From: a virus | Length of the DNA stretch: 29,113 nucleotides | Virus record (IMG/VR): IMGVR_UViG_3300035703_001628 | Coordinates: 1 to 29,113 of that record | Reading direction: 5' to 3' (one strand) | Shown here: one piece after another, positions 1 to 29,113 of the stretch | Layout of the letters: each line of letters starts with the position of its first letter | Numbering within the stretch: position 1 is the stretch's first letter | Made by a program: the position numbers and the translations under genes | The notes under the pieces: generated by a model | The model's input: the letters and a program-made list of their open reading frames with translations, nothing else | The model's database searches: none | Told to the model about the DNA's origin: nothing

Positions 1-2
1 AT

Positions 3-326
3 GTTGAGTGCGATGCAGCGCTGACAGCTGCTGCCATTATGGCACAGAACAATGTTTGGTATCCATATGTTGAAATGGCTGAAGATCCTTTATTAAAGGG
101 TCTGCCAGCACAGCTACGTATGAATGTTATTGCATCGCATGGTGGTACAACTAAACTAAACTTCGAGGCATATTCATTGGCTGCTTCGATTGTTGGTAAG
201 TGCCATTTCTGTGTTAAGGCTCACTATGACACCTTACAAAAGGAAGGTCTAACAGTAGAGCAGCTTCGTGACATTGGTAGAATTGCAGCTGTTATTAATT
301 CAGTTGCTAAAGTGTTGAATGGCTAA
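3..326 (+). CDS. AhpD-like peroxidase/disulfide reductase, 5' end outside window
   Basis: The reading frame is open from base 3, so the gene begins upstream. An internal ATG lies at 39, but residues before it (AAAIMAQNNVWY) match the AhpD family, so the start is not there. The AhpD active site is complete: a Glu in NFEAYS, then CHFC and the following His (CxxCxxxH), about two thirds along the visible part. Family members reduce peroxides or regenerate AhpC with a CXXC pair, in the cytoplasm. About 108 residues are visible, against roughly 175 for cellular AhpD. The stop overlaps the next gene by 8 nt (ATGGCTAA), suggesting coupled translation. The family call is secure; the role in the phage, perhaps redox defence, is inference. 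Confidence 0.85.
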   Translation, partial: VECDAALTAAAIMAQNNVWYPYVEMAEDPLLKGLPAQLRMNVIASHGGTTKLNFEAYSLAASIVGKCHFCVKAHYDTLQKEGLTVEQLRDIGRIAAVINSVAKVLNG

Positions 327-996
327 TAATCTAGAGCAACAAGTTCAGGCTAGATTAGATGGCTCGGTAGTTAATACCGAGCCATTTCCTTTTCTATATG
401 TTGAGAATATCTTTCCTAGAGATTACTATAAAAGAGTAGATTCAATCTTTCCAACCAAAGACCAGATGAGCGTTATTGATGGTAAAGAATACAAAGTGCT
501 GGAGTTACCGTTAAAGGAAAGAATGACCTTAACTATATTCAATAGAGGAACACTACACTCAGAGTTGAATAACTATCCTCACAAAGAAAACTGTATACAA
601 ATGAGGAAGTGGTTTGTTACCTTTCTTGTGCCCAAAGTTGCTGCCAAGTTAGGTATTGATTTACCTAAGGTGTGGGATGATGATACAAGATTTGTAGTAG
701 ATCTTCCTGGTTATCTTAAAAGACCACATACCGATATTCCCCAGAAAATATTCTCTATTCTAATATACATGTCAGAGAGTAAAAGTGGTACTACTATACT
801 TAAACCCAAGCAGCAAGGGTTTAGTGATGACTATGGATATGACCATCAGTTTGACCAATTTGAAGAAGTATTTGACCCTCCATTTAGACCAAATTGTCTG
901 ATAGCATTCCCAAGAACAGACACATCATTTCACTGCGTAAAGAAGATTGGTCAAGGGGAATATCGCAGGGCAATTCACATTAATATACGACGTTGA
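319..996 (+). CDS. 2OG-Fe(II) oxygenase-like protein
   Basis: This 225-residue protein has the pattern of a double-stranded beta-helix 2-oxoglutarate/Fe(II) dioxygenase. HxD is at H137/D139 (PHTD), the distal iron-binding His at H205 (SFHCV), and an Arg suited to bind 2-oxoglutarate at R216 or R217 (YRRAIHI). Such enzymes hydroxylate proteins, nucleobases or small molecules and are common in T4-like phages, where substrates are rarely known. It starts inside the AhpD gene, so the two are probably co-translated. The substrate cannot be told from the sequence. The N-terminal 100 residues show no motif I recognise. Confidence 0.75.
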   Translation: MANNLEQQVQARLDGSVVNTEPFPFLYVENIFPRDYYKRVDSIFPTKDQMSVIDGKEYKVLELPLKERMTLTIFNRGTLHSELNNYPHKENCIQMRKWFVTFLVPKVAAKLGIDLPKVWDDDTRFVVDLPGYLKRPHTDIPQKIFSILIYMSESKSGTTILKPKQQGFSDDYGYDHQFDQFEEVFDPPFRPNCLIAFPRTDTSFHCVKKIGQGEYRRAIHINIRR

Positions 997-1021
997 CTTG
1001 ACCATTTGAATCCTGTATAAT
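993..1021 (+). promoter_or_regulatory. sigma70-type promoter for ORF54 and tmRNA
   Basis: TTGACT (993-998), a 17-nt spacer and TATAAT (1016-1021) differ from the bacterial consensus by one base. The -35 overlaps the stop codon of the oxygenase gene. Immediately downstream is GATAAATA (1022-1029), one base off the T4 late octamer, so early and late initiation could both occur here. The next genes are the 54-residue ORF and the tmRNA. Confidence 0.75.
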
Positions 1022-1053
1022 GATAAATATTTGGTAATGTAGAGGTTGAACAA

Positions 1054-1218
1054 ATGGATCTTCCTATCGATAATGTAGACCTTCGCACTATTGTTGCTGC
1101 TCTAGAAAAGAGTGGTGACAATGATCTTGCTGCCAAGCTGATGCTTGTTAGTAAGTTGATTGAAGAGGGTGGACCGTACAAAAAGATTCTGCGCGAACAA
1201 TACGGAATCGTTGCATAA
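1054..1218 (+). CDS. 54-residue protein upstream of tmRNA
   Basis: ATG at 1054 follows AGAGG at a suitable distance and opens a 54-codon frame ending TAA at 1216-1218. The product begins MDLPIDNVDLRTIVAALEK and looks like a short helical protein rich in Leu, Lys and Glu, with no Cys or membrane segment. I do not recognise the family. It lies between a strong promoter and the tmRNA, and its stop nearly touches the tmRNA acceptor segment, so the two share a transcript. RNase processing of the tmRNA precursor would define its mRNA 3' end. Confidence 0.6.
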   Translation: MDLPIDNVDLRTIVAALEKSGDNDLAAKLMLVSKLIEEGGPYKKILREQYGIVA

Positions 1219-1485
1219 GGTTAATGGTAGTAAACTGACGATTAAAGGTGTCTTGGACGCGAGTTCGATTCTCGCCAACTCCACCACTACGGGGTTGACA
1301 GGCTTCGACAGGGCAAGTAATAACCCGACAGCTACCAGTGAGGCGACTGACTTAATCAGCGCAAAAAAAGTAAACGCAAACGACGATTACTACGAAATGG
1401 CTCTAGCTGCTTAATAGCAGTATAGGTTCCAGAGTTAACCGCTTGGTAACAGAAAGGTTAGAGGCGGCAGCGTAAGCTGTCCGCC
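1219..1485 (+). ncRNA. ssrA: tmRNA, circularly permuted two-piece type
   Basis: The acceptor half comes first: T-arm GCGAG-TTCGATT-CTCGC (1259-1275), acceptor 3' strand CAACTCC (1276-1282) and ACCA (1283-1286). Only four bases later the coding half starts with GGGGTTG (1291-1297), which pairs with CAACTCC and gives the G3-U70 wobble recognised by alanyl-tRNA synthetase. The resume codon GCA is at 1376; the encoded tag is ANDDYYEMALAA, ending TAA at 1412 in the loop of the CTGCT/AGCAG hairpin. A pseudoknot-like AACC/GGTT follows. This permuted order is known from Alphaproteobacteria. It should release stalled ribosomes and tag proteins for degradation. The 5' limit of the acceptor piece is uncertain. 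Confidence 0.93.
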
Positions 1486-1490
1486 TTTTT
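1463..1490 (+). terminator. Rho-independent terminator of the tmRNA unit
   Basis: GGCGG-CAGC (1463-1471) pairs with GCTG-CCGCC (1476-1485), with one bulged T and a GTAA loop, followed by five T. It ends the ORF54-tmRNA transcript and probably forms the last helix of the precursor. Confidence 0.85.
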
Positions 1491-1519
1491 CTTCCGACTG
1501 CAATAATGGAGGTAACAAC

Positions 1520-2146
1520 ATGAATGCAGTAGAAACATTACATCGTATTGAAGCGTATTTTGATAAGAACCATAACTTGTTTATCAGGTTTGGGGGACTA
1601 TTTGCACTACTGTTTTTTACACTGTTTGTACCGTATTCAATATACTTCAAAACATTGGAAAAGGTAGAAGTGCAACAGAAGGCTAACTATCTATTGTTAG
1701 CTGAACTTAGCGATATGGATAACCGTATGGAGTTCCTTGAGCTTTCTTATGAGAGGAAGCAAAAGGTAATGAGAGAGGTTGAATGTCTTGCTAAGAACAT
1801 TTACTTCGAGGCAGGTGGTGAACCATATAGTGGTAAGCTTGCTGTAGCCCAAGTAACAATGAACCGTGTTAAGGATACAGATTATCCTCGTTCAGTGTGT
1901 GGTGTTGTTTACCAAAAGTCAAGGGGTACTTGTCAGTTCTCTTGGGTTTGTGAAGGTAAGTCTAAACCTCGTAACAATGAAACGTGGAGAGAATCCCTTC
2001 GCATTGCCGAGAACATCTTGATTAACAAGAGAAACTATAATGTTGTTGGTCAAGCAAAGTTCTTCCATGCTACCTATGTTGACCCAGCGTGGTCAGACAC
2101 CAAGCGAGTTGTTAAGAAGATCGGTAACCACATCTTCTATCACTAG
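1520..2146 (+). CDS. membrane-anchored SleB-type cell-wall hydrolase
   Basis: This 208-residue protein has one hydrophobic segment (about 24-43), a charged linker or short coiled coil (45-85), then a SleB-type Hydrolase_2 domain (about 88-208). The family hallmark is LAKNIYFEAGGEP with the probable catalytic Glu at 97, followed by a CQFSWVC stretch and FFHATYVDPAWS near the C-terminus. Such enzymes cleave peptidoglycan glycan strands. The N-terminal anchor would place the domain in the periplasm, fitting a signal-anchor endolysin or an infection-time wall enzyme. GGAGG lies just before the ATG. No holin is recognisable beside it. Confidence 0.8.
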   Translation: MNAVETLHRIEAYFDKNHNLFIRFGGLFALLFFTLFVPYSIYFKTLEKVEVQQKANYLLLAELSDMDNRMEFLELSYERKQKVMREVECLAKNIYFEAGGEPYSGKLAVAQVTMNRVKDTDYPRSVCGVVYQKSRGTCQFSWVCEGKSKPRNNETWRESLRIAENILINKRNYNVVGQAKFFHATYVDPAWSDTKRVVKKIGNHIFYH

Positions 2147-2167
2147 TTGTCTTTCTAATGATGTGAT

Positions 2168-2184
2168 GGGATAGTATCCCTACT
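2168..2184 (+). terminator. possible weak terminator hairpin
   Basis: GGGAT-AGT-ATCCC (2168-2180) is followed by TACTTTT, between the hydrolase and the next gene. The stem is only 5 bp, so it may attenuate rather than end transcription. Confidence 0.35.
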
Positions 2185-2202
2185 TTTGCAATGAGGTGAC
2201 TT

Positions 2203-2394
2203 ATGTCTAATGGTGATTTTGAAGTATTGCCGCGAGGCACGATTGCTGAGCTTCAAGAGCTCAGGCAATTTGCTAACCAAATGATTTCTTACAATTCAAT
2301 CCATGATATGCCAACGCCACATGAGATGCGTGAGCTTATTAATAAGCTGCAACTGTGGTATGCCGGTCATAACGAGAAGTATCCGCAATCCTGA
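2203..2394 (+). CDS. small hypothetical phage protein (63 aa)
   Basis: ATG at 2203 follows GAGGTG. The product is acidic to neutral and mostly helical (IAELQELRQFANQMI, then MRELINKLQLWY), with no Cys, signal or membrane segment. I do not recognise it. Its stop is one base from the ATG of the following gene, so the pair is co-translated. Confidence 0.65.
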   Translation: MSNGDFEVLPRGTIAELQELRQFANQMISYNSIHDMPTPHEMRELINKLQLWYAGHNEKYPQS

Positions 2395-2395
2395 T

Positions 2396-2854
2396 ATGAA
2401 AACTAATCCTTATCGTGAGCATATTACAGTTAACGGTATCAAATACATGTTAACATTAGTTGGTAGTCAAAAACAATATGAGGTTGTAAATGACAAGCTT
2501 GCTACAGTTGCAAGAGGTTGTTACATTGTTATATTCAACAAAGCTATGCAGTATCATGGAAAGTTTTCGGAAGGGTTTGACCGTAGATGGTACAATCGTA
2601 TGAAGAGAAGCAATACAAAAGTGTATAGACACGATAAGGCACAAGCTTTTCTTGATCAATCCAATAACTCACAGTTTGCAGTATATGTTTGTAGTGAAAG
2701 AATGCTTGTTGAGAAACTTAAAAGCAAGTTTGGCAAGCTTGCTAATATGTTTAACAATGCATGGTTAGAGGAATACACTCTCCGGAAAATTGACTTTCCA
2801 TTCAACAAAGCGAATAACAACAAAGTGTTATCTAAGAGATTGAGAAATGATTAA
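2396..2854 (+). CDS. hypothetical basic protein (152 aa)
   Basis: I place the start at ATG 2396 (MKTNPYREH), one base after the previous stop. The longer open frame runs back through the upstream gene and carries no independent start signal. The product is rich in Lys, Arg and Asn with aromatic residues spread through it and no clear motif, suggesting nucleic-acid or protein contacts rather than catalysis. Family unknown. Its 3' end overlaps the PurA-like gene by 8 nt. Confidence 0.7.
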   Translation: MKTNPYREHITVNGIKYMLTLVGSQKQYEVVNDKLATVARGCYIVIFNKAMQYHGKFSEGFDRRWYNRMKRSNTKVYRHDKAQAFLDQSNNSQFAVYVCSERMLVEKLKSKFGKLANMFNNAWLEEYTLRKIDFPFNKANNNKVLSKRLRND

Positions 2855-3839
2855 TTATTGTGATGCCGTAGTAGACCTCCAGTCAGGTGATACTGGGAAA
2901 GGTAAGGTTACTCATTCTTTACTAAGTAGTGGAGAGTACGACCTAGTTCTCCGATATAATGGTGGCTCGAATGCTGGACATACTATCTACCACAATGGTA
3001 AGAAAATTGTCACACATCAAGTGCCAGCTGGAGTTCTCTACGGCATCCGCTCTCTTATTGGTGTCGGGTGTGTTGTTAATATAGAGAAGTTGTTAGATGA
3101 GATTCAGATGCTTGAATCTAATGGTATCGATACTACAGGTCTGATCTATGTTGACAAGAGATCACATATCGTTTTGCAAGACCATGTTGATGAAGATAAT
3201 AAAGACACAGCAATCGGTACTACAAAGCAAGGTATAGGCCCAGCGTATAGGTGCAAGTATGGTAGAACTGGTGTCCGCATTGGCGACACTCTTTGGCGCA
3301 ACAGTAATCGTTTTACTGTTGTTGATAGTATTAGCCTTTTTGATGGCGCTCGTATTCTTGCTGAGGGTGCTCAGGGTTTTGCTCTCGATATTGACTGGGG
3401 GGATTATCCTTATGTTACTAGTTCTCATTGCACTGTGGGTTCTGTTTGCCTGAATGGTGTATCACCAAGAAAGATCAGAAAGATCTATGGAGTTGCCAAG
3501 GCATATGAAACTTATGTTGGCACCAAAGAGTTTGGTATGCATTGTGATGATCTCAAAAAGGTTCAGGAACTAGGACAAGAGTTTGGAGCTACAACTGGCC
3601 GTCCAAGAAAGTGTAATTGGGTAAATGTTGATAGTCTTGCATATGCAGCAAAGGTTAATGATATCACACATCTTGTTGTTAACAAGATTGATATTCTCGA
3701 TCAGGTTGGCAAGTATGTTTACTACAAAGACGGTAATGAGTATGATGCTGGTAGTAGACTTGGGCTGATTGGTGTAATTGTCGAAGCACTGTCTGATAAT
3801 GTTAAAGTTATTTTCTCGGATACGCCACACACAATATAA
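2847..3839 (+). CDS. compact adenylosuccinate synthetase (PurA/PurZ family)
   Basis: This 330-residue protein shows the PurA signatures in order. The phosphate loop is SGDTGKGK with the general-base Asp at 15. GGSNAGHT carries the catalytic His at 45. Then come AIGTTKQGIGPAY, EGAQGFALDIDWGDYPYVTSS, FGATTGRPRK and NKIDILD. PurA joins IMP and aspartate using GTP. The protein is about 100 residues shorter than E. coli PurA, missing much of the middle and most of the C-terminal domain, as in archaeal PurA and phage PurZ. PurZ makes the 2-aminoadenine precursor from dGMP. The retained Asp15 favours IMP-type chemistry, but I cannot settle PurA versus PurZ. Confidence 0.85.
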   Translation: MINYCDAVVDLQSGDTGKGKVTHSLLSSGEYDLVLRYNGGSNAGHTIYHNGKKIVTHQVPAGVLYGIRSLIGVGCVVNIEKLLDEIQMLESNGIDTTGLIYVDKRSHIVLQDHVDEDNKDTAIGTTKQGIGPAYRCKYGRTGVRIGDTLWRNSNRFTVVDSISLFDGARILAEGAQGFALDIDWGDYPYVTSSHCTVGSVCLNGVSPRKIRKIYGVAKAYETYVGTKEFGMHCDDLKKVQELGQEFGATTGRPRKCNWVNVDSLAYAAKVNDITHLVVNKIDILDQVGKYVYYKDGNEYDAGSRLGLIGVIVEALSDNVKVIFSDTPHTI

Positions 3840-3842
3840 ATA
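3835..3842 (+). promoter_or_regulatory. T4-type late promoter TATAAATA
   Basis: An exact match to the T4 late octamer spans the stop of the PurA-like gene, about 24 nt before the ATG of the envelope protein. Initiation here would give a short leader containing GGAGGTG. A gp33-like co-activator is encoded at 19856-20092. Confidence 0.55.
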
Positions 3843-3866
3843 TTTGTATAGCCCTTGGAGGTGTAT

Positions 3867-4268
3867 ATGAAAGCGTTACTACTATTAGGTCTTTTAGTTT
3901 TAGCACCAACAGCTCAAGCCCAGCAAGAAGAAAAGCTTCTTGGCGCAGTTGCAGGTGGATATCTTGGATCTACAATAGGTGGAGGAGATGGTAAGACAGT
4001 AGCAACAGTACTTGGAGCAATCATTGGTTATAATGTTGGTCCACAAGTATTAGGAAACAGCCAAGCATACACCTATAATGATCACAAATATTGGAGACAG
4101 CCTAGTTATAGACAAGCAGATGTATATAAGTTGTGTGACAGAGAGAACCCTTATCATAAGGATTCAAGACTCTACTGGTCATACAATAGGGGATGTGTAC
4201 AGCGTCTAAGCGAAGAAATCAGGCAGTTGGAGCGACAAGCATATGAACAAGGTTACCAAGGACACTAA
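3867..4268 (+). CDS. secreted glycine-zipper protein
   Basis: Start ATG 3867 follows GGAGGTG; the in-frame TTG at 3855 overlaps that ribosome site and is rejected. The 133-residue product begins with a signal peptide (MKALLLLGLLVLAPTAQAQ). A glycine-zipper hairpin (LLGAVAGGYLGSTIGGGDGKTVATV) typical of outer-membrane Rick_17kDa or 2TM proteins follows. The C-terminal half is Tyr/Arg-rich with two Cys. No lipobox Cys follows the signal. It is probably exported and acts at the host envelope, perhaps in lysis or superinfection control. Function unproven. Confidence 0.7.
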   Translation: MKALLLLGLLVLAPTAQAQQEEKLLGAVAGGYLGSTIGGGDGKTVATVLGAIIGYNVGPQVLGNSQAYTYNDHKYWRQPSYRQADVYKLCDRENPYHKDSRLYWSYNRGCVQRLSEEIRQLERQAYEQGYQGH

Positions 4269-4431
4269 TGTTCAGCAATATGAGAAGCTGATTCAAAAAC
4301 TAAACGTACCAGAGGACAGGAAGGCCGCTACGCCACTGAATGCAAGATGGTTTATAAGAACAGGATACGTTCAAAACAGAAACAACCCGCTAGTGGAGCA
4401 GGTTTTGGATCTTGCGAGAAAAATCGCCTAG
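4243..4431 (+). CDS. small hypothetical protein (62 aa)
   Basis: The ATG lies 26 nt inside the preceding gene, with GGAG about ten bases ahead. The product is soluble and predicted helical with a central ATPLNARWFIRTGY stretch and a LARKIA end. No family recognised. The overlap indicates coupling with the envelope-protein gene; a later start cannot be excluded. Confidence 0.5.
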   Translation: MNKVTKDTNVQQYEKLIQKLNVPEDRKAATPLNARWFIRTGYVQNRNNPLVEQVLDLARKIA

Positions 4432-4442
4432 GGAGTAATATC

Positions 4443-4655
4443 ATGTATAGTGAGAGTGTATTGAAGCCGCGTGAACGAATTCATTTTGATCCAGCTAATA
4501 GTGAGCATGTGGAAGACTATGCTAACTTTATTAAGCATTCTAATTGGACAAGTGGATGTAAGTATCTTCTCGAGCAGCCATTCCAAGATATTCCATCAAT
4601 GATTAACAATAAGTTGATTAGGCATTTTCTTAAGCCATACCTCAGGGCAGACTAA
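4443..4655 (+). CDS. small hypothetical protein (70 aa)
   Basis: Start chosen at ATG 4443, which follows GGGAG; the upstream extension only shadows the previous gene. The product has one Cys, several His and Trp, and ends FLKPYLRAD. No domain recognised. It stands 11 nt after its neighbour and 35 nt before the methyltransferase gene. Confidence 0.6.
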   Translation: MYSESVLKPRERIHFDPANSEHVEDYANFIKHSNWTSGCKYLLEQPFQDIPSMINNKLIRHFLKPYLRAD

Positions 4656-4690
4656 ATATAGCATTAGTTATTTTTTAGTTAGGACTTGAG

Positions 4691-5482
4691 ATGAATAAAC
4701 TAGAAGAATATGTTTTAAGATATCAGGGCATCCATTCTGGAACTGATAAGTATCTTGCCCTTGATGGCAAATTGCATACTAACGAAACTGACCCAACCAA
4801 AGGTAAGACCTTATTTGATGGTTCGCAGTTAGGTAAGAAATTTCCACCATACATTCAGCAAGTAATTGATTCTAAACGCAGAGCAATTACATTGCTTGAT
4901 TATGGTTGTGGTAAAGCCATCCACACATATATGCCACTGTCGGCACATGGTAATAAGACTCTACTTGGTAGATTGAATGGTATGATCCAATGCTATTACG
5001 CATATGACCCAGCTGTCAGACAGTATGCCATGAAACCACCACTTGGTATGGAGTTTGATCTTACCTGCTGTGCTGATGTTATGGAGCACGTGCCAGAAGA
5101 TTTTGTTCCTATTGTACTCGCTGAGATTGGCAATTACACAAAGAAGAATGGTACAATGCTATTCTCAATTTCATCTAATCCAGCTAAGAAGATGTTTAGT
5201 GATGGAGAGAACCTCCATGCTACCATTAAGTCTGTTGACTGGTGGACAGATGCCATTCTCAAGTATTGTGGTGATAAGTCGTTTGTATTGTTGCACGATG
5301 ATGATACAAGACTAGACCCTATCACACCAGAACAAAAACAACAGTTGATGGATCAAGGTGTCACAACCTTTACACAATGTAGCACATGGATTCGTTTCCA
5401 TAACTCACAGAGATTCAAAGTATGGGATAAAGATTTTGTTGAAAAGTCATACTACGAAAAGGTCTGGATTGAGGAAGTGTAG
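4691..5482 (+). CDS. class I SAM-dependent methyltransferase
   Basis: This 263-residue protein has the Rossmann motif I LLDYGCG (about 68-74), an acidic residue after the second strand (YAYDP), and the post-motif CCADVMEHVPED (about 126-137) typical of Methyltransf_11/23 enzymes. The N-terminal 60 residues (including GIHSGTDKYLALDGK) may hold a substrate-binding lid. It is first in a five-gene block whose members overlap end to end with three glycosyltransferases and a second methyltransferase, so the target may be a sugar or glycosylated polymer. The acceptor is not identifiable. Confidence 0.75.
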   Translation: MNKLEEYVLRYQGIHSGTDKYLALDGKLHTNETDPTKGKTLFDGSQLGKKFPPYIQQVIDSKRRAITLLDYGCGKAIHTYMPLSAHGNKTLLGRLNGMIQCYYAYDPAVRQYAMKPPLGMEFDLTCCADVMEHVPEDFVPIVLAEIGNYTKKNGTMLFSISSNPAKKMFSDGENLHATIKSVDWWTDAILKYCGDKSFVLLHDDDTRLDPITPEQKQQLMDQGVTTFTQCSTWIRFHNSQRFKVWDKDFVEKSYYEKVWIEEV

Positions 5483-6174
5483 TGAAAAACAAGGTTAAGC
5501 TTTTTATTGGCCATGACTCAAAACAGTCAAGTGTTTGCGATGCATGTAGACTGTCAATCGAAGATAATTCGAACATTGATGTAGATATCATTCATCTAAG
5601 TAGCCTACAAGCTCGAGGTCTATTCTGGAGAGAGCAGCCAATTGGTAGTACTGAGTTTTCATTCACTAGATTCCTAGTACCGTACCTAAAGGGATTCTAT
5701 GGCTATGCTATCTTTTGTGATAGTGATTTCATATGGAACAGCGACCCTCTAGATCTCTTGGATTTAGTGAATCCAAACAGTGCTGTTAGCGTTGTCAAGC
5801 ACAACATTAGTCAAGAGCAGATTAAGCCATTCAAGATGGATGGTCAAAAGCAAACTTGGTATCCAAAGAAGAATTGGTCATCGTTAATGGTGTTCAATTG
5901 TGATCATGCATTCACCAAAAGATTAATGCCAAATGTAGTGTCTGAATCACCAGCTGGATACCTCCATGAGTTCCAGTGGTGTGATGATAAAAACATTGGT
6001 TCCATACCACATACATACAATTACCTAGTAGGATATTACAACGATATTCCAAACCCTAAGGCCATCCACTATACAGATGGCGGCCCATGGCATCCAGGCT
6101 ATGAGAATGTTGAGTTTGCAGATCGTTGGAACTTCTATAAGAATAAAGTAATCGAAAGGTATGGAAGATTCTAA
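5482..6174 (+). CDS. GT8-like glycosyltransferase
   Basis: The start is GTG at 5482, overlapping the previous stop by one base. The 230-residue protein has a metal-binding DxD in AIFCDSDFIW (D80, D82). A C-terminal IHYTDGGPWHPG resembles the HxxGxxKPW motif of GT-A fold family 8 enzymes. These transfer a sugar from an activated nucleotide, usually with retention and Mn2+. No membrane segment is seen, so it should act in the cytoplasm. Operon context suggests sequential sugar additions to one acceptor. Confidence 0.7.
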   Translation: MKNKVKLFIGHDSKQSSVCDACRLSIEDNSNIDVDIIHLSSLQARGLFWREQPIGSTEFSFTRFLVPYLKGFYGYAIFCDSDFIWNSDPLDLLDLVNPNSAVSVVKHNISQEQIKPFKMDGQKQTWYPKKNWSSLMVFNCDHAFTKRLMPNVVSESPAGYLHEFQWCDDKNIGSIPHTYNYLVGYYNDIPNPKAIHYTDGGPWHPGYENVEFADRWNFYKNKVIERYGRF

Positions 6175-7022
6175 TGTGGAATGAAAGGCTAAACGATAAG
6201 TTCACAAACAGACTGATTGGCTACTGTCAAAATAAGAGAGTTCTTATTGTTGGCAATTCAGTGTCGCTGTTTAGTAAGCCATACGGTGAATTTATTGATA
6301 GCTTTGATGTTGTTGTTAGACTCGGTAAAGGGTACCCATGGCCAGAGTTTAAGGAACATCTAGGATCAAAAATAGATGTTTGGGTGTTGTCTATCCTGAG
6401 AGCAAATCACTATAAAGACTTTAAGGATGCTCCATACAAGGTACTAAACATTTCTCAGATATCTGTATACGATAAAGAGAAAACAACAACAACTGTATCT
6501 AAGTACTTCTATGAAGAAGACTTTCAGATATACAAAGACTATTTCTTGATGGGTGACCTCAAGAGAACAAGACAGCTAATTAAATCAGCATATGGTAATA
6601 TTGATGTTAAGCAAAGAGCTTCTCAGGGAGCGTTGACTTTAGCTTATTTTACTAATATCATTAGATCATATAAAGAGCTTCATGTTATTGGCTTTGACTT
6701 CTTTGAGGGCAAGCTTCAATATGAGTTGAAGGGTGAGGTTAATGAGGTGAGTAGTTTTCATCTACCTGTCCCTTCATTCAAGGGTAGCAACTCAAACCCA
6801 CATGCTGGCTTATACGTTGAGGGGCATCCTGACAAACAATATATTCTAAGACTAAGGGATGAGGGTAAGATACATTTCCACGAAATGGATCCCTTAGTTA
6901 GTACACCTGAGCTTAATACTAAAATTGATTCACTAATGAAAAAGTTTAGAAAGACAGGTACACTGCTTGGTTACGAAACATCTGAATTCAATATGAGAGA
7001 AGATAATGAATCTAGTAATTGA
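6174..7022 (+). CDS. GT29 sialyltransferase-like glycosyltransferase
   Basis: The start overlaps the GT8-like stop by one base. The 282-residue product has a stretch like the sialyl L motif (VLIVGNSVSLF, then GEFIDSFDVVVRLGKG). A second like the S motif is ASQGALTLAYFTNI with LHVIGFDFFEG. A late His/Glu-bearing block is NPHAGLYVEGHPDKQYI. Together these point to family GT29 or a related phage group. Eukaryotic relatives move sialic acid from CMP donors; the donor here is unknown. It sits between two other glycosyltransferases. Confidence 0.65.
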   Translation: MWNERLNDKFTNRLIGYCQNKRVLIVGNSVSLFSKPYGEFIDSFDVVVRLGKGYPWPEFKEHLGSKIDVWVLSILRANHYKDFKDAPYKVLNISQISVYDKEKTTTTVSKYFYEEDFQIYKDYFLMGDLKRTRQLIKSAYGNIDVKQRASQGALTLAYFTNIIRSYKELHVIGFDFFEGKLQYELKGEVNEVSSFHLPVPSFKGSNSNPHAGLYVEGHPDKQYILRLRDEGKIHFHEMDPLVSTPELNTKIDSLMKKFRKTGTLLGYETSEFNMREDNESSN

Positions 7023-7950
7023 AAGAAACGAAACAAATAAGAACTCTAAGGGTGGCACTGAACTAATGGCTGAGGGTTTAGAGAGCCATGTTGATAAGGA
7101 AATACTTAGTAAGTTTCAAATCATCCCTTCGAGAGTTAGAAACATTGACCCAGATAAGATTCCAATTTTATGGTTACATGATCTACCTTGGGACCCTGAA
7201 TCTGCCAAGCTAAAAGATCCAGAGTATAGAAAGCAATTTAAGAAAATTGTTTTTGTTTCTCATTGGCAACAACAAATGTATAATACAGTACTTGGTGTAC
7301 CGTACTCAGAAGGTATTGTAATCAAGAATGCTATCAATCCAATTCAGCCAGAACTTATCAATAAGCAAGATCCAGATGGTAAGATTAGATTAATCTATCA
7401 TCCAACACCACATAGAGGATTAGAGATTCTTGTTCCTGTATTTAATGAGTTGATTAATCTTCATCCAGATATTCACTTGGATGTGTATTCAAGCTTTAAA
7501 CTCTATGGCTGGGCAGAAAGAGATAAGCCATATCAAGCACTGTTTGATGAAATCAAGCAGCATCCAAATATGACCTATCATGGCTCAGTATCTCAAGAAG
7601 AATTGAGAGCAGCTGTTGGTAGATCCCACATCTTTGCTTACCCATCAATCTGGCAGGAAACAAGTTGCCTATGTGCAATTGAAGCTATGTCAGCAGGATG
7701 CTTAACTGTCACATCTTCTCTTGCTGCATTACCAGAGACTTGTGCTAATTACGCTCTAATGTATAACTATACAGAGAATGTTAACGATCACGCCAACATG
7801 TTCTTCAGAGTACTACATCATGCAGTCAATGTTATTAAGCAAGGTCAGGCTGATAACTATCTAAGAGCCCAGAAAGAATACTTTGACAGAAATTATGATT
7901 GGAATATAAGGAAGGACGAATGGACGTTCCTGCTAAATTCACTTCTGTAA
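7006..7950 (+). CDS. GT4-like glycosyltransferase (GT-B fold)
   Basis: The ATG lies 17 nt inside the previous gene. The 314-residue protein resembles group 1 glycosyltransferases. An N-terminal acceptor domain includes ILWLHDLPWD. A donor domain has HPTPHRGLEILVPVF and the E-x7-E motif ETSCLCAIEAMSAGC, followed by SLAALPE. The fold binds a nucleotide sugar in its C-terminal half. It is short for the family (usually 350-400), mostly at the N-terminus. It ends inside the next methyltransferase gene. Confidence 0.75.
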   Translation: MNLVIERNETNKNSKGGTELMAEGLESHVDKEILSKFQIIPSRVRNIDPDKIPILWLHDLPWDPESAKLKDPEYRKQFKKIVFVSHWQQQMYNTVLGVPYSEGIVIKNAINPIQPELINKQDPDGKIRLIYHPTPHRGLEILVPVFNELINLHPDIHLDVYSSFKLYGWAERDKPYQALFDEIKQHPNMTYHGSVSQEELRAAVGRSHIFAYPSIWQETSCLCAIEAMSAGCLTVTSSLAALPETCANYALMYNYTENVNDHANMFFRVLHHAVNVIKQGQADNYLRAQKEYFDRNYDWNIRKDEWTFLLNSLL

Positions 7951-8612
7951 CACCATACGCTGGTGATCTGGCTAAACACTTTACATGGAGAAGGCATCCA
8001 ATCCTTCCAGAGCTAGAGTTCCTCTGTCTACCAGAGAAGAACGATGAAGTCAAGAAGCAATTGCAGGATGGTAGACATTCCTGGCAATGGCCCTACCTTT
8101 GGGAATGTGGTGTAGCGTTAGGTAGATGGATTCTAGATAATGCTGATCTTGTTAAAGGTAAGGTTGTATATGATCTAGGTACTGGCCAGGGAACAGCTTG
8201 CATTGCAGCTGCCAAGGCTGGTGCCAAGATTTCAATTGGAGTGGATTGTTGTGTGTTTGCTGATTTCACTTTGGCAAACAATGGTGATAGGAACAATGTT
8301 GTTGTAACACCATACATCAAAGACATTTTCCAAGCCAAGATTGCAGAACAGTCAGCTATCTTCGCTTCTGACCTAATCTACGGTCAGGAAACAAGCGACC
8401 GTCTATTAGACTACCTGGCTCACCTAGGCAAGACATCTACAGTCGTCATAGCCCAGTCTGGACGCACGAATCCGCTGTATACCGTTAATCACCCAGAATT
8501 CCACCATGTTATGGACTACAATATCCCTTGTTTTACGCCAGGGTTAGAACTCGCTGAATCCATGCCAGTTTCCCTATGGACTACTAACTCCTTGATTCTA
8601 CAGGGATTGTAA
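7920..8612 (+). CDS. class I methyltransferase, lysine-MTase (METTL)-like
   Basis: Start chosen at ATG 7920, which has AAGGAAGG just upstream; an in-frame ATG at 7899 lacks a good site. The 230-residue protein has SWQWPYLWECGVALGRW before motif I VVYDLGTGQG (about 82-91), IGVD for the second acidic strand, and ASDLIYGQET at the position of the family 16 D-x-x-Y motif. The layout is like ETFB/METTL21-type protein methyltransferases. It closes the glycan block. Target unknown. A 15-base repeat element begins in its last codons. Confidence 0.7.
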   Translation: MDVPAKFTSVTPYAGDLAKHFTWRRHPILPELEFLCLPEKNDEVKKQLQDGRHSWQWPYLWECGVALGRWILDNADLVKGKVVYDLGTGQGTACIAAAKAGAKISIGVDCCVFADFTLANNGDRNNVVVTPYIKDIFQAKIAEQSAIFASDLIYGQETSDRLLDYLAHLGKTSTVVIAQSGRTNPLYTVNHPEFHHVMDYNIPCFTPGLELAESMPVSLWTTNSLILQGL

Positions 8613-8662
8613 CTTACTGATTCTACGGGGATTTTTAAAACACGTGTAACTCCTTAATTCTA
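8581..8662 (+). repeat. three copies of an AACTCCTTGATTCTA-like element
   Basis: Copies lie at 8586-8600, 8611-8625 (AACTTACTGATTCTA) and 8648-8662 (AACTCCTTAATTCTA), upstream of the promoter at 8678. The 20 bases 8581-8600 recur exactly at 23544-23563, upstream of the promoter of the AAA+ gene. Two separate loci with the same element before a TTGC...TATA promoter suggest a binding site for an activator or repressor. Confidence 0.6.
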
Positions 8663-8677
8663 AAGGAGCTGTTGCTG

Positions 8678-8705
8678 TTGCATCTATTGACCAACAGTGT
8701 ATAAT
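8678..8705 (+). promoter_or_regulatory. sigma70-like promoter, possibly giving leaderless mRNA
   Basis: TTGCAT (8678-8683), 16-nt spacer, TATAAT (8700-8705). The -10 overlaps an ATG at 8704, so translation more likely starts at ATG 8713, which would lie at or next to the transcription start and leave almost no leader. Confidence 0.6.
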
Positions 8706-8712
8706 GGACGGC

Positions 8713-8979
8713 ATGGAAAGCAAACAACAAGTACGAATCGGTGACGTCGTCAAGAGTCTTGACTTCGTTGGTATCAGCAACTGCTTCTTTGTCGGCGTCG
8801 TGACTTCTGTCTCGTCACACACGTTCCGCGCTCGCACAGTTAAGCGTGTGTGGGAAGGCGTCGCGTTCAACGAAGAGAGCCTTCCCGTCAACTTCTCTGC
8901 TCCGCTCCCTGGATGTCATTTCTTCGATGATCTCGCTGAAGAAAAGGGTACTGAGCCTCGCGTGCAGGTGGTTGCCTAA
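8713..8979 (+). CDS. hypothetical protein with IGDVVK start (88 aa)
   Basis: Start set at ATG 8713 because the in-frame ATG at 8704 is part of the -10 box. The product is beta-rich (VRIGDVVKSLDF, FFVGVVTSVS) like a small SH3/KOW-type barrel. The next gene begins with the same LRIGDVIK pattern, so the two look like a diverged tandem duplication. Arginine is read by CGN codons, unlike the AGA-rich genes upstream. No specific family recognised. Confidence 0.65.
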   Translation: MESKQQVRIGDVVKSLDFVGISNCFFVGVVTSVSSHTFRARTVKRVWEGVAFNEESLPVNFSAPLPGCHFFDDLAEEKGTEPRVQVVA

Positions 8980-9194
8980 TGAAACTCCGAATCGGTGACG
9001 TTATCAAGAAGCGCAACATCAAGGAAAACTACACGATCGGTCAGATCGTTTCGATCGTGGCTGGTGAGTATGTGGTTGAGGTGATCAAGACTGTGCGCAA
9101 CGGTAAGATGGTTCCGAAAAAGAGATCTGTGTCGCATGAGTATTTTGGTGTTCCTACCAAGAACGTTGGTTCTAACATTGAGGTGATTGGCTAA
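8979..9194 (+). CDS. hypothetical protein, paralog of preceding gene (71 aa)
   Basis: The start overlaps the previous stop (TAATG). Residues 1-35 repeat the IGDVIK...IGQIVSIVAGEYVVEV plan of the neighbour, followed by a basic loop (RNGKMVPKKRS). It is probably a small beta-barrel that could bind nucleic acid, which is inference from charge and length only. Confidence 0.65.
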   Translation: MKLRIGDVIKKRNIKENYTIGQIVSIVAGEYVVEVIKTVRNGKMVPKKRSVSHEYFGVPTKNVGSNIEVIG

Positions 9195-9212
9195 TGCGTC
9201 TTGATCGTGGTC

Positions 9213-9365
9213 ATGGCAGATCGTCGTCCTGCTCGCCCTCACTACTTCGTTGATGGCAGTTACACTTCTCAAGAAGTCACCGAGTTGACAATTGAGGAAG
9301 CGCAGGAATATTATCGTGGCTTCGAAGATAACGAAGCATCTGGCAATTTCAAAGACTGGGGTTGA
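9213..9365 (+). CDS. 50-residue acidic protein
   Basis: ATG 9213 opens 50 codons ending TGA at 9363. The product starts MADRRPARPHYFVDGSY and becomes strongly acidic (ELTIEEAQEYYRGFEDNE). It fills the gap between two confident genes with codon use like its neighbours. An overlapping ATG at 9194 gives only 19 codons. Function unknown. Confidence 0.5.
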   Translation: MADRRPARPHYFVDGSYTSQEVTELTIEEAQEYYRGFEDNEASGNFKDWG

Positions 9366-9366
9366 T

Positions 9367-9600
9367 ATGGAACAAGAAACGATTAACAAAATCATGCTTG
9401 ATATGCAGAATAGCATTCGTTGTGATATTCATGGTGATATCTATGGTCATGAATATTGGGCTGAAGAAATCTTTCGTCTCCGCGCAGAACTTCGCCGCAT
9501 GAAGGAAAAGGCTATTGAAGATAGCTGGGCTCGCAATCCTGATCGCAGTGGCGGACAGTTTACGCAGGAAGAAATCAATCATAGCAGGGATGGTTGGTAA
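9367..9600 (+). CDS. hypothetical protein (77 aa)
   Basis: ATG 9367 is one base past the previous stop; the open frame further upstream shadows the other gene. The product has a helical middle (EIFRLRAELRRMKEKAIED) likely to form a short coiled coil, and a polar C-terminus. No family recognised. Confidence 0.6.
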   Translation: MEQETINKIMLDMQNSIRCDIHGDIYGHEYWAEEIFRLRAELRRMKEKAIEDSWARNPDRSGGQFTQEEINHSRDGW

Positions 9601-9630
9601 AGGTCTGTATTGTCCTGAGAAACGGTAAAG

Positions 9631-9658
9631 TCGACGAAATTTTCAGTATATCTATAGT
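9631..9658 (+). promoter_or_regulatory. weak candidate promoter
   Basis: TCGACG (9631-9636), 16-nt spacer, TATAGT (9653-9658) lie in a 78-nt gap before the gene at 9679. The -35 matches consensus at only four positions. Confidence 0.3.
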
Positions 9659-9678
9659 TAATTCACGGAGATACTAAA

Positions 9679-9825
9679 ATGGAACAAGTTGTTGTGTATG
9701 TTGTGTTAGAAGAAGATCGTGGTCTTGGTCCATCAGTGGTCGGTGTATACCGATCACGTGAAGATGCGGATCGTGCTGTTGGTGGTTCCTCGCATTGTTG
9801 GATTGTTGAAGAGGTTTTGCAATAA
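9679..9825 (+). CDS. 48-residue hypothetical protein
   Basis: ATG 9679 follows CGGAG and runs 48 codons to TAA 9823-9825, which overlaps the next ATG. The product (MEQVVVYVVLEEDRG, then VVGVYRSREDADRAV, ending WIVEEVLQ) has the beta-beta-alpha-beta look of small phage proteins that report an attribute of a partner. Family not recognised. Confidence 0.6.
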   Translation: MEQVVVYVVLEEDRGLGPSVVGVYRSREDADRAVGGSSHCWIVEEVLQ

Positions 9826-10124
9826 TGAACATCGCTAAGACTATTCTCTCACAGATCAAAGCAATTGACGCTTGGGCGCTCTGCGCTTGGGGTGCGAAGG
9901 ACTTTGTAGTGATGGAAGATGGTTTGAAGTTCAAGACTTCAGGCATGACTCCTTGGAAGGGCTACGTGTACGTTAAGTACAACGCTGTCCCTGACCTCTA
10001 CGAGGTTCAGTTCTTCCGTGTTCGTAAGAACCGTGTCGAGGGTGTTGAGATCATCCACGACAACATCACCAAGGCTGTATACGCTCACGAACTGGTTGGC
10101 GTGATTGATAAGTTCGTAGGCTAA
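9825..10124 (+). CDS. hypothetical phage protein (99 aa)
   Basis: Start overlaps the previous stop (TAATG). An N-terminal helix (ILSQIKAIDAWALCAWGAKD) is followed by beta strands (GLKFKTSG, KGYVYVKYN, LYEVQFFRVRKNRVEGVEII). This is a compact alpha+beta domain of the kind found as conserved unknowns in large myophages. No catalytic motif. Codon use is CGT/CTC-type and well adapted, hinting at early or strong expression. Confidence 0.65.
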   Translation: MNIAKTILSQIKAIDAWALCAWGAKDFVVMEDGLKFKTSGMTPWKGYVYVKYNAVPDLYEVQFFRVRKNRVEGVEIIHDNITKAVYAHELVGVIDKFVG

Positions 10125-10125
10125 T

Positions 10126-10545
10126 ATGCAGATCCCTTCTATAGGTTCTCTCGTTAAGGTGACTACTCGTTATCCGAGTAATGTTGCTGGACGTGAATGG
10201 GACGAGACTACTCATACAGGTAAGGTAGTACCGATTCCTGTATACTGGAAGAACGAAGTCGGTAACACGTTTGCTGTTGAGACTGGTCGTTCATATCACC
10301 CTGTCTCCCTCATTTATACTCATAGGGTCATTGACCTTGAGATTGTAGAAGGTAAGGCTCTTAACCGAACTGAATTTAGCAAATTACTAACTATTGAAAC
10401 CGCTGTTGCCGGCAGTAAGGGCAACGTGTATAATGTAGTTTCGAAAGGTGGACAGTGGACCTGTAGTTGTACAGGTTTCCAGTTCCGTAACCAATGTAAG
10501 CATATTGCACAGGTAAAGACAAAAATTTATGGCAAAGCAGCGTAA
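10126..10545 (+). CDS. SWIM zinc-finger protein
   Basis: The last 45 residues hold a SWIM motif: YNVVSKGGQWTCSCTGF with CxC, then NQCKH giving the closing CxH. SWIM domains bind zinc and act in DNA binding or protein interaction, for example in bacterial SWI2/SNF2 ATPases and MuDR-type proteins. The first 90 residues form a beta-rich region with no recognised domain. Here the SWIM domain stands without an ATPase. Its 3' end overlaps the next gene by 17 nt, so the two may act together. Confidence 0.75.
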   Translation: MQIPSIGSLVKVTTRYPSNVAGREWDETTHTGKVVPIPVYWKNEVGNTFAVETGRSYHPVSLIYTHRVIDLEIVEGKALNRTEFSKLLTIETAVAGSKGNVYNVVSKGGQWTCSCTGFQFRNQCKHIAQVKTKIYGKAA

Positions 10546-11584
10546 CGATTCTTTGGCTAAGGCACTTGGTCAAGAGCCGATGTTCACTGAACCTACTAAG
10601 AGCAACCTCATTGAGGCTCTTAACTGGTACAACTATAACGGCGAAGATAGTGACTATAAGACTTGGTTGAAGACCTATATGGTCGGATGGACCAAGTGTT
10701 CTAAGGCTGATATTGCTAAGGCGACTGAGCAGTCTGTTCCTAGGGCGATAGCTGCTATTGCTCGAATGGAATCTCGTGGTGTCAACACTGGTGTCAAGGA
10801 CCGTGTTGATTCTTATATCGCCGAGGCAATCGCAAACTCTAAGCAGGAAGTTGTGGAAGAGGAAACAGGTGTTGTTATCTCGATTCGTGACCGTCTGAAA
10901 GAGTCTTGTACTCCTTATGTCGCTTGGATTGAACAGCAGATTGATAACTTCATTGCTGGCGAATCATATGAAGATAACTTCTATGACTATTTGAATGGCC
11001 AAGGCTGTAAGGCTGCCCATGCTCGTGTAATCAAAGACGAGTTTGAGTTTGACTTCAACGAGATGAAGTTATTGAAGAAGGGCGATCCTGCTGTAGCCGA
11101 ATGTTATGAAGGCTATGGCAAGAAGACTCAAAAGGTCTTGATTGCGTTCTATGAGAAGCTTCAAGCTGACCTCAATCAACTTGAGCAAACTAAGAAGGCT
11201 GCTCGAGTGCGTAAGGTTCGGAAGCCTTCTGTCGAGAAGATGCTATCGAAGGTCAAGTACTGTAAAGAGTCAACCGAGTTCAAGGTTGGTTCAATCCATC
11301 CTCAGAAGATCATTGGTTGTGAGCAGCTTTGGGTGTTCAACACTAAGACTCGTCAGCTTGGTCGCTACAATGGTAGTAACTTCCAATTCAAGCGCTCTAG
11401 CCTAACGAACTTTGATGCAGACAACTCTATCTGTAAGAAGCTTCGCAAGCCAGAAGAGTTCTTGAAGGTTGTTATGTCAGCAAGCAAGACTCAGCTCAAC
11501 AAACAGTTCGATGCCATCAAGGCTGTTGCTAAGCCGATGAATGGTCGATTCAATGAGTTCAATGTTCTACTGAGGGTGTGGTAA
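10529..11584 (+). CDS. conserved phage protein of unknown function (351 aa)
   Basis: This is the largest gene of the CGT-codon block. It is helical at the N-terminus (EALNWYNYNGEDSDYKTWLK), with a repeated-helix middle rich in Lys/Glu and a C-terminal beta part (VGSIHPQKIIGCEQLWVFNTKTRQLGRY is the most distinctive stretch, here described in part). It starts inside the SWIM gene. I recall similar proteins as uncharacterised in T4-like myophages, but cannot name a function. No signal, membrane segment or nucleotide-binding loop. Confidence 0.6.
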   Translation: MAKQRNDSLAKALGQEPMFTEPTKSNLIEALNWYNYNGEDSDYKTWLKTYMVGWTKCSKADIAKATEQSVPRAIAAIARMESRGVNTGVKDRVDSYIAEAIANSKQEVVEEETGVVISIRDRLKESCTPYVAWIEQQIDNFIAGESYEDNFYDYLNGQGCKAAHARVIKDEFEFDFNEMKLLKKGDPAVAECYEGYGKKTQKVLIAFYEKLQADLNQLEQTKKAARVRKVRKPSVEKMLSKVKYCKESTEFKVGSIHPQKIIGCEQLWVFNTKTRQLGRYNGSNFQFKRSSLTNFDADNSICKKLRKPEEFLKVVMSASKTQLNKQFDAIKAVAKPMNGRFNEFNVLLRVW

Positions 11585-11706
11585 TGGATAAGTTCTTAGA
11601 CGCAATGGATAAGTTCTTCTGGACTTTATTCAAAGTAGCAATGTGGATATTAATGTTTGTAGTTGGCTGGATAATTGGTGATCACATATACGAGAAATTT
11701 CTATGA
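11584..11706 (+). CDS. 40-residue single-pass membrane protein
   Basis: ATG 11584 overlaps the preceding stop (TAATG); 40 codons end TGA 11704. After a short charged N-terminus with a repeated MDKF, residues 16-32 are hydrophobic (VAMWILMFVVGWIIG) and the tail is charged. The next ORF starts in its stop codon. A pair of tiny membrane proteins may act on the host envelope, for example in lysis timing or superinfection exclusion; this is inference. Confidence 0.55.
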   Translation: MDKFLDAMDKFFWTLFKVAMWILMFVVGWIIGDHIYEKFL

Positions 11707-11786
11707 GAGTGTTTATAGCGATACTAATTGTTATTGCAATTGCTCCTTGGGTTATTGGTTTTATTATAGGGTTGACAAATGGCTAA
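11703..11786 (+). CDS. 27-residue membrane peptide
   Basis: ATGA overlap with the gene before; 27 codons end TAA 11784, overlapping the next ATG at 11779. The product is almost entirely hydrophobic (RVFIAILIVIAIAPWVIG) with one Pro in the middle. The end-to-end overlaps on both sides support translation, but length makes this uncertain. Confidence 0.4.
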   Translation: MRVFIAILIVIAIAPWVIGFIIGLTNG

Positions 11787-11985
11787 CAAGTTCTCTGTTT
11801 ATGTTCGCAATGCTGAAGGTGGTATTGTTGAGTTCTACGACCTCTCTAAGATGGAGGCTCTGAACCTGGTTAGAGAAATGAAGGAAGATGGGTTCACTGA
11901 ACTCGATATGGTCCCTACATTCACTACTCCTTTGTTCACTGATTCAATCGAGGCAAAGGAAGAAAGTGATGACGGAATCGAGTAA
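11779..11985 (+). CDS. hypothetical acidic protein (68 aa)
   Basis: It starts with the same ATGGCTAA overlap seen at 319. The product begins MANKFSVYVRNAEGGIVEFY, a beta-hairpin, then a helix (SKMEALNLVREMKEDG) and a strongly acidic tail (EAKEESDDGIE). No family recognised; possibly a small adaptor or inhibitor. Confidence 0.6.
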   Translation: MANKFSVYVRNAEGGIVEFYDLSKMEALNLVREMKEDGFTELDMVPTFTTPLFTDSIEAKEESDDGIE

Positions 11986-12349
11986 CAATGTTGTTAGCCT
12001 AGAGGACTTCAAGAAGAAGAAAGAAGCTCCTAAAGGCAAACCATCTGCTCAACTTCGACAGTTCGTTGAGGCATATCATGAAGCTGGTCCTGAAGCAACT
12101 GATATGTTCAACAAAGCAATGATGTTGTTCAAGGCGTATGGATTTGATCCAGATTATTTCGATCAAAGAGACGTTTTGCTGTTGAGGGAAGCCTTGTTTT
12201 CCATTATACTACGGTATAGGGATGCACACCATCCTTTACATTTGTTTGCGGATGAATTCGATAAATACTTTAACAGACTACAATACTTTTTGGATACTGA
12301 ATGGTCACAGGCTGATGACCAAAGTGAAGAAGAAGATGATAATCGTTGA
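11969..12349 (+). CDS. hypothetical phage protein with VSLEDFKKKK start (126 aa)
   Basis: Start chosen at ATG 11969 behind AAGGA; the open frame further upstream shadows the previous gene. After a basic N-terminal tail (SLEDFKKKKEAPKGK), the protein is helical with a long amphipathic region and an acidic end (ADDQSEEEDDNR). Similar N-termini occur on several small T4-like proteins near replication genes. It overlaps the RNase H gene by 14 nt or more. Confidence 0.6.
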   Translation: MTESSNNVVSLEDFKKKKEAPKGKPSAQLRQFVEAYHEAGPEATDMFNKAMMLFKAYGFDPDYFDQRDVLLLREALFSIILRYRDAHHPLHLFADEFDKYFNRLQYFLDTEWSQADDQSEEEDDNR

Positions 12350-13205
12350 TCTAAACCAAGTAATGATTTCCAATCTGATGATGCAGCTTGGGAACCATAC
12401 TGATGCTAAAATTGAAGAAGGCCTTGTTCGTCACATGGTCCTGAACGCCATACGTTCCTACAAACAAAAGTTTGGTGAGGAGTATGGCGAGATTGTTATT
12501 GCATGTGATGATAAGAACTATTGGCGTAGAAAGATCTACCCATACTATAAGGCTAACCGAAAGAAGGCTCGAGAGCAATCTGATATTGATTGGTCTAGTA
12601 TCTTCGAATGCTTCAATAGAATTCGTGAAGAGCTTAAAGAGTACTTCCCATATAGGGTCATTCAAGTAGAGACAGCTGAAGCAGATGATATCATATCAGC
12701 AATCGTTCACCATCATGGTGCTCTACTAATGACTGGTGAGGCTCCAAAGATCCTAATCCTCTCTGGTGACAAAGACTTTATTCAGCTACAGAAGTTCGTC
12801 AATGTCACTCAGTATGATCCTGTCCGTAAGAAGTTCATCTCACATAAGAACCCAGATGTGTATCTAAAGGAACACATCATGAAGGGTGACTCTGGTGATG
12901 GTGTTCCTAACTTCTTGTCTGGTGATGATGTATTCATCTCTGGTGGACGTCAGAAACCTATTCGACAGAAGAGTCTTGATCAATGGGTCAAGCATTCTAA
13001 GCCAGAAGACTTTTGTGACCAGAATATGCTTCGTGGTTATAAGAGAAATGAGGCACTTGTAGATCTATCGAAGATTCCAAGTGATGTCTATACCACCATC
13101 CTCACTCAGTTCAATGAGCAAGAGGGTAAAAAGCGAAGCGATTTGTTAAACTATTTCATTAAGTTCAAACTGAAAAACCTAATGGAACATATTGGAGAAT
13201 TTTGA
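12336..13205 (+). CDS. rnh: T4-like RNase H, 5'-3' exonuclease
   Basis: The 289-residue product aligns along its length with T4 RNase H, a FEN-type nuclease that removes RNA primers from lagging strands. Metal-site acids are present: D5 (IIVDLNQ), D58 (IACDDKNYWRR), D117/D118 (AEADDII), D145 and D147 (LSGDKDF). The basic arch YYKANRKKARE and the C-terminal HIGEF end match too. Start taken at ATG 12336 (MIIVDLN); ATG 12315 would add seven residues. It starts inside the preceding gene and its stop overlaps the next start. Confidence 0.88.
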   Translation: MIIVDLNQVMISNLMMQLGNHTDAKIEEGLVRHMVLNAIRSYKQKFGEEYGEIVIACDDKNYWRRKIYPYYKANRKKAREQSDIDWSSIFECFNRIREELKEYFPYRVIQVETAEADDIISAIVHHHGALLMTGEAPKILILSGDKDFIQLQKFVNVTQYDPVRKKFISHKNPDVYLKEHIMKGDSGDGVPNFLSGDDVFISGGRQKPIRQKSLDQWVKHSKPEDFCDQNMLRGYKRNEALVDLSKIPSDVYTTILTQFNEQEGKKRSDLLNYFIKFKLKNLMEHIGEF

Positions 13206-13645
13206 TGAACAGTAATGTATGTGATGTATTTGAAGTTGCCAATAAGGCAAAGACAAAACAAGAGCGAGCCGACATTCTAAAGGCTAATGATTCGTTTGCA
13301 TTGAAGAGTGTGTTGCAACTGGCTTTTCATCCTGGTGTGGTTGCAGCCTTGCCAGAAGGTGCGCCTCCTTATAAGAAAGTCGATGCTGCCCAGAACGATT
13401 ACCATCGTGGCTACCTTCATGCTGAGGCTCGTAAGTTTGGCTATCTTGTTGAACAGCCAGGACAGAATCTAAACAGAATGAAGCGTGAGAATATCTTCAT
13501 TACTATCCTCGAATCCCTTCCTGGTCCAGAAGCAGATATGTTGATTGCTGCAAAGGACAAGAAACTACATAAGCTGTATAAGGGAATCACAGCTGATGTT
13601 GCTAAGTTAGCATTCCCTGAAATCCTACCGGACGATGTTAAGTAA
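13205..13645 (+). CDS. DUF6433-like conserved T4-superfamily protein
   Basis: TGATG overlap with rnh. The 146-residue protein has the pattern I associate with DUF6433: an N-terminal AKTKQERADILKANDSFALK, then AFHPGV, LPEGAPPYK, KRENIFITILESLPGPEADML and a final YKGITADVAKLAFPE. Members are conserved beside rnh or gp59-type genes in cyanophages and relatives, with no established function. An all-helical fold is likely. Co-translation with RNase H suggests a replication or recombination role. Confidence 0.65.
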   Translation: MNSNVCDVFEVANKAKTKQERADILKANDSFALKSVLQLAFHPGVVAALPEGAPPYKKVDAAQNDYHRGYLHAEARKFGYLVEQPGQNLNRMKRENIFITILESLPGPEADMLIAAKDKKLHKLYKGITADVAKLAFPEILPDDVK

Positions 13646-13660
13646 GAGGTTATTAGTTCC

Positions 13661-13858
13661 ATGACGATCAAGAAGTTCAATCGTAACCAGCGCTTTGAGG
13701 ATTACGAGGACCGCCCATCTAAACCAAAACATAAAGATCGAAGCGAGAAGCATTTCCGAAATGCTCTAAGGACACAAGATCTGGATGCATTGAAAAGATT
13801 GTCGAATGACGATATGGAAGATGACCTTTACGATGACTACGAATATGACAGGCGCTAA
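13661..13858 (+). CDS. highly charged small protein (65 aa)
   Basis: The first half is basic (MTIKKFNRNQRF, KPKHKDRSEKHFRNALR), the second strongly acidic with Tyr (DDMEDDLYDDYEYDRR). Such bipolar charge suits a disordered linker that bridges DNA and protein. No family recognised. It is 15 nt after the DUF6433-like gene. Confidence 0.6.
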   Translation: MTIKKFNRNQRFEDYEDRPSKPKHKDRSEKHFRNALRTQDLDALKRLSNDDMEDDLYDDYEYDRR

Positions 13859-13861
13859 GTA

Positions 13862-14074
13862 ATGATGGAAGAATACTACATCCACATCTTGTGGTTTGCT
13901 ATGAGCTGTGGGTTTGGACTTTGGATGTATTTCCAAGGTGTGATGAAAGGAACTACAGCTGGAGTTAATGCAGCTGTAATCTTTATGACAATTAATGGAC
14001 GTTTACAAGAGGCGAAAGACTTCTTAGATTTCATTGACGACATTGCCTCGAAAAAAATTAATTTTGATAAATAA
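13862..14074 (+). CDS. small membrane protein (70 aa)
   Basis: ATGATG start at 13862, four bases after the previous stop. A hydrophobic segment spans about 8-27 (HILWFAMSCGFGLWMYFQGV) and a weaker one about 33-44 (AGVNAAVIFMTI); the C-terminus is charged. No function recognised. Confidence 0.55.
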   Translation: MMEEYYIHILWFAMSCGFGLWMYFQGVMKGTTAGVNAAVIFMTINGRLQEAKDFLDFIDDIASKKINFDK

Positions 14075-14079
14075 AACAT

Positions 14080-14316
14080 ATGCCAACATACACGTTTGAG
14101 AACACCCAGACGGGTGAGGTCACTGAGGAGTTCATGTCGATCTCCAGGCTAGACGAGTACCTAGCTGCTAATCCTCAGTTAAAGACCATAATCACACAGG
14201 CTCCGCCTATAGGAGATCCCCACCGCCTCGGCCTTAAAAAGCCTGATGCTGGATTCCGTGACGTCCTTAAAAATATTAAATCCCATCACAAGAGGTCCAA
14301 AATCAACACATGGTAA
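14080..14316 (+). CDS. small conserved phage protein, FmdB-like N-terminus without Cys (78 aa)
   Basis: It begins MPTYTFENTQTGE, as in FmdB-type zinc ribbons, but has no cysteine at all, so no zinc site. FMSISRLDEYLAANP and the GDPHRLGLKKPDAGFRDVL block are typical of small proteins I recall from T4-like phages, of unknown role. It stands directly before phoH. Confidence 0.6.
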   Translation: MPTYTFENTQTGEVTEEFMSISRLDEYLAANPQLKTIITQAPPIGDPHRLGLKKPDAGFRDVLKNIKSHHKRSKINTW

Positions 14317-14332
14317 CAAAAGGTAGTACTCG

Positions 14333-15043
14333 ATGCCAAACAAAGCTAAGAAGAAACTTAGACTAGTCACGAATGGTAACCAACATCAGCAAGGAGTTAA
14401 ACTTTACCCAATATATCCAATAACAAAAGCACAAGAAAAAGTTTTTGACTCATTTTACAAATCACATTTACTACTACACGGTATCGCAGGCACAGGAAAG
14501 ACGTTCGTCAGCCTCTACCTAGCTCTTAAAGAAGTACTAGAGCATAAAGCGTACAAACGCATCGCAATCGTTCGTAGTTGTGTTCCAACAAGAGACATAG
14601 GCTTTATGCCTGGAACACTAGAAGAAAAGTTAAGCGTCTATGAACAACCTTATAGAGAAATCATTAACTGTTTGACCCAAAGGTCGGATGGCTATGATCT
14701 ATTGAAGGATGCTGGTGTCATCGAGTTCATGTCAACATCATTCATTAGAGGTCTAACATTAGACAATACTATCATCCTAGTAGATGAAATTCAGAACATG
14801 ACATTTGGTGAACTAGATTCTGTCATCACGAGAGTTGGTGATTTTTCTAAGATCATCTTCTGTGGAGACTATAGACAAACAGATCTGCAGTCAACCAAAG
14901 ATAAATCTGGTCTAAAAGACTTCATGAAGATTCTTAATACTGTCGCAGATGTTGACTATATTGAGTTTTTAGTGGATGATATAGTGAGATCAGGATTTGT
15001 TAAGAAGTATATCATTGCCAAGACTGAATTAGGGTTTGGATAG
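14333..15043 (+). CDS. phoH: PhoH-like ATPase
   Basis: The 236-residue product has Walker A GIAGTGKT (about 50-57), the PhoH-typical RSCVPTRDIGFMPG block, Walker B IILVDEIQNM (about 146-155) and GDYRQTDL. PhoH proteins are P-loop NTPases of the superfamily 1 helicase type. They are widespread in marine and rhizobial phages, where RNA-related or phosphate-stress roles are proposed but not settled. The basic N-terminal tail (about 20 residues) is extra. Confidence 0.88.
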   Translation: MPNKAKKKLRLVTNGNQHQQGVKLYPIYPITKAQEKVFDSFYKSHLLLHGIAGTGKTFVSLYLALKEVLEHKAYKRIAIVRSCVPTRDIGFMPGTLEEKLSVYEQPYREIINCLTQRSDGYDLLKDAGVIEFMSTSFIRGLTLDNTIILVDEIQNMTFGELDSVITRVGDFSKIIFCGDYRQTDLQSTKDKSGLKDFMKILNTVADVDYIEFLVDDIVRSGFVKKYIIAKTELGFG

Positions 15044-15116
15044 GTAAGCTTCTAAAGCTAAAATGTGCATAGCATAAATATCTTTTACAAGCACTATAAC
15101 TATCACGGATTCTACT

Positions 15117-15338
15117 ATGTCAGAGCCAGAACAGTCCATTATATTTCCAGACGTAACTATTGTTAGTAGCAACACTACGGATTACAGAGTTTGTGGTAAT
15201 CCGGATTTGGTTGAGCGTGTTGATATTCAAACTAAATCGCCTGGTGTGCAAACAGTGGTATATGGTTACGTTGATTCAACAACTAACACATATGTTCACT
15301 CCCATGAAATGGAAGTTAAGAGAGGCAGCTTCCTATGA
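15117..15338 (+). CDS. hypothetical protein (73 aa)
   Basis: ATG 15117 follows a 73-nt gap containing CATAAATA (15073-15080), one base off the late octamer. The product is beta-rich (IIFPDVTIVSSNTTDYRVC, VQTVVYGYVDS). Its stop overlaps the next start (ATGA), and both have the Thr/Val/Ser-rich composition of virion accessory proteins. No family recognised. Confidence 0.55.
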   Translation: MSEPEQSIIFPDVTIVSSNTTDYRVCGNPDLVERVDIQTKSPGVQTVVYGYVDSTTNTYVHSHEMEVKRGSFL

Positions 15339-15859
15339 GGTACTATGGGCTAAAACAAGTTGACAGCATCAACCTTATGAGATATGAAGGTATTGCTAAT
15401 CAATTTGTATACTCACTTCCAATGTCATATTCAAACAGCGTCTTCAAAGCAAGAGCTGATATTTTGTATGTGTGTGAAGGTTCTGGTCCTCTGACAGTAG
15501 TTGAGTGTCAAACAAATAATGATCTAATTGGATTTGCATACGAACCAGGTTCTGCCTACGTACCAGAAAATGTATTTGGCAGCAACATTGTCAAACTGGA
15601 GAGTGGTAGTGTCGTCCCTGTATTAACAATTATTACACTTGGTAGACAATCAAACAGCTATGCAACTGATGTTACAACTGTTACAGTTAATGGATCGTAT
15701 GCTATTCCATCTAACACCTATGCTGTAGTAGTGGAGGGAACAATAACTGTATCCAACACTACTGTAGACTCCAACACTGATCTCCACATTCTTGGTATAA
15801 GAGGCGAAGAGAGAACTGTCGAAGGTAGTGGCAAGTTGATTACGTTTAAGGTTGTATAA
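15335..15859 (+). CDS. protein with C-terminal beta module shared with two neighbours (174 aa)
   Basis: Residues about 115-174 (AIPSNTYAVVVEGTITVS, then LHILGIRGEERTVEG and GSGKLITFKVV) align by eye with the ends of the proteins at 17335 and 17986. The shared plan is a proline-turn, A-x-VV-x-G-x-V/I-T, a variable loop, then G-x-GKL/AEL and a final strand. This recalls a cupin or small jelly-roll half. The N-terminal 110 residues are a separate beta domain. A virion-decoration or binding role is possible. Confidence 0.5.
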   Translation: MRYYGLKQVDSINLMRYEGIANQFVYSLPMSYSNSVFKARADILYVCEGSGPLTVVECQTNNDLIGFAYEPGSAYVPENVFGSNIVKLESGSVVPVLTIITLGRQSNSYATDVTTVTVNGSYAIPSNTYAVVVEGTITVSNTTVDSNTDLHILGIRGEERTVEGSGKLITFKVV

Positions 15860-15874
15860 AAACCAAAATATATT

Positions 15875-16591
15875 ATGGCAATGTTGTATGCTATCGGTGA
15901 CAGCTTCACCTACGGGTTCAATTTCAAAGTAGAGCAAGAGAGGATTGAGTCAGTTTGGCCTACACAGCTAGCTGGCCTCCTTTCCTTGCCGTATAAGAAC
16001 CTAGCTGTTCCTGGTGGCAGTAACTGGAGAATGGCTAGGTTGGTAACAACACTGCCCTTAACGGAAGATGATATTGTAATCCTAGCTCTATCTGATAACC
16101 AGAGGTTTGAATTTGGTGTCAGCCTAAATCATAAACCTCCAGCACCAAAGCTGCCAGGTGACATTAATGAAGTGGATGGCAATCTTGTAACCAAAAGATT
16201 CTTTGGGGCCTTATCTAAAAGGACAGTGGATGAGCAAGCAAAGGCCCTAACAGATTTAACATTTGGTCCATTCTTCAATATGACGTGGTTCAGCCAAATG
16301 CATACTGTGATGTGCTCGGCGATCGCTCATAGGCTACAAACAGTTGGTTGTAGGTGGTTGATGTTTGATGCATGGACAATGAATCCAAGAATAGAGATAC
16401 CAAATTATATTTTTCCAAACTCAACAATGTACGACAATGTGGTACAGAGAAGAGAAGGCGAGTTGATGCGGTACTGGACTAAAGAAGAGCATGGTGAGAT
16501 TGCAAAAGTCATTTACGATAAACTTTACAATGACCAGAGTAACCAGTATGAAATCTATAGCGCGAATACAAATTTAGATTGGTATTATTAA
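15875..16591 (+). CDS. SGNH/GDSL-like hydrolase
   Basis: The 238-residue protein starts MAMLYAIGDSFTYG, a block I GDS motif with the nucleophile Ser at 10. It continues with NLAVPGGSNWRM (Gly/Asn region), VILALSDNQR, and ends with YWTKEEHGEIAKVIYDKL, where His would complete the triad with an upstream acid. SGNH enzymes remove acyl or acetyl groups from sugars and other esters. Phage examples occur near structural genes and may trim host polysaccharide. No signal peptide. The stop overlaps the nuclease start. Confidence 0.7.
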   Translation: MAMLYAIGDSFTYGFNFKVEQERIESVWPTQLAGLLSLPYKNLAVPGGSNWRMARLVTTLPLTEDDIVILALSDNQRFEFGVSLNHKPPAPKLPGDINEVDGNLVTKRFFGALSKRTVDEQAKALTDLTFGPFFNMTWFSQMHTVMCSAIAHRLQTVGCRWLMFDAWTMNPRIEIPNYIFPNSTMYDNVVQRREGELMRYWTKEEHGEIAKVIYDKLYNDQSNQYEIYSANTNLDWYY

Positions 16592-17280
16592 TGAACAGAA
16601 TAGACTTTGATATAAAAATAGATAACTATAAATTTGACAAGCTCGAAAGAATTGATGGCGAGCCAAGACAGTATGTACTACCAGATGGAGGCAAAGTTCC
16701 ATCTGTCACCTCTGTTACAGGACTATCTACAAAGGATAGTATTCAGAAATGGCGAGCTCGAGTTGGCGAACAAGAAGCAAATAAGATATCTAGAAAGGCT
16801 TCTGGTAGAGGAACTGTAGTTCACAATCTAGCTGAAAAGTATATTCTGAATGATGATAAGTTTACCAGCCTTTATGAAAAAGCATTACCAGATGCTAAAA
16901 TCTTATTCCACAAGTTACGCGATTCTCTAAACGAAAATGTAACTGAAATTCGAGCCCTCGAAACCCAGCTATGGTCACCATATCTAAAGGTAGCTGGTAC
17001 AGTAGATTGTATTGGTATGTTTGATGGTGAACTTAGTGTCATCGATTTCAAGACATCCAGCAAATCAAAGAACGAGGATTGGATCCAGCATTATTTCATG
17101 CAGACAGCTGCATATGCTTGCTCCTGGTATGAGCTGACAAAAGAGCCTATAAATAGTCTGGTAGTTATGATAGCAAATGACGAGGATAACAAACCTCAAA
17201 TATTCAGAAAGACTACATATCAGTATCTAACAATGTTTAAGCAGGCTAGAGAAGCTTTCCATAAACACTATGGTTTTTAG
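16591..17280 (+). CDS. PD-(D/E)XK exonuclease (RecB/MGME1-like)
   Basis: Start is ATG 16591, overlapping the previous stop; the in-frame TTG at 16579 is rejected. The 229-residue protein has KVPSVTSVTG near the start and GRGTVVHNLAEKY (H78). The core VAGTVDCIG...LSVIDFKTSSK has metal-site D139, D152 and K154, and HYFMQTAAYACSWYE is the Q-x3-Y motif. This is the arrangement of single-domain RecB/Cas4/MGME1-type DNA exonucleases found in T4-like phages. Likely roles are recombination, end processing or host DNA breakdown. Confidence 0.82.
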   Translation: MNRIDFDIKIDNYKFDKLERIDGEPRQYVLPDGGKVPSVTSVTGLSTKDSIQKWRARVGEQEANKISRKASGRGTVVHNLAEKYILNDDKFTSLYEKALPDAKILFHKLRDSLNENVTEIRALETQLWSPYLKVAGTVDCIGMFDGELSVIDFKTSSKSKNEDWIQHYFMQTAAYACSWYELTKEPINSLVVMIANDEDNKPQIFRKTTYQYLTMFKQAREAFHKHYGF

Positions 17281-17334
17281 TATGGTAACCTGCAGCAGAC
17301 ACACTTATCATACATAAAATTAGGAGTATAACCT

Positions 17335-17763
17335 ATGAGCTTCTACGGCAAAACAACATTCGATAATTTATTCTCGGTCCATAAGAGAAGACTAACAGCT
17401 AACGAAAGCCATCGTTTTGGCGGAGCACATGCCCACATCGCTTATAGCGTTGCCGGCGATCAAGTGCCTGTTACCCTACACGAAAGCGGTGTTGAAGTTA
17501 TTGATGCTGGCGCAGATGATGTTGTGTCAGTAATTCTAATGGGCACAAAGATGGATGTTGCTCCTGTAGTTACTAACCTGACACTAGTTGATGTGGCTGA
17601 CTCTCTAACACTTGCCTCCGACGTTCATGGTATCGTTCTAGAAGGATCTGTTACAGTCAGTGATGTTGTAATGGATGCTGAAACAGGTATTCATGTTGTT
17701 GTACCAGGCTCAGTTGTAACTGGTTCTGGTAAGCTTGCAACATTCACTTTTGTACAGAATTAA
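17335..17763 (+). CDS. beta-rich protein with shared C-terminal module (142 aa)
   Basis: ATG 17335 follows TAGGAG. The C-terminal 45 residues (GIVLEGSVTVSDVVMDAETG, ending GSGKLATFTFVQN) match the end of the 15335 product. The N-terminal part starts MSFYGKTTFDNLFSVHKRR and is followed by beta strands rich in Val and Asp. No Cys and no signal peptide. Its regular beta pattern suits a virion or receptor-like accessory protein; inference. Confidence 0.55.
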   Translation: MSFYGKTTFDNLFSVHKRRLTANESHRFGGAHAHIAYSVAGDQVPVTLHESGVEVIDAGADDVVSVILMGTKMDVAPVVTNLTLVDVADSLTLASDVHGIVLEGSVTVSDVVMDAETGIHVVVPGSVVTGSGKLATFTFVQN

Positions 17764-17782
17764 AAGATAACTGACTATTATA

Positions 17783-17986
17783 ATGAAGGATTTGCCTGAA
17801 GGATATCCTCTTGCGACTCTCAAAGCAACTGGTCAACTAACTAAAGTTGGCAAAGTGCAAATTGTGTTTCCTAATGGCCATAAGACAGAAAAGGCTGTTA
17901 GAAAAATTATGATGGGTGTATTTGTAGGGGAACAAAAGTTACATGATGTTGAGACATTGATTATTCCTCTTGGGAAAGTTGTCTAA
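17783..17986 (+). CDS. hypothetical protein (67 aa)
   Basis: ATG 17783 lies in TATAATG, so the first codon overlaps a -10-like hexamer, but no -35 is visible. Beta-rich small product (VGKVQIVFPNGHKTEKAVRK, ending TLIIPLGKVV). The stop overlaps the next start. No family recognised. Confidence 0.55.
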   Translation: MKDLPEGYPLATLKATGQLTKVGKVQIVFPNGHKTEKAVRKIMMGVFVGEQKLHDVETLIIPLGKVV

Positions 17987-18456
17987 TGCTTACAAACCAT
18001 ATAATTAATTTTGATGGTTTTCGTATACTACAACAACACGTTTTTAAAAACACTAGTGTTGAGTTTGATGATGATGTTTTCTTTTCATGTCTATCGGCAG
18101 CCGGTGGGCCAACAATAGAGATGTGGGATAACGTTGGTGAACATGATGGTAGGATTTACGGTCCAGGAACCTTTCTAGATCTTAGGAGCATAATGCACCT
18201 ACACCCCAGAAGAGTTCTTGTACGTGAATCTGGATTCACATTATGCTTTGCAACTAAAGCGATCAATGCTCAATGGCATTATATTAATGTGGCTGACTAT
18301 GTTCTTCAACCAAACACCAAAGCACTAGTAGTGAGTGGTGGTGTTACATTTGAAGAGAGTGGTAAGCAAAGGCAAGCAAGCTTGTTCAATTTGATAAACA
18401 AAAGACCATATGAGCTGAATTTAGTTGGCAAAGCGGAACTAATACTGATTTCATAG
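17986..18456 (+). CDS. third protein with the shared C-terminal beta module (156 aa)
   Basis: Start overlaps the previous stop by one base. Residues about 105-156 (VLQPNTKALVVSGGVTFEES, ending LVGKAELILIS) follow the same plan as the 15335 and 17335 products, with L-x-P-x-T-x-A-x-VV-x-G-x-VT as the clearest match. It is reminiscent of pirin-like cupins, though no metal-binding His cluster is evident. The N-terminal domain (INFDGFRILQQHVF, WDNVGEHDGRIYGPG) has no counterpart in the others. Confidence 0.5.
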   Translation: MLTNHIINFDGFRILQQHVFKNTSVEFDDDVFFSCLSAAGGPTIEMWDNVGEHDGRIYGPGTFLDLRSIMHLHPRRVLVRESGFTLCFATKAINAQWHYINVADYVLQPNTKALVVSGGVTFEESGKQRQASLFNLINKRPYELNLVGKAELILIS

Positions 18457-18466
18457 GAGCTATCAA

Positions 18467-18964
18467 ATGAGGCTACAAATCGAAGGTGGAACAGAAATAC
18501 ACCAGAGGCATTGTAGACAGTTTGCTAGATTCTTCTCTAATAGATTCTTCTCTAAGGATCTTAATAAACAAATCACCATTAAGCTAAAACTTATTAAGCA
18601 GCCTGAAATAAAGTATGGTGATGAATGTGGCCATGTTGAGTGGATGGATAATAACAGACAACCTAGAAAGTTCTCGATCCACATTAACATACCATCAAGA
18701 CCTTCCCTAAGGTACATCATAAGCACACTAGCCCATGAGATGGTTCATGTTAAACAGTTTGTTAAGAACGAACTAGTTGACCTTCCGTCTACTGATTATA
18801 ACGTATCAATGTTTAAGAATAAGAAGTATAATCTTAACCGTATAGGCTACTATGACCAACCTTGGGAAATTGAGGCTTTCGGTCGTGAACGTGGACTAAC
18901 TAAAGAATACTTCGAAAAGGTCAAGTTGGCTAAAAAATTATTAAAGAGCCCTGTTGACTTCTAG
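18467..18964 (+). CDS. SprT-like zinc metallopeptidase
   Basis: The 165-residue protein has the gluzincin motif HEMVH (H90, E91, H94) and a later PWEIEAFGRE whose Glu (about 136) can supply the third zinc ligand, as in SprT/Spartan-type peptidases. Cellular Spartan removes DNA-protein crosslinks; phage functions are not known. Residues 21-30 contain a duplicated RFFSN/RFFSK caused by a perfect 15-base tandem repeat. TAGGAG precedes the ATG. A paralog lies at 20089. Confidence 0.75.
   Translation: MRLQIEGGTEIHQRHCRQFARFFSNRFFSKDLNKQITIKLKLIKQPEIKYGDECGHVEWMDNNRQPRKFSIHINIPSRPSLRYIISTLAHEMVHVKQFVKNELVDLPSTDYNVSMFKNKKYNLNRIGYYDQPWEIEAFGRERGLTKEYFEKVKLAKKLLKSPVDF
18526..18555 (+). repeat. perfect 15-base tandem duplication inside a gene
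   Basis: TAGATTCTTCTCTAA occurs at 18526-18540 and again immediately at 18541-18555. It is in frame (five residues per copy), so it is length-variable without breaking the reading frame. Confidence 0.9.
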
Positions 18965-18982
18965 GCTGAAGTAGCCTACAAT
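18954..18982 (+). promoter_or_regulatory. sigma70-like promoter with operator-like inverted repeats
   Basis: TTGACT (18954-18959), 17-nt spacer, TACAAT (18977-18982). The inverted repeat TAGGCT/AGCCTA (18962-18967, 18973-18978) fills the spacer and touches the -10. A second, TACTTGA/TCAAGTA (18989-18995, 19007-19013), starts at the expected transcription start. A repressor site and a 5' mRNA hairpin are both possible. Confidence 0.7.
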
Positions 18983-19047
18983 ATGCCCTACTTGATAAGT
19001 GTGATGTCAAGTATTTGTTAAATTGTTAATTAATGAGGTTATTTGAA

Positions 19048-19323
19048 ATGAATACTAAGACTCGTGTTGTTGAAGTTCTCGAGAAGAATCGTAACGGTTT
19101 GACCCTCGCTCAGCTTCAGAAGAAGGTTGGTGCTGGTGCAGCTGCTCGCGTTAGCGAAGCTCGCTTTGCTGGTTACCCAATCTACTCGAACCGTAAGACG
19201 TTTGCTAACGGTCGTACGTCGACTGTTTACCGTCTCGGTAAGGCCTCCAAGCGCTTCACGCGCAACATGAAGGCTGGTCGTACGCAGATCGCTGTTCGTT
19301 CGCTCTACACTCGCGCTGCCTAA
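19048..19323 (+). CDS. small basic winged-helix-like protein, monocistronic
   Basis: Start ATG 19048 has GAGGTT at good spacing; the in-frame ATG at 19033 overlaps that site. The 91-residue product begins MNTKTRVVEVLEKNRNGLTL, with a helix-turn-helix-like AQLQKKVGAGAAARVSEARF, a wing-like SNRKTFANGRTSTVYRL, and a very basic tail. It has its own promoter and a strong terminator, and uses optimal codons (CGT, GCT, AAG), so it is probably abundant. A DNA-binding or transcription role is likely but the family is not identified. Confidence 0.65.
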   Translation: MNTKTRVVEVLEKNRNGLTLAQLQKKVGAGAAARVSEARFAGYPIYSNRKTFANGRTSTVYRLGKASKRFTRNMKAGRTQIAVRSLYTRAA

Positions 19324-19351
19324 TTCCCCTTAGGCACTAGAGCCATATGGA

Positions 19352-19381
19352 GGGGGCTGGAGAAATCTAGCCCCCTTTCTT
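19352..19381 (+). terminator. strong Rho-independent terminator
   Basis: GGGGGCT (19352-19358) pairs with AGCCCCC (19369-19375), extendable by two pairs, followed by TTTCTTT. It closes the winged-helix gene. The dCMP deaminase ATG lies directly after the T-run. Confidence 0.9.
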
Positions 19382-19382
19382 T

Positions 19383-19859
19383 ATGAACGAACTATCTGCT
19401 GTATATCCATATGCTGAAGTTAGCCACAATAAGTGGCATACTAGATTCCTAGACCTAGCATCTCATATTGCTGAATGGTCGAAGGATCCATCAACTAAGG
19501 TTGGTGCTGTGATTGTTGACAATGAGCGTAGAGTAGTGTCTCTTGGTTACAATGGTTTACCAAGAGGAATGGTTGATCATGACTACATACTAAATAATAA
19601 AGAAATCAAACTTCAGGTAGTCAAGCATGCCGAAGAGAACGCCATTCTCAACTCTCTACTACGTCCAGCAAACTGTACTATTTACGTTACTCATCATCCT
19701 TGCGCCTCTTGCGCTGGTAGCATTGTTCAGTCTGGCATTCGCCGTGTTGTCTTTCCTTCTGTTCCTGTGGATAGTACGTTCCCTTCGAGATGGAAAGAGT
19801 CCATATCGCTGGCACAAACGATATTCCAAGAGGCCGGAGTAGAGGTAGTAGAATTATGA
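19383..19859 (+). CDS. dCMP/cytidine-type deaminase
   Basis: The 158-residue protein has the zinc deaminase motifs HAEENAIL (H82, E84) and PCASCAGSI (C107, C110), preceded by SKDPSTKVGAVIV and GYNGLPRG typical of deoxycytidylate deaminases. Deamination of dCMP gives dUMP for dTMP synthesis. Substrate assignment rests on family resemblance. The ATG sits at the end of a terminator T-run with no Shine-Dalgarno sequence; the only GGAG is in the terminator loop. Expression may therefore depend on read-through and on whether the hairpin is folded. Confidence 0.82.
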   Translation: MNELSAVYPYAEVSHNKWHTRFLDLASHIAEWSKDPSTKVGAVIVDNERRVVSLGYNGLPRGMVDHDYILNNKEIKLQVVKHAEENAILNSLLRPANCTIYVTHHPCASCAGSIVQSGIRRVVFPSVPVDSTFPSRWKESISLAQTIFQEAGVEVVEL

Positions 19860-20092
19860 TGGAACTAGATGGTAAGGTTACTGTTAATAACTTTCAAACT
19901 GTTATTGAGAGTTGTGTCCATAAGAAAGGTATGGGCTACCTTGAAGCAATCATGTGGTATTGCGAAGAGAACAACGTCGAGATCGAAGCTGTTGCCTCTT
20001 TGATTAAAAAGTCAGATGCTATCAAGGCTAAACTTGAAGCTGAATGTGAGGACCAGAACATGATCAACAAGACACCAAGGCTGCCAGTATGA
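19856..20092 (+). CDS. 33: T4 gp33-like late-transcription co-activator
   Basis: ATGA overlap with the deaminase stop (ATG 19856; 19859 also possible). The 78-residue product has the gp33 pattern known from T4-like cyanophages: FQTVIESCVHKKGMGYLEAIM, then WYCEENNVEIEAVASLI and IKAKLEAECEDQNMI. gp33 joins RNA polymerase with the gp55 sigma and the sliding clamp at TATAAATA late promoters, several of which are present here. gp55 is not in this window. The call rests on remembered family patterns rather than an alignment. Confidence 0.7.
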   Translation: MMELDGKVTVNNFQTVIESCVHKKGMGYLEAIMWYCEENNVEIEAVASLIKKSDAIKAKLEAECEDQNMINKTPRLPV

Positions 20093-20637
20093 AGATCACT
20101 TGTACAACTAAGTTGCCACCAAAGCTTCGCAAGCATGTAGTTGCTTTAACGAAGTTTACAGTTGATACTATCTTCACTAAAGCTCAGAAGAAGAAGCTTG
20201 AGCTAATTAGTATTAGAATTGATAAGACATTGAATGATAGTTCAATCCACAATGTCGATGCTGTTCCATTAGCATACATGGATGCTTTTATCGAAGACTA
20301 TGATGAGAGCCAGAAACCAAGACATTTCGTTATTTGGATCAATCCATTCTTCACTAAGAAGAATCTATCTAAGCAAACTAAGACAACGTTTGCCGAAACA
20401 ATCGTTCATGAGATTGTTCATATTAGACAAGCACTTACTGGCCAGATGAAGCAGATCGTCAAGAACGGTAACATGATGATCAAGTTTCATAAGAAGTACT
20501 ATAAGCTTGATTCGAATGACAACTACTGGTTGTTTCCATGGGAAGTTGAAGCTCGTGGATATGAGAAAGGTGTACTCAATCTCTATTGTATCAAGAATAA
20601 ATGCTTTCAAGAGTTTCCTGAACAACCACTGAAGTAA
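20089..20637 (+). CDS. second SprT-like zinc metallopeptidase
   Basis: ATGA overlap with the gp33-like gene. The 182-residue product has HEIVH (H107, E108, H111) and FPWEVEARGYEKG as a third-ligand block, the same arrangement as the 18467 protein. Overall identity outside the motifs looks low, so this is an old duplication or separate gain. It lies directly after gp33 and before the carbamoyltransferase set. Confidence 0.75.
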   Translation: MKITCTTKLPPKLRKHVVALTKFTVDTIFTKAQKKKLELISIRIDKTLNDSSIHNVDAVPLAYMDAFIEDYDESQKPRHFVIWINPFFTKKNLSKQTKTTFAETIVHEIVHIRQALTGQMKQIVKNGNMMIKFHKKYYKLDSNDNYWLFPWEVEARGYEKGVLNLYCIKNKCFQEFPEQPLK

Positions 20638-21635
20638 TGTTCACTCTTGGTATCAATCTATCACACCACTCATCAATAGCACTTCTTAAAGACAATGAAG
20701 TGCTTTTGTTTATACATGAAGAGAGATTAAATAGAGACAAGTACCATAGAGGTTTACCATATAGGTCTCTTGATCTAATTAAAAATTATACTAACAACAT
20801 TGATAGTGTAATCCAAGTTAGTGGTTCTACTGACAATCTTAAAGCAATAGTTAAGTACCTAGCTGACCAAAACGTTGATATTACTACCTTTAGGAATGAC
20901 GGTAGTCTTCACCATATGTCACATGCAGCTGCTGGATTCTTCATGTCGCACTTCGATACTGCTACTGTAGTAGTTATTGATGGTGCTGGAGCATTGTATA
21001 GGCTCAACAAATCTAATGTCAGAATATCAGAAACCACATCACTATATGATGCCAGGTTTCCTCAAATCGTATGTACTGATAAACATTTCGTCATAGGTCT
21101 TTACGATAAGAAGCCTTTAGTATATACGGATGATGACAAGAAAGCATTTAGAGCTAAATTCAAGAATTCAAGAGTTAGTATAACAGAAGCGCTCGATATT
21201 GGGTGGAAGTATGCCGAGGTAACATCCAGCATTGGGTTTGGTACATTCGGTGAAGGTAAGACGATGGGCCTTTCTGCTTACGGCCATAAACCTACAACAG
21301 ATCAAAATGTCAACAAAGCCTATAACATTCAAAAGGAACTTGAGGCAGTGTTTGTCCATCTAGCTAGTAAAATTAAAACAGACAATGTTGTGCTAAGTGG
21401 TGGCTGTGCTCTAAACATTCTTGGCAATTCCTTAATTAAGAAGACATACTCCAACCTCAATGTATTTGTTGATCCAATAGCAGCTGATGGCACAGTTGCA
21501 TTAGGAGCAGCAGCATATGAGTACTACTCTAAGACCAAGGATATAAATAAATTAGTATTTGGTTTATACCAAGGTCCGCAGTACCAGCTTGAGAAAAATT
21601 ACATATATGAATGTGCAAGAAAATATTCAGTATAA
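20637..21635 (+). CDS. carbamoyltransferase N-terminal (Kae1-like) half
   Basis: The 332-residue product matches the first domain of NodU/CmcH/TobZ O-carbamoyltransferases: MFTLGINLSHHSSIALL, the metal ligands H92 and H96 (LHHMSHAAAG), D115 (VVIDGAG), GEGKTMGLSAYG, LSGGCALNILGN and PIAADGTVALGAA. This domain moves carbamoyl from carbamoyl-adenylate to the acceptor. The frame ends just after the GPQY linker, where a full-length enzyme would continue. The C-terminal half follows in the +1 frame. A one-base change near 21625-21640 would join them. Confidence 0.85.
   Translation: MFTLGINLSHHSSIALLKDNEVLLFIHEERLNRDKYHRGLPYRSLDLIKNYTNNIDSVIQVSGSTDNLKAIVKYLADQNVDITTFRNDGSLHHMSHAAAGFFMSHFDTATVVVIDGAGALYRLNKSNVRISETTSLYDARFPQIVCTDKHFVIGLYDKKPLVYTDDDKKAFRAKFKNSRVSITEALDIGWKYAEVTSSIGFGTFGEGKTMGLSAYGHKPTTDQNVNKAYNIQKELEAVFVHLASKIKTDNVVLSGGCALNILGNSLIKKTYSNLNVFVDPIAADGTVALGAAAYEYYSKTKDINKLVFGLYQGPQYQLEKNYIYECARKYSV
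21542..21549 (+). promoter_or_regulatory. TATAAATA octamer before the carbamoyltransferase C half
   Basis: An exact late octamer lies inside the N-half gene, 58 nt before the ATG at 21607. If used it would let the C-terminal half be transcribed on its own. Confidence 0.35.
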
Positions 21636-22164
21636 GGATGTTGCTAGTTTACTGAATGAAAGAAAGCTGGTAGCAATCTTTCAAGGTAGATCAGAAAGTG
21701 GTCCAAGAGCATTAGGCAACAGATCAATGCTCTACACTCCTACAGATCCAAACGGTAGAGACCATGTCAATAAGATTAAAGGTAGAGAGTACTTTAGGCC
21801 ACTAGCTGCGTCAATGATGCTAGAGTATGCGAATGATTGGTTCGATATGCTTGGCATTCCTGAATCGCCTTATATGACTTTCTCCTTCACTTGTAAAGAA
21901 GATAAGAAGCATATCATCCCGTCTGTAATCCATGTTGATGGATCTTGTAGAATTCAAACTGTTACAGAGCAGCAAAACTTCCACTACTATAATCTAATCA
22001 AGGCATTCTATCAATTGACTGGCGTGCCAATGGTTCTTAATACATCGTTGAATCTGGCAGGTGAACCACTTGTAGAAACTATTGACGATACATTTAACAC
22101 ATTTACAAAGTCTAAAATAGACCATCTCTACCTACCTGAGTTAGAGTTGCTTGTTTCCAAATGA
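21607..22164 (+). CDS. carbamoyltransferase C-terminal (YrdC-like) half
   Basis: Start taken at ATG 21607 (MNVQENIQYKDVASLL), inside the end of the N half; no strong ribosome site is seen. The 185-residue product holds the complete second domain: FQGRSESGPRALGNRSML, KGREYFRPLAASMM, HVDGSCRIQTV, TGVPMVLNTSLNLAGEP and LDHLYLPE-like end (here IDHLYLPELEL). In TobZ this YrdC-like domain makes carbamoyl-adenylate. It could be a separate subunit or the product of frameshifting from the N half. Its stop overlaps the next start. Confidence 0.82.
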   Translation: MNVQENIQYKDVASLLNERKLVAIFQGRSESGPRALGNRSMLYTPTDPNGRDHVNKIKGREYFRPLAASMMLEYANDWFDMLGIPESPYMTFSFTCKEDKKHIIPSVIHVDGSCRIQTVTEQQNFHYYNLIKAFYQLTGVPMVLNTSLNLAGEPLVETIDDTFNTFTKSKIDHLYLPELELLVSK

Positions 22165-23366
22165 GCTACTATACACTAGCAATATCATCATCCAACCATG
22201 ATTCATCTATTTGTCTTCTTAAAGACAGTGAGATAGTTGTTGCCTTTTCCTGTGAAAGAACTAATAAGATGAAACACACTCAAAGGGTGGAGCAGTGTGA
22301 TATTGATGTAATTGCAAAATATACTAGGACTGTTGATAAGTTGGTCCTTATCAATGTCAACGCGAAGTATGAAAAGTATCCAATGTTTAATGCTTTTGAG
22401 GTATCAGAAACAGTAGAGAGCTTACTAAAGAAAGTAAGGAAAGCTGGAATACAATGTAAAAGGACAGTTGTTGATAATGCCCTACATCATCTTTATCATG
22501 CCGCCGCCGGATACTACACTTCTGGCCTTGATGATGCAATCTGTATTATTATTGATGGCTTTGGTTCAACAGAGCAGCATGAAGATGCTTCATTTGCAGA
22601 AACAACTTCTATCTTCTATGCTAAAGATACCTTTGAGACTCTCCACAAACAAATTTTATATAAGTTCGAGTCACCAAAAAGGACAGGATGGGATAACAAA
22701 AAGCTATCCGATAAGAAGAAGTCCTATAGGTTTCCTGTTACACTCACGACACATCTTGATATTGGTAAGATGTATGGTACAATAACTAGACACATTGGAT
22801 TTTATACTGTCGATGCTGGTAAGACGATGGGTCTATCGGCTTATGGAAAACCAAATAACCTACCATCTATGCTAGTTGATGATACAATCATATCAAATAG
22901 CAATTTGTTCAGATATGATAGTTACATTGATGTTCAATGCTATCCTGAATTAGATAGCCCTGATGACCAAACTAAGAAGAACTTAGCATACAATGTTCAG
23001 AAGGCTCTCGAAAAGATATTTGTAGAAAGAGTTGCATCTGCACTGAAAATCAAGTATAGTAATAATGTAATACTTGGTGGTGGTTGTGCTCTTAACATCT
23101 TAGGAAACTCAGAGGTCAAGAAACACTTTCCTAACACTAATGTGTATCCTGAGCCAATTGCAGCTGATGCTGCTCAATCGATTGGCGCTGCGTTATATCA
23201 TTACAAGTTGGAATTTCCTAATACAAAGTTTAAGAAAATAGATAATGTATACTTTGGTCCTCATTATGAACTTTCGACTGTCAAGCAAAGTCTTCTACAA
23301 CTAGTGGAGCAATACAACAATGAGTCTGGTCTACAGGTCAGTGGTAGCCAACAACAAGGTGGCTGA
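22161..23366 (+). CDS. second carbamoyltransferase N-terminal half, no C half
   Basis: This 401-residue protein is another Kae1-like domain: LAISSSNHDSSICLL, H109 and H113 (LHHLYHAAAG), D132 (IIIDGFGS), GKTMGLSAYG, LGGGCALNILGN and PIAADAAQSIGAA. All metal ligands are kept. It ends 36 residues after GPHY with a polar tail (SGLQVSGSQQQGG), and no YrdC-like domain follows in any frame. It may share the C half at 21607, or act as a decoy or regulatory paralog. It overlaps the C-half gene by 4 nt. Confidence 0.85.
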   Translation: MSYYTLAISSSNHDSSICLLKDSEIVVAFSCERTNKMKHTQRVEQCDIDVIAKYTRTVDKLVLINVNAKYEKYPMFNAFEVSETVESLLKKVRKAGIQCKRTVVDNALHHLYHAAAGYYTSGLDDAICIIIDGFGSTEQHEDASFAETTSIFYAKDTFETLHKQILYKFESPKRTGWDNKKLSDKKKSYRFPVTLTTHLDIGKMYGTITRHIGFYTVDAGKTMGLSAYGKPNNLPSMLVDDTIISNSNLFRYDSYIDVQCYPELDSPDDQTKKNLAYNVQKALEKIFVERVASALKIKYSNNVILGGGCALNILGNSEVKKHFPNTNVYPEPIAADAAQSIGAALYHYKLEFPNTKFKKIDNVYFGPHYELSTVKQSLLQLVEQYNNESGLQVSGSQQQGG

Positions 23367-23508
23367 AGTTCTTGTTGAAGGTCCAAATGATATCGTTTGT
23401 GTTCTTACAGATAAGAATCTTAAAACAGAAGACAAGATACACTGCTGTTCCATTCGTCAAGCAGAGCGTCTAATCGACAATTTCCTGCGTATTTCAAAAC
23501 CCTACTAA
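23320..23508 (+). CDS. small hypothetical protein (62 aa)
   Basis: Starts 47 nt inside the second N-half gene. Beta-beta-alpha pattern (VAEVLVEGPNDIVCVLTDK, then IRQAERLIDNFL) with two adjacent Cys (HCCS). It is not a carbamoyltransferase fragment. No family recognised. Confidence 0.5.
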   Translation: MSLVYRSVVANNKVAEVLVEGPNDIVCVLTDKNLKTEDKIHCCSIRQAERLIDNFLRISKPY

Positions 23509-23543
23509 AATCAATAAGTTATAAACCCTTGAAAATCAACGAG

Positions 23544-23563
23544 CTACTAACTCCTTGATTCTA
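23544..23563 (+). repeat. exact second copy of the 20-base upstream element
   Basis: CTACTAACTCCTTGATTCTA is identical to 8581-8600. Here it lies four bases before the -35 of the AAA+ gene promoter. Confidence 0.8.
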
Positions 23564-23567
23564 GTGG

Positions 23568-23595
23568 TTGCCTTTACCTGTAGATCGCGTATAGT
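23568..23595 (+). promoter_or_regulatory. sigma70-like promoter of the AAA+ gene
   Basis: TTGCCT (23568-23573), 16-nt spacer, TATAGT (23590-23595); same TTGC-N16 architecture as the promoter at 8678. Confidence 0.6.
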
Positions 23596-23627
23596 GCCCG
23601 TATTGATTGAATGAATGAGGTAACTGA

Positions 23628-24500
23628 ATGCCTAGAGGCGTTCCTAAAAATGGATTCCGAATGACCAAGCGTCGTAGGAATCAGGGTGTTGCTGTCAAGC
23701 CTGCTCTTGCTCTTATTAAGAGTGTAGAGACGGTTGACCAGATCGAAGAGAAGCTCAATGATCGTTTTAACGCTCTAGAGGTTCTCTCCGAGGCAACCGG
23801 TAAGGGCGTTAACCGTTCACTGATTGTATCGGGACCTGCTGGTCTTGGTAAGTCGTTTACGGTTGAGCAGAAGATGAAGAAGCTCGAGAATGCAGGTCAC
23901 GTTGTGACTTACATTAAGGGCTATGTTCGTCCTCTATCGCTCTACAGGTTGCTCTACAACGCTCGGTTCCAGCACTGTGTGCTAGTATTCGACGATTCGG
24001 ACTCGATCTTTGCAGATGATGTGTCGATGAACCTTTTGAAGGCTGCGTGTGACTCTACGGAGACTCGCAAGCTTCATTGGTTATCGCGCTCTATCGATAA
24101 GATTGAGGATGAGGATGGTGAGCCGATTCCGGCGAACTTTGAGTTCGAAGGTTCGGTGATCTTTATCACGAACTACGACTTTGATGACCTCATTGCTCGT
24201 GGTTCGAGGCTGGCTCCTCACTTTGAGGCTCTAGTCTCGAGATCGCACTACCTTGACCTTGCTATGAAGACGAAGATGGACTATGTCGTTCGTATCAAGC
24301 AAGTCGTCAAGGCTGGTATGCTCCGTGATAAGAACATCTCGGATTATGATGCTGGCATACTTGTTGACTTCGTAGAGTCGAACATGGATAATCTCCGTGA
24401 GTTGTCTTTACGAATGGTCATTAAGTTGGCCACGCTGATGAAGATGGACTATGTTAATTGGCAAAAGTTAGCAAAACAAACTTGTTTTCGAGCCAGTTGA
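23628..24500 (+). CDS. AAA+ ATPase
   Basis: ATG 23628 follows ATGAGG. The 290-residue protein has a basic tail beginning MPRGVPKNGFR, Walker A GPAGLGKS (69-76), Walker B VLVFDDSD (118-125), a sensor-like VIFITNYDF, and a final helical lid. It is a single-module AAA+ enzyme such as those that remodel DNA-protein complexes. The partner is unknown. The 15-base element and separate promoter show it is its own unit, with CGT-type codons as in 8.7-11.6 kb. The next promoter begins in the last codons. Confidence 0.75.
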   Translation: MPRGVPKNGFRMTKRRRNQGVAVKPALALIKSVETVDQIEEKLNDRFNALEVLSEATGKGVNRSLIVSGPAGLGKSFTVEQKMKKLENAGHVVTYIKGYVRPLSLYRLLYNARFQHCVLVFDDSDSIFADDVSMNLLKAACDSTETRKLHWLSRSIDKIEDEDGEPIPANFEFEGSVIFITNYDFDDLIARGSRLAPHFEALVSRSHYLDLAMKTKMDYVVRIKQVVKAGMLRDKNISDYDAGILVDFVESNMDNLRELSLRMVIKLATLMKMDYVNWQKLAKQTCFRAS

Positions 24501-24525
24501 CATACATACTAAACTAGCATATAAT
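24497..24525 (+). promoter_or_regulatory. perfect consensus promoter of the stable-RNA region
   Basis: TTGACA (24497-24502), exactly 17 nt, TATAAT (24520-24525). The -10 lies in the centre of a perfect inverted repeat CTAGCAT-ATA-ATGCTAG (24514-24530), which may be an operator. Confidence 0.9.
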
Positions 24526-24530
24526 GCTAG

Positions 24531-24867
24531 GCCCTGAATAAGACATAGCGCTCTTGTTCAGCTCTTTAAAAATACGAATTCCAATTAGGTGCTTCGCGAC
24601 CTGTCGGCATTTAGTCTAAACATCTTTGTAGACCGACTGGAGTGTTATGCTCGGCTTCCGTTCAGGATGGCTTAACCGCGACCTTATTAACCGGGTGCCC
24701 ACCACCCCCTCATTGTAGGTAGGCCAATTAGTTTCGGCCCGAACTGTTTGTTGTTGTAACGGTGAAAAGGGTGGACCTTTTACAGACTGCTACCTGTTAT
24801 CGTAGCAGCGTGGACTGTCACCACGGAGCATAGTGTGACGCTGGATTAGTAACCAGCACTTATTATT
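24531..24867 (+). ncRNA. structured leader RNA, no gene identified
   Basis: These 337 bases precede the first tRNA and contain no supported ORF. Helices visible by eye are GTCTA/TAGAC near 24615-24635, AAAAGG-GTGGA-CCTTTT (24765-24781), CTGCTAC/GTAGCAG (24787-24808), CGTGG-ACTGTCA-CCACG (24809-24825) and GCTGG/CCAGC (24840-24857). The last three stand side by side like cloverleaf arms, but there is no acceptor stem and no TTC loop, so I do not call a tRNA. Confidence 0.5.
24561..24573 (+). promoter_or_regulatory. boxA-like antitermination sequence
   Basis: GCTCTTTAAAAAT lies about 30 nt after the expected transcription start and resembles the boxA of bacterial rRNA operons (TGCTCTTTAACA). 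It would let polymerase with Nus factors pass the hairpins and long untranslated RNA downstream. Function is inferred from resemblance and position. Confidence 0.5.
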
Positions 24868-24942
24868 GGACCCATCGTCTAACGGTTAGGACATTACCCT
24901 TTCACGGTAAGAATAGGGATTCGAATTCCCTTGGGTTCACCA
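24868..24942 (+). tRNA. tRNA-Glu (anticodon TTC)
   Basis: Acceptor GGACCCA/TGGGTTC with encoded ACCA; anticodon arm TTACC-CTTTCAC-GGTAA; T-loop TTCGAAT. First tRNA of the cluster. Confidence 0.93.
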
Positions 24943-24947
24943 TTTAT

Positions 24948-25075
24948 GTGCGTTTCGTCTAAACAACGGACAGGACAGAGGGCCACATAAGTCTACAGTG
25001 GAAACACAACACTGAAAAGTGCGGTAGCGGTGGAATAACCTCAAAATGCGGGTTCGAATCCCGTAACGCACACCA
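24948..25075 (+). ncRNA. 128-nt tRNA-like RNA with expanded anticodon domain
   Basis: The ends are fully tRNA-like: acceptor GTGCGTT (24948-24954) with AACGCAC (25065-25071) and ACCA, D-arm TCGTCT...CGG...AGGACA, T-arm GCGGG-TTCGAAT-CCCGT. Where a 17-nt anticodon arm should be there are about 70 nt closed by GAGG/CCTC and holding hairpins CCAC/GTGG and CACT-GAAA-AGTG. No 7-nt anticodon loop with T33 is visible. It may be an intron-bearing tRNA or a tRNA mimic that uses tRNA processing. Isotype not assignable. Confidence 0.6.
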
Positions 25076-25081
25076 TATTAC

Positions 25082-25157
25082 GGACCGTTAGCTCAGCTGG
25101 TAGAGCATTTGACTCTTAATCAACAGGTCGTAGGTTCGATCCCTACACGGTCCACCA
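25082..25157 (+). tRNA. tRNA-Lys (anticodon CTT)
   Basis: Acceptor GGACCGT/ACGGTCC plus ACCA; anticodon arm TTTGA-CTCTTAA-TCAAC; canonical GG D-loop and TTCGATC T-loop. Confidence 0.95.
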
Positions 25158-25160
25158 TTT

Positions 25161-25234
25161 GCCGGATTGGTATAACGGAATTACAGCGGTCTCCAAAACC
25201 GTTAACGGGGGTTCGACTCCCTCATCCGGTGCCA
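25161..25234 (+). tRNA. tRNA-Trp (anticodon CCA)
   Basis: Acceptor GCCGGAT/ATCCGGT (G1-U72 wobble) plus GCCA; anticodon arm GCGGT-CTCCAAA-ACCGT. Confidence 0.95.
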
Positions 25235-25247
25235 GCATAGTTATTAT

Positions 25248-25322
25248 TGGCGAGTAGATCAGTGGTAGATCAGTTGACTGTTAATCAACCTGTCGTAGGT
25301 TCGATCCCTACCTCGCCAGCCA
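25248..25322 (+). tRNA. tRNA-Asn (anticodon GTT)
   Basis: Acceptor TGGCGAG/CTCGCCA plus GCCA; anticodon arm GTTGA-CTGTTAA-TCAAC. Confidence 0.95.
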
Positions 25323-25484
25323 TCTTGGTGTCCTGCAGATGCATCTGACGGGTACACACTATCAGTGTTGAGGCTTTTCCGTTACGGGAACACTGATTGA
25401 TATATGAGGTAGAACGGAATGCATTCTATGTTGCGTGGGGGCATAGATAAGAACCAACCTTAAATGGTAGCCCACGCCTTATTT
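25323..25484 (+). ncRNA. structured spacer RNA between tRNA-Asn and tRNA-Ala
   Basis: No ORF. Strong helices: palindrome CAGATGCATCTG inside a GTGT/ACAC hairpin near 25328-25356; ATCAGTGTT/AACACTGAT (25361-25369, 25389-25397) with an inner CCG-TTA-CGG; and GCGTGGG/CCCACGC (25433-25439, 25471-25477). It ends in the TTATTT spacer that also separates the tRNAs, as if processed as its own unit. Identity unknown. Confidence 0.5.
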
Positions 25485-25558
25485 GGGGACGTAAGCTAAC
25501 GGGAAACTGACGCCCTTGCACGGCGTACTTGTGGGTTCGATTCCCACCGTCTCCACCA
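25485..25558 (+). tRNA. tRNA-Ala (anticodon TGC)
   Basis: Acceptor GGGGACG/CGTCTCC with the G3-U70 pair expected for alanine, plus ACCA; anticodon arm ACGCC-CTTGCAC-GGCGT. Confidence 0.95.
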
Positions 25559-25564
25559 TTTTAT

Positions 25565-25721
25565 GAAGAGTCCGAAAGCGAGGTGAATAACCACCAACCT
25601 GGCTGTCGAGGGTGTGTCGCTCTACAACAATTATCGATTCCCTTTGGGGAATGCTGTGGTAGCATGATATGTGTGTAGAGAGCGTTCTGCTCTTAAACGG
25701 ATATGACAGCACTCTTCACCA
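25565..25721 (+). ncRNA. 157-nt structured RNA with tRNA-like ends
   Basis: GAAGAGT (25565-25571) pairs with ACTCTTC (25711-25717), followed by ACCA as in a tRNA. Inside are GCTGTC/GACAGC (25602-25607, 25705-25710, abutting the closing stem), CGCTCTACA/TGTAGAGAGCG (25618-25626, 25674-25684), ATTCCC/GGGAAT (25637-25652) and a TGCT/AGCA hairpin. It has no TTCGA loop. The motif GGTGAATAACC also occurs, nearly the same, in the tRNA-like RNA at 24948. Function unknown. Confidence 0.55.
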
Positions 25722-25991
25722 AACGTGCCATCTAATCAATGGCTAGTCTACCCAGACGATGAGAAACGGTGTGATGTCCGTAGGGTGGTTCCAGTCTAAC
25801 CGAACTGGCGCTGGCAATGCGAAAATCCTCTCTGGTCGGGATGCGGATACCACATTGCGTTAAGTGTTTGTGGTGGGATGACAAAAACCGCCGCAGAGAG
25901 GAAGCAACCTATTTTTGGTGCCTAGAATAGAATCGCGAAAGGATAGTCTAGGTTAAATGCCAACCCTAAGTGGGCGCAGCCGTCTTATTTT
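25722..25991 (+). ncRNA. structured RNA of unknown identity before tRNA-Gln
   Basis: There is no supported ORF in these 270 bases. Helices: CCAGT/ACTGG near 25790-25807; perfect CCTCTCTG/CAGAGAGG (25827-25834, 25894-25901) enclosing ACCACA/TGTGGT (25849-25854, 25869-25874); and CCTAGA/TCTAGG near 25921-25954. GCAATG (25814-25819) can pair with CATTGC (25853-25858) in the inner hairpin, making a pseudoknot. Two TATTTTT spacers suggest separate processed pieces. Not recognised as any tRNA. Confidence 0.5.
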
Positions 25992-26065
25992 TGAGGAGTC
26001 GTCTAACGGCAGGACAGCAGGTTTTGATCCTGCTTATCGTGGTTCGAATCCATGCTCCTCAGCCA
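25992..26065 (+). tRNA. tRNA-Gln (anticodon TTG)
   Basis: Acceptor TGAGGAG/CTCCTCA plus GCCA; anticodon arm GCAGG-TTTTGAT-CCTGC. Confidence 0.94.
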
Positions 26066-26071
26066 AAATTT

Positions 26072-26158
26072 GGACAGGTTGGAGAGCGGTTAAATCCAAT
26101 TGACTGTAAATCAATCACCCTACGGGTTACGCTAGTTCGAATCTAGCCCTGTCCACCA
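26072..26158 (+). tRNA. tRNA-Tyr (anticodon GTA)
   Basis: Acceptor GGACAGG/CCTGTCC plus ACCA; anticodon arm ATTGA-CTGTAAA-TCAAT; long variable arm CACCCTACGGGTTAC as expected for class II. Confidence 0.95.
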
Positions 26159-26163
26159 CACTT

Positions 26164-26239
26164 GGGACAATAGCTCAGTTGGTAGAGCAAAGTGTTGATA
26201 ACGCTTAGGTCCATGGTTCAAGCCCATGTTGTCCCACCA
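26164..26239 (+). tRNA. tRNA-Ile (anticodon GAT)
   Basis: Acceptor GGGACAA/TTGTCCC plus ACCA; anticodon arm AAGTG-TTGATAA-CGCTT. Confidence 0.94.
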
Positions 26240-26244
26240 TCTTT

Positions 26245-26275
26245 GGCTCGGTAGTTCAGTTAATGACTGTAACCT
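26245..26275 (+). pseudogene. truncated tRNA 5' fragment
   Basis: GGCTCGGTAGTTCAGTT has the form of a tRNA acceptor strand and D-arm, spaced from tRNA-Ile like the other cluster members, but no CCGAGCC partner, anticodon arm or T-arm follows. The HNH endonuclease gene begins 50 nt later, so it may be the remnant of a tRNA broken when that gene arrived. Confidence 0.5.
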
Positions 26276-26302
26276 AATAAAATCCTGTGACATTCAGAAT
26301 CT

Positions 26303-26310
26303 TATAAATA
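26303..26310 (+). promoter_or_regulatory. TATAAATA late promoter of the HNH gene
   Basis: Exact octamer within CTTATAAATAAG (26301-26312), the same 12-mer as at 28078. It lies 16 nt before the HNH ATG, with GGAGG between them. Confidence 0.45.
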
Positions 26311-26326
26311 AGATTGGAGGTGTCAT

Positions 26327-26740
26327 ATGGAAACAAAAACATGTTCAAATTGCAAGCAAACAAAACCCATAACCTTTTTTAGCAAATATAAAAGATCTAA
26401 GGATGGGTATGATTATCGTTGCAAAGAGTGTAGCAAGCAGTCAAATAAAGCCTGGTGCGACAACAATTGGGATAAAAAAATGTCCCAGCAACGTGATAGA
26501 ACTAAATTGCTTGTGGAACAGGTAAGGAATTATAAACAATCATTCGGTTGTAAATTCTGTGACGAAAATGAGCCAGTATGCTTAGAGCTGCATCACTTAG
26601 ATCCTACTGCTAAAGAAATTAACCCCTCCGATATGGCAGGTAGGGGCTGGAGTTGGGAAAGGATGCAAAGAGAACTCAGTAAATGTATTGTATTATGTTC
26701 TAACTGTCATAAAAAAGTACATGCTGGTCTGTTAGTATAG
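26327..26740 (+). CDS. HNH endonuclease (probable homing nuclease)
   Basis: The 137-residue protein starts METKTCSNCKQTKPITFF, a CxxC zinc ribbon (C6, C9) completed by C32/C35. It ends in a zinc-stabilised HNH nuclease: CKFC (C75, C78), LELHHLDP (H89, H90), then CIVLCSNCHKKVH (C124, C127, H128, H132). Such free-standing HNH genes in tRNA clusters are usually mobile. GGAGG precedes the ATG. The stop codon TAG (26738-26740) lies inside tRNA-Asp, so the last five codons double as the tRNA 5' end. Confidence 0.85.
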   Translation: METKTCSNCKQTKPITFFSKYKRSKDGYDYRCKECSKQSNKAWCDNNWDKKMSQQRDRTKLLVEQVRNYKQSFGCKFCDENEPVCLELHHLDPTAKEINPSDMAGRGWSWERMQRELSKCIVLCSNCHKKVHAGLLV

Positions 26741-26800
26741 TGGTAAGTACGCGAGCCTGTCACGCTTGCAGCACGAGTTCAATTCTCGTACAGACCGCCA
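26726..26800 (+). tRNA. tRNA-Asp (anticodon GTC)
   Basis: Acceptor GGTCTGT/ACAGACC plus GCCA; anticodon arm CGAGC-CTGTCAC-GCTTG. Its first 15 bases are also the end of the HNH reading frame. Confidence 0.95.
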
Positions 26801-26805
26801 TATTT

Positions 26806-26881
26806 GGGATCATAACTCAATGGCTAGAGTAACTGGCTTTTAACCAGTAAGTTCTGGGTTCGAGTCCCAGTGATCCTACCA
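26806..26881 (+). tRNA. tRNA-Lys (anticodon TTT)
   Basis: Acceptor GGGATCA/TGATCCT plus ACCA; anticodon arm ACTGG-CTTTTAA-CCAGT. Confidence 0.95.
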
Positions 26882-26890
26882 TTTGGTCAC

Positions 26891-26934
26891 TTCAGTAAAA
26901 AGTATACGCGAGTATATAATACTCATTTTACTGA
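26891..26934 (+). promoter_or_regulatory. long inverted repeat around a TATAAT
   Basis: TTCAGTAAAA (26891-26900) and TTTTACTGAA (26925-26934) are exact reverse complements, and AGTAT/ATACT extend the stem. TATAAT (26915-26920) is in the loop. No good -35 is seen. It could be an operator, an attenuator or an mRNA hairpin for the DUF2061 gene. Confidence 0.45.
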
Positions 26935-26977
26935 ATCAAGTCACAATGAATTTACAATAAAATAATGGAATTTACAA

Positions 26978-27382
26978 ATGGACACATACAACAGAACATT
27001 TGCTAAGACAGCAACGTATAGAATAGTAACATTTGTTCTTACGTTTGTCTTAACGTACTTAATTACTGGTGATGCCTTTCCATCTGCAACGATTGCAATT
27101 CTCTCGTTGACAGTTGGTGCCCTATCGTTTATGATACACGAACGTCTTTGGACTAGGGTCAAGTGGGGCAACCTAGGTGGCTTTGACCGTAAGGTTAGAT
27201 CTGTTGTTAAGACAATTACATATAGACTATGGTCTTTGTTCATTGTGTTTGTCCTTGGATTATTTTTTGGACTTGGCGCTTCAGAAGCGTTGTCTGTTAC
27301 AGTCGTATTGAATATAATGTACCTACTTTCGCACTACGTCAATGAACGAGTGTGGAATAGAATTAAGTGGGGAAAGAATTAA
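26978..27382 (+). CDS. tandem DUF2061 membrane protein
   Basis: The 134-residue protein consists of two copies of the DUF2061 unit (about 1-66 and 68-134). Each has KT-x-TYR at the start, two membrane segments and an E-R-x-W-x-R-x-KWG end (HERLWTRVKWG and NERVWNRIKWG). Four membrane passes in the inner membrane are expected. The family occurs in bacteria and phages with no established function. No clear ribosome site. The stop is 2 nt before tRNA-Pro, so RNase P would cut right behind it. Confidence 0.82.
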   Translation: MDTYNRTFAKTATYRIVTFVLTFVLTYLITGDAFPSATIAILSLTVGALSFMIHERLWTRVKWGNLGGFDRKVRSVVKTITYRLWSLFIVFVLGLFFGLGASEALSVTVVLNIMYLLSHYVNERVWNRIKWGKN

Positions 27383-27384
27383 TT

Positions 27385-27461
27385 CGGATATTAGCTCAGT
27401 CTGGTAGAGCACCTGCTTTGGGAGCAGGGGGTCGCAAGTTCGAGTCTTGCATGTCCGACCA
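27385..27461 (+). tRNA. tRNA-Pro (anticodon TGG)
   Basis: Acceptor CGGATAT/ATGTCCG plus ACCA; anticodon arm CCTGC-TTTGGGA-GCAGG. Confidence 0.94.
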
Positions 27462-27467
27462 ATTTTC

Positions 27468-27552
27468 GCGACTGTGGTGGAATCGGTATACACAACAGAC
27501 TTAAAATCTGTCGGCGTTAGCCATGTCGGTTCAAGTCCGACCAGTCGCACCA
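27468..27552 (+). tRNA. tRNA-Leu (anticodon TAA)
   Basis: Acceptor GCGACTG/CAGTCGC plus ACCA; anticodon arm ACAGA-CTTAAAA-TCTGT; long variable arm CGGCGTTAGCCAT. Confidence 0.95.
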
Positions 27553-27557
27553 GTTTT

Positions 27558-27634
27558 GGCCTCGTAGCTCAGTGGATTAGAGCAACAGCCTTCTAAGCTG
27601 TGGGTCGCAGGTTCGAGTCCTGCCGGGGTCGCCA
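27558..27634 (+). tRNA. tRNA-Arg (anticodon TCT)
   Basis: Acceptor GGCCTCG/CGGGGTC plus GCCA; anticodon arm ACAGC-CTTCTAA-GCTGT. It reads AGA/AGG, the main arginine codons of many phage genes here. Confidence 0.95.
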
Positions 27635-27640
27635 ATTGAC

Positions 27641-27648
27641 TATAAATA
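27641..27648 (+). promoter_or_regulatory. TATAAATA late promoter
   Basis: Exact octamer 22 nt before the ATG at 27670, with TTGGAG in the leader. Confidence 0.5.
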
Positions 27649-27669
27649 CTCTAAACACTTGGAGTATCT

Positions 27670-27960
27670 ATGAAGAAGTTTAAAGAAGTTATTGCCGGCA
27701 CCAACTGCTTAAACTGTAGCTGGGCCAACTTTAAGAACGTCGTAGCTGTTAGACCAGAGGAGCTTAACGCTCAAGGTGGTCTTAACATTGCTAAAGAGGA
27801 TATGGCAAAAGCTAAGCATAGTGACTTAGTTACATTGCCAGGCAAGGCTTCTGTGGTTAATAAGTTTTGGTGTGAACACGAAGATGTCACACAATACGTT
27901 ACTGAAAGAATGTGCTGTAAGTATTGGGATGCTGAGGGCACGAAAAGAGATTGGAAGTAG
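27670..27960 (+). CDS. Cys-containing hypothetical protein (96 aa)
   Basis: TTGGAG precedes the ATG. Five Cys and one His are arranged as CLNC, WCEH and CC near the C-terminus, which could bind a metal or an Fe-S cluster. Otherwise polar, with no membrane segment. I do not recognise the family. A sigma70-like promoter for tRNA-Thr begins directly after the stop. Confidence 0.65.
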   Translation: MKKFKEVIAGTNCLNCSWANFKNVVAVRPEELNAQGGLNIAKEDMAKAKHSDLVTLPGKASVVNKFWCEHEDVTQYVTERMCCKYWDAEGTKRDWK

Positions 27961-27989
27961 TTGACTTCCTAAGTAGGTACACGTATAGT
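27961..27989 (+). promoter_or_regulatory. sigma70-like promoter of tRNA-Thr
   Basis: TTGACT (27961-27966), 17-nt spacer, TATAGT (27984-27989). The tRNA starts at 28000, so the transcript begins only a few bases before it. Confidence 0.75.
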
Positions 27990-27999
27990 ACTCAATATT

Positions 28000-28075
28000 G
28001 CCCTTGTAGCTCAGCTGGTAGAGCGCCTGATTTGTAATCAGGATGTCGGCGGTTCGACTCCGTCCGGGGGCACCA
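28000..28075 (+). tRNA. tRNA-Thr (anticodon TGT)
   Basis: Acceptor GCCCTTG/CGGGGGC plus ACCA; anticodon arm CCTGA-TTTGTAA-TCAGG. Confidence 0.95.
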
Positions 28076-28205
28076 GTCTTATAAATAAGTTTTACCCGCC
28101 CTACCTTTCGGTGTAAGGTTTGTCGCATAGCGATGGGTTTTTCGTAAATAGGAATCTAGTACATAGTGCGCACTGTGTGACGATAGATGAACCGAATCTT
28201 TCTAT
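28076..28205 (+). other. structured spacer with TATAAATA, no gene seen
   Basis: It begins with CTTATAAATAAG (28078-28089), identical to 26301-26312. Then come a TCGC-ATA-GCGA hairpin followed by GGGTTTTT, possibly a terminator, and the near-palindrome CATAGTGCGCACTGTG around 28163-28176. No ORF supported. Confidence 0.4.
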
Positions 28206-28280
28206 TGCGGGGTAGAGAAGTAGCAACTCGTCAGCCTCATAAGCTGAAGACCGGTGGTGCAAATCCATCCCCCGCTACCA
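28206..28280 (+). tRNA. initiator-type tRNA-Met (anticodon CAT)
   Basis: TGCGGGG pairs with CCCCGCT except at the first pair (T1 opposite T72), the unpaired 1-72 feature of formyl-methionine initiators. A11-T24 in the D-stem also fits. Anticodon arm TCAGC-CTCATAA-GCTGA. The T-loop is TGCAAAT, with G instead of U at 55, and the D-loop lacks GG. Confidence 0.85.
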
Positions 28281-28288
28281 ATTAAATT

Positions 28289-28561
28289 ATGACACTAGAT
28301 CAATTCAATAGTATGTTCCCCCTTATAGCTAGTTCTGCTGTGATGCTGAACATCTATAAGGTATATAAAGACAAGGTAGTAAGAGGCATCCATTGGGCTA
28401 GCCCTCTGATCAACTATACTGGTCAGATATCAGGAACATATCTTCTATACTCATTAGGTCAATACTATTCGGCGATGGCTGGAGTGTGGTACACTTGCCT
28501 CTCGATCACATGGTATTGTATGATGATTTACTATAACTTCTATAAGAAGATGCCCAGTTAG
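28289..28561 (+). CDS. small multi-pass membrane protein (90 aa)
   Basis: The product has about three hydrophobic segments (FPLIASSAVMLNIY; INYTGQISGTYLLYSLG; AGVWYTCLSITWYCMMIYY) and is rich in Tyr. The loose layout recalls PQ-loop/SemiSWEET halves, but no PQ motif is present and I do not assign it. The ATG is 9 nt after the CCA of initiator tRNA-Met with no ribosome site. Its stop TAG (28559-28561) lies inside tRNA-Val. Confidence 0.6.
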   Translation: MTLDQFNSMFPLIASSAVMLNIYKVYKDKVVRGIHWASPLINYTGQISGTYLLYSLGQYYSAMAGVWYTCLSITWYCMMIYYNFYKKMPS

Positions 28562-28626
28562 TTCAGCGGTAGAACTCTGTCTTTACACGGCAGCTGTCGG
28601 CGGTTCGATCCCGTCACTGGGTACCA
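28552..28626 (+). tRNA. tRNA-Val (anticodon TAC)
   Basis: Acceptor GCCCAGT/ACTGGGT plus ACCA; anticodon arm CTGTC-TTTACAC-GGCAG. Its first ten bases overlap the end of the preceding reading frame. Confidence 0.95.
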
Positions 28627-28727
28627 ATTCATAGCCTCGTACTGTTCAGGCAAGTGGGGCAAAGGCCGGTGGACTCGCGGCGCCAAGCATGAAAAAGGCC
28701 TTGGCCAACATGAGTCCTTCTTTTACT
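28627..28727 (+). ncRNA. structured spacer RNA between tRNA-Val and tRNA-Ser
   Basis: GGACTC/GAGTCC encloses GCCAAG/CTTGGC, with a T-rich tail (TTCTTTT), and a GCCT/AGGC hairpin lies upstream. It could be a terminator with a long stem or a small folded RNA. No ORF. Confidence 0.4.
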
Positions 28728-28815
28728 GGAAGGTTGCTAGAGAGGCCTATTAGCGCTCTTTGCTAAAGAGATGGATGTAACAGTCACGTAGGTTCGAATC
28801 CTACACCTTCCGCCA
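28728..28815 (+). tRNA. tRNA-Ser (anticodon GCT)
   Basis: Acceptor GGAAGGT/ACCTTCC plus GCCA; anticodon loop TTGCTAA between CTCT and AGAG; class II length (88 nt). Confidence 0.92.
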
Positions 28816-28817
28816 AT

Positions 28818-28893
28818 AGCAACGTAGCATAGTGGCCAATGCACCTCCTTCATACGGAGTTTATCGTCAGTTCGAGTCTGACCGTTGCTACCA
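28818..28893 (+). tRNA. tRNA with CAT anticodon (elongator Met or Ile2)
   Basis: Acceptor AGCAACG/CGTTGCT plus ACCA; anticodon arm CCTCC-TTCATAC-GGAGT. Pairing at 1-72 rules out an initiator. Met versus lysidine-modified Ile2 cannot be decided by eye. Confidence 0.88.
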
Positions 28894-28898
28894 TATTT

Positions 28899-28973
28899 GT
28901 TGCGGTGGCAGAAAAGTTATGCAAGAGTCTGCAAAACTCTTTTATGCTGGTGCGAGTCCAGTCCGCAACTCCA
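28899..28973 (+). tRNA. tRNA-Cys (anticodon GCA), altered elbow
   Basis: Acceptor GTTGCGG/CCGCAAC plus TCCA; anticodon arm AGAGT-CTGCAAA-ACTCT. T-loop TGCGAGT (G55) and a D-loop without GG (GAAAAGTTA). Confidence 0.9.
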
Positions 28974-28974
28974 A

Positions 28975-29049
28975 GCCAGGTTAGCTGAGATAGATTAGCG
29001 CGAGTCTGAAGAATTCGATAGGTTGGCGCGATACCAACACCTGGCACCA
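28975..29049 (+). tRNA. tRNA-Phe (anticodon GAA), altered elbow
   Basis: Acceptor GCCAGGT/ACCTGGC plus ACCA; anticodon arm CGAGT-CTGAAGA-ATTCG. T-loop CGCGATA (C54, G55) and D-loop GAGATAGATT without GG. Confidence 0.9.
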
Positions 29050-29055
29050 TTTAAT

Positions 29056-29113
29056 GCCCTCTTAGTTCAGTGGATTAGAACGCAACGCTACGGACGTTGA
29101 GGTCGGGAGTTCG
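29056..29113 (+). tRNA. tRNA-Arg (anticodon ACG), 3' end outside window
   Basis: 5' acceptor GCCCTCT, D-arm with GG, anticodon arm CAACG-CTACGGA-CGTTG, T-stem start GGGAGTTCG; the window ends in the T-loop. It would read CGT/CGC. Confidence 0.9.

Follow-up and report, generated by a model that had tools for sequence, protein, structure and literature searches.

The DNA analysed here (the window), a virus record of 29,113 bases, comes from a T4-like phage; its tmRNA gene, at positions 1219–1490, is a circularly permuted ssrA. The encoded tmRNA is probably working. Comparison of the gene with its relatives makes it likely that this is a functional, phage-inherited two-piece tmRNA of betaproteobacterial structural type. 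Two-piece tmRNAs of phages are a published kind, exemplified by Melnitz and Mosig; we did not find a beta-type phage group, or repeated shortening of the spacer between the halves, described in the open-licence literature.

Layout and predicted transcription of the permuted gene

The Rfam family of permuted tmRNAs (RF04321 tmRNA_permuted) matches the gene at full length (positions 1–213; 136.8 bits, E 4.8e-27, cut-off 47). ARAGORN likewise calls a permuted tmRNA, with a tag frame that begins at an alanine resume codon, encodes ANDDYYEMALAA and ends at a stop, two stops following the tag. Read directly from the sequence, the acceptor half ends in GCCAACTCCACCA with 1286 as its last base, CTAC follows at 1287–1290, and the coding half begins at 1291 with GGGGTTG. 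All seven base pairs of the acceptor stem form across this joint, between GGGGTTG (1291–1297) and CAACTCC (1276–1282), and the third pair is G-U, as in the identity signal for alanine. The preliminary description of this DNA had proposed an acceptor-first order, a full acceptor stem with a G3-U70 signal and a phage location, all of which are borne out. Energy folding of this RNA by itself recovers the T stem, the connector helix and the acceptor stem, with a loop of 8 nt closed by the last (z −2.19). A weak second match to RF04321 at 25531–25660 (23 bits) overlaps tRNA-Ala (25485–25558) and was read as that tRNA, not as a second tmRNA.

Table 1. Features of the presumed tmRNA transcription unit, in window coordinates
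Feature	Position	Strand	Evidence or remark
Sigma-70-type promoter, TTGACT-17-TATAAT	993–1021	+	11/12 consensus positions; best in first 3 kb
54-aa ORF, T4-like small protein	1054–1218 (codons 1054–1215, stop 1216–1218)	+	phrog_38428, E 2.2e-11
Acceptor piece (first half) of permuted tmRNA, mature 5′ end approximate	1219–1286	+	RF04321 from 1226, sequence; CCA ends at 1286
Connector helix strand GGTAGT	1226–1231	+	RF04321 pairs; partner strand GCTACC at ~1331–1336
T arm GCGAG-TTCGATT-CTCGC	1259–1275	+	Compensatory changes in 3/5 pairs
Acceptor stem 3′ strand CAACTCC	1276–1282	+	Pairs with 1291–1297; followed by ACCA (1283–1286)
Intervening segment CTAC, predicted to be removed	1287–1290	+	Sequence
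Coding (mRNA-like) piece, starting with acceptor 5′ strand GGGGTTG that carries G3-U70	1291–1490	+	RF01850 to 1486
Tag reading frame ANDDYYEMALAA and stops TAA TAG	1376–1417 (tag codons 1376–1411)	+	ARAGORN
3′ hairpin and T run, terminator or last tmRNA hairpin	1461–1490	+	Sequence; last stem of RF01850

The near-consensus promoter noted earlier ahead of the tmRNA is there, but it stands ahead of the 54-aa ORF, so that the presumed transcript would carry the tmRNA as its second gene. A terminator-like hairpin closes the unit at ~1485–1490. The promoter is kept in six related viral contigs (L003–L008, with two spacer changes in L008), and its 30-bp core has exact matches in six viral contigs apart from the window. 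Compared with L003, the segment 992–1286 is 93.9% identical, against flanks of ~79%, and the 54-aa protein shows 100% amino-acid identity. In cyanophages, S-SM2 among them, relatives of this T4-like protein are encoded between gp43 and uvsX; here it lies under its own strong promoter ahead of the tmRNA. Early expression of the unit is plausible. Immediately upstream, the segment 323–991, from the gene at 39–326 up to the promoter, is present in the window and in L326 and absent from L003, in which 322 abuts 992, indicating a variable insertion site.

Selection on the joined halves and descent of the gene

The six contigs L003–L008 were retrieved through the neighbouring 54-aa protein (93–100% identity) and not through the RNA, and all six carry the tmRNA. 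Their acceptor stems read GGGGAAG/CTTCTCC and GGGGATG/CATCTCC, where the window has GGGGTTG/CAACTCC. In the helices that join the halves, 6 of 18 pairs are changed on both sides across seven phage sequences, including some retrieved through the 54-aa protein, while 100% of cells remain paired, a level of covariation and pairing reached by none of 500 shuffles. Compensatory changes occur in all three helices tested (acceptor, T and connector) with every pair kept; that in the connector helix is a single A-U to U-A change, in L182. Compensatory change with pairing retained across related phages indicates selection for the joining of the two halves.

Free stem positions behave in the same way when 62 viral sequences are compared. 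A search pattern fixing GGGG/CTCC supplied most of these 62, so the constancy of G3-U70 among them is partly built in, which is not so for L003–L008. An initial pattern for viral sequences, CTCCACCA-N-GGGGNTG, lacked specificity and matched mostly by chance. When halves were swapped and co-folded, pairing energy failed to distinguish the true partner, which made this comparison uninformative. The gene is also kept in a syntenic relative at ~80% DNA identity.

Permuted ssrA had been taken in the preliminary description as an alphaproteobacterial trait, with a search against the Rfam alpha_tmRNA model as the check. That model (RF01849) does match above its cut-off (65.6 bits against 50), but the best of the three clade models is RF01850 beta_tmRNA, at 130.2 bits (E 9.4e-40, cut-off 84); the cyanobacterial model, at 48.8 bits, falls under its own cut-off. 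The T arm, GAGTTCGATTCTC, has an ordinary GTTCGA-type T loop, in contrast to GGGGCGGTACCC in the alpha-like bacterial genes sampled, and the nearest bacterial genes found are betaproteobacterial, so the alphaproteobacterial link is not supported. An Accumulibacter tmRNA reaches 231.8 bits under the beta model, compared with 130.2 for the phage gene, which is therefore beta-like but diverged.

When 84,980 genomes of bacteria and archaea were scanned for short spacers, permuted tmRNAs with 3–5-nt spacers were found in betaproteobacteria, mostly Accumulibacter together with other Rhodocyclales, several of which, Accumulibacter included, share the CTAC spacer. The closest bacterial genes found belong to these same groups. 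One Accumulibacter genome is 80% identical to the phage tmRNA across 133 nt; among 250 genomes of its order, only three others matched, each over ~32–35 nt.

Trees were built from the two tRNA-like halves with the spacer left out, and their 'alpha' genes were recognised by the T arm. The closest companions of the window gene are five further phage sequences (95/97), with L143 and L157 joining them at the next fork (93/97), and all of their tags end in MALAA. Rather than nesting among betaproteobacterial ssrA genes, it groups with phages; betaproteobacterial genes are the nearest bacterial ones by distance, through joining forks that are weak. This phage-only group with its MALAA-ending tags makes the gene look phage-inherited rather than freshly captured, and the earlier suggestion that the phage took it from its host is not supported for any recent event. 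Phage inheritance is thus well supported at the tip of the sequence tree. Deeper forks rest on few columns and long branches and are weak; model scores, T loop and tree speak against an alpha-like ultimate donor. No DNA match to a recorded phage was found among 50,697 records, in a sensitive search with 1000–1600 or a megablast search with 1–25000.

The LAA end of the tag, reported earlier as a ClpXP-type ALAA end, is present in the ARAGORN tag and is kept within the phage group, while tags differ among phages. ClpXP-type proteases read the LAA end of tags in known systems. The YYEM centre had been called unusual: no frame matching ANDDYYEMA occurs in the bacterial genome collection, but the description is a relative one, since sister phages carry ANDDVYNMALAA, ANDSNYEMALAA and ANDSNYDMALAA, with variable middles. 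Two sets of odd tags came to light elsewhere. L287, a Pseudogulbenkiania metagenome-assembled genome, has a permuted tmRNA, possibly on a prophage, with a 5-nt spacer (TCGAC) and a tag, ANFDIYDVQHVA, that lacks the LAA end. Four viral permuted tmRNA calls (L133, L169, L210 and L230) have the tag GKADEWIFMGSVGG without the usual AA end; the frame was miscalled there, or the tag is an unusual one.

Among known systems, the betaproteobacterial two-piece tmRNA (RF01850, for example in Accumulibacter) has its fold, T loop and 4-nt CTAC spacer in common with the phage gene and differs in its tag, ANDERFALAA as against ANDDYYEMALAA. The alphaproteobacterial form (RF01849, Caulobacter) is alike in permuted order and two-piece logic, but has ANDN... 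tags, another T loop and spacers mostly of 23–47 nt in the genes sampled. The ssrA genes of mycobacteriophages Bxz1 and Wildcat and of Bacillus phage G are one-piece. These are also phage-borne, in other phage and host lineages (PMC4131195). Methylophilales phage Melnitz and Pelagibacter phage Mosig are large aquatic phages that, like the phage here, carry tRNAs and a permuted tmRNA, behind a presumed early promoter (PMC9004378). The Melnitz gene is of alpha-like type and has a glutamine riboswitch associated with it, whereas the gene here is of beta type and stands behind the 54-aa ORF and a sigma-70-like promoter; Rfam models found no glutamine riboswitch in the window. A survey of 18,146 genomes gave 133 unique tmRNA structures of phages, of which 53 were two-piece, nearly all in marine or aquatic phages (PMC9004378), and a curated database lists 79 unique phage tmRNA sequences of all forms (PMC11915505). 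The present gene shows that T4-like phages have their own lineage of beta-type two-piece tmRNAs, and that this lineage has its own tags.

Spacer, processing and proposed working

Spacer length varies widely among close relatives. Sister tmRNAs of the window's phage group have spacers of 4, 5, 15, 44 and 62 nt; in a second phage group, with the tag ANDNVAFALAA, spacers of 3, 5 and 67 nt separate almost identical halves; and other phages span 3–67 nt. Among viruses the tree calls for nine or more switches between short (≤10 nt) and long spacers, a figure limited by the weakness of its forks. The spacer ends in TAY in 12 of 13 distinct short examples compared with 4 of 44 long ones, a pattern noticed after the fact among related spacer sequences; long spacers are often hairpins ending in TGAY. 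Phage tmRNAs thus appear repeatedly to have swapped a hairpin spacer for one of 3–10 nt that nearly always ends in UAY, a mildly new observation. It is conceivable, though rather unlikely, that this reflects a second, minimal processing mode, in which the hairpin spacer is repeatedly lost to 3–10 nt, UAY before G1 serves as the cut signal and the 8-nt loop is opened by a distinct nuclease step; such a step would perhaps be provided or favoured in phage infection. Natural genes that are near-identical and differ mainly in the spacer (3/5/67 and 4/5/44/62 nt) offer material on how short joints are cut, which work on permuted tRNAs likewise leaves unanswered (PMC3978253). Algae and archaea have circularly permuted tRNA genes that also place the 3′ half before the 5′ half and lose a 1–74-nt spacer at the acceptor loop, but their halves are re-ligated, whereas the tmRNA remains in two pieces (PMC3978253).

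In the working that we propose, one transcript would carry the 54-aa ORF and the tmRNA. With a 4-nt spacer, the CCA end is predicted to sit in an 8-nt hairpin loop and would need a cut to be freed. Host RNase P would cut before G1291 and a 3′-end nuclease would act, releasing two pieces that stay paired; permuted tmRNA precursors are known to be cut by tRNA-processing enzymes and to work as pieces held by pairing (PMC11915505, PMC3985003), and the two-piece tmRNA of Caulobacter works in trans-translation (reviewed in PMC3985003). Host AlaRS would charge the tmRNA, and host SmpB, with host EF-Tu also taking part, would bring it to stalled ribosomes. We found no smpB in the window or in 11 related viral records, which are fragments, so the phage tmRNA would depend on the SmpB of its host. 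Addition of ANDDYYEMALAA would mark the incomplete protein for degradation by a ClpXP-type protease and free the ribosome. The likely benefit would be that translation keeps going in a dying cell while cut or truncated mRNAs accumulate.

Other accounts of the gene fare less well. The phage RNA might instead be an inhibitor or decoy that binds SmpB or ribosomes and blocks host trans-translation, as has been proposed for mycobacteriophage DS6A, which carries only a tag-less, tRNA-like part, such a molecule being a strong inhibitor of tmRNA (PMC4131195). A decoy would need neither the full tag frame with its stops and LAA end nor the downstream hairpins, all of which are kept, and we regard this account as very improbable. 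Somewhat less remote, yet still improbable, is that the phage's own tmRNA mainly changes the fate of tagged proteins, through escape from a host adaptor or recycling of host proteins, rather than adding rescue capacity. The tag core ANDDYYEMA, foreign to the bacterial genome collection, and the tag middle that shifts between sister phages would fit this, and selective tagging of host proteins has been proposed for Melnitz (PMC9004378). The two ends of the tag, AND... and ...ALAA, are nevertheless kept. In known systems these ends guide the adaptor and ClpX.

That the phage recently took its ssrA from an alphaproteobacterial host is largely refuted and now scarcely credible: an alpha-model score above cut-off (65.6 bits) and the alpha-like ssrA of the published phage Melnitz (PMC9004378) speak for it, but the beta score is double, the T loop is non-alpha and the tree places the gene among phages, away from the alphas. 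That the gene is a dead passenger copy, or that its spacer was deleted by an assembly error, could be entertained from the 44–62-nt spacers of sister phages; with all stems intact, and with 3–5-nt spacers, several of them CTAC, recurring in independent phages and many Rhodocyclales genomes, we consider this the remotest of chances. A functional two-piece tmRNA inherited among phages remains the reading that we favour.

Other features of the window

The window also encodes PhoH, dCMP deaminase, exonucleases and a protein with a T4 RNase H C-terminal domain and a matching 5′–3′ exonuclease domain; the syntenic relative has a primase and NrdA/NrdB in addition. A cluster of 19 tRNA genes at 24868–28973 is interrupted by an HNH endonuclease gene (26327–26740) and contains a COG2908 RNA motif at 28094–28138 (Rfam RF02939, 70.7 bits, cut-off 58.7). 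The product of 2847–3839 resembles adenylosuccinate synthetase (PF00709; phrog_1211, labelled 2-aminooxy adenylosuccinate synthetase), is ~40% identical to its nearest counterparts in recorded phages and is possibly PurZ-like, as in phages with 2-aminoadenine DNA. Finally, N- and C-terminal domains of a carbamoyltransferase lie in separate frames at 20637–22164 and 22161–23366, and after them comes another N-domain protein. A relative, L323, has ORFs that match in size and order (1497–3015 and 3012–4187), and the split is therefore probably stable rather than an error.

Follow-up and report, generated by a model that had tools for sequence, protein, structure and literature searches.

Class III carbamoyltransferases, known from the modification of antibiotics, Nod factors and phage DNA, have been described as single chains. 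In TobZ, GdmN, NovN, VtdB and NodU, an N half (PF02543) with the metal ligands and a catalytic histidine precedes a YrdC-like C half (PF16861) in one polypeptide, the latter carrying the KxR...SxN motif named in PMC9654439. The conversion of carbamoyl phosphate and ATP to carbamoyl-AMP is established for TobZ-type enzymes (PMC9654439, PMC9633730). In GdmN, the metal ligands are H133, H137, D156 and D333, and H27 acts as general base, such that the exchange H27N abolishes activity (PMC9633730). A phage-borne member of the same family, the 5hmC carbamoyltransferase (metaGPA, PMC8670742), is one 63-kDa chain encoded beside a thymidylate synthase homologue.

The window, i.e. the whole stretch of DNA analysed here, is a 29,113-base IMG/VR virus record and probably a fragment. 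The initial annotation had described a carbamoyltransferase in the order N half, C half, N half, and this order is borne out by the ORF list and by Pfam matches to PF02543, PF16861 and PF02543 in three + strand ORFs at 20637-23366, referred to as N1, C and N2. The domains, ligands, catalytic histidine and KxR...SxN motif are those of the enzymes above, but they are spread over three chains, with two N halves to one C half. On domain and residue content the locus would belong to class III, an assignment that does not extend to the defining one-chain layout: instead of one chain with N before C, the locus has three ORFs whose overlaps are constant throughout the clade A relatives (clade A being the window and eight further contigs with N1-C-N2 obtained from viral contig searches).

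Two described arrangements come closer in layout. Free C and free N halves, adjacent or overlapping, are present in the isolated cyanophages S-SCSM1 (C-N-C-N), S-RIM44 and Sf-FP1 (C-N), and PHROG 20469, a family 181 positions long, consists of C halves only; in these phages, known from annotation, each N half has its own C half, whereas the window has one for two. The TsaD-TsaB-TsaC system of t6A tRNA modification likewise combines a separate YrdC-type activator with two Kae1-fold paralogues (PMC9654439), but its proteins belong to families other than PF02543 and PF16861, transfer threonylcarbamoyl instead of carbamoyl, and differ from the window, where both paralogues retain the catalytic residues. 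The Pfam matches at the locus are to PF02543 and PF16861 and not to TsaD/TsaC family domains, and a window protein scores only 24.5 bits against TIGR00329, for which the cut-off is 207.8. Our search of the open-access literature found no papers on split phage carbamoyltransferases; as far as shown there, the split copies already deposited (S-SCSM1, S-RIM44) are apparently unstudied. Two cyanophage papers call phage carbamoyltransferase genes pyrimidine-synthesis enzymes, and the split genes are a caution regarding publications that interpret such phage genes as aspartate carbamoyltransferases of pyrimidine synthesis.

Organisation of the locus

The features of the locus are as follows.

19383-19859, + strand: dCMP deaminase, upstream neighbour conserved in clade A (Pfam and synteny)
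20089-20637, + strand: HExxH protein (phrog_10499), operon neighbour upstream, sharing 1 nt with the start of N1 (conserved synteny)
20637-21635, + strand: N1, predicted Kae1-like transferase subunit of 332 aa, probably accessory (PF02543, Carbam_trans_N, E 8e-20; motif residues; model)
21542-21549, + strand: TATAAATA, T4 late-promoter-like, within N1 (retained in nearest relatives only)
21607-22164, + strand: C, YrdC-like, predicted carbamoyl-AMP-forming subunit of 185 aa, probably shared (PF16861, Carbam_trans_C, E 4e-59; KxR...SxN; length)
21607-21635, + strand: 29-nt overlap, shared by the end of N1 and the start of C (conserved in clade A)
22161-23366, + strand: N2, predicted Kae1-like transferase subunit of 401 aa, putative constant partner of C (PF02543, E 3e-26; motifs; model)
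22161-22164, + strand: 4-nt overlap ATGA, shared by the stop of C and the start of N2 (every N-C-N contig examined)
23320-23508, + strand: 62-aa ORF overlapping the N2 end, same operon (kept in relatives at 61-62 aa)

As the initial annotation had stated, C lies in the +1 frame relative to N1 and starts inside it: the first ATG of the C frame is at 21607, and the N1 stop ends at 21635. This ATG yields exactly the 185 aa of the free C half in sister phages, which makes an alternative start at TTG 21559 less likely. Also in agreement with that annotation, a second N half follows which is not succeeded by a C half in the window; the motif-1 catalytic histidine, HxxxH and the two aspartates are all present in N1 as well as in N2. 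The description of the locus as partly duplicated holds insofar as N1 and N2 are paralogues, but not in the sense of a recent copy, since their identity of only 39% indicates an old duplication. N1 is the shorter of the two and, relative to the family profile, is missing a stretch near model positions 229-270.

The initial annotation had also pointed to the element TATAAATA ahead of the C half. It is indeed found at 21542-21549, and the window holds six copies compared to 1.8 expected, a number reached in 1 of 100 shuffles. The copy at 21542 is kept in the window and its nearest relatives (L010, L012, L014), but it is absent from L022 and L027 and is therefore not a fixed part of the locus; a late promoter at this position as a fixed element was rejected on these grounds.

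Conservation and selection in clade A

The order N1-C-N2 was found in 23 viral contigs including the window, nine of clade A and 14 of a second clade described below. In all clade A contigs examined, the 29-nt overlap between N1 and C and the 4-nt overlap between C and N2 are identical. Five clade A relatives were compared to the window in detail, and their identities to it are 45-89% for N1, 84-92% for C and 50-93% for N2. Where synonymous sites were unsaturated, dN/dS amounted to 0.08-0.20 for N1, 0.03-0.06 for C and 0.06-0.11 for N2, which indicates that all three genes are under purifying selection. A slowly evolving C with N1 and N2 diverging at similar pace is as expected for one common and two specialised subunits.

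These data bear on the proposal, made in the initial annotation, that the first gene was broken by a single base change, i.e. that a normal fused enzyme was split by an indel through sequencing error or as a decaying pseudogene. N1 and C together do resemble a fused chain cut at the linker. Comparing the frames in related phages, however, gave the same +1 junction and overlap in eight other contigs, with N1 down to 45% identity, and not an indel; clade A holds no fused relative, dN/dS lies between 0.03 and 0.20, and split copies are annotated in the isolates S-SCSM1, S-RIM44 and Sf-FP1. We thus dismiss an indel or assembly error as the origin of the junction, and a broken gene is hardly credible. 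Judged by conservation across contigs, the N1-C-N2 arrangement is genuine and maintained by selection.

A programmed +1 ribosomal frameshift within the 29-nt overlap, yielding some N1-C fusion beside free N1, would be compatible with several observations: C is always in +1 relative to N1 (overlaps of 17, 26, 29 and 56 nt, all 2 mod 3), fused N1C proteins are found in L092, L097 and L099, and the overlap DNA is unusually conserved in clade A (86-97% identical versus 47-87% directly upstream in N1). The latter, however, is expected where two frames are coded at once. No slippery codon is conserved, the codons before the stop being GTA, CTA or ATA, and this lack of a conserved slippery site led us to reject the frameshift, which we regard as improbable. 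Furthermore, sister phages carry the identical 185-aa C without N1 upstream, which argues that C has its own start.

C and N2 as the core pair

In the sisters of clade A that are without N1, C is followed by N, with an overlap of 4 nt (L312/L313, L315) or 16 nt (L317). In the tree, N2 of the window groups with the N half from the second S-SCSM1 pair and with those of the C-N sister phages; the same group, 18 N halves without any fused protein (support 96/90), also includes N1. The C-N-only sisters, the identical length of C and the tree grouping together suggest C-N2 as the core pair, to which N1 was added as a paralogue; on this comparative evidence C-N2 is the ancestral pair and N1 an extra subunit. 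The idea of the initial annotation that two N halves share one C half is in line with G001, a 188-kb and possibly incomplete relative with one PF16861 gene and two PF02543 genes, but the pairing turns out to be reversed, with C-N2 as the core and N1 as the extra part.

Two further contigs show variations of the locus. L316 carries five pieces in a row at 1657-6525, in the order C-N-C-N-N, and so holds another extra N half without its own C. L275 has a clade A neighbourhood with an N1 of just 309 aa (3992-4921); C and N2 are missing from this 13.8-kb contig, which ends 1.1 kb beyond N1.

A separate origin in cyanophages

The second clade, clade B, is a cyanophage clade with psbA and psbD. It has N1-C-N2 in 14 contigs, directly after thyX where examined. 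At the same site, six contigs (L092, L097, L099, L175, L178, L183) carry a fused N1C of 530 aa followed by N2, and four (L177, L179, L181, L182) carry C-N2 without N1, in which C starts with the linker residues LYLGPTY; L008, with a C beginning LLTGPTYD, resembles the latter. In the fused gene, an internal Met is already present where the split C begins. The occurrence of fused, split and N1-less versions at one site implies that fission of a fused gene occurred in clade B and that N1 can be lost there, and provides a natural experiment on how genes split and subunits are lost. The assumption that a fused ancestor was split later is consequently valid for this separate cyanophage lineage, but not for clade A of the window.

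Constraining N1 of both clades to a single clade was rejected (p-AU 4e-40), so that the order N1-C-N2 arose at least twice; a single origin was discarded on the strength of the N1 topology, although joining the C halves of both clades gave p 0.225 in the same test. Orphan N halves also adjoin fused enzymes in S-SSM7 and Sf-FS3, and in prokaryote genomes ordinary fused chains made up 76 of the best 80 matches.

Catalytic residues and predicted mechanism

All complete N halves checked retain the two His and two Asp that serve as metal ligands. The catalytic histidine of the first N motif (GdmN H27, TobZ H14) is H in N1 and N2 of the window, while in clade B it is replaced by Asn in all short N2, with the metal ligands retained, and by Lys in the fused N1C of L080, L092, L097 and L099. 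In these four contigs, with Lys in N1C and Asn in N2, the customary general base is missing from both N halves, although all metal ligands are present. In the C half, K58, R60, S147 and N149 of the KxR...SxN motif are invariant in 14 C halves. AlphaFold models, for which rows from annotated phage records had been excluded from the alignments, reached a pLDDT of 86 for N1 and 85.5 for N2. The best structural matches of both models are TobZ, GdmN, NovN and VtdB; N1 superimposes on TobZ with Z 25.2 and 2.8 Å over 263 residues, and the best Foldseek matches of N2 are TobZ/VtdB/GdmN. Foldseek TM-scores of the models are only 0.6-0.7, so fine geometry is not to be read from them.

Our preferred reading, to which we assign a probability of roughly 0.6, is that the three genes encode a heteromeric class III (NodU/TobZ-type) carbamoyltransferase in which C feeds N1 or N2 in trans. 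The free YrdC-like C would turn carbamoyl phosphate and ATP into carbamoyl-adenylate, which we infer to be passed between chains from C to N1 or N2, as opposed to within one chain in the fused enzymes. N1 and N2, as Kae1-like metal-binding subunits, would each transfer the carbamoyl group to an acceptor, and their acceptors probably differ. N1 would be a second transferase subunit added to the C-N2 core. As there is a single C half but two intact N halves, two transferases served by one activator is the simplest interpretation. That the subunits form a complex, that C is shared, the chemistry and the difference in acceptors are thereby predictions from sequence. Carbamoyl-AMP, or further C, could also be supplied by host enzymes.

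The main rival to the sharing of C is an obligate heterodimer of N1 and N2 in the manner of TsaD-TsaB, in which C would supply only the catalytic subunit, the other one having a supporting role or shaping the substrate site. A precedent is TsaD-TsaB, two unequal paralogues of the Kae1 fold that act with a YrdC protein as a separate chain (PMC9654439), and the short, Asn-type N2 of clade B would fit a non-catalytic partner, as the exchange of His to Asn kills GdmN activity (PMC9633730). In the window, on the other hand, both N halves retain the histidine and all metal ligands. Moreover, the C-N sisters have no N1, and some cyanophages have deleted it but kept the Asn-type N2, which shows that N2 does not need N1. 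We therefore consider a heterodimer unlikely.

A broader version of the shared-C reading, put forward tentatively and at somewhat less than even odds, is a modular in-trans system with a shared C and two acceptors, whose subunits were repeatedly added, split and deleted and in which the Asn-type N2 would operate by a changed mechanism or with another nucleophile. If this were true, carbamoyl-adenylate could pass between separate proteins, opening a plug-in route to new acceptors.

Possible acceptors and genomic neighbourhood

By analogy with the phage 5hmC enzyme, itself a class III carbamoyltransferase (PMC8670742), the shared enzyme might act on hydroxymethylated pyrimidine nucleotides or DNA. 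The position of the cyanophage copies directly after thyX and the dCMP deaminase upstream of the module in the window, a domain which co-occurs with carbamoyltransferases in modified contigs, would agree with such an acceptor. Yet PF00303, the ThyA-type hydroxymethylase, was not found in the contigs, possibly fragments, of nine relatives; ThyX, whose product is dTMP, adjoins many cyanophage genes; and in the nearest sisters C-N is surrounded by sulfotransferase and 2OG-oxygenase-like genes. A nucleotide or DNA acceptor consequently appears rather doubtful. Sulfotransferases adjoin C-N in L313, L315 and L317, and in L313 there is also a kinase with a weak APS-kinase match. These sulfotransferase and 2OG-oxygenase-like neighbours point to a glycan or small molecule as acceptor, and the glycosyltransferase-like genes about 13 kb upstream of the module in the window agree with this. 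There, a GT29 (sialyltransferase)-like gene (6174-7022) and a GT1-like gene (7006-7950) lie adjacent to each other after a methyltransferase.

The module of the window is followed by an array of 19 tRNA genes at 24868-28973. The array likewise follows the module in L013/L019 (22 tRNAs), L022 (21), L014 and L010. tRNA as acceptor was nevertheless set aside, as the clade B loci examined lack tRNA genes close to the module. Within the array of the window, a COG2908 RNA motif was detected at 28094-28138 (RF02939, 70.7 bits).

Upstream of the module, the dCMP deaminase is flanked by two paralogous phrog_10499 proteins (18467-18964 and 20089-20637), both with HExxH. An adenylosuccinate synthetase homologue at 2847-3839, which could bear on 2-aminoadenine DNA, reaches neither the PurA (265.8 of 402) nor the PurZ (122.7 of 300) cut-off of NCBIfam. 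A permuted (two-piece) tmRNA is encoded at 1226-1414 (RF04321, 136.8 bits; ARAGORN tag ANDDYYEMALAA), and such a tmRNA is present as well in G001 (155373-155610) and G003 (23044-23291).

Follow-up and report, generated by a model that had tools for sequence, protein, structure and literature searches.

A covariation-supported RNA family without a match in Rfam 15 in viral tRNA arrays

The 433 bases lying between tRNA-Ala, which ends at position 25558, and tRNA-Gln, which starts at position 25992 (both as called by ARAGORN), in an IMG/VR record of an uncultivated large bacterial virus are a composite of at least two unrelated structured RNAs, here called X and Y, and a remnant, and not the single RNA of over 400 bases that an earlier note on this DNA had taken them for. 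Y represents what, judging from sequence comparisons, is a new RNA family without a match in Rfam 15, and the “new class” proposed in that note is supported by this and by a structure backed by compensatory changes, which the alignment of relatives, suggested there as a check, yielded in abundance. The best explanation, to which we would assign a probability of roughly 0.55, is that Y would be a stable, trans-acting phage noncoding RNA of approximately 200 nt, cut from a polycistronic tRNA transcript. “The window” hereafter denotes the whole 29,113-base record, of which positions 25559-25991 were studied; L-numbers denote loci.

Results

The slot between tRNA-Ala and tRNA-Gln

The stretch belongs to an array of same-strand tRNAs downstream of a perfect promoter consensus, the TTGACA of which is kept at the array head in L002-L006, the second hexamer there being TATAAT or GATAAT. 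The elements of this part of the window are, in order:

24497-24525, + strand: sigma-70 promoter consensus TTGACA-N17-TATAAT, 12/12 match, heading the tRNA array
25323-25484, + strand: element W, a candidate third structured RNA, between tRNA-Asn and tRNA-Ala (nine-sequence alignment)
25565-25717, + strand: element X, a candidate structured RNA closed by GAAGAGT/ACTCTTC, with relatives and compensatory changes
25722-25906, + strand: element Y, member of a structured RNA family of about 200 nt, recovered by a held-out model
25907-25991, + strand: remainder of 85 bases between Y and tRNA-Gln, no relative found, hairpin at 25972-25985

The absence of an open reading frame noted earlier holds for the + strand at a threshold of 60 aa, an antisense 77-codon GTG ORF spanning 25479-25712, and the long perfect helix was likewise correctly placed, with CCTCTCTG at 25827 and CAGAGAGG at 25894; AT-rich spacers of the kind separating the tRNAs had also been described, but X and Y adjoin without one. 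Single-sequence folding of the 433 nt (z -2.68; 1/100 shuffles as good) offers moderate support for structure, which is proven by covariation in relatives and not by folding energy. The remainder after Y contains a weak terminator-like hairpin (25972-25985), folds no better than shuffles over 25911-25991 (z -0.27, 70/200 as good), and, when 25907-25991 was used for a pattern search, gave a single match, L355, sharing 17 bases within an unrelated region without tRNAs.

The contents of this slot differ among relatives, as seen at 28 loci found via the neighbouring ATPase gene: that of L009 holds Y and another element of about 90 nt, that of L005 is without Y and holds only a different cassette of about 120 nt and a short element, and that of L003 holds a cassette and a hammerhead-like motif. 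In L114, Y (a 90% match to that of the window) stands directly 3' of tRNA-Ala, without X. The motif in L003 (10037-10085, between tRNA-Ala and tRNA-Gln) is a type I hammerhead ribozyme candidate at 33.9 bits (cut-off 34; E 7.8e-07). T4 rnaD was considered as a relative of the L003/L005 cassette and rejected, as there is a shared stretch, but 14 and 24 of 300 shuffles equal its score.

Recovery and extent of the Y family

Family members were gathered from IMG/VR by two scans, one with an exact 14-base pattern, which returned at least 119 stretches, about a third of them holding a real Y, and one with an independent pattern, which returned at least 120 stretches, 117 of those listed carrying the first core in its original or a variant form, and three (L170, L175 and L189) having no recognisable core. 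The family thus assembled comprises at least 136 loci, 133 of which have both ends called and yield at least 104 distinct sequences, with a median length of 199 nt; its size is a lower bound, and, the loci having been gathered by exact patterns, invariance inside those patterns is partly a product of selection.

A covariance model, R1, built from 22 members with the window left out, places the Y of the window in the family, finding it at exactly 25722-25906 with 119.3 bits and an E-value of 6.5e-38. Run on 38 other sources, it finds Y in L009, L010, L011, L263, L119, L264, L077 and L151, the three remaining matches scoring 10-11 bits. An 18-base pattern scan of bacterial genomes returned 88 stretches, all motif-checked, and among the 80/88 on which R1 was run, a 5.9-kb contig from a Bacteroidota MAG (L277) is a real Y at 144.8 bits, the next best scoring 16.2. 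Queries from L046, L226 and L117 gave no real match among 50,697 records of isolated phages, only 21-24-base pieces in genes, and the sole result for the stretch from the window itself was a 20-base piece, present in four Erwinia phage records.

Y is matched by no family in Rfam 15, either at the gathering level or, over 24500-26330, at E up to 10; at the latter setting, the stretch gives only weak tmRNA_permuted (25531-25660) and sX4 (25498-25617) matches, both of which start in tRNA-Ala and spare Y. At 28 other loci, the non-tRNA matches at the gathering level are COG2908 RNA, GOLLD, tmRNA and one group I intron, a result that in part rests on the best 150 of 190 matches and includes one unrelated locus, L355. 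No description of the family was found in the literature searched, subscription journals and preprints lying mostly outside it, which makes this weak evidence of novelty.

Fold and covariation of Y

For the alignment, designated A1, filtering the 136 listed loci by length and start left 100, from which 38 sequences below 88% identity were taken. A 40-pair structure with two pseudoknots is paired in 95.8% of its 1507 cells, and two-sided changes occur in 29/40 pairs and in 265 cells, as opposed to 71.7 ± 8.0 cells after shuffling (0/500 as high). The covariation score is 0.501 against 0.155 ± 0.009, and pairing falls to 36-50% when one strand is slid by 1-3 columns. RNAalifold, applied independently, gives two-sided changes in 26/40 pairs, and the + orientation is the one with many G-U and few A-C pairs. 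When the Y of the window is folded alone, its energy does not stand out from that of shuffles (z -0.33; 71/200 as good). Y consists of a compact 5' domain with two pseudoknots, the second of them (PK2) being likely rather than proven, and a 3' arm, with the following parts:

25727-25731 with 25739-25743, + strand: helix H1, 5/5 pairs two-sided, 100% of cells paired
25746-25749 with 25754-25757, + strand: helix H2, its loop (25750-25753) forming PK1
25750-25753 (ACCC, H2 loop) with 25783-25786 (GGGT), + strand: pseudoknot PK1, covarying pairs
25766-25769 with 25778-25781, + strand: helix H3, 5 modelled pairs, all two-sided, 88% of cells paired
25787-25789 (GGT) with 25799-25801 (ACC, H4 loop), + strand: likely pseudoknot PK2, 2/3 pairs two-sided
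25791-25795 with 25804-25808, + strand: helix H4, 4/5 pairs two-sided
25809-25821, + strand: mini-hairpin CGC-TGGCAAT-GCG, third pair C-G to U-A in 3/38
25827-25901, + strand: 3' domain, H5 and H6
25827-25834 with 25894-25901, + strand: helix H5, CCTCTCTG/CAGAGAGG, two registers
25843-25846 with 25888-25891, + strand: helix H6, in the 3' domain

A possible pseudoknot had been tied to the CCTCTCTG/CAGAGAGG helix; that helix is nested, and the pseudoknotting is found in the 5' domain. In PK1, the outer pair changes from A-U to G-C in 2/38 sequences and the next from C-G to U-A in 4/38, the pairing being GTCC with GGAC in L009, L106, L277 and L037 and broken in L151. PK2 is turned round, with a shifted register, in L009, L037 and L106; L277 retains only part of it, and L151 lacks it. 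The C-G to U-A exchange of the mini-hairpin recurs in an independent sample. Because of how MAFFT placed gaps and because H5 occurs in two registers, the counts for the H5 and pseudoknot columns are conservative; recounted by type, H5 is fully paired in the 25 type I sequences and has one unpaired cell in the 13 of type II.

Genomic context and the tRNA junction

The 136 listed loci correspond to 112 distinct contexts, of which 95 have a scorable 5' motif. A tRNA lies within 1 kb of Y in 99/112 of the contexts listed; the other 13, some of them owing to a nearby contig end, count against the reading preferred here. Every neighbouring tRNA is on the strand of Y (629, with 0 opposite, across the 112 contexts). 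The upstream tRNA, where typed, is of varying specificity (Tyr 20, Ser 7, Ala 4 and others, of 48), and Y is therefore not linked to any single tRNA.

In 47/95 scored loci, the 3' end of a tRNA lies no more than 12 nt upstream, and in 35/47 of these the gap to the ACGT of Y is exactly 2 nt, whereas the tRNA-tRNA spacers of up to 30 nt at the same loci peak at 6 nt (124/656, summed from listed counts). The 48/95 scored loci without a tRNA within those 12 nt again count against the main reading. CCA stands 0-2 nt before ACGT in 45/95, followed by GA-ACGT in 27/45; where CCA is missing from that position (50 loci), ACGT is still preceded by A, A, G and A in most, and so the CCA partly overlaps the 5' motif belonging to Y itself. 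Where a tRNA directly follows, its 5' end is usually a few bases past the 3' end of Y, and TTTT occurs within 10 nt of that end in 42/112 contexts. An ORF of at least 60 aa covers more than half of Y in 17/112 contexts in sense and in 48/112 in antisense, which counts against the main reading as well.

When 18 large records were searched whole, Y was present in 17, once in 16 of them and twice in a 524-kb record; the L003 record, searched whole, has no Y. A terminase domain was found in 12/18 of the large records.

Elements X and W

Relatives of X occur at five distinct loci (L106, L077/L264, L119/L263, L265 and L266). In a six-sequence alignment, 12/43 predicted pairs show two-sided changes, including three of the seven pairs that close the element, and single-sequence folding gives z -2.38, with 2/200 shuffles as good. 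The closure by GAAGAGT (25565) and ACTCTTC (25711) with ACCA thereafter is present in the window as described earlier, but the ACCA is not conserved in X: the copies in L077, L263, L264, L265 and L266 end in ACTAATGG and that in L106 ends in ACCTTATT, the L119 copy meeting the contig end. The idea of the ACCA end as a tRNA mimic was accordingly rejected, since other copies are without it. For W, the alignment of nine sequences has two-sided changes in 6/19 predicted pairs. Both alignments being small samples of close relatives, X and W are good candidates for structured-RNA families, rather than proven ones.

Other features of the window and its relatives

At 1174-1505, the window has a phage tmRNA, matching beta_tmRNA and tmRNA_permuted, with the tag given by ARAGORN as ANDDYYEMALAA; tmRNA models are matched in three Y-bearing contigs as well (L043, L139 and L058). 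A tRNA-like element missed by ARAGORN lies at 24946-25075, with the acceptor GTGCGTT/AACGCAC, a T-arm and ACCA; its length is about 130 nt, the expected anticodon region being occupied by a large insert, and its folding z is -1.68. T4 rnaC scores above all 300 shuffles against this element, a similarity that probably stems from the T-arm. At 26245-26740, an HNH endonuclease gene (26327-26740) comes after an apparent tRNA 5' half, as if a tRNA had been interrupted by a homing element. Rfam COG2908 RNA is matched inside the tRNA array at 28094-28138 (70.7 bits), and also in L003, L004 and L005. Another element, probably a further structured RNA, recurs downstream of Y in L030, L043, L049, L067, L101 and L116. 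Two carbamoyltransferase-like genes lie side by side at 20637-23366, and the first of them seems to be broken into two overlapping frames.

Discussion

Phage tRNA arrays are known to hold a few unexplained RNAs, namely, RNAs C and D of T4, GOLLD and ROOL. The T4 rnaC (RNA C, species 1; 139 nt) and rnaD (RNA D, species 2; 119 nt) resemble Y in lying in a tRNA cluster on the same strand, and rnaD starts one base after the 3' end of tRNA-Arg. In the available text of PMC3014915 and PMC9697503, they are expressed from the tRNA region and their role is left unexplained. Y has no significant similarity to either, its score being reached by 300/300 shuffles for rnaC and 29/300 for rnaD, as judged with one aligner and shuffles that keep base composition only.

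GOLLD (RF02032), which, in the accessible part of PMC12286853, often exceeds 800 nt and bound ribosomes in pull-downs, is like Y an ornate, structured RNA in or near phage tRNA arrays, and ROOL, described there as a phage and prophage RNA near tRNA islands with multiple pseudoknots, shares with Y, as far as that description goes, both the pseudoknots and the location. That the stretch is related to one of them, as the earlier note had considered on the strength of this kind of location, or is a piece of one, is a very remote prospect and was rejected as far as Rfam models go: no Rfam family reaches its gathering score in 25559-25991; the window has no match to RF02032 at >150 bits, where L046 as a positive control gives 201.7 bits away from Y, and none to the ROOL model of Rfam 15, run without a positive control; GOLLD and Y, the latter only about 200 nt, do not match each other; and in L046 a genuine GOLLD (1864-2326) and Y (3326-3525) occupy one array about 1 kb apart and are therefore different RNAs. 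The tRNA model also matches L046 at 1927-1998, inside GOLLD. The notion of decayed tRNA genes, which the earlier note had named as what would undo its proposal and for which the location and the ACCA after X might speak, can be given almost no weight and was likewise rejected: neither ARAGORN nor Rfam at E up to 10 finds any tRNA fold or sequence remnant within the stretch, Y is strongly constrained, and other X copies lack ACCA.

The main rival, unlikely in our estimation yet deserving of serious weight, is that Y is a new self-cleaving ribozyme cutting before its own first base and freeing the 3' end of the upstream tRNA; that it would in addition persist as a functional RNA, forming a new ribozyme class that cleaves itself at the CCA/Y junction, seems somewhat less probable still. 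This would fit the tight junction (35/47 at one distance, CCA 0-2 nt before ACGT in 45/95), a 5' motif, (A/C)A-GA-ACGT, kept even without a tRNA in front, and a compact core with pseudoknots and numerous unpaired bases that do not vary; the relative L003 has a hammerhead-like element in the Ala-Gln slot; and theta ribozymes, HDV-like and, in the portion of PMC10879173 available, proposed to free phage tRNA 3' ends by self-cleavage, place their cleavage site at such ends. They resemble Y in having the first base set against a tRNA 3' end and, according to the same portion of that source, a double-pseudoknot core, and at 47/95 scored loci the Y junction would put a theta-like cleavage site no more than 5 nt from the 3' end of a tRNA, the cleavage itself being putative. 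Y differs, however, in having no nested HDV P1 (its 5' end enters hairpin H1), in its length, long for a small nucleolytic ribozyme, and in being single-copy even though arrays reach about 30 tRNAs; the junction is without a tRNA in half of the scored loci, no ribozyme family in Rfam 15 matches Y, and its HDV-like models, from which theta may be absent, give no match at E up to 10 over 24500-26330. That Y controls the tRNA operon in cis (as a riboswitch, an attenuator or a processing stop), for which the embedding of Y in the operon, its many invariant unpaired bases and the TTTT within 10 nt of its 3' end (42/112) could be invoked, is decidedly improbable, given that it is found at different places in the arrays, tRNAs lying on either side of it, and that no terminator was scored at its end in the window. 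Slightly harder to credit is that Y and X are mobile RNA cassettes spreading between tRNA arrays mainly for their own sake: the slot is filled differently across relatives, the upstream tRNA type varies and an HNH endonuclease gene is nearby (26327-26740), but Y is single-copy, found on the tRNA strand only, without an open frame of its own and strongly conserved in its fold.

As a trans-acting noncoding RNA, the explanation preferred here, Y would be made as one unit of the polycistronic tRNA transcript, and its ends would be set by the maturation of the neighbouring tRNAs, the CCA of the upstream one abutting its first base; the shared strand, the promoter, the position in the array and the tight tRNA junction argue for such co-production and release by processing. 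It would then fold into the compact 5' domain held by two pseudoknots, plus the 3' arm, and act in trans, most likely by binding, in the course of takeover, a component of the translation or tRNA machinery of either the host or the phage, in line with what is suspected for other phage RNAs of tRNA arrays. The single copy and the changing neighbour tRNA point to trans action and not to service to one tRNA, and the invariant unpaired bases would suggest a partner or an active site.

Should Y be a ribozyme class after all, large phages would process part of their tRNA operon with a catalytic RNA of their own. Together with Y, X and W suggest that such arrays are cassettes combining tRNAs with several other structured RNAs. 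The Y family, conserved in more than 100 viral contigs of up to 524 kb, adds to the RNAs of phage tRNA arrays, and Y is of a size suited to cryo-EM and simple biochemistry; with it, what such RNAs do, a question of long standing, becomes directly testable.
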